IMG/VR virus record: IMGVR_UViG_3300027734_000092
Span: 1-54,079 of that record
DNA from: a virus
Reading direction: 5' to 3' (one strand)
DNA length: 54,079 bases
Positions 1 through 54,079 of the stretch are shown here, piece by piece (position 1 is the first letter of the stretch; each line of letters opens with the position of its first letter). The position numbers and the translations under genes are program-made. The notes under the pieces were generated by a model that searched no databases, was not told where the DNA came from, and saw nothing but the letters and a program-made list of their open reading frames with translations.

Positions 1-208
1 CTTAAGCTCTATTCGTAGGGCTTTTATTTTGACCGACCTAATAGTAGCGACAAAAAAAATCCTACGCAAATTTTTCATAAGACCAAGATCTCGGCCCCTG
101 GTGATTACATCTAATGGGGGGTATTTACGGCATGCGCTTGCTTGCGCTTGCTTTGTTAGTTGTTGTTAGTGACCGGCCACCCCCCTGGGTACCCCGGCCA
201 CCGACCGC
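1..208. other. Intergenic region at left edge
   Basis: I see no convincing gene here. The stretch has an A-rich run near 50-60, a CGTAGG/CCTACG inverted pair around 15-67, a short tandem GCGCTTGCTT run near 135-150, and a G+C-rich segment at 172-205 with two GGCCACC copies around a GGGTACCC palindrome. The G+C-rich part lies just after the stop of the minus-strand gene ending at 209, so it may fold as a termination structure, but there is no clear T tract. Confidence 0.4.
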
Positions 209-526
209 TCATACTTCGCCGTCAAGTTCCTTAAGGTCGCTAGGCGCATACACATCAAAGCCTTCGTTCTCCAGTTCCTCTACAGCCGCATTAAAGTCTG
301 ACATCAGCTGACGGAGTGCGTCCGCTTTGCGTGTGTCCTTGTGCCGCTTGCGTAGTGCGCTACCCTTTACGTACATAAGAGCATAGTGCTCTGTACAGTA
401 GAGCGTACCGTTAGCTAGATCATGCTTGCCACAGTAAGGGCTAGGCCCTGTGTGTGAGCGTGCATCGTAGCTAGGGCCTAGGTATGTACAGCCGTAGGGC
501 TTAAGGACTGCATAGTCTTCGTTCAT
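209..526 (-). CDS. Small Cys/His-rich protein, possible zinc binding
   Basis: This 105-residue protein is of unknown function. Its first half has regularly placed Cys and His residues (C13, C32, H35, C43, H47) in the order C, YCGKH, LYCTEH, followed by a basic stretch. That resembles the zinc-binding C-terminus of GcrA-type regulators, but the match is by eye only. The C-terminal half is predicted alpha-helical and acidic. The start lies one base after the stop of the AAA+ ATPase gene, so the two are probably co-transcribed from the promoter at 1434-1462 and translationally coupled. Confidence 0.75.
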   Translation of the reverse strand: MNEDYAVLKPYGCTYLGPSYDARSHTGPSPYCGKHDLANGTLYCTEHYALMYVKGSALRKRHKDTRKADALRQLMSDFNAAVEELENEGFDVYAPSDLKELDGEV

Positions 527-527
527 A

Positions 528-1400
528 TTATACTCGCTTCATACATGTAGTCTTAGCCATAGCCTTCCAGCTGGTAGGAAAGCTCTTGCGCAGGTCTGCT
601 ATCTTGAGCACCATGCGCAAGCTCAGCTCACGCAACTTGGTCTTGTTCTCATCGATGAATGCTACGATCTCATCCTTGACACAGTCTTCAAACTCATATG
701 TGTCCAGCATGCCTGCTTCATTAACCACTTGCTTGATGCGCAGGATCTTCTCACGCTCTGTGTCCATCTGTAGGTCGATGTAGTGGCAACGTGACTCCAG
801 TGCATCCAAGTGATCACGCAACTTCTTTGAACGAACGTGCTCGAACTTGATGTTGGTAATAAAGATCGCGGCCCCTTTGAACTCAAACTTGTCTGGGATG
901 CCTTCTGAGCGTAGCAGGCGGCTGTCAGTGTTCCAAGCGATAGTACGCTTCTTAGAGCTGTCTAAGGCACCCTTAAGGATGTTCAGTGATAGCTCGTCCA
1001 TAAGCACAGAGTCGCAGTCATCGAACACGATAACGTTCTTGGCGTCTGCAAACTCGTACAGCTTTGCATAGAGTCCAAGTGCTGACATAGCACCTTTGAC
1101 GATTTCATAACGTGGCTTGCGCTCACCTAGCACATCAAACAGGCCGTCCTTTGACAGTACTTCTTCAACACCAAAGCTCTTGCCAACGCCTGGAGGGCCG
1201 CTGACAATCATAGCACGTACATCGCCTGACTTGACAGCTTTGGTCATCTCAGTGAGGATCTCAAAGCGTTCGCCCAAACGTTCCAGAATCTCTGCGTCAG
1301 ACTCCTTGGCAACTTCGAGCTCACGCTTCTTGATCGCATCGGTATCAAACTCTAGTACTGTAGTAGCGGGCATTGCCTTTTTTGCTTTTGCTGTAGCCAT
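528..1400 (-). CDS. AAA+ ATPase
   Basis: A 290-residue P-loop ATPase. The Walker A motif GPPGVGKS is at residues 68-75, Walker B (VIVFDDCD) at 123-130, a sensor-1-like Asn in AIFITNI near 183, and a candidate arginine finger near 204. Single-domain AAA+ proteins of this size in phages usually act in DNA replication, recombination or packaging; the sequence does not say which. The N-terminus is Lys/Ala-rich. It is the first gene of a two-gene operon behind a consensus promoter at 1434-1462. The TGTGTGTCCTTTG-type leader is short. Confidence 0.85.
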   Translation of the reverse strand: MATAKAKKAMPATTVLEFDTDAIKKRELEVAKESDAEILERLGERFEILTEMTKAVKSGDVRAMIVSGPPGVGKSFGVEEVLSKDGLFDVLGERKPRYEIVKGAMSALGLYAKLYEFADAKNVIVFDDCDSVLMDELSLNILKGALDSSKKRTIAWNTDSRLLRSEGIPDKFEFKGAAIFITNIKFEHVRSKKLRDHLDALESRCHYIDLQMDTEREKILRIKQVVNEAGMLDTYEFEDCVKDEIVAFIDENKTKLRELSLRMVLKIADLRKSFPTSWKAMAKTTCMKRV

Positions 1401-1433
1401 TTGTGTGTGTCCTTTGTTAACGTTTAAATGTGT

Positions 1434-1462
1434 ATTATATGGTCTTTACTTGAGGTTGTCAA
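1434..1462 (-). promoter_or_regulatory. Sigma-70 early promoter
   Basis: On the minus strand TTGACA, a 17-base spacer and TATAAT form a perfect consensus about 30 bases before the AAA+ ATPase start. The -35 overlaps the 3' end of the next upstream gene. Confidence 0.9.
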
Positions 1463-1667
1463 GCATTAATTTTACCGAATCATCGATTGATTCGCACTCG
1501 TCGATCACAGCCAATTGCATCATCTCGATCACAGTTTCTGCATCGCGGCGAGTCAGTGGCTCCAAGCTGGCAATAAAGCGGAGTGCATCCGCTTTAGAGT
1601 TCATCAACCAAAGCACATCAGCGATTGCTCGCTGACGCTTGTTGAGTCCTTGAATTTCGATGCTCAT
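1446..1667 (-). CDS. Conserved small phage protein
   Basis: This is a 73-residue, mostly alpha-helical protein of unknown function. The N-terminal part carries the segment LNKRQRAIADVLWLMN, which I recognise as typical of small proteins in T4-like phages of aquatic bacteria; no function is known to me. Its ATG overlaps the TGA of the preceding gene as ATGA, indicating coupled translation. It is the last gene of the operon read from the promoter at 2124-2152, and its 3' end contains the -35 of the ATPase promoter. Confidence 0.8.
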   Translation of the reverse strand: MSIEIQGLNKRQRAIADVLWLMNSKADALRFIASLEPLTRRDAETVIEMMQLAVIDECESIDDSVKLMLDNLK

Positions 1668-1957
1668 GCCAATTCCTTTTCTTCAACTAGGGTCAGCATG
1701 TTGGCAGGCACCTTCCAGCTCCCCCAACCGGGTACCGAGACTGTCACATACTTGATGGCGATCTTAGTCACAGTGCCCACCATAGTACGACCAGTCTTGC
1801 TGGATGTAAACTTGACCATCTGCCCAGGCTTGAGCGTGTTCTTGACGTCTTTGGTAAGCTGGCCACGTGCCCACTTGACTGCATCGATCATGCTGGACAA
1901 CTCAGTGTTGGTCCAAGTGCCAAACATGATGGCGGTGTTGATTTGCTTGATATCCAT
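1664..1957 (-). CDS. Small beta-rich protein, unknown
   Basis: A 97-residue protein. The central region, residues about 40-75, begins LKPGQMVKFTSSKTGR and continues as alternating beta strands, which suggests a small SH3-like barrel as in KOW-type domains. That fold is an inference. The N-terminal 40 residues are helical. It overlaps the next gene by four bases (ATGA) and follows the 42-residue membrane protein gene by ten bases, within the same operon. Confidence 0.8.
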   Translation of the reverse strand: MDIKQINTAIMFGTWTNTELSSMIDAVKWARGQLTKDVKNTLKPGQMVKFTSSKTGRTMVGTVTKIAIKYVTVSVPGWGSWKVPANMLTLVEEKELA

Positions 1958-1967
1958 TTGGGGCTCC

Positions 1968-2096
1968 TTACTTGGCTAGTTCAGTGGATTGAGTTTTAAC
2001 TTGGTCAACGCCTTTGTCCAGCATCTTAGCAATGCCGCTGAAGCCAACGGTAGCAAGAACTAGACCAAATACTGTACCAATGATAAATGCTTTCAT
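1968..2096 (-). CDS. 42-residue membrane microprotein
   Basis: A short gene beginning MKAFIIGTVFGLVLATVGFS: residues 2-19 form one hydrophobic segment that would anchor the protein, followed by a charged C-terminal tail ending TELAK. A GGAGAG ribosome binding site lies eight bases before the ATG, and the consensus promoter at 2124-2152 is directly upstream. Promoter, ribosome binding site and start are spaced as for the neighbouring genes, which is why I accept such a short frame. Function unknown. Confidence 0.75.
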   Translation of the reverse strand: MKAFIIGTVFGLVLATVGFSGIAKMLDKGVDQVKTQSTELAK

Positions 2097-2123
2097 GTCG
2101 CTCTCCTAAGTGTTTAAGTGTGT

Positions 2124-2152
2124 AGTATACAATCAAATGTCGCGGCTGTCAA
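2124..2152 (-). promoter_or_regulatory. Sigma-70 early promoter
   Basis: TTGACA, 17 bases, TATACT on the minus strand, followed by the recurrent leader ACACACTTAAACACTTAGGAG. It drives the three genes ending at 1446. The spacer contains the stop codon of the gene at 2133-2321. Confidence 0.9.
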
Positions 2153-2321
2153 GTACCCGTGTTGCTAGCAAGCCACAGTAGCTGGTCAGCAGGCCCACAA
2201 TAGCAACGAACATGCTACCCAACAGTTCTGTGTCAGTTTGGCTAACTTCGATGCCGCCCACACCAGCAAAGGTGATCAGGAAACCCACGAAGATCAAAAA
2301 TGTTGCGCCTTCTTTATTCAT
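2133..2321 (-). CDS. Small two-helix membrane protein
   Basis: A 62-residue protein with two hydrophobic segments, about residues 7-25 and 32-50, separated by a short polar loop. It is therefore probably an inner-membrane hairpin. The start MNKEGATF is chosen because GGAGCT sits seven bases upstream, after the standard early leader. Longer frames would begin inside the promoter. The gene stands alone behind the promoter at 2348-2376. Function unknown. Confidence 0.8.
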   Translation of the reverse strand: MNKEGATFLIFVGFLITFAGVGGIEVSQTDTELLGSMFVAIVGLLTSYCGLLATRVLDSRDI

Positions 2322-2347
2322 ATCAGCTCCTAAGTGTTTAAGTGTGT

Positions 2348-2376
2348 AGTATAGCACCAATTTACCAGTCTGTCAA
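2348..2376 (-). promoter_or_regulatory. Sigma-70 early promoter
   Basis: TTGACA, 17 bases, TATACT on the minus strand with the spacer motif TGGTAAATTGG. Drives the membrane protein gene ending at 2133. Confidence 0.9.
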
Positions 2377-2397
2377 CCCCGGGCGGAATAACCCTAC

Positions 2398-2652
2398 TCA
2401 ATCCCAGGACTTTTTGCCCCCAAATCGCTCGTTGTAGTCGTAGCCCGCTAGGTAAGCATCGATCTGTTCTGCAGTCATTTCACGCACCCCAACTTCGGTG
2501 TCAGAATAGCTTTCACCCCGGTAGTAGTGAGGATCTCTAGGACGGCTGTACCAACTGTCGGCACTACCGCGATCAAACGGTCCACCATGTCGGCTATCGT
2601 ACTTGACGCCGTTGAACTCGATAACGCAGAACTTGTCTTCTTGTAACATCAT
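2398..2652 (-). CDS. Hypothetical protein
   Basis: An 84-residue acidic protein rich in Tyr, Asp, Arg and Gly, with a probably disordered middle (HGGPFDRGSADSWYSRPRDP). I do not recognise it. The start ATGATG overlaps the TGA of the preceding gene, and GGAGAC lies six bases before it, so it is translationally coupled within the operon read from 3016-3044. Confidence 0.75.
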   Translation of the reverse strand: MMLQEDKFCVIEFNGVKYDSRHGGPFDRGSADSWYSRPRDPHYYRGESYSDTEVGVREMTAEQIDAYLAGYDYNERFGGKKSWD

Positions 2653-2984
2653 ACAGTCTCCATGTCTAAGGTTAAACGGGTTGCTGGGTAGGCAATGCGC
2701 CCTTCGTAGTCCAACTGACTCTGCTCAAAGTCAGTGAGGTAGTCGTCTGCTACCACTTCCCAACCGATGATGTATTCGCGGAAGCCTTCGTTGTCTACAT
2801 CAATCTGGCCACGGAAGAACTCTACCAACTCAGCTAGGGCCTCTGCATTACGAGCAACAGAACCCAAGTCATACTTATAATCGTTGCCGCCTTTGAACTT
2901 CCAGTACTGTGGGCAAGCACCTGTGCCGTCCCAATCGTGGGCACCGTAGTTTTCCTGGATTTGTGTAGTGATTAGTAATTGCAT
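2649..2984 (-). CDS. Conserved phage protein
   Basis: A 111-residue protein beginning MQLLITTQIQENYGAHDWDG. The type is familiar from other phages, but its function is not known to me. The N-terminus forms a beta strand followed by a conserved-looking Tyr/Gly/His loop, and the C-terminal half is acidic. The start is chosen by the GGAGCCC ribosome binding site; the longer frame would begin inside the promoter at 3016-3044. First gene of a two-gene operon. Confidence 0.8.
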   Translation of the reverse strand: MQLLITTQIQENYGAHDWDGTGACPQYWKFKGGNDYKYDLGSVARNAEALAELVEFFRGQIDVDNEGFREYIIGWEVVADDYLTDFEQSQLDYEGRIAYPATRLTLDMETV

Positions 2985-3015
2985 ATGGGCTCCTGTTTTG
3001 CTAGTGTATGTGTAT

Positions 3016-3044
3016 ATTATACGGCCGGTTTTACCTTTTGTCAA
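3016..3044 (-). promoter_or_regulatory. Sigma-70 early promoter
   Basis: TTGACA, 17 bases, TATAAT on the minus strand, with GGTAAAACC in the spacer. The T-TGA-CA of the -35 contains the stop codon of the upstream gene at 3041. Confidence 0.9.
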
Positions 3045-3241
3045 CCCCTAATTGCAGTAAAGATCGACTGTTGTAAATCTGCCACTTCGTCACGCTCGAC
3101 GTAGAAGTCTGTACGTGGATCCCAGTACTCGCCTGCTTTGGCATCATAGTACAGCACACGGCCGTTGGGATAGTGGAAAGGGCCTTCAAGTCCTAGACGT
3201 GGACCGTATTCCTGATTGTGTTTGAAAACCGTGTAAGCCAT
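3041..3241 (-). CDS. Hypothetical protein
   Basis: A 66-residue protein rich in aromatic residues (YNGR..YYDAKAGEYWD region). Function unknown. GGAGAG stands nine bases before the ATG, behind the promoter at 3267-3295. Its TGA stop is part of the TTGACA hexamer of the next promoter, so its 3' end is fixed by a regulatory element. Confidence 0.75.
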   Translation of the reverse strand: MAYTVFKHNQEYGPRLGLEGPFHYPNGRVLYYDAKAGEYWDPRTDFYVERDEVADLQQSIFTAIRG

Positions 3242-3266
3242 ATGCCGCTCTCCTTAGTGTCTGTGT

Positions 3267-3295
3267 AGTATAGCATCGGTTTTGCCTTTTGTCAA
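3267..3295 (-). promoter_or_regulatory. Sigma-70 early promoter
   Basis: TTGACA, 17 bases, TATACT on the minus strand; the spacer holds GGCAAAACC, one base from the common GGTAAAACC. Drives the gene ending at 3041. Confidence 0.9.
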
Positions 3296-3310
3296 CCGGG
3301 GAGTGCCGGG

Positions 3311-3397
3311 GTGTTGTGAAAATACAACAAGGTGAACCCCACCGTATTTCACAATAGGGCGGGGTTCGGGGGTTGCCTAGGGACACTACCCCCTAGG
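3311..3397. other. Cluster of inverted repeats in a gene gap
   Basis: Between the genes ending at 3415 and beginning at 3241 lie two inverted repeats. One has arms TTGTGAAAATAC (3314-3325) and GTATTTCACAA (3344-3354), with an inner GGTG/CACC pair. The other has CCTAGGG at 3376-3382 and CCCTAGG at 3391-3397. Either could fold as a terminator or leader structure for minus-strand transcripts, but there is no T tract. Confidence 0.45.
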
Positions 3398-3414
3398 ACT
3401 TTGGAGCGACTGGA

Positions 3415-3693
3415 TTAGCCGTTGAGCGACATGCCCATTGACTTAGCAAGGTAACCAAGTGCAACGATTTCACGTGATGGGCGACCCAACTCGTATTCTG
3501 TTACGGTAGCATTGTTACCAGCAACACGGCTGTTGGCATAGACTGCGTAGCCTGCTTGGCGGATGCGGCTTGCTTCTGCCGACAAGTTCTTAACGCCGAA
3601 ACGCTTAAGAGCTTGGCTTGATGTCAACTTCTCACCAGCTTGGAGAGCTGAGAAAATCTTACCTGTTTTGGTTTCTAGATTGATTCTTTTCAT
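3415..3693 (-). CDS. Small helix-turn-helix-like protein
   Basis: A 92-residue basic protein. Residues about 10-50 (TGKIFSALQAGEKLTSSQAL, then KRFGVKNLSAEASRIRQAGY) read as a winged-helix or helix-turn-helix DNA-binding unit. The helix TSSQALKRFGV followed by LSAEASRIRQAGY would be the recognition pair. It could be a phage transcription regulator; no target is visible. The start MKRIN has GAGGAA eight bases upstream; the promoter at 3738-3766 is immediately before it. Confidence 0.75.
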   Translation of the reverse strand: MKRINLETKTGKIFSALQAGEKLTSSQALKRFGVKNLSAEASRIRQAGYAVYANSRVAGNNATVTEYELGRPSREIVALGYLAKSMGMSLNG

Positions 3694-3737
3694 TTTTATG
3701 TTTCCTCTGTGTTTTGCTGTTCTCACAGCGTGTTACT

Positions 3738-3766
3738 ATTATACTGCCTAACCGAGCCCTTGTCTA
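3738..3766 (-). promoter_or_regulatory. Sigma-70 early promoter, variant -35
   Basis: TAGACA, 17 bases, TATAAT on the minus strand, with one mismatch in the -35 and no GGTAAAACC spacer motif. Drives the small HTH-like gene. Confidence 0.75.
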
Positions 3767-4185
3767 GCCTTTTGGAGAGATTCGTTACGGGCCATTTCCC
3801 AAGCACGGTCTAGGTTGTTAGTGGTATAACCAAACCTATCGGTCAGCATATCAGCGATATTGCTGAACAAGGGCATCTGCAGACCCATTTCAACAGATCC
3901 TTCCCACCAACTGTAATCAATAGGAGGTTGTGGGCTCTGCTTGGTTACCTGCCGTAGACCTATCTCTTGGAGCCTAACACTCTGCTTCCACTTGCGTAGT
4001 AGTGTCTGCTCAATCATCGTCCAGTAGTTCTGTGCCCAAGGCCTCTTGGCCGACTTGACCATCTTACGGGCACGATCAAGTCGCTGACCTAACAGTTCGA
4101 TCTCATCGCTAGAATAAGCCCAATCCTTAAAGTGAATTAAGGATTCGAGCTCTGACTTAGCCTTTCTTGATCGACACATTAGCAC
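3748..4185 (-). CDS. Hypothetical protein
   Basis: A 145-residue protein, basic and helical in its first 80 residues with several Trp, of unknown function. The start is uncertain: GTG at 4185 or ATG at 4179, both inside the 3' end of the preceding membrane protein gene. GGAGC lies eight bases before the GTG, which favours 4185. It is the last gene of the operon from 4839-4867. Confidence 0.75.
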   Translation of the reverse strand: MLMCRSRKAKSELESLIHFKDWAYSSDEIELLGQRLDRARKMVKSAKRPWAQNYWTMIEQTLLRKWKQSVRLQEIGLRQVTKQSPQPPIDYSWWEGSVEMGLQMPLFSNIADMLTDRFGYTTNNLDRAWEMARNESLQKARQGLG

Positions 4186-4351
4186 GGAAGAACGCTCCTA
4201 AGATAATTACAGCCAACCAGGTGTAGAAATCATAAGGTATAGCCGCGGCCGGGAATAGTGTGTTGAAGGCCCAAATAGTTAGCAGTGGCCCGATCGCAAG
4301 GACCAGAACAACCAACGCAATAAGACCTAGAACGGTTATAAAACTCTTCAT
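4157..4351 (-). CDS. Small membrane protein
   Basis: A 64-residue protein with two hydrophobic segments, about residues 5-30 and 42-57, and a short basic C-terminus (RANVSIKKG). Most likely an inner-membrane protein; function unknown. A hairpin at 4368-4389 lies between it and the upstream gene, so it may be expressed at a lower level than the first gene of the operon. Its 3' end overlaps the next gene by about 29 bases. Confidence 0.75.
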   Translation of the reverse strand: MKSFITVLGLIALVVLVLAIGPLLTIWAFNTLFPAAAIPYDFYTWLAVIILGAFFRANVSIKKG

Positions 4352-4367
4352 AGATTAACTCCGAAAT

Positions 4368-4389
4368 CGGGGCACTTTGAAATGCCCCG
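4368..4389 (-). terminator. Intra-operon hairpin, possible attenuator
   Basis: A seven-base-pair stem CGGGGCA/TGCCCCG with an eight-base loop lies directly after the stop of the gene at 4395-4790. In the minus direction it is followed by ATTTCGG, with no long T run, so partial termination is more likely than full. Confidence 0.55.
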
Positions 4390-4394
4390 TTATA

Positions 4395-4790
4395 TTACAT
4401 CAACGCTTCGCCGACTTCTTTAGTCAAAGCCTCGATAGCACTTGCTTGCGACTGCACAGGCGCTTTGGTAGTCTTCACTACCGGAGTCTTCGTTGCTTTG
4501 GCAGGAGCCTTAGCAACAGGCTTAGAGACCTTAGCCTTTGGTGCAGTAATACCGCGCTTATCAGCCGCGGCCTCCAATGCGGCACGGACAGCCTTGTTAC
4601 CGTTGTCGAAATCAATCTTCAACAGGAACGCAACAGCATCTTCTTTAGTCATTGGGTTCTTCAACTCAATGATATCGATGTCCTTGTGACCATTCTTAGC
4701 AAGTACTTTGACTCGCATCATATCATTGGCGAAACGAACTTTGAATTCGCCGTTGAGCTTAGAAACGCCTGCATGTGAATAAACTGACAT
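4395..4790 (-). CDS. Conserved phage protein with Ala/Lys/Pro-rich tail
   Basis: A 131-residue protein in two parts. Residues 1-75 (SVYSHAGVSKLNGEFKVRF...) form a compact domain that I recognise as recurrent in T4-like phages of aquatic bacteria, with no known role. Residues 80-115 are a low-complexity Ala/Lys/Pro/Val linker resembling histone H1 tails, which could bind nucleic acid. The last 15 residues are helical. Ribosome binding site AGAGGT precedes the ATG; the promoter is at 4839-4867. Confidence 0.8.
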   Translation of the reverse strand: MSVYSHAGVSKLNGEFKVRFANDMMRVKVLAKNGHKDIDIIELKNPMTKEDAVAFLLKIDFDNGNKAVRAALEAAADKRGITAPKAKVSKPVAKAPAKATKTPVVKTTKAPVQSQASAIEALTKEVGEALM

Positions 4791-4838
4791 AATTTACCTC
4801 TTTCTGTGTGTATGTTAGAACAATCTCTAACTGTTAAT

Positions 4839-4867
4839 AGTATAGCACCAAAGTGCCCAATTGTCAA
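4839..4867 (-). promoter_or_regulatory. Sigma-70 early promoter
   Basis: TTGACA, 17 bases, TATACT on the minus strand, ending four bases before the stop of the upstream gene at 4871. Drives the three-gene operon ending at 3748. Confidence 0.9.
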
Positions 4868-4870
4868 CCC

Positions 4871-5062
4871 CTAACTGTTCATTGTTTGGTAAGGGCCAAA
4901 CTCTTCCTGTGGCGTTTCTACAACACCATTGATCTCCATCCAAGCATAGACGTACTCAACTGGTATGTCCAATGTCTTGGCAATGTTCTTCTCCGTCAAG
5001 CCCTCGATATAGAGTTGCTCGATGTCGTATGCATACATATCCAACTCGGCCATTTTACTCAT
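4871..5062 (-). CDS. Small HTH-like protein
   Basis: A 63-residue acidic protein. Residues 20-43 (EGLTEKNIAKTLDIPVEYVY) fit a helix-turn-helix of the sigma-4/resolvase type, so it may be a small DNA-binding or adaptor protein; this is an inference from the helix pattern alone. AAAGGA stands eight bases before the ATG. The start overlaps the stop of the 21-residue frame upstream. Last gene of the operon from 5898-5926. Confidence 0.75.
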   Translation of the reverse strand: MSKMAELDMYAYDIEQLYIEGLTEKNIAKTLDIPVEYVYAWMEINGVVETPQEEFGPYQTMNS

Positions 5063-5120
5063 TTGGTTTTTCCTTTAGAAGTTGTTGAACCATCCACTCA
5101 ATTACTTTGCTATCATTCAT
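5055..5120 (-). CDS. Possible 21-residue microprotein
   Basis: A tiny frame starting MNDSKVIEWM and ending in EKPNE, predicted to be one amphipathic helix. Its ATG overlaps the TGA of the gene at 5113-5379, its TAA overlaps the start of the gene at 4871-5062, and GAGGAGG lies about ten bases upstream. This stop-start chaining on both sides is how the real genes nearby are joined. It may instead act only as a ribosome relay. Confidence 0.4.
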   Translation of the reverse strand: MNDSKVIEWMVQQLLKEKPNE

Positions 5121-5379
5121 CAAAGGCCTCCTCGCCCATTTCAGTTACTGTTTCTGTTACCACACCCAAATCGATGATGCGGGCTGTTTGATCTTCATTG
5201 CTTACACCTTGGAAGGCAGTACGGAACGACTGGTACTCTCCCAAGAAGTCAAACACATCAAGCCTATCCCACGACTCAGGGACTTCAAGTTCCTGCATCA
5301 GCTCTGTACGCACAATGACTTTCTTTGTGCCTTCTAGTTTAGCACGGGCCGAAGCCCGCTTGCTTTCAAAGCCTGTCAT
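5113..5379 (-). CDS. Hypothetical protein
   Basis: An 88-residue protein with a basic, Ser/Ala-rich N-terminus and an acidic C-terminal half ending TEMGEEAFDE. I do not recognise it. It begins in a TAATG stop-start overlap with the preceding gene and is therefore translationally coupled to it. Confidence 0.75.
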   Translation of the reverse strand: MTGFESKRASARAKLEGTKKVIVRTELMQELEVPESWDRLDVFDFLGEYQSFRTAFQGVSNEDQTARIIDLGVVTETVTEMGEEAFDE

Positions 5380-5870
5380 TATGCAAACTCCTCTTCTTTA
5401 GCCTTAGCCTTTAGCGCAGTTGCCAAACGCTTCCAAGCGCCAGCACTACCCTTCTTGTAGAACCACTTGCCTGCTTGCTGATCTGCATCATAGCGGAACA
5501 AGTAGTAGTACTCAGCACCGCAATGCTCGTAATGTGTCACTGCCTCTTTGGCTGTGTCAAATCGTTTGTACTGTGTACCCTTCTCCTCGCGATCGCGTCC
5601 GTAAAAGGTAGTCATGTCGCCGTAGAGCTTATCGTAAGCATCGCCGTCCATTGGAACTTCCAACTTGCTAAAGGCGTGCTTCTCACCAATCTCTGGACGG
5701 AGCGAGCTGATGTCGCCCAGGGCAATGAGGTTGTTGACTTTGGGGCTTGCGGCATAGTGCTCGTTGAGGATAGCGCCGTTGTGCTCAATATAACCGTCCC
5801 AGTGGCAGTAGACTGCCTTGACTGCTTTGGTATTTGGATTTTCAATACCAATCATGCTTCGTGTTCCCAT
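5379..5870 (-). CDS. Conserved phage protein, MGTRS type
   Basis: A 163-residue protein starting MGTRSMIGIENPNTKAVKAV, followed by YCHWDGYIEHNGAIL. Proteins opening MGTRS and containing a YxHWDGY segment are widespread in phages and some bacteria; I know of no assigned function. The C-terminus is Lys/Ala-rich. It is the first gene of a four-gene operon with GGAGCTGAA before the ATG, read from 5898-5926. Confidence 0.85.
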   Translation of the reverse strand: MGTRSMIGIENPNTKAVKAVYCHWDGYIEHNGAILNEHYAASPKVNNLIALGDISSLRPEIGEKHAFSKLEVPMDGDAYDKLYGDMTTFYGRDREEKGTQYKRFDTAKEAVTHYEHCGAEYYYLFRYDADQQAGKWFYKKGSAGAWKRLATALKAKAKEEEFA

Positions 5871-5897
5871 TTCAGCTCCTTAAGTGTTTAAGTGTAT

Positions 5898-5926
5898 AGT
5901 ATAACACCAATTTACCAGTTTGTCAA
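5898..5926 (-). promoter_or_regulatory. Sigma-70 early promoter
   Basis: TTGACA, 17 bases, TATACT on the minus strand. The TGA stop of the gene at 5923 is embedded in TTGACA. The leader is the recurrent ATACACTTAAACACTTAAGGAG. Confidence 0.9.
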
Positions 5927-6135
5927 CCATCGATCCAACAATCCCTGGCTAACTGTGTGGTTATTGTGTCCCCACCGATGTAGTCCCCAGAGAAGCCGTT
6001 GTTATTTTGCAACACCAAGCTCACGCCAATGTAGCTCTTTTTGATCTCTACAATTTTGCCTGACTGCTCTATGTCTGACTTGAAGCCCACGTAGTCTCCT
6101 ACGCTGACCTCTTGTCCCTCAACAAGTGCTTTCAT
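5923..6135 (-). CDS. Small beta-barrel-like protein
   Basis: A 70-residue protein starting MKALVEGQEVSVGDYVGFKS. The VSVGDYVGF...GKIVEIKKSYIGVSLVL pattern of short strands suggests an SH3-like or KOW-like barrel, perhaps nucleic-acid binding. The start is set by the ATGA overlap with the preceding gene and by GAGGA upstream; a longer frame would run into that gene. Confidence 0.75.
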   Translation of the reverse strand: MKALVEGQEVSVGDYVGFKSDIEQSGKIVEIKKSYIGVSLVLQNNNGFSGDYIGGDTITTQLARDCWIDG

Positions 6136-6473
6136 TGTGCGTCCTCGCTTTCGCACTCTCCGTCAAACTCCATAAGATTTTCGATAGCGTCTGCAACACG
6201 ATCCGACTCTGTTGTGTAGAAAGTAAACTCGCCTAGCGTAGTGCGACCTTCGCCTTCTTTAATGTATTCGAAGCCACCGTAGTAGTCCAAACGCGAACCT
6301 GTGTACGACACAATCGTATCTTCGTCAACATACAACATACCGCAACGCTCGTCAAGGCCTAAACGGCTTGCGGGCTCTTTGCGCATACCCTGCACATGAC
6401 GGCTTACCACTTCGTTAATTGCATCCAGCAAGTCTGCGGAACTGTCAAATTCTGTGTCTGTAAAAAATCCCAT
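6132..6473 (-). CDS. Hypothetical protein
   Basis: A 113-residue acidic protein, N-terminal part helical (SADLLDAINEVVSRHVQ), C-terminus very acidic (EFDGECESEDAQ). Function unknown. GGAGAG lies before the ATG; first gene of a two-gene operon behind the promoter at 6501-6529. Confidence 0.75.
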   Translation of the reverse strand: MGFFTDTEFDSSADLLDAINEVVSRHVQGMRKEPASRLGLDERCGMLYVDEDTIVSYTGSRLDYYGGFEYIKEGEGRTTLGEFTFYTTESDRVADAIENLMEFDGECESEDAQ

Positions 6474-6500
6474 TTCGCTCTCCTAAGTGTTTAAGTGTGT

Positions 6501-6529
6501 AGTATAGCACCAATTTACCAATCTGTCAA
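6501..6529 (-). promoter_or_regulatory. Sigma-70 early promoter
   Basis: TTGACA, 17 bases, TATACT on the minus strand, spacer TGGTAAATTGG, leader ACACACTTAAACACTTAGGAG. Confidence 0.9.
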
Positions 6530-6532
6530 CCC

Positions 6533-6730
6533 CTATTGTGCAAATATTTCCTTGCTAAGAATCTCGTCTTCTACAATTTGGTGGCAAGAGTTAAGGGTAA
6601 ATTGCATGATGAGATATGCAGTAGCTTTGGCCTCTGTAGGCATCATCTCAATGTATGCCTGTATTTCTGCAAGAGACTTCGTTGCAAAGAGTCCGCTACG
6701 GGGAATTGGGTTGTTTACGATATTGTACAT
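6533..6730 (-). CDS. Hypothetical protein
   Basis: A 65-residue, mainly helical protein of unknown function. GGAGAG precedes the ATG and the promoter at 6758-6786 lies directly upstream. The TAG stop is four bases before the next promoter's -35. Confidence 0.7.
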   Translation of the reverse strand: MYNIVNNPIPRSGLFATKSLAEIQAYIEMMPTEAKATAYLIMQFTLNSCHQIVEDEILSKEIFAQ

Positions 6731-6757
6731 GTGTCGCTCTCCTTAGTGTATGTGTAT

Positions 6758-6786
6758 ATTATAGCACAGGTTTTACCATTTGTCAA
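6758..6786 (-). promoter_or_regulatory. Sigma-70 early promoter
   Basis: TTGACA, 17 bases, TATAAT on the minus strand, with GGTAAAACC in the spacer. It directly abuts a terminator hairpin for the upstream gene. Confidence 0.9.
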
Positions 6787-6788
6787 CC

Positions 6789-6815
6789 AAAGACCCTACA
6801 CACAGTAGGGTCTTT
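6789..6815 (-). terminator. Rho-independent terminator
   Basis: A perfect 11-base-pair stem AAAGACCCTAC/GTAGGGTCTTT with a five-base loop, placed after the stop at 6825 and before the next promoter. In the minus direction the 3' arm ends in TTT. Shorter AGGGTCTTT relatives occur elsewhere in the early region. Confidence 0.75.
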
Positions 6816-6824
6816 GTTGTTTAA

Positions 6825-7208
6825 TTACAACTCCATGCTCGCATAGCCGTCGTCTTGCATACCTTGTTCTGTAAAGCTAACGTCTGTCCCCAGCAAAGCA
6901 CTAATCGCATCGCTAAAACCGCTGTCCGTATACATACGCCAGCTCCCCTCTACTTCACTACCGTCTACACCGTCTACGTTATAGCAAACTGCAATGTGTA
7001 TGCTAGTGTCGCCACTGCCATCGCCGTAGTCTGTCTCGCTAATGTGTATGCTTGTAACTGTAACTGTCTCTAGCTCGCAGTCCCATATGCTGTCGCCTGC
7101 AAGTTGCACTTCTACGTTGCACTTGTACTCTGTGTTAGTAGTGTCGTCCTCTACTTCTGTGCTTACAAAAGTTAGTTTGTCGCTTACGTTAAATGTCGTT
7201 GCTTGCAT
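6825..7208 (-). CDS. Hypothetical acidic protein
   Basis: A 127-residue, strongly acidic, beta-rich protein (MQATTFNVSDKLTFVSTEVE...) with many Asp, Thr, Ser and Val. Unknown function. The start has GGAGCG seven bases upstream, in the usual early leader; the longer frame would begin inside the promoter. Confidence 0.75.
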   Translation of the reverse strand: MQATTFNVSDKLTFVSTEVEDDTTNTEYKCNVEVQLAGDSIWDCELETVTVTSIHISETDYGDGSGDTSIHIAVCYNVDGVDGSEVEGSWRMYTDSGFSDAISALLGTDVSFTEQGMQDDGYASMEL

Positions 7209-7234
7209 ATTCGCTCCTAAGTGTTTAAGTGTGT

Positions 7235-7263
7235 AGTATAGCACAGTTTTTACCATTTGTCAA
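7235..7263 (-). promoter_or_regulatory. Sigma-70 early promoter
   Basis: TTGACA, 17 bases, TATACT on the minus strand; drives the acidic protein gene ending at 6825. Confidence 0.9.
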
Positions 7264-7295
7264 GTGCTGTGCTAATAACCCTGCTGTGTGTAGTG

Positions 7296-7472
7296 TTAAT
7301 CTATGTAGTAGTCAACCATTTGCACTAGTTCCGCATGTGTGTTAAACATCTCGTCACCCCATCGTGTGCCCGCTATTTGCTCGCCTTCGCAAGTTGCTTC
7401 TAGCAATAGTGTCTCCACTTGTGCAAGTAATTTAAAAATCTCCGCCTTTGCGTCTACATACTGTATTGTCAT
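7296..7472 (-). CDS. Hypothetical protein
   Basis: A 58-residue helical protein starting MTIQYVDAKAEIF. Unknown function. The ATG is joined to the stop of the preceding 53-residue gene by a TAATG overlap, with GGGGAAG upstream. Last gene of the operon from 7939-7967. Confidence 0.7.
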   Translation of the reverse strand: MTIQYVDAKAEIFKLLAQVETLLLEATCEGEQIAGTRWGDEMFNTHAELVQMVDYYID

Positions 7473-7633
7473 TATACTTCCCCATCTGTTAATTCCCAAC
7501 CGTTTAGTTCCGTTGCATATACATTGTCCGCATATATGTCAACTGTGTCTGCAATAGCGTCTGCTTCTGCTTGCGTTTCTGCGTCTATGTGCAAATAATG
7601 TGTTTGTGTTTGTTTGTATACAAATGTCTGCAT
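7472..7633 (-). CDS. 53-residue hypothetical protein
   Basis: A short gene encoding an acidic, Thr/Ala-rich protein that starts MQTFVYKQTQTHYLHIDAET and ends LTDGEV. GGAGTAAAC precedes the ATG, the upstream gene ends ten bases before, and the TAA overlaps the next ATG as TAATG. Spacing on both sides supports a real gene. Unknown function. Confidence 0.75.
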   Translation of the reverse strand: MQTFVYKQTQTHYLHIDAETQAEADAIADTVDIYADNVYATELNGWELTDGEV

Positions 7634-7642
7634 GTTTACTCC

Positions 7643-7912
7643 TTATGCTAAATCTGCTTTTACACGTACATAAGTTCCGCCCCATGTGCGTGTTATGTAA
7701 TCTCTAGCAACACAAGTCTGTGTTACTTCGTTTGCACAAGTAGCACGTAAATAGTTTGCTAAAGTGTCCGCATCCTGTGCATTGCTAAAACAAAATACTA
7801 CTGTACGTCTTTTGCTTGTTTTGTCTTTTTTATTTGTCCTGTCCGTATAACTTGCGCTTACGTTACTTACATTACGTGCTAATGCACGTATTTGCTTTGT
7901 GTTAAACAACAT
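7643..7912 (-). CDS. Hypothetical basic protein
   Basis: An 89-residue basic protein with many Arg, Lys and Thr and four Cys; unknown. It has AAAGGAGC before the ATG and is the first gene of a three-gene operon read from the promoter at 7939-7967. Confidence 0.7.
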   Translation of the reverse strand: MLFNTKQIRALARNVSNVSASYTDRTNKKDKTSKRRTVVFCFSNAQDADTLANYLRATCANEVTQTCVARDYITRTWGGTYVRVKADLA

Positions 7913-7938
7913 ACTGCTCCTTTAGTGTTTAAGTGTGT

Positions 7939-7967
7939 AGTATAGCACACATTGTCCAAAATGTCAA
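7939..7967 (-). promoter_or_regulatory. Sigma-70 early promoter
   Basis: TTGACA, 17 bases, TATACT on the minus strand; leader ACACACTTAAACACTAAAGGAGC. The spacer lacks the usual GGTAAAACC. Confidence 0.85.
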
Positions 7968-7981
7968 GTGTGCTGTAAAAT

Positions 7982-8002
7982 AACCCTTACGCTGGCAGGG
8001 TT
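7982..8002 (-). terminator. Terminator overlapping a stop codon
   Basis: A stem AACCCT/AGGGTT with a nine-base loop that includes the TAA of the gene at 7987. On the minus strand the 3' arm is followed by ATTTTA. Confidence 0.6.
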
Positions 8003-8265
8003 TCTAATTCCAATACCTCTGCACTTGTTAGCACTTTGTAGCCCTGCTTCTCTAAGTAGGCAATGTATGTTGCATTTTTTTGTGCTTTTGCTTTTGCAAT
8101 AGCGGCGGGCATGGCTTTGTCTATTGCGTTATGTAATGCAGTTAAACCTTTGCCGTATTTTATATACGCATGTTGTGCGGGACCGGAAATGCGGGTACCC
8201 CCACCAAATACAAGTGCATTTGCTTTGTCTTCTGCTACTTGCTTAATAAAACTGTTCCAACTCAT
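7987..8265 (-). CDS. Hypothetical protein
   Basis: A 92-residue, Ala/Lys-rich helical protein; residues about 55-75 (MPAAIAKAKAQKNATYIAYL) could form an amphipathic helix. Unknown. CAGGAGCACAG precedes the ATG. Its leader is an exact duplicate of the leader of the next gene upstream. Confidence 0.7.
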   Translation of the reverse strand: MSWNSFIKQVAEDKANALVFGGGTRISGPAQHAYIKYGKGLTALHNAIDKAMPAAIAKAKAQKNATYIAYLEKQGYKVLTSAEVLELETLPA

Positions 8266-8266
8266 C

Positions 8267-8300
8267 TGTGCTCCTGTTAAAAATGTATTATAACATAAAA
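8267..8300 (-). repeat. Duplicated leader/-10 element, copy 1
   Basis: A 34-base sequence identical to 8636-8669. It carries the ribosome binding site and a TATAAT (8287-8292) with TG one base before it. No -35 is visible here because a terminator hairpin occupies that place, so this may be an extended -10 promoter. Confidence 0.8.
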
Positions 8301-8304
8301 CAAA

Positions 8305-8325
8305 AGCCCGCGCTTGTGGCGGGCT
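8305..8325 (-). terminator. Rho-independent terminator
   Basis: Stem AGCCCGC/GCGGGCT with a seven-base loop, followed on the minus strand by TTTTGTTTT. It ends the gene at 8332-8631. Confidence 0.8.
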
Positions 8326-8331
8326 ATTGTA

Positions 8332-8631
8332 CTAACTGCAACAGAACATGTTGCTGTTAATTAACTTATTATTTTCAATGTAACGGAGTACGCTAATGTA
8401 ATACTCGCGTACTAGGGTGTCCTGATACATAATACTATTGTGTAACGCTTGTGCGTCTTTGTTTTTATTAAATGCAACTAAAGCATTAATATTATATGCA
8501 ACGTCGTCTGCGTACATACTTAAACTGCTACTGTCGTCTCCATCAGTAACAAAAGTATTAATATAGTCCTCTGTAGTTTTAAGCATTAAACGCTGTAGTT
8601 TTAAAAAATGGACTGCTGTAACTTTGCGCAT
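8332..8631 (-). CDS. Hypothetical protein
   Basis: A 99-residue helical protein with acidic middle and C-terminal NMFCCS; unknown function. It has CAGGAGCACAC before the ATG and a single-gene transcription unit bounded by the promoter at 8656-8684 and the terminator at 8305-8325. Confidence 0.7.
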   Translation of the reverse strand: MRKVTAVHFLKLQRLMLKTTEDYINTFVTDGDDSSSLSMYADDVAYNINALVAFNKNKDAQALHNSIMYQDTLVREYYISVLRYIENNKLINSNMFCCS

Positions 8632-8635
8632 AGTG

Positions 8636-8669
8636 TGTGCTCCTGTTAAAAATGTATTATAACATAAAA
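8636..8669 (-). repeat. Duplicated leader/-10 element, copy 2
   Basis: Identical over 34 bases to 8267-8300. Here the TATAAT has a recognisable -35, so this is probably the ancestral copy. Confidence 0.8.
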
Positions 8670-8684
8670 TGGACTATTGTGCAA
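8656..8684 (-). promoter_or_regulatory. Sigma-70 promoter, weak -35
   Basis: TTGCAC, 17 bases, TATAAT on the minus strand. The -35 lies inside the hairpin at 8674-8699. Confidence 0.7.
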
Positions 8685-8699
8685 GTGTATACACAATAG
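8674..8699 (-). terminator. Hairpin, probable terminator
   Basis: Stem CTATTGTG/CACAATAG with a ten-base loop after the stop of the gene at 8709, followed by TCCATTTTATG on the minus strand. The T tract is weak, and it overlaps the next promoter. Confidence 0.5.
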
Positions 8700-8708
8700 C
8701 CCTCCAAT

Positions 8709-8939
8709 TTAGTAGGGTACTACTGTGTTTGTGCGTAGTTGTGCTTTAGCGCGGAGAATAGCGTTGTTAATACTATATTGTACATATTCCGCAGAATCTG
8801 TAGTATTTGCTATGTCCCCTGTTATTAGTGCTGTATTTTTTACAGTAATACGATTGTATGCATCGAACGTAAAAACTACGCGATATGTTTTATTTTTGGT
8901 AGTTACTACTTTGTAGTACAGTTTGCAATTTGTTTGCAT
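8709..8939 (-). CDS. Hypothetical protein
   Basis: A 76-residue basic, Thr/Asn-rich protein starting MQTNCKLYYKVVTTKNKTYR; probably a small beta-alpha domain. Unknown. The start has AAAGGAGC at the normal distance; a longer frame would begin in the coding sequence of the lysin upstream. Confidence 0.7.
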   Translation of the reverse strand: MQTNCKLYYKVVTTKNKTYRVVFTFDAYNRITVKNTALITGDIANTTDSAEYVQYSINNAILRAKAQLRTNTVVPY

Positions 8940-8966
8940 GTCTGCTCCTTTAGTGTTTAAGTGTGT

Positions 8967-8995
8967 AGTATAACACAAAAGGAAAAACCTGTCAA
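8967..8995 (-). promoter_or_regulatory. Sigma-70 early promoter
   Basis: TTGACA, 17 bases, TATACT on the minus strand; leader ACACACTTAAACACTAAAGGAGC. Confidence 0.9.
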
Positions 8996-9007
8996 CCAAA
9001 GACCCTA

Positions 9008-9535
9008 TTAGGTGTAGGGCTTCTTGTAAAAGATGTGCTGGCCAATCTGTTGTATTTTCACAACACTCTTGGTCCATAGGGGCTTAACATAGTCCGCATG
9101 GTAGTAGGTGCTTTGGAACAATGAGGGAACACGGACTCCTTTATCTAGCACGGTTCTTGCTACCGTTAGACTCTCTGCCCATAGCTCGCCCTTAGGCTGT
9201 TCCCGGACCTTTCGCTTGTTCAGCGTCCATGAGAACTGAGCTTTCGCATAGACCACATCGCAGATTGAGTGACCCCAACGGCCGGTCTTGAGTCTGTTGA
9301 GGGTGACCTGGGCGACAGCGAACTTGCCTTCAATGGGTTCCACCCCTGCTTCGTGATAGATGTTCTTGGCCAGACATTGGGCGTCTGCTGTAGTATACTT
9401 GAGGCGCTCAGGGGTTCGAACCAGGAACTGTTTGATCTCTTGAACGTCATCATGTACCACCTGTATTTCCATTTGAATGAAACCTAGAACAGCCACTAGG
9501 GCTGTTCCGGTCACAATGGTCTGAACCTTATTCAT
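9008..9535 (-). CDS. SleB-like cell wall hydrolase with N-terminal anchor
   Basis: A 175-residue protein of the SleB/CwlJ (Hydrolase_2) family, which cleaves peptidoglycan as a lytic transglycosylase or amidase-like enzyme. Residues 6-21 are a hydrophobic signal anchor. The catalytic domain starts near residue 50 with AQCLAKNIYHEAGVEPIEG; the family's catalytic Glu is probably E62. The C-terminus GQHIFYKK matches the family end. It is probably the phage lysin or a signal-arrest-release endolysin. It is the last gene of the operon from 10739-10767. A second paralogue is at 19543-20223. Confidence 0.85.
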   Translation of the reverse strand: MNKVQTIVTGTALVAVLGFIQMEIQVVHDDVQEIKQFLVRTPERLKYTTADAQCLAKNIYHEAGVEPIEGKFAVAQVTLNRLKTGRWGHSICDVVYAKAQFSWTLNKRKVREQPKGELWAESLTVARTVLDKGVRVPSLFQSTYYHADYVKPLWTKSVVKIQQIGQHIFYKKPYT

Positions 9536-9650
9536 CCTCTTCCTCTTCCTCGCTAGGAGGATAGAACGCTACACTTACCCCGTCAAAGCCCTGTAGGCTA
9601 TCAACTTCATACTTCACTGGGCAGGATTGAAGCCATGTCCAAAAGTCCAT
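9528..9650 (-). CDS. 40-residue acidic microprotein
   Basis: A short gene starting MDFWTWLQSCPVKYEVDSLQ and ending in a run of seven acidic residues (SEEEEEDE). A strong GGAGGAG ribosome binding site lies six bases before the ATG, the upstream gene ends two bases before it, and its end overlaps the lysin start. The position directly before a lysin could fit a regulator of lysis, but there is no membrane segment. Unknown function. Confidence 0.7.
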   Translation of the reverse strand: MDFWTWLQSCPVKYEVDSLQGFDGVSVAFYPPSEEEEEDE

Positions 9651-9651
9651 G

Positions 9652-10290
9652 TTACTCCTCCACTTTCAGTTCAATACCCTTCTTCTCTGCACCTTCTTTG
9701 GTCCAAGTGTAGAGCTCTTCGTCTTCTTGATTGTCTTCTTCCCACATACGCAGGTTCTCTACGATGCACATGCACTCGTCAACTTCATCATTAATGGCTT
9801 TATCTACTTCATCTGCACTCATGTCAGTGTAGTCAAAGTAGTCATCACCATTCTCATCAAAGATGCCGCAGTAGCACATGCCTGATTCCCAATAGATCAA
9901 CTTGACCTTAAAGCCCAAGTCCTGGAACTTCTCCATGGCCGCAATGGGTGGTGCCCAGGCTGAATCAAAGTTCAATTGGAGGTCGGTAGGGCTGTCCTGG
10001 CTAGCCTGACCATCTCCGCCTACATCCCACTTGGTTCCCCACTCGTTGACGCAGTAGTCATACCAGTTGGCATAGCCATGCACCTCTATGTTCCGGGCTG
10101 TATCCTCTTCCAGTTTCTTCTGTGCAGGGTCATTCTCGTCACCTACGCAACCTGCTACGATATGTAGGCTTGCTGGCACTGGGCAGAACTCTTCTAAGAG
10201 TTTACCATTAGTAAAGGCTGTCTTGGCCCGCTCAATCATAGCAGGGTCTTCGTGTTCTAGTTCGAGATAGTTGTTGCACCAATTAGGCAT
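9652..10290 (-). CDS. MPNWCNN-type phage protein (ferredoxin-like fold family)
   Basis: A 212-residue protein. The opening MPNWCNNYLELEHEDP is the signature of a widespread phage/plasmid family, often annotated as Api92-like or DUF1281, with a predicted ferredoxin-like fold and no proven function. Later segments DSAWAPPIAAMEKFQDLGFK and YWESGMCYCGIF also fit that family. The C-terminal third is very acidic. The start at MPNW is chosen by family and GGAGCC upstream; it overlaps the preceding gene by eight bases. Confidence 0.85.
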   Translation of the reverse strand: MPNWCNNYLELEHEDPAMIERAKTAFTNGKLLEEFCPVPASLHIVAGCVGDENDPAQKKLEEDTARNIEVHGYANWYDYCVNEWGTKWDVGGDGQASQDSPTDLQLNFDSAWAPPIAAMEKFQDLGFKVKLIYWESGMCYCGIFDENGDDYFDYTDMSADEVDKAINDEVDECMCIVENLRMWEEDNQEDEELYTWTKEGAEKKGIELKVEE

Positions 10291-10444
10291 TGTGAGGCTC
10301 CTCAATTTTTAGGTTGGACAAAAGTGCTTCTAGGACATCGTAAGCCATCTGCCAACGATCCCCGGGAATGTTATAGACTTGATTCGTTGCATCCTCAAGG
10401 GTAGCCAGGGCCTCCTTGATTCTGTATTGCTCAACAGTAAGCAT
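10283..10444 (-). CDS. 53-residue hypothetical protein
   Basis: A short helical protein starting MLTVEQYRIKEALATLEDAT. Its ATG forms a TGATG overlap with the stop of the preceding gene, after a purine-rich GATGGGGGTG; a longer frame would extend into that gene. Unknown function. Confidence 0.7.
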   Translation of the reverse strand: MLTVEQYRIKEALATLEDATNQVYNIPGDRWQMAYDVLEALLSNLKIEEPHNA

Positions 10445-10710
10445 CACACCCCCATCTCGTAGAACGAAACAGTAGGATCTACAGTCAGCAGTTCCTCTGC
10501 ACAACGAGTAAGAAAGCGGGCCTTCTCGCGAACCTGTGCACCACGCAACTCGCCATCGCAGGTCAAGTTCTCTGGGCTCATCTCGCTGTCAATGCTGTTG
10601 GCAATAGCCTGGCGATCTTGTTTATTCAGCAGGCTCAGTGGCTTCTGATTAAAAATGGCACGCCAGCGGTTCTTTTGCTCTACATAGGTTTCCAGTGCTT
10701 GAATGTTCAT
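10444..10710 (-). CDS. Hypothetical protein
   Basis: An 88-residue, mostly helical, charged protein. Unknown. It is the first gene of a five-gene operon that ends with the SleB lysin, and has AAGGAGCGATAG before the ATG. Confidence 0.75.
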   Translation of the reverse strand: MNIQALETYVEQKNRWRAIFNQKPLSLLNKQDRQAIANSIDSEMSPENLTCDGELRGAQVREKARFLTRCAEELLTVDPTVSFYEMGV

Positions 10711-10728
10711 CTATCGCTCCTTAAGTGT

Positions 10729-10971
10729 TTAAGTGTATAGTATAGCAGGTTTTACCAGTTCTGTCAACTTCTTTATAGGATCCTGTGGCCCTTTTGCAAC
10801 AACCTTAAAGTCTCTATGCTTAGGGTCAAAGCCTATAGGTTTGCTGAACATCTTGTGCTCGTTGGTGCGGGCTTTGATGTAACCATACATCACCCGCTTG
10901 TCGTCGCTGAGCAAGTAGATGTTATTGGGGATGTCATCTCCCCAATCTGTAGTTTCTAAGTAGAACTTCAT
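10729..10971 (-). CDS. Hypothetical protein
   Basis: An 80-residue protein with predicted beta strands and a basic C-terminal half. Unknown. It starts in a TAATG overlap with the preceding gene, and its 3' end covers the whole promoter at 10739-10767. Confidence 0.75.
   Translation of the reverse strand: MKFYLETTDWGDDIPNNIYLLSDDKRVMYGYIKARTNEHKMFSKPIGFDPKHRDFKVVAKGPQDPIKKLTELVKPAILYT
10739..10767 (-). promoter_or_regulatory. Sigma-70 early promoter inside a coding end
   Basis: TTGACA, 17 bases, TATACT on the minus strand with GGTAAAACC. It lies wholly inside the last codons of the gene ending at 10729. Confidence 0.9.
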
Positions 10972-11234
10972 TACATTGACCAGTAAGATTCGCTGGATGG
11001 GCTACAGTAGTTGGGCGTGTCATAGCGTTCCATGAACTTGCCACCACCCATCATGTTGGTCCGCTCAACCATTGTAACATGAATCTCGTAGCGGTAGCCC
11101 TTGCTGGCCGGATACTGTGAATCATAGACTTCAGTCAGCACTGACTGGCTGTGAGTGCTGTGGTCTGTCTTCCGTACTAGACGCTCGCCTGAGTTCTTGC
11201 GCTTGTCTGCTTTATAAAGTTCTACTGTATACAT
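10971..11234 (-). CDS. Hypothetical protein
   Basis: An 87-residue basic protein with Met/Gly-rich segment MMGGGKFMERYD. Unknown. First gene of a two-gene operon, with AAGGAGAACG before the ATG, read from 11263-11291. Confidence 0.75.
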   Translation of the reverse strand: MYTVELYKADKRKNSGERLVRKTDHSTHSQSVLTEVYDSQYPASKGYRYEIHVTMVERTNMMGGGKFMERYDTPNYCSPSSESYWSM

Positions 11235-11262
11235 ATATCGTTCTCCTTAGTGTCTAGTGTAT

Positions 11263-11291
11263 AGTATAGCACAGGTTTTACCATTTGTCAA
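11263..11291 (-). promoter_or_regulatory. Sigma-70 early promoter
   Basis: TTGACA, 17 bases, TATACT on the minus strand, with GGTAAAACC in the spacer; adjacent to the terminator at 11294-11330. Confidence 0.9.
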
Positions 11292-11293
11292 TC

Positions 11294-11330
11294 AAAAAAA
11301 GGAGGGTGTTGCGTATAAACAACAACACCC
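11294..11330 (-). terminator. Rho-independent terminator
   Basis: Stem GGGTGTTG (11304-11311) with CAACACCC (11323-11330), followed on the minus strand by CC and a run of seven T. It ends the gene at 11362-11688. Confidence 0.85.
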
Positions 11331-11361
11331 CCTAAAGGCCCGCACTACCGGGCCGGAGCAA

Positions 11362-11688
11362 TCAATCTAACCTGCTACCTGCGTAGGCCTCCAAGCCCAA
11401 CGAACGGAGGTACTCTGCCATAGCCTCTGCACCCGCTTCCAGGGTGTCCACATTCTGTACGAACATACCGCTTGGATTCCAAAGTTGGAGTCCGCCTGTG
11501 TAGCTCTTGCTGAAACCTTCTTTAACCAGCTCCTTGCCCTGCTTTGAGTTACTACGGACACCATGCACCGTTACCCAAGCAAAGCCACAAGCGAACTGAT
11601 CGCGCCCGCCCAGCTTCTCTTGAAAGAACTTGGCACTTGCCTTGTTAGCCAGTACCTTACCAACTTGAACTTGATCTGCTGTAATCAT
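11362..11688 (-). CDS. Hypothetical protein
   Basis: A 108-residue protein (MITADQVQVGKVLANKASAK...), probably a compact alpha/beta fold with a Gly/Phe/Trp-rich middle. Unknown. It is transcribed alone, between the promoter at 11717-11745 and the terminator at 11294-11330. Confidence 0.8.
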   Translation of the reverse strand: MITADQVQVGKVLANKASAKFFQEKLGGRDQFACGFAWVTVHGVRSNSKQGKELVKEGFSKSYTGGLQLWNPSGMFVQNVDTLEAGAEAMAEYLRSLGLEAYAGSRLD

Positions 11689-11716
11689 CTATCGCTCCTT
11701 AAGTGTTTAAGTGTAT

Positions 11717-11745
11717 AGTATAACATCAAAGGTTTTACCTGTCAA
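11717..11745 (-). promoter_or_regulatory. Sigma-70 early promoter
   Basis: TTGACA, 17 bases, TATACT on the minus strand, with GGTAAAACC placed directly after TTGACA. The TGA of the upstream gene (11742) lies inside TTGACA. Confidence 0.9.
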
Positions 11746-11966
11746 CCCCATACCTTGAATAACCCTACGGCGCATACGGCTATAGCTACAACGTTAACAA
11801 TCATCTGTGGCTTATTTGCCACACGTACAGTCCAAGCTAGATAGCACATCCCGCCCAGCAACCCAAAGAGCGGATCCAATTGGAACTCCCTGAAGAAGTT
11901 CATGAGCACGTACATTGCCAAGATGCATACAGTACCGGCCCACTGAAGTACTTCATTGATTCGCAT
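11742..11966 (-). CDS. Small integral membrane protein, three helices
   Basis: A 74-residue protein with hydrophobic segments at about 8-24, 33-48 and 54-72. The motif of Trp and a conserved-looking NKPQMIVN before the last helix resembles small PnuC/SWEET-like half transporters, but this is a loose similarity. It overlaps the preceding gene by 14 bases and is last in its operon. Confidence 0.75.
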   Translation of the reverse strand: MRINEVLQWAGTVCILAMYVLMNFFREFQLDPLFGLLGGMCYLAWTVRVANKPQMIVNVVAIAVCAVGLFKVWG

Positions 11967-12177
11967 AAGACCTCAGAGCTTTCTGGTACTCCCGCCAATT
12001 GCCATAGCTCCTAGCATTACCTTGCCAAGCTACTACCACGGTGCCGCTGGGTTTAACACCCCAAAAGCGTCCTCGCCATGCTGGCCCATCTGTTCCTGTG
12101 TAGACCCACTGTCCGGGAGTCAGCTTTCGCATTTCATCTAGACCCATCGGGCCTATGTCAATAACCTTCTTGTACAT
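11953..12177 (-). CDS. Small Trp/Gly-rich protein
   Basis: A 74-residue basic protein. The segment LTPGQWVYTGTDGPAWRGRFWGVKPSGTVVVAW would form a small beta barrel. Unknown; nucleic-acid binding is possible. It begins in a TAATG overlap with the GP88-like gene and ends inside the next gene. Confidence 0.75.
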   Translation of the reverse strand: MYKKVIDIGPMGLDEMRKLTPGQWVYTGTDGPAWRGRFWGVKPSGTVVVAWQGNARSYGNWREYQKALRSYANQ

Positions 12178-12893
12178 TATGCCGCCTCCTTCAAACGGAT
12201 TACGAATCCGCTGTAGTCCTTCTTAGCCTTGCCCTTAGCCTTAAGGCCAGCAATCACACCTTTGGGATCTAAGAAGCGCAAGTCTGTTTCGTCAGCATTA
12301 ATAACAGTCTTGCCCTTGTAAGTCTCAGGCACTTCGTCAAAGACAGCGGCTACATTCATACCTTGTGCCATTGCTTTGGTTACGTCTGCTTCGTTGCCAT
12401 CTGCTTGGCTAAAGATTAAGAAGTAATTGTCATAGCCTGCCTTACGACCCAACACCTTAGTGTAGTCATAGAACTGAATGTCTGGGAAGCATTCAAATAC
12501 ATTCAAGCCCGGAAGCATGTCGTACTTCTCCCAGCTCAAGTCACTAGTACCGTTCAACCGGAACACTGGCTTCAAGCCCAGCTTAGCCGCTAGTTTAATG
12601 CCCTTCTCAATGTCGTGCTTCAAGTCTAACATGAAGTCCATACGAGCATCGTAGAAGTACTTGGTCTTGCGAATGCGAGCTTTCTGGATAGTATTGGTAC
12701 TCTCGCCGCGTTTGAACATGCCGCCGCGCCCTGCTGTATTAAGGCAAGCCGCTTTGCATCCTGCTGTAGCCTTAGGGCAAGTATTATGTCCGCTCAAGTC
12801 TGCTGGAGCAAGGTGTAAGATGAATGAAAGATAGCCCAGCTTCGTGCCCTTTTGGATCTTCGGGTTCGCTGTAGAAAGTAGTTTGAATGTCAT
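12177..12893 (-). CDS. GP88-like phage protein
   Basis: A 238-residue protein of the phage gene product 88-like family (DUF7227 type). Family signs are KLGYLSFILHLAPADLSGHNTCP, the Cys cluster CPKATAGCKAACLNTAG at residues 39-53, and the segment VFRLNGTSDLSWEKY. The Cys cluster (C39, C46, C50) may bind a metal or an Fe-S cluster; the family's function is not established. It is the first gene of a three-gene operon behind 12921-12949, with AAAGGAGCAG before the ATG. Confidence 0.85.
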   Translation of the reverse strand: MTFKLLSTANPKIQKGTKLGYLSFILHLAPADLSGHNTCPKATAGCKAACLNTAGRGGMFKRGESTNTIQKARIRKTKYFYDARMDFMLDLKHDIEKGIKLAAKLGLKPVFRLNGTSDLSWEKYDMLPGLNVFECFPDIQFYDYTKVLGRKAGYDNYFLIFSQADGNEADVTKAMAQGMNVAAVFDEVPETYKGKTVINADETDLRFLDPKGVIAGLKAKGKAKKDYSGFVIRLKEAA

Positions 12894-12920
12894 AGTCTGC
12901 TCCTTTAGTGTCTAGTGTAT

Positions 12921-12949
12921 AGTATAGCACGGTTTTACCACTTTGTCAA
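12921..12949 (-). promoter_or_regulatory. Sigma-70 early promoter
   Basis: TTGACA, 17 bases, TATACT on the minus strand with GGTAAAACC; drives the GP88-like operon. Confidence 0.9.
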
Positions 12950-12962
12950 CCCCTAATGGAAA

Positions 12963-12983
12963 GACCCTTTAGCAGTCAGGGTC
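12963..12983 (-). terminator. Hairpin overlapping a stop codon
   Basis: Stem GACCCT/AGGGTC with a nine-base loop that carries the TAA at 12969, followed on the minus strand by TTTCC. It is a shorter relative of the terminator at 6789-6815. Confidence 0.5.
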
Positions 12984-13187
12984 AAAGCTCATCCACTCGT
13001 CGTACTCGCTGGGCTGTCCGTCGTACTCCGGCTCGTCTGCTTCGCGGATCACCACTTCGCCATCGCTGTCCAACTCTACGAACGGATGACTGTATCCATC
13101 GTAGGTCTCGTCGCTTCCACGCAAGATAACGTGGGCGTCTTCAGGCATCTTGCTCAACGCCTCTATCAAGTCTTTTACGGTTGTCAT
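12969..13187 (-). CDS. Conserved small protein, MTVKDLIEAL type
   Basis: A 72-residue acidic protein starting MTTVKDLIEALSKMPEDAHV. Proteins with this opening are common in phages and plasmids and have no assigned function. The C-terminal half is very acidic. The ATG is set by AAAGGAGC upstream; a longer frame starts inside the promoter. Confidence 0.8.
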   Translation of the reverse strand: MTTVKDLIEALSKMPEDAHVILRGSDETYDGYSHPFVELDSDGEVVIREADEPEYDGQPSEYDEWMSFDPDC

Positions 13188-13227
13188 AATCTGCTCCTTT
13201 GTTTCTGTTTGCTTCTTTATTGTCTCT

Positions 13228-13256
13228 AGTATAACACCGGTTTTACCATCTGTCAA
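13228..13256 (-). promoter_or_regulatory. Sigma-70 early promoter
   Basis: TTGACA, 17 bases, TATACT on the minus strand with GGTAAAACC in the spacer; its leader is longer than most and lacks the ACACTTAAACACTT core. Confidence 0.9.
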
Positions 13257-13275
13257 CCCCTAGTTTAAAGACCCT

Positions 13276-13461
13276 TCAATCTATCTGGATATCAACTAGT
13301 CTGCCGTCCCTAAAGATGTAGTACTCGTTGAGTTGACCGTAGTAGGCCCAGATGCAGTCGTTGCCCTGAGTGAGTGTATAGTTCTCAACACCCTTGTTCT
13401 GTAGATGCTCTGCTACAATCATCACTTCTAGTTCGTTTAGAGTCTTGTCTATCGTAATCAT
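13276..13461 (-). CDS. Hypothetical protein
   Basis: A 61-residue protein starting MITIDKTLNELEVMIVAEHL, with a helical first half and a beta-rich second half (CIWAYYGQLNEYYIFRDGRL). Unknown. ATG at 13461 is chosen because it makes a TGATG overlap with the nuclease gene; the in-frame TTG one codon earlier is less likely. Confidence 0.7.
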   Translation of the reverse strand: MITIDKTLNELEVMIVAEHLQNKGVENYTLTQGNDCIWAYYGQLNEYYIFRDGRLVDIQID

Positions 13462-13799
13462 CAATCACCTCTTGTATCTGTATTCAGCATGGGCTTGACT
13501 GCCCTGCGTATTTTAACTTCTTCTTTGTGAGCTTCTGCTTTACCGCGTATGACAGCATGAATCTTAATCTCAATTTCGTTCTTGTCGTTGAGCTTACGAA
13601 GTTCTGCGCAGAGCAACCAATCCTTGCCCTCTGTCTTAGCACGATAGAAATGCTTTGCGGCACGAGCACGAACGCTCTTTTGTATAGTAGTCTCAGTCTT
13701 AGCAGTCACGCCTATGTAGTTCTTGCCGTTAACGACAAGCTCGTAGACGATGTGATTGCGATCGACTCGTTTTTTGCGGGTGGCTTTTTCTAAGTTCAT
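13461..13799 (-). CDS. GIY-YIG-like endonuclease
   Basis: A 112-residue protein. HIVYELVVNGKNYIGVTAKT carries the paired Tyr and YIG elements of GIY-YIG nucleases (IVYEL replaces GIY). An Arg-rich helix with conserved-looking Arg near 42-44 follows, then a later Glu in AHKEEVKIRRAVKPMLN, where the family has its metal-binding Glu and P-x-LN motif. There is no extra DNA-binding domain, so it could be a homing-type or repair nuclease. The start codon is the seventh base after the -10 hexamer, so the mRNA is predicted to be leaderless. Confidence 0.75.
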   Translation of the reverse strand: MNLEKATRKKRVDRNHIVYELVVNGKNYIGVTAKTETTIQKSVRARAAKHFYRAKTEGKDWLLCAELRKLNDKNEIEIKIHAVIRGKAEAHKEEVKIRRAVKPMLNTDTRGD

Positions 13800-13805
13800 G
13801 TGTGT

Positions 13806-13834
13806 AGTATAACACGGTTTTACCACCTTGTCAA
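13806..13834 (-). promoter_or_regulatory. Sigma-70 promoter giving a leaderless transcript
   Basis: TTGACA, 17 bases, TATACT on the minus strand with GGTAAAACC. Only six bases separate the -10 from the ATG, so transcription should start at or next to the start codon. Confidence 0.85.
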
Positions 13835-13907
13835 CCACTTTGATCTTACCCGAGTAGACTGTAGGGTCTTTGGTGTTGTTTTAGCGCCACACCGCCGGCA
13901 CTCCTAG

Positions 13908-13958
13908 ATGCGAATAGTTCTTATTACGATCTAGGCTAAATGCGAATAGTTCTTATTA
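13908..13958. repeat. Two direct repeats resembling Fur boxes
   Basis: ATGCGAATAGTTCTTATTA occurs exactly at 13908-13926 and 13940-13958, a 32-base period (about three helical turns). By eye it resembles beta- and gammaproteobacterial Fur operators of the GCGAATNATTCTNATT kind. It lies between the tRNA gene and the nuclease promoter. Function is an inference. Confidence 0.6.
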
Positions 13959-13964
13959 AGGATA

Positions 13965-14042
13965 TGGTGGGCCCCCCGTGAGTCGAACACGGCACCAATG
14001 GATTATGAGTCCACTGCTCTAACCAACATGAGCTAGGGGCCC
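13965..14042 (-). tRNA. tRNA with anticodon CAT (Ile2 or Met)
   Basis: The minus strand folds as a full tRNA. The acceptor stem is GGGCCCC/GGGGCCC, the D arm starts AGCTC, the anticodon stem GTGGA/TCCAT holds loop CTCATAA, the T arm is CCGTG-TTCGACT-CACGG, and the gene encodes discriminator A plus CCA. The body resembles bacterial tRNA-Ile2, in which the CAT anticodon is modified to lysidine and reads AUA; elongator tRNA-Met is the alternative. It directly follows the glycosyltransferase gene. Confidence 0.9.
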
Positions 14043-14043
14043 T

Positions 14044-14058
14044 TGCTATATTATAGCA
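14044..14058 (-). promoter_or_regulatory. Palindrome with TATAAT before the tRNA
   Basis: TGCTATA-T-TATAGCA is a perfect palindrome between the glycosyltransferase stop and the tRNA. It contains TATAAT at 14050-14055 on the minus strand, eight bases before the tRNA 5' end, but no -35. It could be a promoter or a processing signal. Confidence 0.4.
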
Positions 14059-14061
14059 GGT

Positions 14062-15021
14062 TTACTTGCGCAATCCTAGCTGTTGCTGTAGCCTTTGGGC
14101 CGCATTGATAGTATTGTTGGTCTGTCCGTAGGGAGTATAAGTCTGCCCTGAACCACCGTTGACCTTGCCTGCTTGCTGTGGTCCCGCTGTGGGTGTAGGT
14201 GGATTCTGCGCTTCAGCTTGGGCACGAGCGTTCATATCCTGTAGGCCCATGTCCACTAGTGAGCGAACCTGTACACCTTCTGGATCTGCTATGTCTACGA
14301 ATGTCCAGTCGCCTAACAGCACAGGATTCCCGTCTACACGGCGATTCCACTTGCGCATATAGTAGCAGTCCTTGCCCTCTGTTAGGCCCAACTGATCAAC
14401 TAGGTTAGCAAACACTGAATCTACCAAGATCATAGTCTCAGCCCCTTCTAGTATCTTGATCCAGTCGAATATTGAATCTGTTACTGCCCTAATCTCTATA
14501 CACTGGACCTCGGGCTCAATACTGGACAAATCAACATCATATGTCATGTCACTAGCTACACCCTGATATACCATGTAGCGGGGTTTTTGTACCAGCTGGT
14601 TATACAGCGCCTCTTCCCTAGCCAAGTCCCTCTCTAAGCACTCAGCCAACTCCCACTTACGACCAAAGGCTACCCCAGCTTGAGCATACTTGTATTGATC
14701 GAACTTGAACTGTGCAAAGTGACTCTTGTTGGTATTTTCAGGATGACTACTTAGATATTGATACAGCCACAGCTCCTCAACCACCCCTATAGCCTGTAGT
14801 TGTCTAGCGGGGTTTTCATAAAAGAACCTACCAGCTTCATCTACGGGCACACTCATCCATCGTACCCAGGGAGCAACACGGGTCATTTGCTGGTAAAAGG
14901 GTTCACATACTGGCCAGTATACTTCATAACCTCTACGTGTATATTCTCGTGCAATAGGCAATGCTATAATGAGATCTCCAAGACCTCTACTTTGGATAAA
15001 ACCAATACGTTGTTGACTCAT
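14062..15021 (-). CDS. GT9-like glycosyltransferase with disordered tail
   Basis: A 319-residue protein. The opening IGFIQSRGLGDLIIALPIAREYTRRGYEVYW is typical of GT-B, GT9/heptosyltransferase-like enzymes, where the Gly-Asp loop starts the N-terminal Rossmann domain. The segment AETMILVDSVFANLVDQLG matches the nucleotide-sugar end of the second domain. Residues about 265-319 are low-complexity Gln/Asn/Pro/Gly-rich and probably disordered. It is likely to transfer a sugar to a phage or host acceptor. A TATAAT ends five bases before the ATG (15027-15032) without a -35. Confidence 0.75.
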   Translation of the reverse strand: MSQQRIGFIQSRGLGDLIIALPIAREYTRRGYEVYWPVCEPFYQQMTRVAPWVRWMSVPVDEAGRFFYENPARQLQAIGVVEELWLYQYLSSHPENTNKSHFAQFKFDQYKYAQAGVAFGRKWELAECLERDLAREEALYNQLVQKPRYMVYQGVASDMTYDVDLSSIEPEVQCIEIRAVTDSIFDWIKILEGAETMILVDSVFANLVDQLGLTEGKDCYYMRKWNRRVDGNPVLLGDWTFVDIADPEGVQVRSLVDMGLQDMNARAQAEAQNPPTPTAGPQQAGKVNGGSGQTYTPYGQTNNTINAAQRLQQQLGLRK

Positions 15022-15040
15022 AATTTATTATACTCTTTGT

Positions 15041-15265
15041 TTAACATTCAGTGGGATTCTGTAAGCAATACTTACCACCCCAACCATCCGGTGCTCGCAC
15101 ATATTGACGCGGAGGATCTGTATAAGCACAGTAGTCATTTGCTCTACAGCGATAGTCTTTGCCACTTATAGTAGTTAGACATCCTGTAAGACTCATACTC
15201 GCCAGGATTAGCACTATAGCTCTAATATAGTATAGCGGGGTTTTTGTATATATTACTATATGCAT
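15041..15265 (-). CDS. Small lipoprotein
   Basis: A 74-residue protein with an N-terminal hydrophobic segment and a lipobox LTGC, giving a lipidated Cys29. The mature part is short, Cys-rich (four more Cys) and Pro/Tyr-rich. It may be an outer-membrane lipoprotein of the spanin (Rz1) or superinfection-exclusion kind; neither is shown. GAGAAAG precedes the ATG, and the promoter at 15326-15354 lies 60 bases upstream. Confidence 0.75.
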   Translation of the reverse strand: MHIVIYTKTPLYYIRAIVLILASMSLTGCLTTISGKDYRCRANDYCAYTDPPRQYVRAPDGWGGKYCLQNPTEC

Positions 15266-15325
15266 GTGACTTTCTCTACTTTCTCTATAGTGAACACTCT
15301 AGTATACGTTGTGTATATAAGCTAT

Positions 15326-15354
15326 ATTATACAGCCAGAGTGGTAAAAAGTCAA
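15326..15354 (-). promoter_or_regulatory. Sigma-70 promoter
   Basis: TTGACT, 17 bases, TATAAT on the minus strand. Drives the lipoprotein gene; the spacer lacks GGTAAAACC. Confidence 0.8.
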
Positions 15355-15541
15355 TGGAAAATGGTCGAAAATGGCCCAAGAATCAGGGATTTTGTGGCGA
15401 ATTCTATACGGATCGTGCGGTTTTTATGCTAAAAAATTTTGAGTGAGGGTGGGGGTGACAGGCATTACTATAATACTTTTCTACACAGATCCATATAAAA
15501 CCAAATAATTCTCTCGAATTCCCCACTACCCTACTATAGAG

Positions 15542-15571
15542 CACTATAATTCACTATAATCCACTATATAG
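15542..15571. repeat. Three 10-base tandem repeats
   Basis: CACTATAATT, CACTATAATC and CACTATATAG follow each other with a 10-base period, one turn of the helix. They could be a protein-binding array or stacked -10 elements. Confidence 0.6.
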
Positions 15572-15613
15572 TAGATCTTGGGTTCTTTATACAGCGGGGT
15601 TTTATCTATACTG

Positions 15614-15760
15614 CTAGTCTTCGGGTGTATGCTTAACCCACTGTACATAACTGCCGTATAGTTGTTTTGCCTGCGTGACTGCCTGCTCATATGATTCTGC
15701 TTGTATGGGTATTTGGTAAGTATCACCCGTAGCATTAATTAGTGTGGCCATATAGATCAT
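15614..15760 (-). CDS. 48-residue hypothetical protein
   Basis: A short protein starting MIYMATLINATGDTYQIPIQ, predicted beta-alpha (AESYEQAVTQAKQLYG as helix). GGAG lies eight bases before the ATG and a late-like octamer TGTAAATA is at 15780-15787. Unknown function. It is divergent to the zinc-ribbon gene. Confidence 0.65.
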   Translation of the reverse strand: MIYMATLINATGDTYQIPIQAESYEQAVTQAKQLYGSYVQWVKHTPED

Positions 15761-15779
15761 TTGTGTATCTCCTATTCTA

Positions 15780-15787
15780 TATTTACA
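15780..15787 (-). promoter_or_regulatory. Late-like octamer TGTAAATA
   Basis: Resembles the T4 late -10 element TATAAATA; 19 bases before the ATG at 15760. Confidence 0.5.
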
Positions 15788-15816
15788 CAGTTTTTTCCTC
15801 ACTGGCGCAAGCTGGT

Positions 15817-15824
15817 ATTAAATA
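15817..15824 (+). promoter_or_regulatory. Late-like octamer ATTAAATA
   Basis: T4-late-type element seven bases before the ATG at 15832, giving a predicted mRNA leader of two bases or none. Confidence 0.6.
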
Positions 15825-15831
15825 CTCCACT

Positions 15832-16311
15832 ATGAAGAAACACACTACAGAACCCTTATGGAAGAGTATACGCGGAATTGGTCGACCACCAGCTCACACA
15901 TATACGCACGACACAGATCTAGCTGTATACAATCCTGGAAAGTTAGCTGAATCTATAGATCGTATACAGCAGTTAGATCCAGGACCCATTGAGCATTTAC
16001 CAGTATGTGTACCAAAGTGTCAGCGTTGTGGACTGGACGCAGATGTAGACTGGCCCAATCGTTGGTGGTGTCACTACTGCTGGGAAGAAGTTAAGAGTCC
16101 CATGAATCCCAACGCTATGATACCCAAATCATATGCTACAGCCACTACACTAGCACCATCACTAAGTGATCCTAGAGGTACTGAAATATGTCCCAAGTGT
16201 GCAGTATCATTTCGCCCTAGACTAGACAACACAGGATTTACCTGTCCAAGCTGTGGAGAAACTCATCGTCCACCACCCGCTCCTAGAGCAAGCCCTACTA
16301 ACGGATTCTAA
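15832..16311 (+). CDS. Double zinc-ribbon protein
   Basis: A 159-residue protein with two four-Cys modules: C63-x2-C66 with C80-x2-C83, and C120-x2-C123 with C138-x2-C141. Both look like zinc ribbons. The region between them and both ends are Pro-rich and probably disordered. Zinc ribbons of this kind serve nucleic-acid or protein binding; I cannot tell which. The ATG at 15832 is chosen because a late-like octamer sits just before it and there is no stronger start. The next gene begins one base after its stop. Confidence 0.75.
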   Translation: MKKHTTEPLWKSIRGIGRPPAHTYTHDTDLAVYNPGKLAESIDRIQQLDPGPIEHLPVCVPKCQRCGLDADVDWPNRWWCHYCWEEVKSPMNPNAMIPKSYATATTLAPSLSDPRGTEICPKCAVSFRPRLDNTGFTCPSCGETHRPPPAPRASPTNGF

Positions 16312-16312
16312 T

Positions 16313-16963
16313 ATGTCATATAAACCACAAACTCTACACGCACAAGATCAAGTACAGTATCGCCTTAAGGGTGTACAGGATCGTTTCTTATACTCATCAA
16401 CTGGCTATTGGTTTAAACCAGAAGATCTAGCTCGTTTACGAAGTTTAGTAAGCATAGATCGATTGAGTCAGGGCACAGTAGCAGAAGCTCGTGAGGGCGA
16501 TCAGATAGCCAATGTTAATATACGTGATGCATGGGTAGAGTTTATTGAACCTAACGAGGATAGTCGTTGGTTATACGATCGTGTAGGTGAAATCATACGC
16601 TATCACAATCAAACCTACTATGGCTACGATCTTACTGGCATCGAAACTCTACAGTTTAGTGAATATCGAGCACCCGCGGGACATTATGGAGCACACCTAG
16701 ATTGGGGAAGTAGCCGTAATGGAGTACAAGTACAATCACGTAAGCTATCCTTTACTGTGCAGTTAAGTGATCCTGACTCGTATGAAGGTGGGGATCTAGT
16801 TATACACGATGGGCAGGAACAGGATCCTGAGATTGTTCTAAAACGCCGTGCATTAGGGAGCATTATAGTATTCCCTAGCTGGGTCTTACACGAAGTTACT
16901 CCTGTTACAAAAGGAACTAGACGCTCGTTGGTAGGATGGTGTGTCGGGCCCGAATTTCGTTGA
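16313..16963 (+). CDS. 2OG-Fe(II) oxygenase, PKHD type
   Basis: A 216-residue dioxygenase that should use 2-oxoglutarate and Fe(II) to hydroxylate a substrate. The double-stranded beta-helix carries H128-x-D130 (YGAHLDW), the distal H193 in VFPSWVLHEVTPV and R203/R204 for 2-oxoglutarate (KGTRRSLVGW). This arrangement is that of the PiuC/PKHD hydroxylase group. The substrate is unknown. It follows the zinc-ribbon gene by one base and is followed by the structured element at 16971-17040. Confidence 0.9.
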   Translation: MSYKPQTLHAQDQVQYRLKGVQDRFLYSSTGYWFKPEDLARLRSLVSIDRLSQGTVAEAREGDQIANVNIRDAWVEFIEPNEDSRWLYDRVGEIIRYHNQTYYGYDLTGIETLQFSEYRAPAGHYGAHLDWGSSRNGVQVQSRKLSFTVQLSDPDSYEGGDLVIHDGQEQDPEIVLKRRALGSIIVFPSWVLHEVTPVTKGTRRSLVGWCVGPEFR

Positions 16964-16970
16964 TGTTTTT

Positions 16971-17040
16971 AAATCCGACGAGCAAGACGGCAGGTCGCTG
17001 ATGGCTTGTTCGGCTCAAAACTGTTCTACCGGATTTTTTT
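16971..17040 (+). ncRNA. Structured RNA ending in a terminator
   Basis: The outer stem is AAATCCG (16971-16977) with CGGATTT (17030-17036), followed by a seven-T run. Nested inside is an eight-pair stem CGAGCAAG (16979-16986) with CTTGTTCG (17005-17012, one G-U pair), closing an 18-base loop. The fold is more elaborate than a simple terminator, so it may be a small RNA, a protected 3' end or a leader element for the next gene. Confidence 0.55.
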
Positions 17041-17067
17041 GCGCTATGCGCAGGCCACTTCGTGGCT
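17041..17067 (+). other. Two small hairpins before the methyltransferase
   Basis: GCGC-TAT-GCGC at 17041-17051 and GCCAC-TTC-GTGGC at 17054-17066 lie between the T run and the TTG start at 17087. They could control initiation. Confidence 0.4.
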
Positions 17068-17086
17068 ACTACTTAGGTAACTAGCC

Positions 17087-17647
17087 TTGGAAAAACCACT
17101 AAGCGAAACACTCATAGCTGACAACCTGTTTGATCTGGTTGTAGGTTCTGTACTAGAGCTGGGTCCACATGATGGCTCTTGGTTTACTCGTAGACTAGTT
17201 GAGTTGTCGGATGATGTTGCTGTGATAGAATTGGACGGTATAGCAGTTGCTAGGCTACGCTGTGATTATCCCGGAGTAACAGTCATGCTAGCCGACTATC
17301 ATACTGCTGTACAGGGCTGTGGGCACTATGACTCTGTAGTGGCTTTTGGTGTGCTCACACATTCACATAGTCCCCTGGGCTTGATGGAGGACATCTGTAA
17401 CTATGTCAAGCCCCGTAGAATCTTTATAGAAGCAGAACCCGGTAATCAAGTACGCTGTCTACGTGAAGGTGTTAATCAGCCGGGACAGCGTCAGAGTCGT
17501 AGGCTTACCAGTGGTCTGAGCATACAGTTGGGTTCTAGAATATGGATTGATGCCCTGGCTAACTTGGGCTATAAAGTTATAAGACAGTATCAAGAAACCC
17601 AGGGCGATCGTGCTGGCCGTGAGTATCTTGTGTTTGAACTGGCTTAG
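17087..17647 (+). CDS. Class I SAM-dependent methyltransferase
   Basis: A 186-residue enzyme. VGSVLELGPHDGSWFTRRL is SAM motif I, VAVIELDG the acidic strand-2 loop, and YDSVVAFGVLTHSHSPLGLM the strand-4 region. Substrate unknown. The start is TTG at 17087: an in-frame TAG stands two codons upstream and the first ATG would remove the SAM site. The ribosome binding site is weak, so expression may depend on the upstream RNA structures. Its stop overlaps that of the convergent glycosyltransferase. Confidence 0.8.
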   Translation: MEKPLSETLIADNLFDLVVGSVLELGPHDGSWFTRRLVELSDDVAVIELDGIAVARLRCDYPGVTVMLADYHTAVQGCGHYDSVVAFGVLTHSHSPLGLMEDICNYVKPRRIFIEAEPGNQVRCLREGVNQPGQRQSRRLTSGLSIQLGSRIWIDALANLGYKVIRQYQETQGDRAGREYLVFELA

Positions 17648-18471
17648 AATACTGCGTTGTTACCACGCTCGGCCATAACATAGGGATTGTTCCACTGCTG
17701 TACGTTGTCCAAGCTCTGTACTAGATAGTGCTTGTTCAGGGCCTGTGCTATAGGAATAGCCCATCCACTGGTAGTGGCAATAACTTGATTCATGCCCGAT
17801 ATCCATTGGGCCAGTTCCGCAGGGTGATTGACTTCTTGATGATCTACTGTTAGTCCTGTGGACTGTGTAAATTCTCTATAGTCTTCTCTGGAACCCACAT
17901 ATAGTCCGTGAGCACCGATGCCTTGTGCTTGCCACTGCTGATAAGTTTCGCGGTCCTGCCATCCTGTGCCTGCGAACACTACACCCTTACCTGGTGGGCG
18001 TCCCGGAATAGCGGGTATGTCTAGCCAGCTGTTGATACGTAGCTGTTGCCACTGGGTCCAATGTAGCTTGGTGACTTTACCAAAGCGGTCCATTGGGTGC
18101 ATGTTGAATCTGTTGTCCATGTCAGTAGTATAGTCGATCTTGTCTAGATCGTGATCTACTACTTGTCCAGTCCATACAGTCACACTCTTGACCCACTTTT
18201 GATTCTGCACTAGGCTACAGATAACGTCAAAGTCATCTTGGTTTAATCGGTCTGTCCACTCGGGGGTAGCAAACTGGCCCTGATAGTAGATAGTCTTTGG
18301 GGGTATTAGTCCAAGGCCGATATACAGGTGCCCGCCACCTAATGCTTTAACATAGGCCAGGGCCTGTATGACTTCGATGGGTTTACCGGAAATTTTAAAT
18401 GTTGTGTCACCATAGTTTGCGCTAGGGTTAGACAGGGGGTTGGTTGATTGATCTTGGTGTTGTAGTTTCAT
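17644..18471 (-). CDS. Putative glycosyltransferase, GT9-like
   Basis: A 275-residue protein with a late nucleotide-sugar-like segment: LAQWISGMNQVIATTSGWAIPIAQALN. It has the same position and pattern as the end of GT9 enzymes, where a Ser/Thr-Gly-x-x-H/I-pattern precedes A-x-A-L-x-K. The N-terminal region is less typical. It resembles the gene at 14062-15021 in type, though the two are not close. The start ATG is five bases after a CTTAAATA octamer and has no ribosome binding site. Confidence 0.65.
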   Translation of the reverse strand: MKLQHQDQSTNPLSNPSANYGDTTFKISGKPIEVIQALAYVKALGGGHLYIGLGLIPPKTIYYQGQFATPEWTDRLNQDDFDVICSLVQNQKWVKSVTVWTGQVVDHDLDKIDYTTDMDNRFNMHPMDRFGKVTKLHWTQWQQLRINSWLDIPAIPGRPPGKGVVFAGTGWQDRETYQQWQAQGIGAHGLYVGSREDYREFTQSTGLTVDHQEVNHPAELAQWISGMNQVIATTSGWAIPIAQALNKHYLVQSLDNVQQWNNPYVMAERGNNAVF

Positions 18472-18476
18472 ATGAT

Positions 18477-18484
18477 TATTTAAG
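18477..18484 (-). promoter_or_regulatory. Late-like octamer CTTAAATA
   Basis: Ends five bases before the ATG at 18471, so a leaderless mRNA is predicted. Confidence 0.65.
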
Positions 18485-18495
18485 TATCCTGATAA

Positions 18496-18524
18496 TTGAC
18501 AAGAAAATTTCTGTCGTGTATAAT
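18496..18524 (+). promoter_or_regulatory. Sigma-70 promoter
   Basis: TTGACA, 17 bases, TATAAT on the plus strand; drives the two genes starting at 18560. Confidence 0.9.
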
Positions 18525-18559
18525 AATAGCATAACTATTAGACAGGAGTCAATTAAAAA

Positions 18560-18748
18560 ATGTTAAAACCAACAGCAAGTTTCAAACTCAGCAAACAAAC
18601 CAAACGTTTCATGTGTACTATTCGTGACCCGGAACAGCGTAACGCTTTCAAACGTGCTATGATCCAAGCAGAACTAGCGGCATTGATACAGCCCAAGCGT
18701 GAGAAGCGTACTGGTCCACGAGATAATACCATTACTGCTGAAGAGTAA
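18560..18748 (+). CDS. Small basic protein
   Basis: A 62-residue basic protein (MLKPTASFKLSKQTKRFMCT...), helical, with a Lys/Arg-rich C-terminal part. Nucleic-acid or ribosome binding is possible but not shown. CAGGAG lies 10-12 bases before the ATG; the stop makes a TAATG overlap with the oxygenase gene. Confidence 0.75.
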   Translation: MLKPTASFKLSKQTKRFMCTIRDPEQRNAFKRAMIQAELAALIQPKREKRTGPRDNTITAEE

Positions 18749-19371
18749 TGCTGTTTGACTTTCAGGGTCTGGATAATGCAAGTATAGAAGAATTACAGGG
18801 TAGTAAGATCTATACACTGGACAACTTCTACGCTGACCCCCATGAAGTTCTAGCATATATACTGAAACATCCAGCTAACCCATGGAAGTTATGGGAAAAG
18901 CCCAGTAATAATGGCATTGAGTTTATAGATCGTAGGCATAATTTTGAAGATGCAAATGTAGCACCCGTAGTCAAGGCCATAGCTAGCCATATAGGGCAAG
19001 AACCCGTAGACAATAATGTTGTTACTAACTGTATGAACTTTAAACCTAGCCCATTTAACGATTATCAAAACTGTTATTGGGCCCCGCATACAGATCTAGG
19101 CTATACGGCATTGATATATCTAAACGAAGATTATCAAGGGCCTGGCACTAATTTGTATGAGCAGTTAGAATCAGACCCACGAGAAGGCCCTGAACATTTT
19201 AAACCCTGGAGGCCCCGTAGCCGCTACCGATTGTTAAAATGTTTAGAAGCTAAATGGAATAGATTGGTTTTATTTGATGGTAAAAAGTTTGCTCATGGAA
19301 TGGCTGTAGAAGATACAAACTTCTTTGGACAAGTTACTAGAATTAACCAAGCGGTGTTCTGTCAAGATTGA
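18748..19371 (+). CDS. 2OG-Fe(II) oxygenase-like, DUF6445 type
   Basis: A 207-residue protein. HTDLGYTALIYLNEDYQGPGTNLY gives H114-x-D116, FAHGM gives H183, and TRINQAVFC gives R198, matching a cupin-type Fe(II)/2-oxoglutarate site of the DUF6445 kind. Substrate unknown. It is coupled to the basic protein gene by a TAATG overlap. Its TGA stop is embedded in the -35 TTGACA of the lysin promoter. Confidence 0.85.
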   Translation: MLFDFQGLDNASIEELQGSKIYTLDNFYADPHEVLAYILKHPANPWKLWEKPSNNGIEFIDRRHNFEDANVAPVVKAIASHIGQEPVDNNVVTNCMNFKPSPFNDYQNCYWAPHTDLGYTALIYLNEDYQGPGTNLYEQLESDPREGPEHFKPWRPRSRYRLLKCLEAKWNRLVLFDGKKFAHGMAVEDTNFFGQVTRINQAVFCQD

Positions 19372-19396
19372 CAAATTAGTAAACACCCACTATAAT
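19368..19396 (+). promoter_or_regulatory. Sigma-70 promoter with long leader
   Basis: TTGACA, 17 bases, TATAAT on the plus strand. The start site would be near 19403, leaving a leader of about 140 bases before the lysin gene. Confidence 0.9.
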
Positions 19397-19402
19397 GTAT
19401 GG

Positions 19403-19542
19403 ATTTGTCGAAAAATGACTCATTTTTGCCCTATTATTTCGGATAAATTGAGCTAAACTATTAACTAAAACTACGCTCTTATATTTTTTGAGCACTAACA
19501 CACAGAGACAGGAGTTTTTAACCTAAAAAGGAGGACACATAT
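19403..19542 (+). promoter_or_regulatory. Long 5' leader of the lysin gene
   Basis: It contains a palindrome AAAAATGACTCATTTTT (19411-19427), a first ribosome-binding-like CAGGAG, and a perfect AAGGAGG ten bases before the ATG. Other leaders here are about 25 bases, so this one may control lysin translation. Confidence 0.5.
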
Positions 19543-20223
19543 ATGTCTATAATACACAGAGTTTTAACTGTGCTAGTAGCATTATTGGCCCTGACTGTAA
19601 TAGCACCCAGTCATGCCGAGACCCCGACACAAGAGGGTCAAAACGTTGTAGTTGTTGCCATGGTAGGTGATAGACTACAAAATATAGTTGACGCAGTAAC
19701 TCGCCCGATCTTTGTTGATCCAAAAGAGTTAATGTGTTTAGCTCGTAATATTTTCTTCGAAGCCGGCTCAGAGCCAGTTGAAGGAAAAGTAGCAGTTGGA
19801 GTAGTTACTCTCAATCGACTACAAGATGGCCGATTCGGCCGTAGCCTATGCGGAGTAGTTGATCAAAAATTAACTACCTCTGTTCCACGTACAGTATATA
19901 AAGAAACTGTCGTGAATAAGTTCTTAACAACAGAAGTTAAGCGAGAGCCAATTACTGTTTACGAAAATCGTACAGTATGCCAATTCAGCTGGAATTGTAC
20001 AAAGGTATCTCTCCCTAAGAAAGATGACGAGCGTTGGATCGAAAGTCTACACGTAGCTAGAGAGCTATTGGTTAACGAATCAGCGTACCCTGATTATAGA
20101 TACAAATACGGAGAAGCCAAATGGTTCCACAACGTATTTGTTAAACCTACATGGGCTAAACAAAAAGAGCATGTGGCTAAAATAGGCGGACATCATTTCT
20201 ATGCAGAACGAGCAAACCGCTAA
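19543..20223 (+). CDS. Secreted SleB-like cell wall hydrolase
   Basis: A 226-residue SleB-family hydrolase. Residues 1-25 are a cleavable signal peptide ending SHA. The domain starts near 60 (ELMCLARNIFFEAGSEPVEG; catalytic Glu probably E73), and a CQFSWNC segment and GGHHFYAE end follow. Compared with the paralogue at 9008-9535 it has an insert of about 37 residues (roughly 109-145, LTTSVPRTVYKETVVNKFLT...). It has its own sigma-70 promoter, unusual leader and perfect ribosome binding site. It is likely to act in the periplasm on peptidoglycan. Confidence 0.9.
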   Translation: MSIIHRVLTVLVALLALTVIAPSHAETPTQEGQNVVVVAMVGDRLQNIVDAVTRPIFVDPKELMCLARNIFFEAGSEPVEGKVAVGVVTLNRLQDGRFGRSLCGVVDQKLTTSVPRTVYKETVVNKFLTTEVKREPITVYENRTVCQFSWNCTKVSLPKKDDERWIESLHVARELLVNESAYPDYRYKYGEAKWFHNVFVKPTWAKQKEHVAKIGGHHFYAERANR

Positions 20224-20226
20224 ATA
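20219..20226 (+). promoter_or_regulatory. Late-like octamer GCTAAATA
   Basis: Overlaps the lysin stop and ends five bases before the ATG at 20232; leaderless mRNA predicted. Confidence 0.55.
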
Positions 20227-20231
20227 TTGAT

Positions 20232-20489
20232 ATGAGAGCTCGTGAATTCATATCAGAAAAAAATATCCCCAACCCCACCCGCAGTCAATGCAAAGGTGGG
20301 CGTAGTCTTAGCAATGTCCGTTATGGACAATGTGTGAGCCTAGGGTATCTAGCACATGACAGTGACCATACCGATGGTAATGGTAAACAAGGCGACGACG
20401 GCAGTGGAGTACATCTCCGCGGCAAGAAAGGCGCCAAGGGTCAAAGCGAAATACACGGTGGTATAGTAAAGGACTATGATGGGAAATAA
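20232..20489 (+). CDS. Small Gly/Lys-rich protein, MRAREFI type
   Basis: An 85-residue basic, Gly-rich protein. The opening MRAREFISE recurs at the start of small, possibly virion-associated proteins in T4-like phages of aquatic bacteria, but I know of no function. Two Cys (C19, C34) flank a basic stretch. The late-like octamer directly upstream suits a late or virion protein. Confidence 0.65.
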   Translation: MRAREFISEKNIPNPTRSQCKGGRSLSNVRYGQCVSLGYLAHDSDHTDGNGKQGDDGSGVHLRGKKGAKGQSEIHGGIVKDYDGK

Positions 20490-20503
20490 CAGGAGACTTT
20501 CAT

Positions 20504-20617
20504 ATGGTAGCAATACCAAATGTTCTAGCTGAAGCAACTAGAATATATTACTCACTAGGCGACCTTGTTCGATACCTAGCAACAAGATTAGCAATAATCA
20601 CCCGCAATAAAAAATAA
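20504..20617 (+). CDS. 37-residue basic microprotein
   Basis: A short gene starting MVAIPNVLAEATRIYYSLGD, then a helix LVRYLATRLAIITRNKK. It could be an amphipathic or membrane-seeking helix with a basic end. AGGAGAC lies eight bases before the ATG. It sits 14 bases after the Gly/Lys-rich gene and three bases before the convergent SDR gene. Confidence 0.65.
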   Translation: MVAIPNVLAEATRIYYSLGDLVRYLATRLAIITRNKK

Positions 20618-20620
20618 CTG

Positions 20621-21265
20621 TTAGTGTATAGTTTCAACACAGCCGTTTTTACTTTCGTCAAACGTTAGAATATAATCATAGACTTTGTTGAATACTTTAA
20701 GGTAAGCCTGCCGATCTTCATAAGGGAAATGCGGGCTTACTGAACTAGCAATGGCTCCTTTGTCATTATGATGGGCTAGTGCTACCATTAGATGTATTTG
20801 AGCGGCCTTTAATCCTGCATACCCTGCCATTGCTGTATAATCAGTACGATCGAATTTTAATGCCATGCCTGTAGTTAGGAACACTATCTTACTGCCTTTG
20901 GACATTTTCTTTAGTGCTTCTATTGATAATATATGGGGTAGTATTATGGTAAAGTGTAGATTAGTATGCCAACCAACAGAAGTAATTTTTGCTGTAGATG
21001 TAAAGTCTCTAGACATGGAGGCGTATCCATCCATGCGTCCATTGAATACAAAAATGTCTATGTTATCTATAGATTCAGTTAGCTTGTTGAATGCTTCAAC
21101 CATATACTGGCGTTCTGAATGATCTGCATATAGATGCTGAGGATCGCCTGTTCCATAATCTTTGTGAGATAGTATAAAAACATTATGGCCTTCTTGTCTT
21201 GCACGTAGGCAAAAGTCATTACCAAATTTACCAGGCTGACCGCCTCCAACTACTACTATATTCAT
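20621..21265 (-). CDS. Short-chain dehydrogenase/reductase-like protein
   Basis: A 214-residue Rossmann protein. VVGGGQPGKFG is the nucleotide-binding Gly loop, FVFNGRMDG occupies the NAG-like position, and YTAMAGYAGLKAAQIHLM carries the Y-x3-K catalytic pair. The usual catalytic Ser is replaced by TTGMAL, so activity may differ. It probably oxidises or reduces a sugar nucleotide or similar small molecule. AAAGGA precedes the ATG. Confidence 0.75.
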   Translation of the reverse strand: MNIVVVGGGQPGKFGNDFCLRARQEGHNVFILSHKDYGTGDPQHLYADHSERQYMVEAFNKLTESIDNIDIFVFNGRMDGYASMSRDFTSTAKITSVGWHTNLHFTIILPHILSIEALKKMSKGSKIVFLTTGMALKFDRTDYTAMAGYAGLKAAQIHLMVALAHHNDKGAIASSVSPHFPYEDRQAYLKVFNKVYDYILTFDESKNGCVETIH

Positions 21266-21289
21266 ATCAATCCTTTACTATTAACAGCG

Positions 21290-21297
21290 TATTTAAT
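21290..21297 (-). promoter_or_regulatory. Late-like octamer ATTAAATA
   Basis: 24 bases before the ATG at 21265; back to back with the plus-strand octamer at 21301-21308. Confidence 0.55.
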
Positions 21298-21300
21298 TAA

Positions 21301-21308
21301 TATAAATA
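21301..21308 (+). promoter_or_regulatory. Late promoter TATAAATA
   Basis: An exact T4 late consensus octamer, five bases before the ATG at 21314. The start codon would be at +1. Confidence 0.75.
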
Positions 21309-21313
21309 CCCAT

Positions 21314-21934
21314 ATGAATTTTATTTGTAACATTCTTAATGAACAACGAGTCGTTGAGCTGGCATTGCCTGATACTCCTACTAAAATTGCTGTTTTTGTC
21401 AGCGGTGGGCTAGATAGTGCTATCCTATACTATCTCATACTGAAGGCTTCGATTGAACAAGGGGTTGCTCATCAAATATCTCCATTCGTGGTAAACAGGA
21501 CAGAGGGCTCTCGTTACTTTTCTAAGCTCGCTGTGGCACACGTTCACTCTCAATTTAACATGCCCTATGTTGATCCTATACTTGTCGGAGATCCTACTTT
21601 GCCCGGACACCTTCAAGTATTGTCTGGAGCTCAGAGTGCCCAATACATGGGATTTACACGCTTATATGGCGGTATAATTGCACAGCGTCCTGAACACACT
21701 ATTGGATACGAGCCACCACCAGCCGAGGAGACAGATATAATCAAACTGCCTTTTAAAGATTTAACTAAAGGGTATATAATTGATCTAATAGTACGTAATA
21801 AACAGGAAGCCTTGTTTTATCTTACACATAGTTGTTCAATATTGGAAATAGGCAAATGTAATACCTGCAACGGTTGTAATGAACGTAATTGGGGATTTGC
21901 TCAAGCAGGGCTAGTTGATCCAGGAACTATCTAA
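21314..21934 (+). CDS. QueC-like PP-loop protein
   Basis: A 206-residue protein. SGGLDS at 30-35 is the PP-loop ATP pyrophosphatase motif. The C-terminus has C174-x7-C182-x2-C185-x2-C188, like the zinc site of QueC, which makes preQ0 by amidation and dehydration of CDG. The middle is shorter and different from standard QueC, so a related ATP-dependent amidation or thiolation is possible. No QueD, QueE or DpdA partner is visible in the window. The 3' end overlaps that of a convergent radical SAM gene by four bases. Confidence 0.7.
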   Translation: MNFICNILNEQRVVELALPDTPTKIAVFVSGGLDSAILYYLILKASIEQGVAHQISPFVVNRTEGSRYFSKLAVAHVHSQFNMPYVDPILVGDPTLPGHLQVLSGAQSAQYMGFTRLYGGIIAQRPEHTIGYEPPPAEETDIIKLPFKDLTKGYIIDLIVRNKQEALFYLTHSCSILEIGKCNTCNGCNERNWGFAQAGLVDPGTI

Positions 21935-23010
21935 AAGTTATTGCGTTCAACAAACATTTCATTAGGCTTAGATATCTTTGATGACGTCCCACACATTACT
22001 ACACACATGGTCAATTGTTTGTTATTCCAAAATTTCTCCCAGGTGTTTTGATACAAGTCACTATTGATAATATCTTTAATAGAGTAGTGATAAGCATTTT
22101 GTGATGTAGTACCACCTAGAGCTTCGACTAGGGTGTGATATTCATTTAACATTTGCAACCTAATCTGAGTCATGCCAGCAATAGTATCTACCGGTATATA
22201 CGGTATTAGTCCTATATAACAACAAGGAAATACCTGACCGTATGAATCAATGTATATTTCATGTTGTTCCATCGATTTACATTCAATAACACTTTCTTTT
22301 GCAATATCTCGAAAATTAGTTATAGTGGTTCGATCGATAAATTTAATTTCGCTGTAACCGCTTGGCTCTAGAAGTCGGGTAGTATCCCCATTTTTATCAT
22401 AAACAGGAAAAGTTGGATCAAAGAAGAAACGGCCGCTGTCCTTCATCGAAAATGATTCAAATCCCAACTCATTAGCTAATTGCTTGACTTCGGCAACTTG
22501 ATGCTCATTGTGTTTAAATCGAATAAATGCCCACTCAGCAACACCACCGGCTTGTATAAAATCGTAAGCATTATCTATGATCTTATCAAAGTCAGTACCT
22601 ACCCGATACAAGCTGTGTGTATCTTCTAATCCGTCAATAGCAAAAACTACCCTATGATTTTTTGGCAGAGCTTTGGCTAACTGTTGCCACCAGTCCTTAG
22701 ATCTAAGGCTTCCGTTGGTATAGATCCATACGTGTAAATTGGGATTAACAGACACAGAGTATTCAATCATTGCGATTAGATCATTGTTTAGTAAAGGATC
22801 ACCAAAATTACCGCAGAAATAATACTTGTCAATTTGATTCAGTACATCCTCAGTCATAATACTTTTAAACTGTTCCAAAGACCAGCTAGATAATTTTATC
22901 AATGGATTAGCTAGTCCGCCATGTATATTTCGCTGACATTGAGGACAACTGGCTTGACAGTTATTAGTAATCTCAAGATGTATCTGTTTTAATTCATTAA
23001 ATTTAAACAT
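21931..23010 (-). CDS. Radical SAM protein with SPASM-like C-terminus
   Basis: A 359-residue protein. C18-x3-C22-x2-C25 (NCQASCPQC) binds the [4Fe-4S] cluster that cleaves SAM; FCGNFGDPLL is the family's GGE-equivalent. Later cysteines IECKS, VFPCCYIG and MCVVMCG suggest a SPASM/twitch auxiliary cluster region. It is closely similar in layout to the protein at 24978-26243, so the two are paralogues. It is the last gene of a seven-gene operon. SPASM enzymes usually modify peptides, but no precursor is obvious. Confidence 0.85.
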   Translation of the reverse strand: MFKFNELKQIHLEITNNCQASCPQCQRNIHGGLANPLIKLSSWSLEQFKSIMTEDVLNQIDKYYFCGNFGDPLLNNDLIAMIEYSVSVNPNLHVWIYTNGSLRSKDWWQQLAKALPKNHRVVFAIDGLEDTHSLYRVGTDFDKIIDNAYDFIQAGGVAEWAFIRFKHNEHQVAEVKQLANELGFESFSMKDSGRFFFDPTFPVYDKNGDTTRLLEPSGYSEIKFIDRTTITNFRDIAKESVIECKSMEQHEIYIDSYGQVFPCCYIGLIPYIPVDTIAGMTQIRLQMLNEYHTLVEALGGTTSQNAYHYSIKDIINSDLYQNTWEKFWNNKQLTMCVVMCGTSSKISKPNEMFVERNNF

Positions 23011-23016
23011 ATTAGA

Positions 23017-23655
23017 TTATGGATGGTATTCTAGCAGTTCTTCAATAGATTTATTAAGGGCAACAGTAACTATCAATCTAGGTCCCGGAGTAAAATGCAC
23101 AGTATGAGCACAGTCTGTTTTGACAAATGCGCTAGGTGTGTATACGTTTCTTGCTACTAGCTCAGGAGCTCCTAGAAAAGCGTATCGTCCCTGTGTGTCT
23201 CCGCCCGGCACACTCTTGTTGGTATATTCTCGTCCGTTAGGTGCAAGAAATTTAGTTTCTTCTATCCTAGGGTCATCATACTCAAAACCGCCCCACCAAA
23301 TTAGAGGATTACCTGGATTTCCCATAATCATAACGTTTAACCTTGACCGTATTCTATAGACTGCTCCGGTATTAGGATCAACTTTTGTATCAATATGTGG
23401 ATCTGGATTACCTAACGTACACATAAAAACATTAATCCCACCAAATTCAGTATCACATCCGTATTGATTTAAAAAAGCATTTAGTTCTCGGCCTACGATG
23501 CTGTTACGCCATTCAGCCTGTGCTTCCGGAGAGTACTGAGTCAGATCAGTGTTATGTCCTATGTTGCCCGTTAATCGATCTTTATATCGATCCAACACCC
23601 ATCCCATGGCGTTGTTAGAAAAATTAAACGTTAGTGAATGATAGAATTTCGTCAA
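23017..23655 (-). CDS. 2OG-Fe(II) oxygenase, paralogue A
   Basis: A 212-residue protein. NPDPHIDT gives H87-x-D89; DCAHTVHFTPGPRLIVTV gives the distal His (H184 or H187) and R193. It is a tandem paralogue of the next upstream gene. The start is TTG at 23655, inside the upstream gene's end, because MTKFYHSLTF aligns with the paralogue's MTAETFYHSLDF; the next ATG is 16 codons later. The 32-base overlap encodes both the end of one protein and the start of the other. Confidence 0.8.
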   Translation of the reverse strand: MTKFYHSLTFNFSNNAMGWVLDRYKDRLTGNIGHNTDLTQYSPEAQAEWRNSIVGRELNAFLNQYGCDTEFGGINVFMCTLGNPDPHIDTKVDPNTGAVYRIRSRLNVMIMGNPGNPLIWWGGFEYDDPRIEETKFLAPNGREYTNKSVPGGDTQGRYAFLGAPELVARNVYTPSAFVKTDCAHTVHFTPGPRLIVTVALNKSIEELLEYHP

Positions 23656-24310
23656 TTGATTTATCCAATGGAACTGTTACTATTAGTCTAGGAGTAGGAC
23701 TACAATTTACAGTATGTGTACAATCTGTTTTAACAAACCCAGAAGGTGTTAGTATATTTTTTGCAATATGACTAGGCTCTCCGACAAATTTTAATCTATC
23801 TGCTTTATCATTACCCGGAACATTTCTACAGGTAAACGGAAATCCAGTACTTAGATCGATATAGTCAACATCTGCTAGTAACGGGTTGCCATAATGGAAT
23901 TGTTCCCACCACACCATTTCGTCCTCTGGATTACCTAGTACCATGATGTTTAATCTTGTCTTGATAACTCGTTCTGTGGTATAATCTGTACCCCAAACTT
24001 TATTGATAAGGCTTTTGCACAAGATATCAATATGTGGATTTCCTGGATAATATTCGTCTCTGTTACATATAAATGTAGTAATTCCTGCCATGCTGGTATC
24101 ACAGCCATAGGTTCTTAAAAAATCTTTAATTTCAGTACCTACTATGCTTGAATGCCATTCATCTTGTGCTTGTTGTGAAAACAGTTCTGATGTATCGTCG
24201 TGATGAAAGAATTTTTCTTTAAATTTTTCGTGGTATCTATCTAATACCCATTCTTTAGCTTTCGGAGAGAGATCGAAATCTAAGGAATGATAAAATGTTT
24301 CTGCGGTCAT
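23624..24310 (-). CDS. 2OG-Fe(II) oxygenase, paralogue B
   Basis: A 228-residue protein starting MTAETFYHSLDFDLSPKAKE, paralogous to the previous entry. GNPHIDIL gives H93-x-D95; DCTHTVNCSPTPRLIVTV gives the distal His and the 2-oxoglutarate Arg. ATG at 24310 is chosen by alignment with the paralogue and GGAGAC upstream; the longer open frame runs into the preceding gene. Tandem duplication inside a radical SAM operon suggests two similar hydroxylation steps. Confidence 0.85.
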   Translation of the reverse strand: MTAETFYHSLDFDLSPKAKEWVLDRYHEKFKEKFFHHDDTSELFSQQAQDEWHSSIVGTEIKDFLRTYGCDTSMAGITTFICNRDEYYPGNPHIDILCKSLINKVWGTDYTTERVIKTRLNIMVLGNPEDEMVWWEQFHYGNPLLADVDYIDLSTGFPFTCRNVPGNDKADRLKFVGEPSHIAKNILTPSGFVKTDCTHTVNCSPTPRLIVTVPLDKSIDEILSFTNV

Positions 24311-24314
24311 TGTG

Positions 24315-24938
24315 TTAGTCTCCAGTTGGCATGTTTTGCCATTCTTCTTCAGTGATGGATCGCTTGTCCCAGGACGCCCATGTTCCTGGAACATGTTCAT
24401 AATATACATGATATTGCCAGCATTTTTGCACATCATAAGGACAGGTTTGGATGTATCCTTCTCCCTTTTTAAAACCAGGAATAGCTTTAGATATTGCAGT
24501 ATGATACACTTTCCACCATCCTGCTGATTCTTTCTTTTCACGAGCTTGTATTGTTAGGAAATATGCATCGAACTGTTTGATCGCATTTAGTGGGGTCATT
24601 ACATGAACCTTTGCTAGATTGAACACATCGATCATTCCTCGAAAACTTCTTTGTCTATATTTAGGAAATAGGTATGTCCGGTGCATGTGTATAGCAATAT
24701 TGGATGGATATCGACCGTCATTGAACAGTCCTCCCATCCCAACTGGTTCGTGTGTAATTTTATCATAAATTACCACATACCCTACATGCTTTTCTAAAAC
24801 TAAAAATTTTGGAGTATAAATTTCTCGAAGCCAGTTATCCTCACTCAAGCATAGTTCTCGTACTTCTTCAAATTCAGCGCACGATTCGTGATATACCTTG
24901 TGATAAAAATTATCAGTGTTTAAAGACAGTGGATTCAT
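24315..24938 (-). CDS. Possible GNAT-fold acyltransferase
   Basis: A 207-residue protein of uncertain kind. The order of strands and helices around FLVLEKHVGYVVIYDKITHE, with PVGMGGLFNDGRYPSNIAIHMH and a basic FPKYRQRSFRG where acetyl-CoA would bind, is like a GNAT acyltransferase. The match is by pattern only. It sits in the middle of the radical SAM operon with its own late-like octamer nine bases upstream of the ATG and no ribosome binding site. Confidence 0.6.
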   Translation of the reverse strand: MNPLSLNTDNFYHKVYHESCAEFEEVRELCLSEDNWLREIYTPKFLVLEKHVGYVVIYDKITHEPVGMGGLFNDGRYPSNIAIHMHRTYLFPKYRQRSFRGMIDVFNLAKVHVMTPLNAIKQFDAYFLTIQAREKKESAGWWKVYHTAISKAIPGFKKGEGYIQTCPYDVQKCWQYHVYYEHVPGTWASWDKRSITEEEWQNMPTGD

Positions 24939-24947
24939 ATAGGAAAT

Positions 24948-24955
24948 TATTTATT
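24948..24955 (-). promoter_or_regulatory. Late-like octamer AATAAATA
   Basis: Nine bases before the ATG at 24938, in the only non-coding gap of the radical SAM operon. Confidence 0.5.
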
Positions 24956-24977
24956 TTACGGTTGTGCTAGGCGACAA

Positions 24978-26243
24978 TCATTTGCTCTCCTGATGCATAC
25001 TATTCAATCTATTAAAATATACTCGATCAATACGACTCTCCTCTCCACAGATGCTGGAGCAGTAGGCCATCTTACCTTCTTTAACGCTGGGTTTTGTCCA
25101 CGAGTCGGCAAATACTCGATCTAGATGGCCTGCATCTAGTATCTCCGTTAAACTATGTTTATTAAGATCAAAATGATCCCACCCGTAGTCGCTCATATGT
25201 TTGTGTAATTGTAAACTTTGATAGTCTGTAAAAACTCCGCTGATGTGAGTTCCTATATAACAACAAGGTAATACTCTGCCAAAGTTATCAACAAATATTT
25301 CTTTGTCTTCGTTGAATATGTTGGCCTTGCACTTTACTTCGCAGGCATCAAATTTTTCTGTATTTTCCTTGTTGATGATTTCGTAGACCTTGTTGACCTT
25401 GTCCGAATAGTTGTCATTTGATTTGGTCTTCTTGAGTTCTCTATATTCGTCAAAGGTAAATGGAAGCATGCCTGTTTCTACTACGCCTGTAGGCTCTTTT
25501 AAATTCCTATACTCGGGATTCTTAGGAGCATTGATAGTGTACTCAATCTCACCGTTTTTGTTAACGGCATTCAATGCTTTGAGTTCTTTACCATTGTCTA
25601 CTCCTAAAGCCTTCTTAGGAACAAAAATTACAAAACCCAAGTCCTTGGACATCTGTCGAGCTTGTTCAACTTGATGTTCGTTGTGTTCAAATATTAGATA
25701 CTCCCATACAGCATTGCCACCTGCATCAATAAATGCCTTGACGTTGGCCATTAAGTTTTTCCATTTAACATTTCTTCGATATAGGTGATTAGTATCTTCT
25801 AGGCCGTCAATGCTGAATACCACACGCCAGCAGTCTAAACTCTTTTGATTATGTTTGGCAAATACTGCCCCTAGCTTTGCCCACCACTCAGGGTTACGCA
25901 TACCTCCGTTGGTGTGTATTTGCAGTACGAACTCGCTCTTTCGTTTCCTCCACCAAGAAGTTTTTGTATGCTTGTGGATGTATTCGCATATCTCTAGGGT
26001 GTCGCTGGCCATGCAAGGATCGCCCTGTGTTCCGCAGAACATTATCTTAACTAGACCGGATAACAACTTTGGAGGAAAGAACTCTTTGAACTTATCTAGT
26101 TTTATTTCTTGTATTGTTAGATCGGGGCGAGGCAACGGAGAGTTTCTAAAAAACCTTACACACATTGGACAGGCCGCGTTACAGGCATTGGTCAGCTCAA
26201 TGTGTATTTGTCTTACTTCTCTGGTTTTCCAAAAATCAGTCAT
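24978..26243 (-). CDS. Radical SAM protein with SPASM-like C-terminus
   Basis: A 421-residue protein. C21-x3-C25-x2-C28 (ACNAACPMC) is the SAM cluster motif and MFCGTQGDPCM the GGE-equivalent. Further Cys lie at DACEVKCKAN, VLPCCYIG and YCSSICG, consistent with auxiliary clusters. It is longer than the paralogue at 21931-23010, mainly through an insert of about 60 residues near 215-290. It starts in an eight-base overlap with the preceding radical SAM gene, so the proteins are made together. Confidence 0.85.
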   Translation of the reverse strand: MTDFWKTREVRQIHIELTNACNAACPMCVRFFRNSPLPRPDLTIQEIKLDKFKEFFPPKLLSGLVKIMFCGTQGDPCMASDTLEICEYIHKHTKTSWWRKRKSEFVLQIHTNGGMRNPEWWAKLGAVFAKHNQKSLDCWRVVFSIDGLEDTNHLYRRNVKWKNLMANVKAFIDAGGNAVWEYLIFEHNEHQVEQARQMSKDLGFVIFVPKKALGVDNGKELKALNAVNKNGEIEYTINAPKNPEYRNLKEPTGVVETGMLPFTFDEYRELKKTKSNDNYSDKVNKVYEIINKENTEKFDACEVKCKANIFNEDKEIFVDNFGRVLPCCYIGTHISGVFTDYQSLQLHKHMSDYGWDHFDLNKHSLTEILDAGHLDRVFADSWTKPSVKEGKMAYCSSICGEESRIDRVYFNRLNSMHQESK

Positions 26244-27426
26244 TGGTCAATCCTATAATTCTTGCAAACTCAGGAAACACTTGTGTATAGTCCTGCTTTC
26301 TATATTCATCGTGTACTTTAATTTCTTCTAAGAACTTAGTCCACATATTTGCATCCGGTATACCGTTTTCAATAAACCCAACTATGCCCGGTAGCTGTCT
26401 CCATATAGAATCTTCTTCGGGCTTTGTTGGCTCCGGGATAGTCTTTAGTTTTTTAACGACTTCCTGTTTAACATCCTCAGGCATGATGCCGATATTAAAA
26501 TGTCTTGGAGCATGTACTAGATTTAAGAAACAACCAAACCCGTTATAGTTCTTGCGGAACTCCTCTATGATCTCTGGTAGATAGTATACATTTAAATTAC
26601 TTAAAGTAATAAACCATCCTAGTGTTAAATTGCCTGCTTGTGTCCTAGATTTGGCCATGTTGGCCTTAACCACTTCCCAGTCGGCCAGATAACGCATGAA
26701 TTCAAATTGCCGGTCTGTACCATCTATACTAAAATGTACAGATACCTTTTTAAAATGTTGCCATAGTTCTGTTTGCTTAGGCCACAGGGTTCCGTTAGTA
26801 GCATAGTGTACTTCTATATCTTTAGCATAACCTTTTTCAACAGCAAGCTCTAGAATGCCCCACATTTTTTTACTCATAAAAGGCTCGCCACCGTAGAACT
26901 CTAGATGTTTTATAGTATGCAGATGGCTTTCCAAGTCCGGCCAGAATGCGCTTTCATCTTCGAAGCTCTTGTAGAATTTTTTAATATGGGTTTGATACTT
27001 CTTAATGCTTAGAATTTTATTGTACTGTGTTTCAAAGCCCTCGTCGATCCATTGACTGCTCGAGTGCGGTCCGCAAGTCCTACATCGTATGTTACATTGA
27101 TTACCTAGGCTAGCTTCAAAGTAGACTAGACCTTGTTGTTGGTCAAGACGTTTGTTATCTCTAATACGTTTGCTTTCGCCGCCACCGTCTTCTTCTTCCC
27201 AGCAACGGACACAGCCTGGATTGCGTACATCATTGTTGCAGTCAGCTTGTAATTGTAGAAGCTCAGGATGATTAAGATGTTGCTCTATCGTCTTGTCGCC
27301 TAGGACATATTTTGCGTCCGGGTCTTGACTAACGTACATACAGCAGGGGCGAGTAGTACCATCGTTGCTTGCGCTTAAACTATGGAACGCATTTATGCAC
27401 CAAGTTTTCTTATTGTCCGGACTCAT
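26236..27426 (-). CDS. N-twitch radical SAM protein
   Basis: A 396-residue protein. It has an N-terminal Cys module (C10, C28, C29, C63, C72, C75) typical of twitch domain-containing radical SAM proteins. The SAM cluster C111-x3-C115-x2-C118 (QCNIRCRTCGP) and EFYGGEPFMS follow. Such proteins recur in marine and freshwater phages with unknown substrates. It overlaps the genes on both sides (17 bases upstream, 8 downstream), the tightest coupling in the operon. Confidence 0.85.
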   Translation of the reverse strand: MSPDNKKTWCINAFHSLSASNDGTTRPCCMYVSQDPDAKYVLGDKTIEQHLNHPELLQLQADCNNDVRNPGCVRCWEEEDGGGESKRIRDNKRLDQQQGLVYFEASLGNQCNIRCRTCGPHSSSQWIDEGFETQYNKILSIKKYQTHIKKFYKSFEDESAFWPDLESHLHTIKHLEFYGGEPFMSKKMWGILELAVEKGYAKDIEVHYATNGTLWPKQTELWQHFKKVSVHFSIDGTDRQFEFMRYLADWEVVKANMAKSRTQAGNLTLGWFITLSNLNVYYLPEIIEEFRKNYNGFGCFLNLVHAPRHFNIGIMPEDVKQEVVKKLKTIPEPTKPEEDSIWRQLPGIVGFIENGIPDANMWTKFLEEIKVHDEYRKQDYTQVFPEFARIIGLTND

Positions 27427-28768
27427 AGGTTTCCTTACATAACTGGTAGAAATCTTTGTACTCTGGAAATAGTTCCAACATGTTAGTACCTAATCTACGA
27501 TCGTTCTCTGTAAAAAACACATAGAAATCCCTACGACCTCTACGTATCTTGTCTGCATCAACTGGATTAGTTCTCATGTACTCGGTAACACGTTTAAACT
27601 TAACAATTTCTGATAGTTCAAACCACTCTGCATTGTCTTCCATATATTTGAGAGTACGATCCATGTAAGGCATGAAGTCCGGAGTAAGGATGTTGATCAT
27701 CCAATGCGGAGGGTCTTTAAGATAAGGTATATCTAAATGAAATAAGTCAGCGCCGTATTCTTTGCGCCATTCTACTACCTTCTCTAACAGGCTTTGGAAG
27801 TTGGTTACACACAGAACATTGAATGTACACATGAAGTTTACTCGCTTCTTCATCTTTACAATTTCTAACATATTGCGCTCCCAGTGAGCACAGTCTAATC
27901 CTGTGCGCATATACTCAGCTTGCGCTCCCCAACTGTCTATAGATGTAAACACATTGAGAGTTTTGATTTTCTTCTCTTGTGTGAGTTTCTTAACTTGTTC
28001 AATAAGCCTATCGACTCTGGAAAAACTCACACCCAAGTTACTATTAATACTAATTTCTAAGTTGGGTGCAGGCTCTCGATCTAATAGTTCAAAGAACTGC
28101 ATCGCCCCTTTGTTCATCAACGGCTCTCCACCGGTGATACGTAGGGTGTGCAGATCATTGCGTAGGCTAGGCCACCACTTCCAGAAAGCATCTATGTAAG
28201 GATTATCGTCCTTAGGTCCATAGTATGTTCCATGTTGTAAAAAATCTATGCTGTATTGCGGATGAGTGATATCATAATCACCGTGTTCTTTAACTTCTTC
28301 CATCCACATTGTGCTAGCCTGCGGGCCGCAATAACCACAACGGAAATTACAGTTGTTACCAAAACTTACTTCCAGATACTTTGGATTTATATCAGCATCC
28401 CAAGGTAACTGTGCAAGTTTCTCAATGGCTTGCTCTGCCCAAGGATTGCCGCCGCTGTGCAACACTCTATCACTAGCGTGTTCTCCTGGCAAATCTTCAA
28501 TGTTCCAGCAGTAGTAGCATTCTTTAGGACGCTCGCCCTCTAGCATCTGCTTGCGTTGTTCTTTCTTGTGTGCAGTATTGTGTAACGCCGCTGGGTTTAC
28601 TGCAATTTCTTCTAGTTGAATATGGTGTGGTTTAGGGTGGTAGCAACTGTGATTGTCCCCTGTATGCAAATACAAAGTTTGATGTAACCATTTCATAGTG
28701 CAATAACCAGGCCCTACGGTGTTTAATCTATCTTTTACATTCTTGAAAAATTGTATTTGTTGTTCCAT
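27410..28768 (-). CDS. N-twitch radical SAM protein
   Basis: A 452-residue protein starting MEQQIQFFKNVKDRLNTVGP. The N-terminal Cys module has C23, C42, C84 and C87; the SAM cluster is C140-x3-C144-x2-C147 (NCNFRCGYC), and RITGGEPLMN is the GGE motif. It is a diverged partner of the gene at 26236-27426 and could form a pair with it. The ATG at 28768 is five bases after a CTTAAATA octamer with no ribosome binding site; this is the operon's first gene. Confidence 0.85.
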   Translation of the reverse strand: MEQQIQFFKNVKDRLNTVGPGYCTMKWLHQTLYLHTGDNHSCYHPKPHHIQLEEIAVNPAALHNTAHKKEQRKQMLEGERPKECYYCWNIEDLPGEHASDRVLHSGGNPWAEQAIEKLAQLPWDADINPKYLEVSFGNNCNFRCGYCGPQASTMWMEEVKEHGDYDITHPQYSIDFLQHGTYYGPKDDNPYIDAFWKWWPSLRNDLHTLRITGGEPLMNKGAMQFFELLDREPAPNLEISINSNLGVSFSRVDRLIEQVKKLTQEKKIKTLNVFTSIDSWGAQAEYMRTGLDCAHWERNMLEIVKMKKRVNFMCTFNVLCVTNFQSLLEKVVEWRKEYGADLFHLDIPYLKDPPHWMINILTPDFMPYMDRTLKYMEDNAEWFELSEIVKFKRVTEYMRTNPVDADKIRRGRRDFYVFFTENDRRLGTNMLELFPEYKDFYQLCKETYESGQ

Positions 28769-28773
28769 GTTAA

Positions 28774-28781
28774 TATTTAAG
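28774..28781 (-). promoter_or_regulatory. Late-like octamer CTTAAATA
   Basis: Five bases before the ATG at 28768; identical in sequence and spacing to the one at 18477-18484. Predicted promoter of the radical SAM operon. Confidence 0.65.
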
Positions 28782-28810
28782 TACAAACATAACTACTTGA
28801 TTGCATTCTG

Positions 28811-28818
28811 AATAAATA
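28811..28818 (+). promoter_or_regulatory. Late-like octamer AATAAATA
   Basis: Five bases before the ATG at 28824; divergent partner of 28774-28781. Confidence 0.65.
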
Positions 28819-28823
28819 GCTGT

Positions 28824-29537
28824 ATGATCGATATATTAACTCAAAAACTACAATCCTGCATTGAACAAGATATTTGGAATTCTGACGATTCTGAAAATAC
28901 TAATTTGTTAATATCGCCTAACAAAGATGTTGTACTCGAATGGACAGACACAGGTTTTTTTGAAGTTAAAAAAGAAAGAGTTATGTTCAATAACTGTGTG
29001 ACCGGGCATACTTATTGCCTAAGAAAGGATGGAACCATAGATGAATGGACAAAATTTCAATTATGGTATTTGGAAGGAGTAAACAGTAAGTTGTTTAGAA
29101 CTGATGTTCCTTTGTTTAGAGATGAAGTTGAAATCAATAGCGAATCTTGGGATTATACTCATTGGATGAGACCGGGCGCTGGCGTAGGCGAGTTAACTAC
29201 TCATCAGGTTTTTTCTAATCCTGCCGCACTACCTGATTTTTTAAACGATGTTATTGACATATATTATGATGCTATGTTAGCAATTATTAAAGTTGCAGAA
29301 GAATATAACGATCCGAGAATTCCAGATATAACTTTTAGACAGGTTATGAAAGACGATCGAGGTTATTATTTTATTAATAATTTTGATACGTGGAATCGAA
29401 CTCCTTACAACGTTATTACAGCATCTATTAAATTAGGTCAAATGCTGATCGGATGGTTCGGACCTGCTATACCAGAATGGTTCCTCGATGACTGGACTGC
29501 CCGCGCATCAGCAAAATGGAACACTCTATATGAATAA
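28824..29537 (+). CDS. Hypothetical protein
   Basis: A 237-residue acidic, Trp-rich protein (10 or more Trp) that I do not recognise. Helices DFLNDVIDIYYDAMLAIIKV and GQMLIGWFGPAIPEWFLDDW dominate the C-terminal half. It is divergent from the radical SAM operon and shares its promoter region, so it may be a substrate or partner. No ribosome binding site; a leaderless start is predicted. Confidence 0.7.
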   Translation: MIDILTQKLQSCIEQDIWNSDDSENTNLLISPNKDVVLEWTDTGFFEVKKERVMFNNCVTGHTYCLRKDGTIDEWTKFQLWYLEGVNSKLFRTDVPLFRDEVEINSESWDYTHWMRPGAGVGELTTHQVFSNPAALPDFLNDVIDIYYDAMLAIIKVAEEYNDPRIPDITFRQVMKDDRGYYFINNFDTWNRTPYNVITASIKLGQMLIGWFGPAIPEWFLDDWTARASAKWNTLYE

Positions 29538-29697
29538 ATTAGATCATTCAATTCAGATTAAAATTATCAAAGACGGCAAAGAAAAACTATTCTATCTTCC
29601 ACCTGTTTGTGAAGATCGAGTGTGGTCTCAACTATTTGAAGATGTTACTGAACATACTGTTGAGATTTGGCCCTGGCATATTACTATCGCTAGTTAA
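29530..29697 (+). CDS. 55-residue hypothetical protein
   Basis: A short protein starting MNKLDHSIQIKIIKDGKEKL, beta-rich with a Trp-rich end. The ATG overlaps the previous stop by eight bases and the stop overlaps the convergent methyltransferase gene. Unknown function. Confidence 0.65.
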   Translation: MNKLDHSIQIKIIKDGKEKLFYLPPVCEDRVWSQLFEDVTEHTVEIWPWHITIAS

Positions 29698-30239
29698 ACG
29701 ACTCCGATAGTCATATACCTAGTAAATTCCCAATCTGGGTAAACAAACTGCTTTTCGCCCGCAAATACATATTCGCTCAGCGGGTACTTTTCCTTAAACT
29801 CTTCTAAACTAGATACATTCCCAACATGATCACCGTGTTCCATGTTGTTGCCTTGTAGAACAACTTTGGTCCCTTTACTAAGATTATTAAACCAATCCAT
29901 GCTTTCAAAGTGTTCGGTGCTGGTGTTAATTACTAGTCCTCTAAACTCTGTTTGAAATGCATTGCAGTCACCTGTGATCGCTTTGAACTTCCAGTTCTGC
30001 CATACCCAATTCTCGTTAATCATATCTGCGATAGGTTCGCAACTAGGGTCGATATCTATACTACGAATTTTGTGTAGTTTAAATTTACCACGAGACAGCA
30101 ACAAGAATGCAGTCATAGCATGCCATCCGCCGTAGAGGTAAACATGATTAGCTTCCCAACCTGTTTTTTCTAGTTCTTCACAGAGCCAGACTTTGCTACC
30201 TATCTGTCCACTGCTGAAAGCATCTTTGTCTATGTGCAT
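29694..30239 (-). CDS. SAM-dependent methyltransferase-like protein
   Basis: A 181-residue Rossmann-type protein. VYLYGGWHAMTAFLLL takes the place of SAM motif I, IRSIDIDPSCEPIADMIN supplies the acidic strand-2 residues, and AITGDCN and LVINTSTEHFESMDW follow in the expected order. Motif I is atypical (G-G-W rather than G-x-G-x-G). It overlaps the preceding glycosyltransferase by ten bases. Substrate unknown. Confidence 0.7.
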   Translation of the reverse strand: MHIDKDAFSSGQIGSKVWLCEELEKTGWEANHVYLYGGWHAMTAFLLLSRGKFKLHKIRSIDIDPSCEPIADMINENWVWQNWKFKAITGDCNAFQTEFRGLVINTSTEHFESMDWFNNLSKGTKVVLQGNNMEHGDHVGNVSSLEEFKEKYPLSEYVFAGEKQFVYPDWEFTRYMTIGVV

Positions 30240-31366
30240 GAGCGTTCTTCCGTAAACTTGCTAGACAACCAATCGTAATCATTTATTTTATTAAGGGCAA
30301 CAATATTGTTTTTGTTTGCATTGCCGTAACTAGCACCTGCCAAAGCACCAGCTATAGAATACTCACATCCTACAGTGGTCCAAGTACGTAATCTTTCTTC
30401 TGTTTCTTTGTCGTCTTGATTTGTAATAAGTTTTGAACTAAGTTTAACACACTCTCTAAATGCGCTCTTCCATGTGCTAAATGGATCAGTATCAAACCTA
30501 GTCTCACATGCAATAGTAGGCATGACTTTAACTGGACCTACGCTAGTTGATACATCAATGACGTTGTCCTTTACATCTTGAAAGTGTATCTTAGAGAATA
30601 ACTTAACTCCCCCATACCCATACTTTAATCCGTTAACAGGATTATGACTGTGCCATATATGAACTGTTTCTCTATCTTGGATAGGAGGAACATAGTCAAA
30701 TTGGAAGTTTTTAATATACGCATCGGCGTCGACTACATAAAACATATCAGTCTCTGCGATTAAAGATGCCGCGATGTGGGCATTATAAATTCCTTTTACA
30801 CCGATCACTCTTTTGGCTCTAGGGCATACAGCGTATAATCTTTTCCAGTTATCTTCTGTAGTTGTTTCATTATAAACTAAAAATATAACATCAAATCGAT
30901 TGTTGATGTATTCAGTATCAGCAACTCCGATAACTTTTCGTCCGCTAGCTGATTCTATATAGGATACAGTTACCGCATCGACTTCTTGCCCACCAGTTAA
31001 CGAAGTATCGTAAGTCCATACGTGCTTGTAAGGCAGATCCCAAGCAGGAACCTTATAGTCTAATATCTTTGAATTTACTATGGCATATTTGTTTGCCTCG
31101 ATAAGATGCGGAGTTAATCTTAGCTGGACGATTTGTACATGTCCGTTCCACTTTTTCGGGAACCGTTTAGCGATCCAGCCTTCACCGATTTTATATTTGA
31201 TACAGTTATCAGTTAATTGGATATCTATATCAATTAATTTTAGTATCGAAGGATCTAATTCTGGATTAACAACAATAAAATGTTCTTCATCTGTACACAG
31301 TTGACTCAGTACTTGGTCGCTCGACCAATCAGTAGATTTAACTAGGTTAGAATCGATTATCTTCAT
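30230..31366 (-). CDS. GT-A-like glycosyltransferase
   Basis: A 378-residue protein. VIFLVYNETTTEDNWKRLYA, then KRVIGVKGIYNAHIAASLI and FYVVDADAYI, form a GT-A nucleotide-sugar fold with a DxD-type metal site (DAD). NPVNGLKYGYGGVKLFSK is a probable acceptor loop. The gene at 31970-33046 has the same pattern, so they are paralogues. The N-terminal 120 residues are an extra beta-rich part. It starts one base after the oxygenase stop. Confidence 0.75.
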   Translation of the reverse strand: MKIIDSNLVKSTDWSSDQVLSQLCTDEEHFIVVNPELDPSILKLIDIDIQLTDNCIKYKIGEGWIAKRFPKKWNGHVQIVQLRLTPHLIEANKYAIVNSKILDYKVPAWDLPYKHVWTYDTSLTGGQEVDAVTVSYIESASGRKVIGVADTEYINNRFDVIFLVYNETTTEDNWKRLYAVCPRAKRVIGVKGIYNAHIAASLIAETDMFYVVDADAYIKNFQFDYVPPIQDRETVHIWHSHNPVNGLKYGYGGVKLFSKIHFQDVKDNVIDVSTSVGPVKVMPTIACETRFDTDPFSTWKSAFRECVKLSSKLITNQDDKETEERLRTWTTVGCEYSIAGALAGASYGNANKNNIVALNKINDYDWLSSKFTEERSCT

Positions 31367-31367
31367 G

Positions 31368-31973
31368 TTATTCCCAAGGGACTATTTGGAAACTCATCAT
31401 TAGTATCTTTCTATCTTGAGATACCTTGTTTACCCAATGCCTGCTGTTTTCTGTGTTTAACCAAATAACGCCTCTACCTTTCTTCCCAGGTGCGCGGTAC
31501 TGAGATTCTTTTGTTTTTCCAAAAAATGTTTTTTTATTTGAACTTACTACAGTTAGTGATTCGTTATCGAATACGTTTAAGTATCCTGCCGCATAGACAG
31601 ATCTATTATCAAGATGTTGATCCATCTTATAGCCTTTTAGATCTGTTATTAATGCAAAATAAATGTTAATTTGCCTGGCTATTGGGATCGGAATATCTGG
31701 CCACCTTTTTTCCGTGTCGATATCTAAGAACTGATTGACTAACGAAAGTTTAGATTCCTCCATTCTTTGTTTAAAAATACTAAAAGCTGAATTATGTATT
31801 TTATTACTCTTAAGAATAAGTCGTTTATCTAATTCTTTATATTCGAGCCCCTTAATGTTATCCTCTGATCCCCACTCCGGGTAGTTAGCAAATAGCACTT
31901 GTAGATCGTCAACAGGATAGTCAAATTCTACTACTGGTGACTTCTCATTAGCTTTGATGAATTCTATAGTCAT
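31368..31973 (-). CDS. 2OG-Fe(II) oxygenase
   Basis: A 201-residue dioxygenase. DQHLDNR gives H120-x-D122, TENSRHWVNKV gives H179, and SQDRKILMMSFQ gives R188. It lies between two GT-A paralogues, with an ATGA overlap upstream, so hydroxylation of a glycan or of the glycosylated target is a plausible role. Confidence 0.85.
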   Translation of the reverse strand: MTIEFIKANEKSPVVEFDYPVDDLQVLFANYPEWGSEDNIKGLEYKELDKRLILKSNKIHNSAFSIFKQRMEESKLSLVNQFLDIDTEKRWPDIPIPIARQINIYFALITDLKGYKMDQHLDNRSVYAAGYLNVFDNESLTVVSSNKKTFFGKTKESQYRAPGKKGRGVIWLNTENSRHWVNKVSQDRKILMMSFQIVPWE

Positions 31974-33046
31974 AGATCAAGTAAATCCCAATTAGTATCT
32001 AGTTCTTTAACCATATGATCGTATCTAGGCGGGTTGACCCAAACTTCTTTAAAGAATCGACTCTGTTCCGGACTATAATATTGCATAGGTAATCCTAGTT
32101 TTAAATTTAACTGCTTGCCCAACATTACAATTTGTTCTAATGGATCGTTATAAGATTTCTCTTTAAACAACTCATTGAGATAATCAAAGTCTCGTACCTG
32201 CAGATAATCCCAGTCAGTGCAGTTAGTCATATAACATCCTAGTCTTGCACCGTATATTGCCCAAAGTCCTTGATCTACATCTGATCCTATATTACACCAT
32301 ATCAGCAATCGTTGATAGTTGCGTCGGACTAATTGATGTTTAGGATTAATAAAATTTTGTTTAACTCCGTTGTTCAGTGTCATCTTAACACCTTCACGGA
32401 ATCCTGCTCGCCACGCCTGTAGAGGACTTGCGTTGTTATAACTAACAGAATGCAAGTTAGCCATTTGTTTGTATCTATTGTTCCAGCAGAAATCTAACTG
32501 TGATGCAGGGTCTTCTGCTAGCTCGTGTGTCTTCATGCCCAACACAAAGTCCTTAGTCCAACACTTTAATCCGCCATTGCCATAGACTAGACCGTTAATG
32601 ATATTTTTACCGCACCAAGATAGTTGTTTGTCTTCTAAATCTGTTCCTGCAAAGTTTATTTCAACGTCAAAGAATTTTGGATCAACGATGTTATCCCCGT
32701 CCACAGTAATAAATCTATTAGTAGTACTAAGTTCAGCGGCCGCTTTGTGTGCGGCATCACTGCCTTTAACTCCGTGTACACGTTTTGCCCAAGGTGCTTT
32801 AGATAACAAGTCCGCCCAATTACGATCAGCATTGGGTTCGTCGTAGCTAATGAATATACAATCTATTTCGCTAAGATTAATTTTATTTACGATCGCCGGT
32901 CCTTCGTATAGATCGATAGTTAACGGGTTTAGGGCATGAAGTTGGCCATCAACTATTGTAAAATCTTCAACCTTCCAGTACCCTGATTTGAAATTATCAA
33001 TTTCAATATCAGATAGTTCGATTTTAAAATGCTCTTGATAATTCAT
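31970..33046 (-). CDS. GT-A-like glycosyltransferase
   Basis: A 358-residue protein. CIFISYDEPNADRNWADLLS, then KRVHGVKGSDAAHKAAAEL and RFITVDGDNIVDP, form the GT-A core with a DGD metal motif. IINGLVYGNGGLKCWTK matches the acceptor loop of the paralogue at 30230-31366. Its first 40 residues are nearly the same as the last 40 residues of the preceding dioxygenase, a clear partial tandem duplication. TAATG overlap with that gene. Confidence 0.75.
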   Translation of the reverse strand: MNYQEHFKIELSDIEIDNFKSGYWKVEDFTIVDGQLHALNPLTIDLYEGPAIVNKINLSEIDCIFISYDEPNADRNWADLLSKAPWAKRVHGVKGSDAAHKAAAELSTTNRFITVDGDNIVDPKFFDVEINFAGTDLEDKQLSWCGKNIINGLVYGNGGLKCWTKDFVLGMKTHELAEDPASQLDFCWNNRYKQMANLHSVSYNNASPLQAWRAGFREGVKMTLNNGVKQNFINPKHQLVRRNYQRLLIWCNIGSDVDQGLWAIYGARLGCYMTNCTDWDYLQVRDFDYLNELFKEKSYNDPLEQIVMLGKQLNLKLGLPMQYYSPEQSRFFKEVWVNPPRYDHMVKELDTNWDLLDL

Positions 33047-33171
33047 TAGGTTCCTTGTTTTTGTAGTTCACCGTTAACCACGATAAAATCTTCAAACTTC
33101 CAGTAACCCGATTTGAAATTAATAATTTCAATCTCAGATAGTTCGATTTTAAAATACTCTTGATAGTCCAT
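32927..33171. repeat. Tandem duplication of a gene start
   Basis: About 105 bases from 33046 downward (start of the glycosyltransferase) are repeated from 33171 downward (end of the dioxygenase), 125 bases apart, at roughly 85 percent identity by eye. Both copies are read in the same frame sense and encode the same peptide pattern, DYQEYFKIELSEIEI versus NYQEHFKIELSDIEI. Confidence 0.85.
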
Positions 33172-34266
33172 TAAGTCTCTTGCTATAGGGGAGCGAGTCC
33201 CATCTGGCATTTTAAATCCTTTAATACCTGCCAAGTTGACATAATATTTGATTTCCTCTTCATATTTTTTGGCAGTTGGTTCGTGCAAGTATGGTTGCCA
33301 GAATCCTTCTTGTAAATTACTATAATCGTGTTGAATACGATAACACAATCTGTCTTTAATATCTCCAAGCCTGCGATGCAATGTAATGCTGTTGTCAAAC
33401 AAACAAAAATCATTGTTGCTCTTGTACCAATGATCGTAAATGTATTTGTCTACAAACAATTCTTTATCAATTTCTGCAAACACACTATCACTTTCTTCTT
33501 TAGTCATTCCCTTAATACCGTAGATAGTATTAGCACTATAATGTAATCCAATAATACCACCTGGGCTACGCATAACGATAGGAATTTCGATATCATCTTC
33601 GGGACACATATTGGCATGCATGACTTCGTCTTGCTCCATGCGCAGTCCGGGATTGATACGTCCGGGCGTAAATCTATGTATTAGAATCATTTCATCTAAT
33701 TCACTTCGAAATGCATTGCTAACATTTTCATAATAATCGGGAGTGGTTAAAAATCCTGTGCTAGAACCAATCATGTTCTCTGCCCCTAACAATGCCACAC
33801 CTGGTGTAAATGTCAATGTACCACTTTCATTACTATGCCACAATAACTCACCTTCCGCAAACATGCCTAAGGCATTGCCTTTTTCGTCACGCTTGCCAGT
33901 GACCCGCATAACATGTTTCCCGTCGGGTGTTAGTTCTTGCATGTTGAATATACTTTTTAATCTAATGCGGTCAATTTCGTCTACGCTAGGATCATCTTGC
34001 ATAGCTAACTGTGCTACCTGGGTGAATGTTTTGCCAGGGTATTTTTTAAGTATTAGGTAACGGACACCGTATCTTGTATCACCAAACTTTGTACAAAAAT
34101 CAGTTTGCTTGTCCCAAGTTAGTTTGCAATCACGTATAATAGTGACTAGATTTTGTAGATGAAGTTTTCCAATCTCTGTCCACTCGTCGTCTGTGATAGT
34201 AGTAAAGTCTACATCATCTATAAAGATTCCAAATCTACCCAATCCTGGGATTTTGGTTACTTTCAT
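33046..34266 (-). CDS. TauD/TfdA-like dioxygenase with fused tail
   Basis: A 406-residue protein. The N-terminal part resembles TauD/TfdA-type 2OG-Fe(II) enzymes. LLWHSNESGTLTFTPGVALL holds H144 with N146 where Asp is usual, ITLHRRLGD the distal H297, and YRIQHDY R310. The Asn in place of the acidic iron ligand may weaken or alter activity; E147 might substitute. Residues 366-406 (from MDYQEY) duplicate the start of the next gene, so the protein end is a fusion scar. GGAGATAAT precedes the ATG. Confidence 0.8.
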   Translation of the reverse strand: MKVTKIPGLGRFGIFIDDVDFTTITDDEWTEIGKLHLQNLVTIIRDCKLTWDKQTDFCTKFGDTRYGVRYLILKKYPGKTFTQVAQLAMQDDPSVDEIDRIRLKSIFNMQELTPDGKHVMRVTGKRDEKGNALGMFAEGELLWHSNESGTLTFTPGVALLGAENMIGSSTGFLTTPDYYENVSNAFRSELDEMILIHRFTPGRINPGLRMEQDEVMHANMCPEDDIEIPIVMRSPGGIIGLHYSANTIYGIKGMTKEESDSVFAEIDKELFVDKYIYDHWYKSNNDFCLFDNSITLHRRLGDIKDRLCYRIQHDYSNLQEGFWQPYLHEPTAKKYEEEIKYYVNLAGIKGFKMPDGTRSPIARDLMDYQEYFKIELSEIEIINFKSGYWKFEDFIVVNGELQKQGT

Positions 34267-34288
34267 ATTATCTCCTAATCAGAATAAA

Positions 34289-34984
34289 TTAAAACACTGA
34301 TGCAAGTTCGTCAACTATATCTTTGTCTACATAGTGCAAAATGCCTGTTTGTACATAATTACCTATTTTTACTTGACCCGGATGAACATTCAGAGTTTGG
34401 TAAGTTCTCCATGTTTCCGGTTTCATATGGGTAAATGTAGGATAATCCAAAGGAGTAAATGGATGTATTCCCATGTAGGCTACTGCAATGCCCATGGCAA
34501 TATCAATACTAGGGTGTGCTTGTCTATTAACCGGAGTATACCTCCAAGACCACTCGTCCCAATTGGCAACTATCTGCCTTAATACTCTAAAAAATTCTTC
34601 TGCTTGAGAGTTGCGATTAAAGTAGGCAAATGCAGTATAACAACTTGGTAAATTGTTACTAACAAACGTGATGCGATATGGACTGTTGGTAATTTGATTG
34701 TCTCTAAAGTCTCTTACTTTATTTGTTATTAGTAAAGGAAACTTGGCGAGATGATCCCACCAATGATCGATGTTGTCCAAAAATAACATATCCGCATCGA
34801 GAATCACAGTTTCATCATAAGGGCTTAATTCGTATGCTCTTGTACGTTCTAACATAATATCGGCCCCGCACTCTATCACAGTTACATTGTTGATAGTCTG
34901 TGTCGCTTTTATACTACGCTCTAACAACCGCGCCATGTTGACAAATTTCTCGCCATGAGCAAATATAATGTATCCTTTACTCAC
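34289..34984 (-). CDS. GT8-like glycosyltransferase
   Basis: A 231-residue protein. ETVILDADMLFLDNI is the DxD motif of GT8-type enzymes such as glycogenins; AYELSPYDE precedes it. GTG at 34984 is chosen: AAGGAA lies eight bases upstream and VSKGYIIFAHGEKF then aligns with MTQGILLFAHDNEQ of the preceding paralogue. An ATG at 35005 would add seven residues. Confidence 0.75.
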   Translation of the reverse strand: MSKGYIIFAHGEKFVNMARLLERSIKATQTINNVTVIECGADIMLERTRAYELSPYDETVILDADMLFLDNIDHWWDHLAKFPLLITNKVRDFRDNQITNSPYRITFVSNNLPSCYTAFAYFNRNSQAEEFFRVLRQIVANWDEWSWRYTPVNRQAHPSIDIAMGIAVAYMGIHPFTPLDYPTFTHMKPETWRTYQTLNVHPGQVKIGNYVQTGILHYVDKDIVDELASVF

Positions 34985-35759
34985 AGCCCAATTCCTTTCT
35001 AGCATATTCCATTAGGCTGAATTTATTCATAATATGAACATCCTGACCTTGTACTTTTACTCCGTTAACTACGACAGCATTCTGGTTCATATTAGATATA
35101 GTATCTTTATCTATAGAGTACCAAAGTGAAGTGGGGATCGACTTGCCCCCTAGCTCATGTACAGCTATACTCCAGACATGATCGTTACGTAGATAAGAAT
35201 CTCGTATGCCGTATTCTTTAATATAGTCTGTATAGTTGGTTTTTATGTGGGCGCACAGATCGAAAAATCTTTTCGATGTTGGATTCTTTTTAAAATAGAA
35301 TAGTGTTGCCCAGTAGAATTCTATACCTGTGTTATGCACGTATTTCAATGCCGACCAGTTTCTATTGAGCAGATCTTTACAATTCCTACAAACAAGATAA
35401 TCCTCTGCATTATTCCAAACAATGTTTAGCCTATCGGATTGGATAGCGATATCTGTATCTATTACTAGGGTTTCATCATACGGAGTTAGTTCGAATGCAT
35501 GGATCCTATTGATGTTTTTAAAAGTTAACAATCTATCAGTATAGGGTTTTTGTTGATCTGTATCGGCATCCGACAGGATAATGTGATCGAACTCTTGTTC
35601 TAGATCGTGCTGTCGAAGTACAGCAAGCGAATTGGCGTCTGTGACAAGGCTGACTGGTTTGTTCAACCATTTATGTATTCGTCTAGCTTGCCAAGCGGCT
35701 AGGAGGCTGTATTGTATTTGCTCGTTGTCGTGAGCAAATAATAGTATTCCCTGAGTCAT
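34977..35759 (-). CDS. GT8-like glycosyltransferase
   Basis: A 260-residue paralogue of the previous entry. AFELTPYDETLVIDTDIAIQ carries the DTD metal site, with DHVWSIAVHELGG further on. Together with the neighbour it may add two sugars in sequence or form a heterodimer. It overlaps the next gene by eight bases. Confidence 0.75.
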   Translation of the reverse strand: MTQGILLFAHDNEQIQYSLLAAWQARRIHKWLNKPVSLVTDANSLAVLRQHDLEQEFDHIILSDADTDQQKPYTDRLLTFKNINRIHAFELTPYDETLVIDTDIAIQSDRLNIVWNNAEDYLVCRNCKDLLNRNWSALKYVHNTGIEFYWATLFYFKKNPTSKRFFDLCAHIKTNYTDYIKEYGIRDSYLRNDHVWSIAVHELGGKSIPTSLWYSIDKDTISNMNQNAVVVNGVKVQGQDVHIMNKFSLMEYARKELGCE

Positions 35760-36061
35760 AGGTCCAGTATTGTTTCAACAGACCGTTGCGATTTTAATTG
35801 GCTAAATGCAGTACCGTAATCAGACAAGGCTGTATAATAAACATTATACGCTTGTTCATAAAAAAATTCAACCTGGGGAATCCATATTGGGGTTTGGTTC
35901 ATATCCAAAACCCATTCTGCAGGCTGTTTGATTAATTTAAGTCCTGCTAGAAATTCTGGAGTGACTAAGAACAGTCCTCCGTTCCATGCCACAACGCATT
36001 GATCTTTAAATTTTTGATCAAGTATCTTTGTTTGCTGTGTGAACGCTGTACGGTAATTCAC
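35756..36061 (-). CDS. Hypothetical protein, uncertain start
   Basis: A protein of about 101 residues of unknown function, with several Trp, Phe and Tyr (VVAWNGGLFLVTPEFLAGLK...). GTG at 36061, six bases after the structural gene's stop, is the proposed start; TTG at 36091 is possible, and neither has a good ribosome binding site. It sits between two tail-type proteins and the glycosyltransferases. Confidence 0.55.
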   Translation of the reverse strand: MNYRTAFTQQTKILDQKFKDQCVVAWNGGLFLVTPEFLAGLKLIKQPAEWVLDMNQTPIWIPQVEFFYEQAYNVYYTALSDYGTAFSQLKSQRSVETILDL

Positions 36062-36065
36062 AGGA

Positions 36066-36899
36066 TTACGCTGAATATGCCCAAGTACCAAAATCTACCG
36101 TAGGACTGATTACAGTTATACCTGGAGTATTGGACAGTAGTCGACTGATAGCAAAAGAAAGGCCAGCTAACACATTAGATGCCGCATTATTGTCGCCGCC
36201 GGTATCGTTACAGGTAATATTGAACGGCAGTAGATTACCTGACTGGGTGTAGATTGTTACCTTCACAAAGTCGGCACTATAAGGACTTGTTGGACTGTCG
36301 GCAGTGATGACTTTATTCACTCCTGCTCTAAAATCTGTTTGTGTATAGGTAAAGTTAATAGAAGAGGCCATGCTTCTGAAAGCATCAGATTTTGGATCTC
36401 CAGTACCACCTACTCCGCTTCCTACTACTGTTATAGTGTTATTTTGATTAAAATAATTACGAACAGCATTGGCGCTTGGGAACGTGAAATTGCCGCTCAT
36501 GCTAGCCACTCTATTACCGCTTTTATTCCCCCAACCGCTTGATAAAGTTGTTGTATCAGGTCCTACATTTTGTCTAGCGCCGCCATTTGTATCGGAGTTA
36601 GTGTTAATAAAACTTGCGGCAACTTGGAACTCTACAAATTTTGCCCAAGTGACCAAGCCTTTCTGACCAACTGGGTTTGTTCCTACTGAGTCAGTGTTAA
36701 CAATATGCCTGTAGCAAGCATCCATATCTGTTTTTAAATTAAAGAAATCAGCCGATTGTATTTTGTCGCCGACATTTACTGCGTAACTGGCTAATGGAGA
36801 ACCGTAACCTTTGTTACCAGAACCTACGCCTAACACGTTTGCAACAGCATTTCTAACTGTGTTGAATTCGTTTGCTAAAACTACTGAATATTGTGCCAT
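36066..36899 (-). CDS. Putative virion/tail protein, paralogue 2
   Basis: A 277-residue Ser/Thr/Asn-rich beta protein starting MAQYSVVLANEFNTVRNAVA. It has the same layout as the gene at 36926-37771, including LKTDMDACYRHI, SDTNGGA, WGNKSGNR and WAYSA at the end. The composition fits a virion or tail-fibre-associated structural protein of T4-like phages, but there is no named domain. Single Cys residues are conserved between the copies. Confidence 0.65.
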   Translation of the reverse strand: MAQYSVVLANEFNTVRNAVANVLGVGSGNKGYGSPLASYAVNVGDKIQSADFFNLKTDMDACYRHIVNTDSVGTNPVGQKGLVTWAKFVEFQVAASFINTNSDTNGGARQNVGPDTTTLSSGWGNKSGNRVASMSGNFTFPSANAVRNYFNQNNTITVVGSGVGGTGDPKSDAFRSMASSINFTYTQTDFRAGVNKVITADSPTSPYSADFVKVTIYTQSGNLLPFNITCNDTGGDNNAASNVLAGLSFAISRLLSNTPGITVISPTVDFGTWAYSA

Positions 36900-36925
36900 T
36901 ATGTAATCCTAAATTAATCTGTAAG

Positions 36926-37771
36926 TTATGCGGAGTATGACCAAGCACCCCAAGAAACAGACGGCGTGTAAGTTGATATACCTGTAGTATTAGAAATGTT
37001 AAGCAGATTGATATAAAATGTTAGATCAATATCAACATTTGACGCCACATTACCATCTCCGCCCTTGTCACGGCATTGAATGGAACCGTTGAACACATTG
37101 GCACCAATAGCAGTAATGGTTGCAAACATGCCATCCGGATCACCTCCCAAGCTATAGGGACTTGTGCCAGTATACTGAGATTGTGTGCCTGGATCACCAG
37201 TTGTACGATAATTGGTTCGGTTGTAGGTATTAGAAACGCCATTAGCAAGCGTACCAAATGCATTGCTTTTTGGAGTACCACCAGTGGCCGCTCCAGATCC
37301 TGAAAGTGTTATATAACTATTCTGATTGAAAAAGTAACGCTTTGCTTCTGCATTAGTAAATGTAATAGTAAAGAGAGCTGTGGCTATTCTATTCCCGCTG
37401 GCATTACCCCAACCTGCAGGCAAAACTTTAGAAGTTTGTGAAGATGTTACGGCACCACCGTTAGTGTCTCTATTTGTGTCCACATAAGTAGCCGCAGTTT
37501 GATAAGAAACTAGATTAGCCCAAGTTATTTGACCACCAGTAACAACAGAATTTAATGTAGCATCACCGTTTGTAATGTGCCTGTAACAGCGATTGATATC
37601 GGTTTTCAGTGCAGTAAATTCGGCGGCGCCAATAGATCCTCCGGCGGCAACTGTATAGCTATCAACAGTACTGCCGTAGCCTCTAGTGCTAGACCCTGTG
37701 CCCAGCACAGTTGCTACTGTATTTCTTACAGCATTGAATTCGTTCGCTAAAACTGTGGTATATTGTGCCAT
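36926..37771 (-). CDS. Putative virion/tail protein, paralogue 1
   Basis: A 281-residue protein starting MAQYTTVLANEFNAVRNTVA, the first of the tandem pair. LKTDINRCYRHI, RDTNGGA, WGNASGNR and WSYSA match the second copy. A late-like CATAAATA octamer lies 22 bases upstream of the ATG with GGAAAG as ribosome binding site, so it should be expressed late with structural genes. Confidence 0.65.
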   Translation of the reverse strand: MAQYTTVLANEFNAVRNTVATVLGTGSSTRGYGSTVDSYTVAAGGSIGAAEFTALKTDINRCYRHITNGDATLNSVVTGGQITWANLVSYQTAATYVDTNRDTNGGAVTSSQTSKVLPAGWGNASGNRIATALFTITFTNAEAKRYFFNQNSYITLSGSGAATGGTPKSNAFGTLANGVSNTYNRTNYRTTGDPGTQSQYTGTSPYSLGGDPDGMFATITAIGANVFNGSIQCRDKGGDGNVASNVDIDLTFYINLLNISNTTGISTYTPSVSWGAWSYSA

Positions 37772-37793
37772 TTTGCTTTCCTAATTGCTACCA

Positions 37794-37801
37794 TATTTAT
37801 G
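37794..37801 (-). promoter_or_regulatory. Late-like octamer CATAAATA
   Basis: 22 bases before the ATG at 37771; this leader has a normal ribosome binding site. Confidence 0.55.
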
Positions 37802-37829
37802 TGCATATTTAAATGTTTTTATAAAACCA

Positions 37830-38156
37830 TTATACCCTAAAACTTTCCCCACAACCGCAACGATCTCGCTCATTCGGATTGATAAAATCAAATCCTTCGT
37901 TTAAGCCGTTGCGTACCCAATCCATCGTTAGTCCATTTAAGTAAGGTTCGTCTTTTGCACCTACCAAGACCACAAAGTCCTGTTGAGCATAATTAGTAAC
38001 ACCTACTTCGGACTTGTATTCGTCCACGTATTCTAGCACATACGCTAATCCGCTACATCCGGTAGTTTTAACGCCTATTCTAATACCAACGCCCTTGCCT
38101 CTTTTAGCTAGGTTTTGCGATACTCGGTCGACTGCTTCAGATGTTAAAATGATCAT
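37830..38156 (-). CDS. A-type Fe-S carrier, IscA/SufA-like
   Basis: A 108-residue protein of the HesB/IscA/SufA family, which takes Fe-S clusters or iron from a scaffold and passes them to apoproteins. The three cluster cysteines are present: C34 (TTGCSGLAY) and C100/C102 (DRCGCGESF) near the end. Length is normal. It is divergent from iscU, with back-to-back late-like octamers between them. Confidence 0.9.
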   Translation of the reverse strand: MIILTSEAVDRVSQNLAKRGKGVGIRIGVKTTGCSGLAYVLEYVDEYKSEVGVTNYAQQDFVVLVGAKDEPYLNGLTMDWVRNGLNEGFDFINPNERDRCGCGESFRV

Positions 38157-38166
38157 AATATGTTGC

Positions 38167-38174
38167 GATAAATA
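38167..38174 (+). promoter_or_regulatory. Late-like octamer GATAAATA
   Basis: 33 bases before the iscU ATG; part of a divergent promoter pair. Confidence 0.5.
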
Positions 38175-38183
38175 CCTATAACA

Positions 38184-38191
38184 TATTTAGC
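38184..38191 (-). promoter_or_regulatory. Late-like octamer GCTAAATA
   Basis: 27 bases before the ATG at 38156; overlaps the transcription start region of the plus-strand partner. Confidence 0.5.
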
Positions 38192-38207
38192 AGGCAAACT
38201 TACACCT

Positions 38208-38585
38208 ATGGCTTACTCAGATAAAGTGATTGATCACTATGAAAATCCGCGAAACGTGGGCAGTTTTCCAAAAGAAGACACCGATGTAGGTACTGGCATG
38301 GTCGGCGCACCTGCGTGTGGCGATGTAATGAAACTACAGATAAAGGTTGAAGATGGTATTATCACAGATGCGAAATTTAAAACTTACGGATGTGGCTCTG
38401 CAATCGCTAGCAGTTCGCTCGTTACGGAATGGGTCAAGGGCAAAACGCTGGAGCAAGCAGGAAGCATTAAGAATAGTGAGATTGCAGAAGAACTCGCACT
38501 ACCGCCAGTCAAGATTCATTGCAGTATACTTGCGGAAGATGCGATCAAAGCCGCAGTAAAAGATTACAAAGAAAAACACCAATGA
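38208..38585 (+). CDS. iscU: Fe-S cluster scaffold IscU
   Basis: A 125-residue IscU, the scaffold on which [2Fe-2S] clusters are built. All key residues are present: C37 and D39 (ACGDV), C62 (YGCGSAIASSS), the chaperone-recognition motif LPPVK at 98-102, and H104/C105. Length is normal for bacterial IscU. No cysteine desulfurase or HscA/B is in the window, so host partners are probably used. It heads an operon and overlaps the next gene as ATGA. Confidence 0.95.
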   Translation: MAYSDKVIDHYENPRNVGSFPKEDTDVGTGMVGAPACGDVMKLQIKVEDGIITDAKFKTYGCGSAIASSSLVTEWVKGKTLEQAGSIKNSEIAEELALPPVKIHCSILAEDAIKAAVKDYKEKHQ

Positions 38586-39163
38586 AAATAGAAAGTTGGT
38601 TTAGTACTCCTGTAATCTATCACGATTTTGTAGGATCTCAGCTAGCAGACATTCAACAAGAAATAAAGATAACCGTGGAGCAGGTTAAACTGCAACCTAT
38701 GGGTACCCCTTGGGGTGATAAAACTTCGTCAACATTTAAACAAGAAGAATTAGTTAACGACATCAAAACCTACAACATGGTTAATCTAGAACGTGCAATT
38801 TTTCAATTGTCTGCAGAATGGTGCAGACAGCTAAGATATGTAGGAGCGGAATTTACATTACATGATTCTTGGTTAAATTTTGCAGAGCAAGGCGGCTTTC
38901 AGTTTGATCACAAACATCCAGGCAACAGAATTAGCGGATGCTACTATTATCAAACAACAGGCAATGACGGTAATATTAGATTTGAAAACCCTAACACCTA
39001 TGCATTAGCAGGCGGTTTCCCTTATGATAGTATTAACGCCGACGGAGTATTATATAAACCCGCAGTAGGCAGACTTATACTATTTCCTAGCTGGTTAACA
39101 CATCGAGTGAGTATCAACAAAAATCCAACGGAGCGCATTAGTTTAGCGTTTAATTTATCATGA
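38582..39163 (+). CDS. 2OG-Fe(II) oxygenase, TIGR02466 type
   Basis: A 193-residue protein starting [36 protein letters not shown], with [17 protein letters not shown] and ERISLAFN, is the TIGR02466 pattern: H110 and H112, distal H174, R185. The family is a putative Fe(II)/2-oxoglutarate hydroxylase common in aquatic phages. The start is set by the ATGA overlap with iscU; it also overlaps the next carrier gene. Confidence 0.9.
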
Positions 39164-39495
39164 TAGAAATAACACAATCTGCGTGTAACAAGATCGCCGA
39201 TCTTTTACTAGAAGAAAACAACCCCAAATTATCGTTACGTACATTTGTACAAGGTGGCGGTTGTTCTGGAATGAGTTACGGGTTTACATTTGACGAAGAA
39301 GTAAACGAAGACGATTTTGAAATACCAGTCGAATCGCCGCATGGAGAATTTAAAATTCTCATCGATTCTATGAGTATGCAATATCTTACAGGTGCAACAA
39401 TTGATTACAAGGAAGATCTAAATGGATCCCAATTTAATATTAAAAACCCCAATGCCCAGACCACATGCGGTTGCGGATCAAGCTTCTCAGTCTGA
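39160..39495 (+). CDS. A-type Fe-S carrier, ErpA-like
   Basis: A 111-residue carrier with C35 ([11 protein letters not shown]) and C103/C105 ([11 protein letters not shown]), the ErpA-type spacing. ErpA-like carriers deliver [4Fe-4S] clusters. It is the second A-type carrier within 1.4 kb; the two are only distantly similar. ATGA overlap upstream and a 74-base out-of-frame overlap with the next gene. Confidence 0.9.
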
Positions 39496-40147
39496 GTGGC
39501 TCGACGGATGGTTTAAAGTTCGTAAAACAAATGTAGACATTGCGCCTCTACGTCAAACCTGTATGGGTGTAAAAAGTGTACTAGCTTCTAGATACGGTGA
39601 TAAAAAAACAGATAATGGTTATGAAAATCTAACTACTAATCTGTTTGGAAACTATAACCTGTTTATGTTTTCGTCTGCACCGTTGCACGGTGTGTTTAGA
39701 GAAATATGCAGTTTGTGGAATGCGGTCAAACCCGACGATGACATTTATTACTTACAAAGCTGGCTCAATGTTTACGACTCTAGCGAAAGCATTGGATGGC
39801 ACTATCATTGGACTGAAAAGTATAGCGCATGGCACGGACTGTTTGGAGTTGATGTTGATGTAAGTAAAACTAGCTATGCGCTACAGCCAAGACATTATCA
39901 AATAGCCAAAGAAAATCCGTACATGTACAATAACGACCCGATACTAGAATTTGATGAAAAGTATCAATTAGTAAACTACATTAACCGAGATGGGTTTTTG
40001 ATGATGAGTCCTAGTGCCGGTGATTGTCACAGGAACATTCCGTGGGGAATTAGTGACCGCCCGAGAATAACCATTGCATTTGACATTGTTCCAGGACGGT
40101 ACATCCAAAATGAAGATTGGGAAAATCACTGGATCCCATTAGCTTAA
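39422..40147 (+). CDS. Putative 2OG-Fe(II) oxygenase
   Basis: A 241-residue protein. [20 protein letters not shown] supplies H127/H129, [12 protein letters not shown] a distal H203, and [11 protein letters not shown]215, the order seen in beta-helix Fe(II) oxygenases. The ATG lies inside the carrier gene, with AAGGAAG six bases before it. The first 25 residues are encoded in the overlap; a later start at 39452 is possible. Confidence 0.7.
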
Positions 40148-40148
40148 T

Positions 40149-40397
40149 ATGTTATTCAAACAACTACATGTAAACACGATTGAATTGAGTAGTCGTGCTG
40201 TGCTAGACCAAAATTTTGGAGAAGGAGCGATCCTGGTACCTAGCCCTGATTCCAAAGTATTCTTACACTGGCTTACAGATAAAGGTAACATTCGTTCAAC
40301 ATTTACAATGACTTATGCTACCAGAGTGGAAGGAAAAGTGCGTTTAACCAACGGTTTGGACAAAGAAGTAGTTATTCAGGTCTTGACAAACTGGTAA
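40149..40397 (+). CDS. Hypothetical protein
   Basis: An 82-residue beta-rich protein of unknown function. It follows the oxygenase gene by one base. The last codons (VLTNW-stop) lie within the sigma-70 promoter of the DNA ligase gene. Confidence 0.7.
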   Translation: MLFKQLHVNTIELSSRAVLDQNFGEGAILVPSPDSKVFLHWLTDKGNIRSTFTMTYATRVEGKVRLTNGLDKEVVIQVLTNW

Positions 40398-40411
40398 AAA
40401 TCAGTTATAAT
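40383..40411 (+). promoter_or_regulatory. Sigma-70 early promoter for DNA ligase
   Basis: TTGACA, 17 bases, TATAAT on the plus strand, inside the end of the preceding gene. Its spacer has CTGGTAAAA, like the early promoters of the left arm. Confidence 0.9.
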
Positions 40412-40439
40412 ATACACATACACTGATAGAAAGGTACCT

Positions 40440-41729
40440 ATGTTCCAAATTATTCAAGAGCTCGAAGCTGATAACAGTCGCCTTGCCAAAGAAGCGATTA
40501 TTGAACGTGAAAAAGATAACGCAGAACTTTTTGAAGGACTGCATCTTGCTCTAAGTCCCTATGTAACCTTTGGTGTTAAAAAGGTTCCTAAACACAGCGG
40601 TCCAGACGGTCAAGGGCTTCCTTGGGAAGCATTTAGAGAACTATGCCATTTGCTTAGTACTCGCCAACTTACAGGAGACGATGCTCGTTCAGCAATTGAA
40701 CTAGCCCTGTCAGCAAGTACTGGCGCACAGTGGAATGATTGGTATCGTCGAATTCTTATTAAAGATCTCCGTTGCGGTGTATCAGAAAAAACTGTAAATA
40801 AAATTAAGAAAAACGCCGTTCCGGTGTTTGAGTGCATGTTAGCACACGACGGAGCAAACCATGAGAAGAAAATTACAGGTGTACGACTCATCGAGCCAAA
40901 ACTGGACGGAGTACGATGCATCACGATCATTGACTATGAATCCAGAACTGTTGTTCAGTACACACGTAATGGAAAAGTATTGGAAAACTTCAGTCACATT
41001 ACTGACGCTTTACTGGCTAACATCGACGATTTTGGTCGAAGCTATGTTCTCGACGGAGAAGTTGTAAGCTCTAGCTTTCAAGAGTTAATGAAACAAGTCC
41101 ATCGCAAAGATGATGTAAAAGCTAGCGATGCCCGCTTGATGCTATTTGACATGATTCCGCTTTTTGAATTTAAAAACGGTAAAAGTGTTATGGGGCAAAA
41201 ACGCCGTTCTGCACTATTGCGTTCGTTTAAACCAGCGTTCAATAAATGTGGAAATATTGATGTAATTAAACAAGAAGAAGTTGACCTAGATAGTTACGTT
41301 GGGGAGATGCAGTTTAAACAATTTAATCTAGATGCCATCGAACAAGGCTTTGAGGGTATTATGATTAAAGTGCCCGATGCCGCTTATGAGTGTAAGCGTA
41401 GCACTAGTTGGTTAAAAATGAAACCATTTATAGAAGTTAGTCTTGCTATTGTTGACGTAGAAGAGGGTACAGGAAAAAATGAAGGTCGTTTGGGTGCTAT
41501 TATCTGTGAAGGTGAAGATGATGGGAAACAAATTCGTGTCAATGTTGGCTCGGGCTTTACTGATGATCAACGTGACGAATTTTGGTCCGATAGAAGTAGT
41601 ATCGTTGGTCAGATTGTTGAAGTGCGAGCAGATGCGGCAACTAGGAGCCAAGATAGTGAAGACCTATATAGCCTCCGGTTCCCTCGATTCCTTCGATTCC
41701 GCGGTTTTGCGAAAGGTGAGAAACTCTAA
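40440..41729 (+). CDS. ATP-dependent DNA ligase
   Basis: A 429-residue ligase of the T4 gp30 type, joining nicks with ATP. The nucleotidyl-lysine motif EPKLDG puts the AMP-binding Lys at K154. Further motifs are YTRNGK, VLDGEVV (motif III region), GFEGIMIK (motif IV) and STSWLKMKP (motif V). The N-terminal 140 residues are the helical DNA-binding domain. It has its own early promoter and GAAAGG before the ATG; a replication gene within an otherwise late region. Confidence 0.95.
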   Translation: MFQIIQELEADNSRLAKEAIIEREKDNAELFEGLHLALSPYVTFGVKKVPKHSGPDGQGLPWEAFRELCHLLSTRQLTGDDARSAIELALSASTGAQWNDWYRRILIKDLRCGVSEKTVNKIKKNAVPVFECMLAHDGANHEKKITGVRLIEPKLDGVRCITIIDYESRTVVQYTRNGKVLENFSHITDALLANIDDFGRSYVLDGEVVSSSFQELMKQVHRKDDVKASDARLMLFDMIPLFEFKNGKSVMGQKRRSALLRSFKPAFNKCGNIDVIKQEEVDLDSYVGEMQFKQFNLDAIEQGFEGIMIKVPDAAYECKRSTSWLKMKPFIEVSLAIVDVEEGTGKNEGRLGAIICEGEDDGKQIRVNVGSGFTDDQRDEFWSDRSSIVGQIVEVRADAATRSQDSEDLYSLRFPRFLRFRGFAKGEKL

Positions 41730-41730
41730 A

Positions 41731-41973
41731 ATGGATAGATCAGCAATTAAAGATTTTATATACGGAGGGCTCACAGAGCTCGTCCGTGATCGTAAGTACT
41801 ACTATCACAGCTCGGCCGGTTCGACTTATAGCCATCTTACTGAGGAAGGCAGAGTCGCCCTTGTAGAATATATGGAAATGGTTAGTTGGAAAATGCTCGA
41901 AGTCGAACGGACTGACATTGATAAACGAGCCAAAGAAATGGTATTGAGTGGGCTCAAGGGCGAAAGTGTCTAA
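41731..41973 (+). CDS. Hypothetical protein
   Basis: An 80-residue helical protein starting MDRSAIKDFIYGGLTELVRD. Unknown. The ATG is one base after the ligase stop; the longer frame lies antiparallel in sense to nothing real and overlaps ligase codons. Confidence 0.75.
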   Translation: MDRSAIKDFIYGGLTELVRDRKYYYHSSAGSTYSHLTEEGRVALVEYMEMVSWKMLEVERTDIDKRAKEMVLSGLKGESV

Positions 41974-42574
41974 TATAATTGTAATGGATAATGTTATTTC
42001 CAAAGAGGAGCAGGATCGCCTTTGGGATTTTATACAAGACTATAGATTTTCCTGGCATTACGGTCCAAGCAATGTCTACGAAGATGATCGTAATAGGGGG
42101 CAATGTTTTCCTGATGAAAATACTGTTGACTCCTTTCAATTTACTCACCTGTTGTTAAATTCTCAAATCTCTTATAAAGAGCCTTTTTTCGATAATTTTA
42201 GAGAACCTATAATTACAATATTCAAATCTCTAGGATTGGAAAATCGAAATCTGTTTCGAGTTAAATGTAATATGTTAACCAATAATAGAAATTTTAAAGA
42301 AGGCGCATACAATCCAGCACACGTAGATGGTGAATTTGATCATTGGGTTGTTTTATACTATGTTAACGAATCTGATGGTGATACTGTAATTTTTAATGAA
42401 ACTTACGGATCAGCATTTGATAAACTTACCGTACAACAACGAGTCTCTCCTAAAATGGGCAGAGCTGTTGCTTTTCCTGGTAAGTATTTTCACGCAAGCT
42501 GTAATCCTATTAAATCGGATGTTCGGTGCGTAGTGAATATTAACTTGAGTGAATCAGGTAAAATTATCTTATAG
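41966..42574 (+). CDS. 2OG-Fe(II) oxygenase
   Basis: A 202-residue dioxygenase. NPAHVDGEFDHWVVLYYVN gives H119-x-D121, FPGKYFHASCNP gives H176, and DVRCVVNINL gives R187. GTG at 41966 overlaps the previous stop (GTGTCTAA), with AAGGG upstream; ATG six codons later is an alternative. Confidence 0.85.
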   Translation: MSNIIVMDNVISKEEQDRLWDFIQDYRFSWHYGPSNVYEDDRNRGQCFPDENTVDSFQFTHLLLNSQISYKEPFFDNFREPIITIFKSLGLENRNLFRVKCNMLTNNRNFKEGAYNPAHVDGEFDHWVVLYYVNESDGDTVIFNETYGSAFDKLTVQQRVSPKMGRAVAFPGKYFHASCNPIKSDVRCVVNINLSESGKIIL

Positions 42575-42589
42575 GAGATGTGAGTTAAA

Positions 42590-42805
42590 GTGTCAAAAGA
42601 AGACTGTATCGTATTAATTGGTACTGTAGATGAAGTACTACCTAATGCGATGTTTCGTATTACGCTCGAGAATGAGCAAAAAATCCTAGGACATATTTCT
42701 GGAAAAATGAGACAGAATAGAATACAAATTCTACTAGGTGACAAAGTCAAAGTCGAAATGAGCCCATATGACTTATCCAAGGGCAGAATCGTATACCGCC
42801 AATGA
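42590..42805 (+). CDS. infA: Translation initiation factor IF-1
   Basis: A 71-residue IF-1, the OB-fold protein that binds the 30S A site during initiation. [40 protein letters not shown] and [13 protein letters not shown] are all typical of bacterial IF-1, and the length is complete. GTG start with GGAG about 14 bases upstream. Phage-encoded IF-1 is unusual. It overlaps the epimerase gene by four bases. Confidence 0.95.
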
Positions 42806-43620
42806 TCCCCATCATAACAGGCTCCGACGGATACATCGGAACTAACCTAGCCAACGTATTCAAAAAACATAACAAATCATTTATAGGGCTAGATCGCAAG
42901 TCGGGGCCTGATCTGCTAAGCCACGAAGGACGAGTACAGTTTCAAACTAGCCTGTATGATGCTGATGTGGTTATACATCTTGCGGCCGTGCCGCGTATCC
43001 CTGCAAGTTGGTACGAGACTGACAAGTATATCCGAGATAATATAGAACTAACTGAGTATGTGGCCAAGTGCTGTTCTCAGTATAACTGTCATTTGATTTT
43101 TGCCAGTTCTAGTTCTGTTTACGGCAACGGCAACGGTCCGTTAAATCCCTATGCCTGGACTAAAAAGGCCGGAGAAGATATAATAAAACTGTATGGACAG
43201 AACAATTTAGAATACACCATCGCCCGAATTTTTACAACTTACGGCAACAATGGACCGCTTGTTTTAGACACTTGGCTTAAACAAACTCTAAACGGACAAC
43301 CCATAACAGTGCGAGGAGATGGCTCGCAAATGAGAGATTTCATACATGTAGAGGATGTCGCTAGTGTGCTCTATTCTTTATATTTGAAGAAATTAGACAA
43401 GATTACACTAGATATCGGAACTGGAGTTAGTCATTCTCTAAACAACTTGGCTAGTTATTATACCGATAATACTGTCCAAGAACCTGAACTAGCAGGGTAC
43501 GCACACAGCACGAAAGCTGACGCCGATTATACAAAAGCCTTGTTAAATTGGACGCCGGCGTATTCGGCTGTGGATTGGATTAAATCTAGCTTAGATAAAT
43601 CGACCAGCTCGGATGGCTAG
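42802..43620 (+). CDS. NAD-dependent epimerase/dehydratase
   Basis: A 272-residue extended SDR enzyme. [11 protein letters not shown] is the NAD Gly motif, [10 protein letters not shown] the next strand, [13 protein letters not shown] the catalytic Ser region, and [11 protein letters not shown] the Y-x3-K pair. It resembles GalE/RfbB-type sugar-nucleotide enzymes but is shorter at the C-terminus. It probably makes a sugar donor for the glycosyltransferases. Its end overlaps the convergent HNH gene by 35 bases. Confidence 0.85.
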
Positions 43621-44098
43621 CAGTAAAAGGCAGTTTTTTGCGCTTCTCGATCAATTCCCAATAGGTAGGTTTATAAGGTAATTTTTTGGGTTTAAAACCC
43701 GACTTATTACCTTTCGTTGCGTTACATGGTCCACACGCACACACTGAATTTTCCCATGTACTTTTTCCACCCTTAGAGCTAGGAATCAAGTGATCAAGGG
43801 TAGCAGATCTACGAGTTACGTCTGCACCGCAATATTGGCAAGTAAATTCGTCTCGTAAGAACACATTCGCTTTTGAATAGCGAATCGCAGTTTTCTTTTT
43901 CATATACTCCTTGACCATAATTACTGCGGGAACCGGAGTTTCCCAACGTGCAGACCTTACAATCCACTCGTCGTGCCATTCGAGCACAACAGCTTTGTTA
44001 AGTACCATATATTTTATCGCTTCTTGCCAAGTTACTACACTTAGCGGAAGCATTGAAACTGGACTTCCGTCCGTATTTAGAATTAAACAATCACTCAT
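43586..44098 (-). CDS. HNH endonuclease
   Basis: A 170-residue HNH nuclease. CQYC (C87, C90) and CAC..C (C122, C125) form the zinc site, D102-H103 and N117 in LDHLIPSSKGGKSTWEN the active site, and N126 the last metal residue. The N-terminal 60 residues are typical of a phage HNH group also found in cyanobacterial genomes. A perfect TATAAATA is seven bases before the ATG. Confidence 0.9.
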   Translation of the reverse strand: MSDCLILNTDGSPVSMLPLSVVTWQEAIKYMVLNKAVVLEWHDEWIVRSARWETPVPAVIMVKEYMKKKTAIRYSKANVFLRDEFTCQYCGADVTRRSATLDHLIPSSKGGKSTWENSVCACGPCNATKGNKSGFKPKKLPYKPTYWELIEKRKKLPFTASHPSWSIYLS

Positions 44099-44105
44099 GA
44101 TAACT

Positions 44106-44113
44106 TATTTATA
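44106..44113 (-). promoter_or_regulatory. Late promoter TATAAATA
   Basis: Exact T4 late octamer on the minus strand, seven bases before the HNH start codon. Confidence 0.7.
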
Positions 44114-44172
44114 GGTGGCTAAAACACACACTAGTTTAACATATCACAACGGTTTAATCAAGAGACAAAAGC

Positions 44173-44180
44173 AATAAATA
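44173..44180 (+). promoter_or_regulatory. Late-like octamer AATAAATA
   Basis: Six bases before the ATG at 44187; probable promoter of the tail-fibre operon. Confidence 0.65.
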
Positions 44181-44186
44181 CCCAGT

Positions 44187-44411
44187 ATGAACCTCCAGAG
44201 AACTATTTTAACAGAGTATACCAGTGATGCAAAAGCGATCAAAGAAGCAAGATCGGCTCCTGTACCTGAGCCAGAAATTGACCGCAGTTTGGCTTTTTTA
44301 AGAGCCATCGTACTCGATTTGCCGATACAAACCGGCGGAATGGTGGAAGTACCCCAAACAATTAGCGAAGAGCAAATGACAGAAATGAAAAAATTAGCAG
44401 GATTAAAATAA
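44187..44411 (+). CDS. Small phage protein before the fibre genes
   Basis: A 74-residue protein (MNLQRTILTEYTSDAKAIKE...), N-terminal basic helix and C-terminal acidic helix EEQMTEMKKLAGLK. Small proteins of this look precede tail-fibre genes in several T4-like phages; role unknown. TAATG overlap with the fibre gene. Confidence 0.7.
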   Translation: MNLQRTILTEYTSDAKAIKEARSAPVPEPEIDRSLAFLRAIVLDLPIQTGGMVEVPQTISEEQMTEMKKLAGLK

Positions 44412-46168
44412 TGACAACAGCTACAATACTTTATATCAATACAGGTACATCTGCTAATAAAGGAGACGGTGATAGCCTTCGATTAGCCTTCCATAAGGTT
44501 AATAAGAATTTTGAATTATTAGGAATTACTACCGGTTTTGATACTAACGCAGTAAAAGACTCAGTTGCTGAAATCTTCACCCAATCTACTCATTACGGAA
44601 TTGGATACATTTACAATACCAGTTCTCATGTTATCGTTAGTTCTTTGCTAACTGCTACTTCGACTCGAGTAGGCGGGATTAAACCTGGTGCAGGAATATC
44701 AATCACTGCCGATGGTACAATTAGTGCGGCAACAGCTTATGTATTACCGACAGCGACTAACGTAGTACTAGGTGGCATTCGAGTTGGCGTTGCATTGGCC
44801 GCAGACCAATATGGTGTTCTAAACAATACAGGTGTTACTGGAATTCGTCCTAGTGTTAGCCAACCTTATAGAACTGGGCAAGTAACATTATCACAGTCTG
44901 ATATTGATTATGCGCTAGGATATCCTGCCGCAAATGCAAACTTAATTGGAGCACTAGGTGGTCTTGCTACTCTAGACGGTGCTGGAAAAGTTCCATTAAG
45001 TCAAATGAACGAAGCTGTGCTCGGTGGTTTAAATTTCCAGGGCACATGGAACGCAAGTTCAAATCTTCCGCAGATCCAAAGTAGCACAGGAACAAAAGGA
45101 TATTATTATAAAGTTAGTATAGCAGGCACAACAAACATTGACGGCATTAATGTTTGGAACGTTGGAGATTTAATTTTATACAACGGTACGTCATGGTTAA
45201 AGATTGACGGTACGACTACAGAAGTTTTAAGCGTTGCTGGAAGAACTGGCGAAGTTGTTCTTAGTTTTGCAGATATTAACGGAAATATTTCTCGATCAGC
45301 ATTCTCAGCAACAAGTACTGCAACTACCCTAGCATTGGGAACAATTAAACTTGGCACTGGCTTGGTTGGGCTAGGTGATGGAACAGTTAATGTATCAGAA
45401 GCACTATTGGGTACAGCACAACCGGCGACCACATCAACACTTGGTGTTATTAAAGTTGGCCCAGGATTGTTAGTCACCCTAGACGGAACATTAAGTGCGG
45501 TAGTTGGAAGCTCAGGAAATATTACATTATCGGGTAATGAGATTCAAACAATTGAATTAAACACAGACCTGGTACTTCGTCCTACTAGTGGAACAACACG
45601 TTTCTACAATACCTTGTTACACATGGGCGGAAACAACAACCTAGTGTTAAGAACTAACCAGTTCTTGAACGCAGGCCTAGCAACAGACTCAACTAATTTC
45701 AGTTTACGAATTGTAGGCGATAGTAACGCAGGCACAACATTATTTGATGCTGGAGTATATAACAGTCCAATTGCCACGACAGGGTGGACTAGTAAATTTA
45801 TTGTTAAGAAATCCGGTGATGCAACTCTTCAAGGTAACTTAGAAGTTAAAGGAGCAAACGGCATTAAGTTTAGTGACGGTACTGTTCAAACCACAGCGGC
45901 CGCCTTAACAACAGCAACATTTGCGAGTGTTGGTGGTATTATTGTTGGAAATGGTTTACAGATTGCCGGAGACGGAACATTAAGTACAGTCTTAGGAACA
46001 TCAGGCGGTCAGGTAACAGACCTAGGTCCAGGAACGATTAATGCTAGTACTGATACAGGAAATCCAGGTGAAGTACAATATGACGGATCGTATATGTATC
46101 TTTGTGTTGCTACAAACAAATGGATAAGAATACCAATTACAACGTCCGATGTACCGGGCGCTTGGTAA
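44411..46168 (+). CDS. Tail-fibre-like protein
   Basis: A 585-residue Ser/Thr/Gly-rich beta protein. The N-terminus MTTATILYINTGTSANKGDG with DSLRLAFHKVNKNFELL is shared with structural proteins of T4-like phages. The body has units with LGGIRVG.., LGTIKLGTGL and LGVIKVGPGL, each about 40 residues, as in the next gene. The middle has FIVKKSGDATLQGNLEVKG and DGTVQTTA, typical of fibre shafts. Probably a trimeric fibre or its adaptor. Confidence 0.8.
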   Translation: MTTATILYINTGTSANKGDGDSLRLAFHKVNKNFELLGITTGFDTNAVKDSVAEIFTQSTHYGIGYIYNTSSHVIVSSLLTATSTRVGGIKPGAGISITADGTISAATAYVLPTATNVVLGGIRVGVALAADQYGVLNNTGVTGIRPSVSQPYRTGQVTLSQSDIDYALGYPAANANLIGALGGLATLDGAGKVPLSQMNEAVLGGLNFQGTWNASSNLPQIQSSTGTKGYYYKVSIAGTTNIDGINVWNVGDLILYNGTSWLKIDGTTTEVLSVAGRTGEVVLSFADINGNISRSAFSATSTATTLALGTIKLGTGLVGLGDGTVNVSEALLGTAQPATTSTLGVIKVGPGLLVTLDGTLSAVVGSSGNITLSGNEIQTIELNTDLVLRPTSGTTRFYNTLLHMGGNNNLVLRTNQFLNAGLATDSTNFSLRIVGDSNAGTTLFDAGVYNSPIATTGWTSKFIVKKSGDATLQGNLEVKGANGIKFSDGTVQTTAAALTTATFASVGGIIVGNGLQIAGDGTLSTVLGTSGGQVTDLGPGTINASTDTGNPGEVQYDGSYMYLCVATNKWIRIPITTSDVPGAW

Positions 46169-46187
46169 TATAATTTAGGATAGAAAA

Positions 46188-49100
46188 ATGGGAATTAAAA
46201 TATCACAACTGCCAACACTTGCACTGGGTAACATCAGAGATGCCAACCAATTGCCGGTAGTTGATACTCAAACACTAGGTACTAAAAAAGTCACCGTCGG
46301 TGACATTAAAAACTATACTAGACAAGGTCTAAGTACTGTAGCTTTTAGCGGCAGTTACATTGACTTAGATAATATACCCACAACTTTTCCTATTGCAACA
46401 GCAACAGCAAATCAGTTAGGTGGCGTTAAAATTGGAGCATTTTTAACTGTTGATGTTAACGGAGTGCTAAGTGCAACTCCAGGTTTCTTAAACATTAACG
46501 TTGGTAACGTTCAGCTAAGTTCTGTTATTGGTTCCCTTAATCTTATCGGTGGTAATAACGTTACTATTGATGCTGATGATCAAACTAACACTATTGTTAT
46601 TAACAGTAGTGGTGGTGGTGGCGGAGGATCTGGAAATGTAGGCAAAGGGTCAACTGGATCTTTTGCTGTTTATTTTAATACCGCCACAGTCACTGGGACA
46701 AACATTACCACAGACGGTGATAGCATTGTACTACCCGGAGTAGTTACTGCTTCTGGTTTAATTGCTGATCGATTTACGACAACATCTATTGTTACGACAG
46801 TAGGTGACTTAGTATTGTCTCCGAACTCAAACGTAAGCGTAACAGGTAAGCGTATTGTAAACATGGCAAGCCCAGTTGGTTCCAATGATGCGGCCACTAA
46901 AGCATACGTAGATGCACAGTCAAGTCGTGCTTTTGGTAAGGTCGGTGTACCTGGCCAAAGTTTAGTACTAGCAACATCTGCTACTGATACTGTTAACTTT
47001 GCGGCTGGTAATAACGTTACCTTAACAACAAACCCTGCAACAAAAACACTTACAATCTCAGTTAATAACACATTAAGTTTTGCTCTATTGCCTGCTACAA
47101 CATCAAGTATTGGTGGTATCATTGTTGGTAGTGGATTAACAATCGATGGCAACGGTGTACTAGGTGCAACAGCCCAAGCATTAACATCTGCTACAACAGC
47201 TACCCTAGGTGGCATTATTATCGGTGACGGCCTTTCAATTGACGGAACTGGTAAAGTTAGTGCGGCACAGCAGTTCTCATTAAATTCTGCAACATCATCT
47301 GTACTAGGTGGTGTTAAAATTGGTTTTGGTTTAAGCATTGATAGTACCGGTGTATTGAGTGTTCCTACACAAGTACTAACAACAGCAACTAAGTTCTTAT
47401 TAGGTGGTGTAAAAATTGGTAACTCAATAGCGGCCGCAGTTGACGGTACTATTGATGTTAATGCCTCTGGTTTATCTCCGGCAACTACTTCTACACTAGG
47501 TGTAGTTAAACCAGGATACGGTTTAAGTGTTCGCCCAGATGGCTCTTTAGATCTAGGTGTTAACGGAAACTTTACAATTACAGGTAACCTAAGTGTTAAC
47601 GGCGTAATCAGTGCAACTAATATTTTTACAACCGGCACAGCAGTTACAATTATTTCAAGTGCAAACGATCTACAACTACGTGCCGTTGGCCAAGTTATTA
47701 CTAACACAACATTATATGTAAACACATCAACTCCTGCTTCGAGTACTTCAACAGGCGCTCTACAAGTATGGGGTGGTATAGGTATTGGTAAGAATATTAT
47801 TACCGGTGAAGCAAGTATTATCAACGGTGTTTTGATCAGCGGTTCACAAAACAGCGGCGGCACTTATAATATTGCTATCGGTAGTGGGGCACTAAACATT
47901 AACAACGGTGGCTCGTACCAAACAGCTATTGGATACAATGCACTACAAAATTCAAATTCAAATGAAAATACTGCACTTGGTTATAATGCAGGTAACGGTA
48001 TAACATCTGGATCAAAGAATACAGCAGTTGGTATTAGTGCGGCCAGCGGTATGGCTTCAGGTACTTTTAACTCTGTATTTGGTCATCAATCATATGTTGG
48101 TCAAGGTGCAAGTTCTTATAATACTGTATTTGGTAGTAATATTAATGCTTCATCACAACAGCCACAAAGCTATAATACATTCCTTGGATATAATATAGCA
48201 AACAACTCTACTAAGATTGGTTCGTATAACATTGCTATCGGTGGCAATAACTTACAAGCAACTACCGGAACTAGTAACATTGTTATTGGTTATGGTGCTG
48301 GTAGCGGATTAACGTCGGCAACTAACCAAGTTATCATTGGCGGCTACAGTGGCAACACTATTGCAACGCAAACAGGCTACATCAGTATTGCAGATGGTAT
48401 AGGTACCCTACGTGCTCAGTGGGATAACAAGGGCCAAGTAACAATCTTTAACACAGCCACATTCTATTCAACAGCAAATGCAAGTAATTCTACCAACAGC
48501 GGTGCAGTGATTGTAGCCGGCGGTATGGGTGTTGGTCTAGATATGTATGTTGGTGGTTCGTTATATGTTGCTGGATCACAGGTTGTTACACAGGCATACT
48601 TGGGAACTCCAATCGGTACTGCGGTAGCTGGTACAGATACCAAGGCAATTACAATTGGTAGTACGCTGTACATTTGGAATACTAGTACACTCCAGACAAT
48701 TACTGAAAGAGGTAATTCAACTAACAACCAAGTTTATATCAATAGTGCGGCAGGCAGTACAGGAACTACAACAGGTGCGTTGATTGTTGTTGGTTCGATT
48801 GCCACAGCACAGGATTTAAATGTTGGTTCAAAAGTTAATGCAGGCTCCGACAGTACTGCTAGTTCAACAGCTACTACTATTGGTCTGTTTGATCGAGGCC
48901 GTCGTGTACTAACAAAAGCAATTTTAATTGGTGACTTAGGCATAGAAGTAACAACAGCATCTAGCACCGCAACTGAAATAAGTTACAATATTAAGAATAC
49001 TGGAGTTAGATTAATTGACGCCGGCAATGACATTGACATTTTATCTAACGGTACTTCTGTAGTAGGCTCAGCAACTGGTACCGTTACAATTAGTGCAACA

Positions 49101-50075
49101 AGTAACTTTGATACTGTTACACGTCGAGGAGCAACAGCAGGAGTACCTGTAAAAATTCTTTCAACTAGTTCAGTGTCAACAAGTACTAATACCGGTGGAT
49201 TGGTAGTAACAGGTGGTATGGGTTTAACAGGTGCGTTAAACATTTTAGGTAGTATTACACTTAACGGTGCGGCATTGACTACAGCATCTGTGTTTAACGG
49301 TGGAACTATTACTGGTGCATTGTTTGTAAACAACGTAACTAACTCAACTAGTACTAGTATTGGTACTAGTGGTAACGGAGCTATCAGTACACCTGGCGGC
49401 GCAAGTATTGCTCAAGACTTAAACATCGGCGGCAGAATTTTTATTAACGGTGTAACGATCAGTACAAGCACTACCTTTAACGGTGGTAGTATTACTGGTC
49501 AAACTACAATTAATAATGCCACAACAGCAACAAGTACTACATCAGGTGCATTGCAAATTATCAACGGTGGCGTCGGAGTTGGACATAGAATATATTCCGG
49601 TGCTGGATTTTATCAGACAACAGCAACTGGTGCGGCACTAATTGGTTATGGACCTGTATTCTCAGCATCTTTGAGCTCTACACAATCTATTGCTTCGGGC
49701 GTAGCTCCTACCAAAGTTACCTTCCAAACAAAAGATTTTGATCCGGGCGGCTTATACGACACTGCGTCAAACTTTAGATTTACACCAAACGTTGCTGGAT
49801 ATTATCAAGTAAGTGCAAGTGTGCTTGCTGGTGGTGTATCAGCTACGGGTTTCTCAGCAATCGCATTGTATAAAAATAGTGCGGCACACAAAGCAGGTAA
49901 TAGAGTAGCAAATAACGCGGCCGCTGTTACTGTTCAAGTATCAGCTATAGTTCAAATGAATGGATCTTCAGATTTCCTAGAAGTATTTTATGCACAAACT
50001 ACTGGCGGCGCAATGACACTACCAGTTAGTTCAACAGCAACATATTTTACAGCTTCATACATACGAGGCATCTAA
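46188..50075 (+). CDS. Large tail fibre with YadA-like and C1q-like parts
   Basis: A 1295-residue, strongly repetitive fibre. The N-terminus MGIKISQLPTLALGNIRDAN is an attachment-like part. Residues about 70-440 are repeats of the LGGVKIGxGLxIDxxGxLS type. Residues about 545-740 carry NIAIGSGAL, TAIGYNAL, TALGYNAG and TAVGISAA repeats like the head of YadA trimeric adhesins. Several shaft repeats follow. The last 140 residues, from FSASLSSTQSIASG through TFQTKDFDPGGLYD and FTPNVAGYYQVSASV, resemble a C1q-like trimeric jelly roll. It probably binds the host surface. Confidence 0.85.
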   Translation: MGIKISQLPTLALGNIRDANQLPVVDTQTLGTKKVTVGDIKNYTRQGLSTVAFSGSYIDLDNIPTTFPIATATANQLGGVKIGAFLTVDVNGVLSATPGFLNINVGNVQLSSVIGSLNLIGGNNVTIDADDQTNTIVINSSGGGGGGSGNVGKGSTGSFAVYFNTATVTGTNITTDGDSIVLPGVVTASGLIADRFTTTSIVTTVGDLVLSPNSNVSVTGKRIVNMASPVGSNDAATKAYVDAQSSRAFGKVGVPGQSLVLATSATDTVNFAAGNNVTLTTNPATKTLTISVNNTLSFALLPATTSSIGGIIVGSGLTIDGNGVLGATAQALTSATTATLGGIIIGDGLSIDGTGKVSAAQQFSLNSATSSVLGGVKIGFGLSIDSTGVLSVPTQVLTTATKFLLGGVKIGNSIAAAVDGTIDVNASGLSPATTSTLGVVKPGYGLSVRPDGSLDLGVNGNFTITGNLSVNGVISATNIFTTGTAVTIISSANDLQLRAVGQVITNTTLYVNTSTPASSTSTGALQVWGGIGIGKNIITGEASIINGVLISGSQNSGGTYNIAIGSGALNINNGGSYQTAIGYNALQNSNSNENTALGYNAGNGITSGSKNTAVGISAASGMASGTFNSVFGHQSYVGQGASSYNTVFGSNINASSQQPQSYNTFLGYNIANNSTKIGSYNIAIGGNNLQATTGTSNIVIGYGAGSGLTSATNQVIIGGYSGNTIATQTGYISIADGIGTLRAQWDNKGQVTIFNTATFYSTANASNSTNSGAVIVAGGMGVGLDMYVGGSLYVAGSQVVTQAYLGTPIGTAVAGTDTKAITIGSTLYIWNTSTLQTITERGNSTNNQVYINSAAGSTGTTTGALIVVGSIATAQDLNVGSKVNAGSDSTASSTATTIGLFDRGRRVLTKAILIGDLGIEVTTASSTATEISYNIKNTGVRLIDAGNDIDILSNGTSVVGSATGTVTISATSNFDTVTRRGATAGVPVKILSTSSVSTSTNTGGLVVTGGMGLTGALNILGSITLNGAALTTASVFNGGTITGALFVNNVTNSTSTSIGTSGNGAISTPGGASIAQDLNIGGRIFINGVTISTSTTFNGGSITGQTTINNATTATSTTSGALQIINGGVGVGHRIYSGAGFYQTTATGAALIGYGPVFSASLSSTQSIASGVAPTKVTFQTKDFDPGGLYDTASNFRFTPNVAGYYQVSASVLAGGVSATGFSAIALYKNSAAHKAGNRVANNAAAVTVQVSAIVQMNGSSDFLEVFYAQTTGGAMTLPVSSTATYFTASYIRGI

Positions 50076-50076
50076 T

Positions 50077-51645
50077 ATGAAGTACAGATATTACGTAGTT
50101 GTAAACGATCCGCAATTTAAGGTCGCAATACATAGCGAGCTAGTTAGCAACTACGGTAGTGAATTTATTCCTTCACGAAGAATTGTAGCTGACGATCCTA
50201 TGCATCAAAGTGAATACAATGGTGTATACCTGTTAACCAAAGAAGAAGCAGATCAGATAAGACAAGATCCTAGAGTATTAGATGTTGAAAGAGATCCTGA
50301 AGAGATTGGTATTATTTTAAAACCACACGCTATACAAACAGGAACATTTGTAAAATATCAAACGTCGTTAACTGCTACAGATTTAAATTGGAGTTTAGGA
50401 CGTAGTATAAGTCTAACTGAAAATTTTGGTTCAAGCAATACAGTTACTAACTTTACTTACAACTTAGATGGAGAAGGTGTTGACCTTGTAGTTATAGATA
50501 CTGGAATTATCAAGTACCATCCAGAGTTTGCAGAAAATACAGACGGCACTGGTGGAACTAGAGTTATCGATATAAATTGGGCCAGCTATGGAGTTATTTC
50601 TAGCAACGGAACAGGTAGTTGGGTAGGAGACTTAGACGGACATGGTACTTGCTGTGCAAGTATTGCGGCTGGTAACAAAAATGGTTGGGCTAAAAAAGCA
50701 AAAATATATGCATTTAATATATTAGATCCTGCACTAACTGACACATACGTTAGCCCATTACTTGCATTACAAACAATGCGTCTTTGGCACAACGCAAAAC
50801 CCGTTGACGCTAATACTGGATACAAACGCCCAACAGTCTGCACTAACAGTTGGGGATATGAAATACCATATGTCAATATGACTGCTACAGTATGGAGAGG
50901 TACTAGCTTTGCGGTATCTGGTCCTGCAAATGCCTACGGACAGGTAAACTCCAGCGGCGGTGCTCCAATAGCAGATGACCCCAGCACTACACACGGATAT
51001 AGAAGTCCAAGCATTGAAGCCGAAATTGCCAGCTGTATATCAGCGGGAATCGTTTTTACAGGGTCTGCAGGTAACCAAGCAATTAAAATGGATATACCCG
51101 GAGGGCAAGATTACGACAATCGCTATATTGATACTAATCAAACATCTTGGTACTATCATAGAGGATCAACTCCCGGTGCAACTGAGGGGGTTATATGTGT
51201 AGGTGCTACAAGTTATAGTTTGCCTGAACATAAGATAAGTTTTTCAAATACAGGACCGAGAGTGGACATTTTTTCTCCAGGGGCCGCAATAATGAGTGCG
51301 TATATAAATGGTAGCTACGGCGGACAAGCCGCAGTGGTTGACTCTCGAAGCGGAACTGTTAGCACATCAACAAATACTATATTTTATCTAAACAAGATAA
51401 GCGGCACAAGTCAAGCGTGTCCCCAGGTTGCAGGTATTGTTGCCTGTTTGTTGCAAAGTCGTCCGTGGTATAAACAATGGCAAGCACGTCAATGGATTGC
51501 AGACGTTGCCGCAGTAAATACACTTAACGAAACATTTTATGGTGGGTCGGGGTACACACAATTTGCCGGTATGCAAGGTGCCGCAAACAAACAGCTATAT
51601 CAGCCGTTTAACAATCAGTATCCGTGGTCAATCAGTAGCACTTAA
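50077..51645 (+). CDS. Subtilisin-like serine protease (S8)
   Basis: A 522-residue peptidase with an intact catalytic triad: D141 (VVIDTGI), H189 (DLDGHGT) and S446 (ISGTSQACPQVAG), and oxyanion N334 (GSAGN). The first 85 residues (YYVVVNDPQFKVAIHSELVS, ending near RVLDVERDPEE) resemble an I9-type inhibitory propeptide. There is no signal peptide. Flanked by fibre genes, so it may be a virion protease that matures fibres or cuts host surface layers. It begins one base after the fibre stop. Confidence 0.9.
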   Translation: MKYRYYVVVNDPQFKVAIHSELVSNYGSEFIPSRRIVADDPMHQSEYNGVYLLTKEEADQIRQDPRVLDVERDPEEIGIILKPHAIQTGTFVKYQTSLTATDLNWSLGRSISLTENFGSSNTVTNFTYNLDGEGVDLVVIDTGIIKYHPEFAENTDGTGGTRVIDINWASYGVISSNGTGSWVGDLDGHGTCCASIAAGNKNGWAKKAKIYAFNILDPALTDTYVSPLLALQTMRLWHNAKPVDANTGYKRPTVCTNSWGYEIPYVNMTATVWRGTSFAVSGPANAYGQVNSSGGAPIADDPSTTHGYRSPSIEAEIASCISAGIVFTGSAGNQAIKMDIPGGQDYDNRYIDTNQTSWYYHRGSTPGATEGVICVGATSYSLPEHKISFSNTGPRVDIFSPGAAIMSAYINGSYGGQAAVVDSRSGTVSTSTNTIFYLNKISGTSQACPQVAGIVACLLQSRPWYKQWQARQWIADVAAVNTLNETFYGGSGYTQFAGMQGAANKQLYQPFNNQYPWSISST

Positions 51646-51657
51646 TTTGGAATAAAC

Positions 51658-54079
51658 ATGCCAGCAATTAAATTCAGTCAACTCTCAACACTAAACACAC
51701 TTCAATCCGGTGCTATTATACCGGTAGTTTATAACGGAACCAATTACAAACTCACTGTCGATTTGTTAAAGGGATATGTAACTCCTGTTTGGTCCGAAGT
51801 AAGAAATAAACCCACTTTTGCTGAAATAGCTTTCAGCGGTGATTACGCAGTATTAGTAAACAAACCCACAATTCCAACAAAAGTCAGCCAATTAGAAGTT
51901 GACGTTGATTTAGGCGATACAGCAGTATGGACCAGCATTATTGGCAAACCAACTTTTGCCACTGTGGCCACAAGTGGCAGTTATGCTGACCTAATCAATA
52001 AACCAAATCTAGCAGTTTATGTAACTGCTACTGGGTTAACATCGATATTAAGTTCCTATACTACACAGACCTACGTTACTAGTCAAGGATACATTACAAC
52101 CAGTAGCCTAACTTGGAACAACATCACAGGTAAGCCCGCATTTGCCACAGTTTCTACAAGTGGCAGTTATACTCATTTAACTAATACACCGGTGCTTGCT
52201 ACGGTGGCTACTAGTGGCCGTTACGGCGACCTATCAGACAAGCCGTTAAACTTATCTAATTTTAACAATGACATTGGCGTGGGCGGCGGCGGAGTTAGTA
52301 CTGCTACTGTAACAGCCTTAATAGCAAATAGTCTAACCAACAATCTTGCCACAGTTGCAAGAACTGGCAACTGGACTGATGTTGTGAACAAGCCAGCATG
52401 GTTTAGTACAACTGCAACAGGGTACTTGTATAGCGATGGTACTGGCACATTGGGTTTCCAATCTGTCCAAGGCGGCGGTGGATTTGCCACAACAAGTACA
52501 CTGGTCAACGGCACATATACCGTGGCATTGTCTACAACAGGGCAGTTAACATTGCCTGGATCAATTACATCACTTGACGGGCAATCTGTGGTGATGTTTG
52601 CTTCCTCAGGAACAGCCGCGATTGTATCAAACTACAGCGGAGGCAATCAATTATTTGTACAAGATGACGGTGCCTATGTACAAACCAGCGAAGTGGTAAC
52701 AACCAATCATACTATAGGGTCAAATGGTTCTCAGTTTTATACTGATATAAATATCGGTGGTTTTGGAGTTATAGACGGCTGGCGTCAACGTAATCCACAG
52801 CAAATTGAAGTTAATATTTTTACAGCACAGGCTCCAATATGGAGTGTATTGATTGGTGCGAGTTTAGGAGCAACTGTTATTGTTACTTACTCAACACTAT
52901 CAGGAAACCAAACGTTTACCAGTGTATTGAGTCAGCAATTTACTGGACAAGGACAGTATGATCCAGGTCATGACTATGGACAAAGATATAGCGGTAGAAT
53001 AAATGGAACATTGCCTGCAGGACAAACTGGAATTGTTAGTATCAACTTCCCAACATATACAACTAATTACAATAATTGGACATTTAGTAACACAGGTACA
53101 TTAACAGTCCCTGGTGATATTGTACTGCCCTACGGAACTATCGGTAGCGGCACTGGAGATGGTATTAAACTGACCACCGACCGTGGCACAGTACTGTTTG
53201 GTAACAGTCCTGAAATCTGTGGTCCTACCGCCGGATCACATTTCCACATAATGCGTGATGACCCTACCACTGTAGATCTATTCTTTGGTGATGACCTTAA
53301 CTACGTCAAGTTACCCTATGATTCAACTTTGACCAACGTGGGTGTACAGATTGGTACAGATGTGACAAATCTTTGGAGTTTTGGCAAAGATGGTCTACTA
53401 ACATTACCAAGTGGCAATACTCGTATTGGTAGTTTTGACGGTGGTGGCTCCGATAGTATTTTAGCAAGCACTGGTACTATTTTTGGTATTATTGCTCAAG
53501 GCGCTATGGGAACCGCTGGGATACAATGGATAGAGGACATATCAAGTATAGGTTCGACAAGCACACGAACTGCGGGGATAACAGTTAACCCTTTCGGCGT
53601 AACTACTGGTACCGTTCAAATAGTAACAGGAGTAACTACTGGTACTGGTGTTAGCAACACCTGGACATTTGGCACTGATGGTAGTTTGGCATTCCCAACA
53701 GCAGGGGCAGAATGGCCTGTAACAGAATATTATGTTCCCACTCTTATCGGTAAAGATCAAATAAGTTTTGCCACATACAATGCTGAAAATAGCACAAGTT
53801 CATATGCCGTATCAACTCAGGCTAACAAAAGTTGGGAGGTATTTGCTGAAGATGATTCAACACAGTTCTCTGGATGGGCATGGTTAAAGGTAGACTTACC
53901 CACAATAGATACCCCAATCGTGTTTATTCAAAATAGGAAAGGCGTTGATGGCATTAACCATACTTGGACATTTGACGCCAATGGTAAACTAACCGTACCA
54001 GACGACATACAAGATGCCAACGGTTCTGTGATCCGCGTAGCAACCACAAGCACAGCACCTACAAGAGTAGATGGACAGT
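51658..54079 (+). CDS. Tail-fibre-like protein, 3' end outside window
   Basis: The gene starts ATG at 51658 (MPAIKFSQLSTLNTLQSGAI) and is open for 807 codons to the window edge. The N-terminus aligns with that of the large fibre (KISQLPTL versus KFSQLSTL). Residues about 45-250 contain repeats of the type KPTFATVATSGSYADLINKP, a shaft repeat common in tail fibres, then Gly/Ser/Thr-rich beta domains. It follows the protease by 12 bases and completes the fibre-fibre-protease-fibre operon. Confidence 0.85.
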   Translation, partial: MPAIKFSQLSTLNTLQSGAIIPVVYNGTNYKLTVDLLKGYVTPVWSEVRNKPTFAEIAFSGDYAVLVNKPTIPTKVSQLEVDVDLGDTAVWTSIIGKPTFATVATSGSYADLINKPNLAVYVTATGLTSILSSYTTQTYVTSQGYITTSSLTWNNITGKPAFATVSTSGSYTHLTNTPVLATVATSGRYGDLSDKPLNLSNFNNDIGVGGGGVSTATVTALIANSLTNNLATVARTGNWTDVVNKPAWFSTTATGYLYSDGTGTLGFQSVQGGGGFATTSTLVNGTYTVALSTTGQLTLPGSITSLDGQSVVMFASSGTAAIVSNYSGGNQLFVQDDGAYVQTSEVVTTNHTIGSNGSQFYTDINIGGFGVIDGWRQRNPQQIEVNIFTAQAPIWSVLIGASLGATVIVTYSTLSGNQTFTSVLSQQFTGQGQYDPGHDYGQRYSGRINGTLPAGQTGIVSINFPTYTTNYNNWTFSNTGTLTVPGDIVLPYGTIGSGTGDGIKLTTDRGTVLFGNSPEICGPTAGSHFHIMRDDPTTVDLFFGDDLNYVKLPYDSTLTNVGVQIGTDVTNLWSFGKDGLLTLPSGNTRIGSFDGGGSDSILASTGTIFGIIAQGAMGTAGIQWIEDISSIGSTSTRTAGITVNPFGVTTGTVQIVTGVTTGTGVSNTWTFGTDGSLAFPTAGAEWPVTEYYVPTLIGKDQISFATYNAENSTSSYAVSTQANKSWEVFAEDDSTQFSGWAWLKVDLPTIDTPIVFIQNRKGVDGINHTWTFDANGKLTVPDDIQDANGSVIRVATTSTAPTRVDGQ

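Follow-up and report, generated by a model that had tools for sequence, protein, structure and literature searches.

Organisation of the seven-gene run

Which substrate would a virus modify with four radical SAM proteins and two oxygenases encoded side by side, and do these genes act as one pathway? The question is raised by IMG/VR record IMGVR_UViG_3300027734_000092, which belongs to a large uncultured phage and is here analysed as a stretch of 54,079 nt (the window). In agreement with the initial annotation, the list of open reading frames contains seven consecutive minus-strand genes in a row, from 28768 to 21931:

g1, 27410..28768, minus strand: N-twitch radical SAM protein, 452 aa from ATG or 458 aa from TTG 28786
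g2, 26236..27426, minus strand: N-twitch radical SAM protein, paralogue of g1 (27% identity)
g3, 24978..26243, minus strand: radical SAM protein whose C-terminus is SPASM-like; g7 is its paralogue (32% identity)
g4, 24315..24938, minus strand: 207-aa protein without family match, found in this group only (4 viral contigs)
g5, 23624..24310, minus strand: 2OG-Fe(II)-type oxygenase by motif, paralogue of g6
g6, 23017..23655, minus strand: 2OG-Fe(II)-type oxygenase by motif
g7, 21931..23010, minus strand: radical SAM/SPASM-like protein of a family present in at least 597 viral stretches

Chance is no explanation for four radical SAM genes within 7 kb. The start of g1 is the ATG at 28768, with a TTG further upstream at 28786, and g5 likely starts at about 24310 rather than at the GTG at 24541. 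Coding overlaps had been said to join most of the genes, but only three of the six junctions overlap (g1/g2 by 17 b, g2/g3 by 8 b and g5/g6 by 32 b, with a TTG as the g6 start); two others are spaced by 6 b or less (g4/g5, 4 b; g6/g7, 6 b) and a gap of 39 b separates g3 from g4. The exact order g1 to g7 was found only in the window and in four contigs of two lineages, and the idea that the seven genes are a natural unit was therefore dropped. The order g1-g2-g3 occurs at eight further loci, while g4-g7 is lineage-restricted.

Protein families encoded by g1 to g7

All four radical SAM proteins contain the CX3CX2C motif and exceed the Pfam Radical_SAM cut-off, g3 with 33.7 bits. The presence of two N-twitch proteins was confirmed with model NF033640 (N_Twi_rSAM), which matched g1 (302 bits) and g2 (308 bits) over nearly their full length at a cut-off of 170; g3 and g7, scoring 37 and 46 bits, are not members. 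An N-terminal cysteine of g1 is invariant in the alignment. As to g3 and g7, their assignment as radical SAM proteins stood, whereas their Pfam SPASM scores (13.8 and 20.2 bits, respectively) remained under the cut-off of 21.5 bits. Since the auxiliary cysteines are nevertheless invariant across the g7 family, we term both proteins SPASM-like only. By sequence, g1 and g2 come closest among solved proteins to MoaA, viperin and SkfB, with weak matches throughout; not one of the three is a sugar-tailoring enzyme, and this counts against a sugar-tailoring reading of g1 and g2. No sequence match was found between either protein and the structures of NeoN or BtrN. A single open reading frame elsewhere (L015, 759 aa) fuses a glycosyltransferase to a radical SAM domain; as it is the only one and adjoins a duplicated g1, it was set aside as a functional link.

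The two tandem 2OG-Fe(II) oxygenases were borne out by motif: HxD...H-x8-R is invariant in an alignment of seven sequences. Neither g5 nor g6 has a Pfam, PHROG or informative NCBIfam match. Their relatives are also found without radical SAM neighbours, those of g6 in L122-L126. The suggestion that g4 is a possible acyltransferase is unsupported, with no Pfam, PHROG or NCBIfam match; the single phage protein of GNAT-like appearance with which g4 was compared is not similar to it.

A conserved glycosyltransferase core upstream of the radical SAM genes

The run appears to be part of a longer unit that extends from 38156 to 21931, nearly all of it on the minus strand. The remaining genes of this unit and those flanking it are:

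SDR-like oxidoreductase, 20621..21265, minus strand: PF00106, 20.5 bits, sub-threshold
QueC-like PP-loop ATPase, 21314..21934, plus strand: PF06508, 28.6 bits; convergent with g7
m29694, 29694..30239, minus strand: methyltransferase-like by conserved GGW and SIDIDP-type motifs
GT30230, 30230..31366, minus strand: GT-A-like, paralogue of GT31970 (28% identity)
2OG-Fe(II) oxygenase-like protein, 31368..31973, minus strand: PF13640, E 0.0024, below cut-off
GT31970, 31970..33046, minus strand: predicted GT-A fold; belongs to the conserved core
TauD/TfdA-type oxygenase, 33046..34266, minus strand: PF02668, 47 bits; replaces the usual gene X of about 200 aa
GT34289, 34289..35005, minus strand: GT8-like glycosyltransferase
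GT34977, 34977..35759, minus strand: GT8-like glycosyltransferase, clusters with GT34289
f22, 35756..36091, minus strand: conserved protein of about 110 aa between f7 and the GT8 genes; 31 relatives
f7 copy 2, 36066..36899, minus strand: putative fibre/virion protein, 20% Ser+Thr
f7 copy 1, 36926..37771, minus strand: putative fibre/virion protein and candidate target, 25% Ser+Thr
A-type Fe-S carrier, 37830..38156, minus strand: PF01521, 49.6 bits
IscU/NifU-N Fe-S scaffold, 38208..38585, plus strand: PF01592, 181 bits
Second A-type Fe-S carrier, 39160..39495, plus strand: PF01521, 70.5 bits

A structural model of GT31970 (AF2, pLDDT 79) gave 37 Foldseek matches in the PDB at E<=0.001 (best E 3.4e-5), mostly to glycosyltransferases (GT-A) or other sugar-nucleotide enzymes; the TM-scores were low (0.2-0.4), and the predicted GT-A fold is thus an assignment of fold class only. 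The profile of GT34289 matched glycogenin chains with a best E of 2.7e-4, and the window protein itself had no Pfam GT8 match. The model of f7 copy 1 (pLDDT 85) has a helical N-terminal part and is beta-rich thereafter; it matched no solved relative or known fold, and in BFVD its fold retrieved uncharacterised phage proteins only. For m29694, usually the immediate upstream neighbour of g7 relatives, searches of databases and of the PDB returned nothing significant. Among cultured phages, no close homologue of GT31970, m29694, f7, f22 or g6 was found, and those of g1, g2, g7 and GT34289 are distant. The QueC-like and SDR-like genes both travel with the lineage of the window. Fe-S assembly genes were rejected as an obligatory partner, as seven of eight related records were without matches to both families.

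The order f7 - f22 - GT8-like - GT8-like - X - GT31970 recurs in many phages. In a scan of 80 loci, for the selection of which radical SAM genes were not used, most kept f22-GT8-GT8-X-GT31970, and f7 lay upstream of GT31970 in 54 of the 55 loci with enough sequence; gene X varies from 170 to 450 aa. The radical SAM genes are placed strictly on one side of GT31970, 343 downstream and 0 upstream. Their presence varies: 34 of the 54 unselected loci with more than 5 kb of downstream sequence have them and 20 do not, between 0 and 6 are found within 9 kb downstream of the core, and their distribution on the GT31970 tree requires at least 3 changes. The g7-type loci are often distant from visible fibre genes in the available stretches. 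Taken together, the radical SAM genes resemble a tailoring block that can be exchanged, set on a fibre-linked glycosyltransferase core. The multi-step modification pathway proposed initially thus stands as a class of function, since the same kinds of enzyme recur jointly across different phage lineages and in Bdellovibrionia chromosomes, but its seven genes are not the unit, and the conserved partner is an upstream glycosyltransferase core which that proposal lacked. The refuting condition set out initially, scattered genes without conserved order, holds for one half: gene order is kept in the core and, over a narrower range, in g1-g2-g3, and is not kept in g4-g7.

A virion glycan as the possible substrate

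The explanation that we prefer, with a probability of roughly 0.45, is that the longer unit attaches a glycan to a virion protein of the phage and modifies that sugar afterwards, the seven genes being the variable tailoring half. The two GT8-like enzymes together with GT31970 and GT30230 would act in the cytoplasm and assemble a short glycan on Ser/Thr residues of f7 or of an adjacent tail protein. Epimerisation, deoxygenation, oxidation or C-methylation of the sugar by the twitch and SPASM-like radical SAM enzymes may follow, together with hydroxylation by the 2OG enzymes and capping by the methyltransferase-like protein, a tailoring comparable to that of aminoglycoside clusters. Fe-S clusters would come from IscU and the two A-type carriers. 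By swapping tailoring genes, a phage might alter the outer chemistry of its fibre, and with it host binding or resistance to attack. The general form of this proposal, that large phages build a tail-fibre glycan and diversify it by swappable radical SAM and 2OG enzymes, we put forward tentatively, as possible rather than probable. Gene adjacency does not prove a pathway.

The same enzymes could instead remodel a host surface glycan during infection, either the LPS O-chain or a sugar precursor, with the radical SAM and 2OG enzymes tailoring the sugar and superinfection by competing phages being blocked. The substrate of the core could be a host molecule, and the core could adjoin fibre genes since both serve host recognition. 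Host glycan remodelling is how the glycosyltransferases of a pelagimyophage host-recognition island, which lie alongside tail fibres and radical SAM cassettes, have been read (PMC7029224), and in Bdellovibrionia chromosomes N_Twi_rSAM arrays have an Asp hydroxylase, an amidinotransferase and a carbamoyltransferase as neighbours, with no phage fibre involved. We nevertheless hold it to be unlikely: neither the core nor g1-g7 encodes a likely transmembrane segment (mean hydropathy over 19 residues reaches 1.46 at most), no flippase, polymerase or lipid-carrier glycosyltransferase was recognised among the window proteins scanned, and the core is inherited with f7 and f22 across diverse phage contigs, some binned with marine MAGs of several phyla, while host glycans vary. 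That the genes are unrelated auxiliary functions of a hypervariable island, serving general host metabolism without a common substrate, has been proposed for Campylobacter phages CP220/CPt10 (PMC2853527) and would agree with the lineage restriction of g4-g7 and the solitary relatives of g5 and g6; the one-sided placement, the conserved core order and the fact that glycosyltransferase and radical SAM genes are again neighbours in phages unrelated to each other make it very unlikely.

Peptides are frequent substrates of SPASM/twitch enzymes and of Asp/Asn hydroxylases, and f7 lies within the same gene run, so that the radical SAM and 2OG enzymes might modify amino acids of a virion protein directly, in a RiPP-like manner and without a glycan substrate, by epimerisation, C-C or thioether links and hydroxylation. 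The scores of g7 to tungsten-oxidoreductase and sactipeptide maturase models, which would fit, are weak and all far under the cut-offs. The window and eight related records gave no PqqD/RRE match, although a missing Pfam match is weak counter-evidence, and no precursor-like short open reading frame was noticed in the cluster. As a precursor, f22 was rejected because it is conserved over its whole length without a variable core, and gene X because of its size and its resemblance to other phage proteins. The constant partners are glycosyltransferases, not proteases or transporters, and we consider direct modification quite unlikely. Nucleic-acid hypermodification, in which the QueC-like protein adjoining g7 would feed a deazaguanine or glycosylated base, is highly improbable: DNA is a possible substrate of phage glycosyltransferases, and QueD-family proteins occur in five of the eight related records, but the window (a fragment) contains no QueD match, no TGT/DpdA match was obtained in it or in the eight records, the module has no visible base-modifying partner and its position is fixed behind fibre-like genes.

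The evidence favours a glycan pathway over free peptide, DNA or RNA as the target; phage fibres would be the most likely carrier of the glycan made and tailored, and the host surface a less likely one. If the virion-glycan reading is true, phages vary their outer surface through carbohydrate chemistry besides protein sequence, swappable sugar tailoring is a chemical counterpart of genetic tail-fibre variation, and the clusters offer a large reservoir, so far untapped, of radical enzymes that modify sugars. We know of no radical-SAM-tailored virion so far, so that a tailored fibre glycan would be the first, nor of radical SAM or 2OG tailoring in the virion glycosylation of mycobacteriophages.

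Comparison with known systems

In a search of five genomes, one Bdellovibrionia genome had 33 N_Twi_rSAM matches. Like the window, Bdellovibrionia (G019, G020, G021 and G023) carry tandem N-twitch radical SAM genes; in G019 an Asp hydroxylase (Asp_Arg_Hydrox), a carbamoyltransferase and an amidinotransferase nearest StrB1 lie near the array. StrB1 is the amidinotransferase of streptomycin synthesis, and enzymes of its type act on sugars or cyclitols. Unlike the window, these arrays are cellular, and neither f7/f22 nor a GT8 core of the window type was seen with them. NeoN and BtrN are twitch/SPASM radical SAM enzymes acting on sugars or cyclitols (PMC10991966); aminoglycoside tailoring is an analogy of enzyme class.

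GT8 genes alternate with radical SAM genes in cultured Vibrio phage K566, and in Campylobacter phage CP220 a radical SAM run lies beside an amidinotransferase gene and two genes of nucleotide-sugar-transferase fold. The CP220/CPt10 module of about 10 kb, near baseplate genes and with five radical SAM genes, was read by its authors as host metabolism (PMC2853527). It is exchangeable, as that of the window appears to be, but its radical SAM sequences are different (27% to g7) and no 2OG pair was noted. The pelagimyophage host recognition cluster, with glycosyltransferases taken by its authors as modifiers of host LPS, resembles the window as an island of T4-like phages in which tail fibres and GT8-type glycosyltransferases are joined by radical SAM cassettes varying between close genomes; the sections considered describe no fixed f7-f22-GT8-GT8-X-GT31970 core with radical SAM genes downstream only (PMC7029224). 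Environmental genomes of marine T4-like phages combine as many as 12 radical SAM genes with IscU and A-type carriers, as the window combines Fe-S assembly with radical SAM genes; in the excerpts considered, these were interpreted as Fe-S metabolism and not tied to a glycosyltransferase core or fibre genes (PMC5332604). In mycobacteriophages, which are different phages, glycans on subunits of the capsid and the tail tube have been connected with phage-encoded glycosyltransferases (Freeman 2023, as summarised in PMC12619734), a parallel to the reading preferred here.

Reports of radical SAM-rich islands in large phages go back to 2010 and have proven no function for them; what is new here is the core-plus-tailoring architecture. 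Since the radical SAM genes lie strictly behind a fibre-linked glycosyltransferase core, an open puzzle becomes a testable claim, namely that unusual sugars are present on the virion or the host surface.

A glycosyltransferase core with an accessory radical SAM block

When gene neighbourhoods were scanned with GT31970, a GT-A fold protein, as the seed rather than a radical SAM gene, one order recurred among the best 80 of its 595 relatives: f7 (a putative fibre protein), f22 (about 110 aa), the GT8-like genes GT34977 and GT34289, X (about 200 aa), GT31970 and the GT-A-like GT30230. Locus ORFs came from a simple script, and gene labels are best HMM matches. Of the 55 loci whose upstream sequence reaches 5.5 kb or more, 54 have f7 there. 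Proteins of 480-700 aa sit upstream of f7, and for the one at this position in locus L030 the match is to a PHROG family of virion structural proteins. The window has two copies of f7 (36066-36899 and 36926-37771), and in it the place of X is taken by a TauD oxygenase.

Over all GT31970 loci, a total that includes those found via radical SAM genes, the downstream side of GT31970 holds 343 radical SAM ORFs and the upstream side none. Among the 54 loci of the scan whose downstream stretch exceeds 5 kb, radical SAM genes occur in 34 and are absent from 20, indicating that the glycosyltransferase core exists on its own and that the radical SAM genes are an accessory block behind it. Their presence requires at least three changes on the GT31970 tree, which has SH-aLRT support only and some long branches.

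Among solved structures, the profile of GT34289 hits the GT8 enzyme glycogenin (best E 2.7e-4). For GT31970, an AlphaFold2 model (pLDDT 79) matches GT-A enzymes including RmlT, SunS and a PBCV-1 enzyme whose PDB entry names major capsid glycosylation; with E values of 3e-5 to 1e-3 and low TM-scores, these model-based matches speak to the class of fold rather than to specificity. The model of f7 (pLDDT 85) has a helical N-terminal part followed by a beta-rich one, with no fold match among solved structures and only three convincing viral matches, all uncharacterised. Its position, Ser/Thr content (20-25%), duplication and beta content suggest a fibre protein. No likely membrane segment was found in core or cluster proteins. 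By eye, an S8 (subtilisin-like) serine protease-like ORF (50077-51645) lies directly behind repeat-rich fibre-like ORFs (44411-50075), and is possibly a virion maturation protease.

The seven-gene cluster and its neighbours

The run of radical SAM and oxygenase genes reported in the initial annotation was confirmed by ORFs, NF033640/Pfam matches and motifs:

28768 to 21931, minus strand, seven ORFs, g1 to g7
g1 and g2, N-twitch radical SAM proteins, well above the NF033640 cut-off
g3 and g7, radical SAM proteins with SPASM-like ends scoring under the Pfam cut-off
g4, no match in any database searched
g5 and g6, no family match in database searches; HxD...H-x8-R invariant in a seven-sequence alignment

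All four radical SAM proteins keep CX3CX2C. Three of the six junctions overlap and two further ones are spaced by at most 6 bases. Four paralogous pairs (g1/g2, 27% identity; g3/g7, 32%; g5/g6, 43%; GT30230/GT31970, 28%) indicate that the cluster grew partly by duplication. The minus-strand run is broken by a plus-strand gene of 237 aa (28824-29537), which is retained in the sister lineage (43% identity) and gave no informative match in family database searches.

Fe-S genes (IscU and two A-type carriers, 37830-39495) adjoin the unit, IscU being divergent from the f7/glycosyltransferase run, in a phage; seven of eight related records had no matches to both families. Seven oxygenase-like genes beyond g5/g6, several of them sub-threshold matches, are a high number for 54 kb.

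Additional 2OG-Fe(II) oxygenase-like genes in the window (Pfam)
16253-16963
18748-19371
31368-31973
33046-34266
38519-39163
39422-40147
41948-42574

A QueC-like PP-loop protein (21314-21934) travels with the window lineage and is also present in L121, L122 and L123; no queuosine partners were recognised near this gene in other phages.

Conservation of gene order

Order was compared with HMM-based maps and by searching retrieved loci for the window genes with tblastn. The complete g1-g7 order was found in four contigs besides the window, one identical to it in the shared genes and three from a sister lineage (about 75-92% identity). Eight more loci (L008-L013, L015, L032) have g1-g2-g3 in order, without the g4-g7 order, and no radical SAM gene was recognised within the stretches examined around the g5/g6 relatives of L122-L126. 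Relatives of g7 abound, with at least 597 viral stretches carrying one, usually behind the methyltransferase-like m29694. The initial annotation had made its shared pathway depend on conserved order: this is not kept for g4-g7, but it is for the f7-f22-GT8-GT8-X-GT31970 core, and the proposed multi-step modification is partly supported.

Phage type and independent occurrences

The window, a linear IMG/VR record of 54,079 bases in which no capsid gene was recognised, is probably a fragment. Radical SAM genes are present in all 18 related records searched, the highest number being 19, in a 178-kb record. The five largest records each have a match to PF07068, the T4-type major capsid family, which makes it likely that these phages are T4-like myoviruses.

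Cultured Vibrio phage K566 lacks a GT31970 match within the limits of the search, but in it four radical SAM genes (one sub-threshold) are interleaved with two GT8 genes and a weak GT4 match. In Campylobacter CP220, a radical SAM run, an amidinotransferase and two nucleotide-sugar-transferase-fold proteins lie near baseplate genes, and in Pelagibacter phage Mosig, MoaA-type, carbamoyltransferase, aminotransferase and Asp_Arg_Hydrox genes adjoin a tail fibre gene. Bdellovibrionia genomes carry chromosomal N_Twi_rSAM arrays (33 matches in one genome). Accompanying genes encode an Asp_Arg_Hydrox protein (PF05118, 52.8 bits), an amidinotransferase whose nearest relative is the inosamine-phosphate amidinotransferase StrB1 (E 1e-29), and a carbamoyltransferase (246 bits).

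In Bdellovibrionia-type chromosomes G019 (L267, L268, L271) and G020 (L156, L269), many N_Twi_rSAM matches are tandem, one array in L156 adjoining the ATP synthase operon. By eye, a g1 homologue adjoins a nucleotidyltransferase-like protein of about 310-325 aa in Bacteriovorax-like genomes (L133, L137, L138, L140, L150, L272; the L272 copy has no Pfam match), and CysN/CysD/CysC-like, QueC-like, sulfotransferase-like (no Pfam match) and B12-type radical SAM-like genes adjoin N_Twi_rSAM genes in L270, where a sulfated product is possible.

Substrate and target

The virion is the preferred target rather than the host: the core has been passed on together with f7/f22 in diverse phage contigs, some of them binned with marine MAGs; it is soluble; and it shares a gene run with fibre-like genes. 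The strongest rival is that the core glycosyltransferases modify the host O-chain, as favoured for such enzymes by the pelagimyophage authors (PMC7029224).

By analogy, a sugar is preferred over a peptide as the substrate, mainly because the enzyme classes correspond to those of aminoglycoside sugar tailoring. Peptide and nucleic-acid targets are less likely: the window and eight related records gave no PqqD/RRE match that would point to a peptide and no TGT/DpdA match that would point to a nucleic acid, and QueD was not matched within the window. These absences are weak because the records, like the window, may be fragments.

Radical SAM-rich phage modules, without a proven product, have been described before (PMC2853527, PMC5332604 and PMC7029224). 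No statement of a core-plus-tailoring architecture was found in the open-licence papers searched. The known kind here is the phage glycosylation/host-recognition island; core-plus-tailoring of a phage glycan is plausible but unproven. Aminoglycoside sugar tailoring, to which StrB1-type amidinotransferases belong, shares with the independent occurrences its carbamoyl-, amidino- and glycosyltransferase and twitch/SPASM radical SAM classes. The latter are represented in that tailoring by NeoN and BtrN (PMC10991966).
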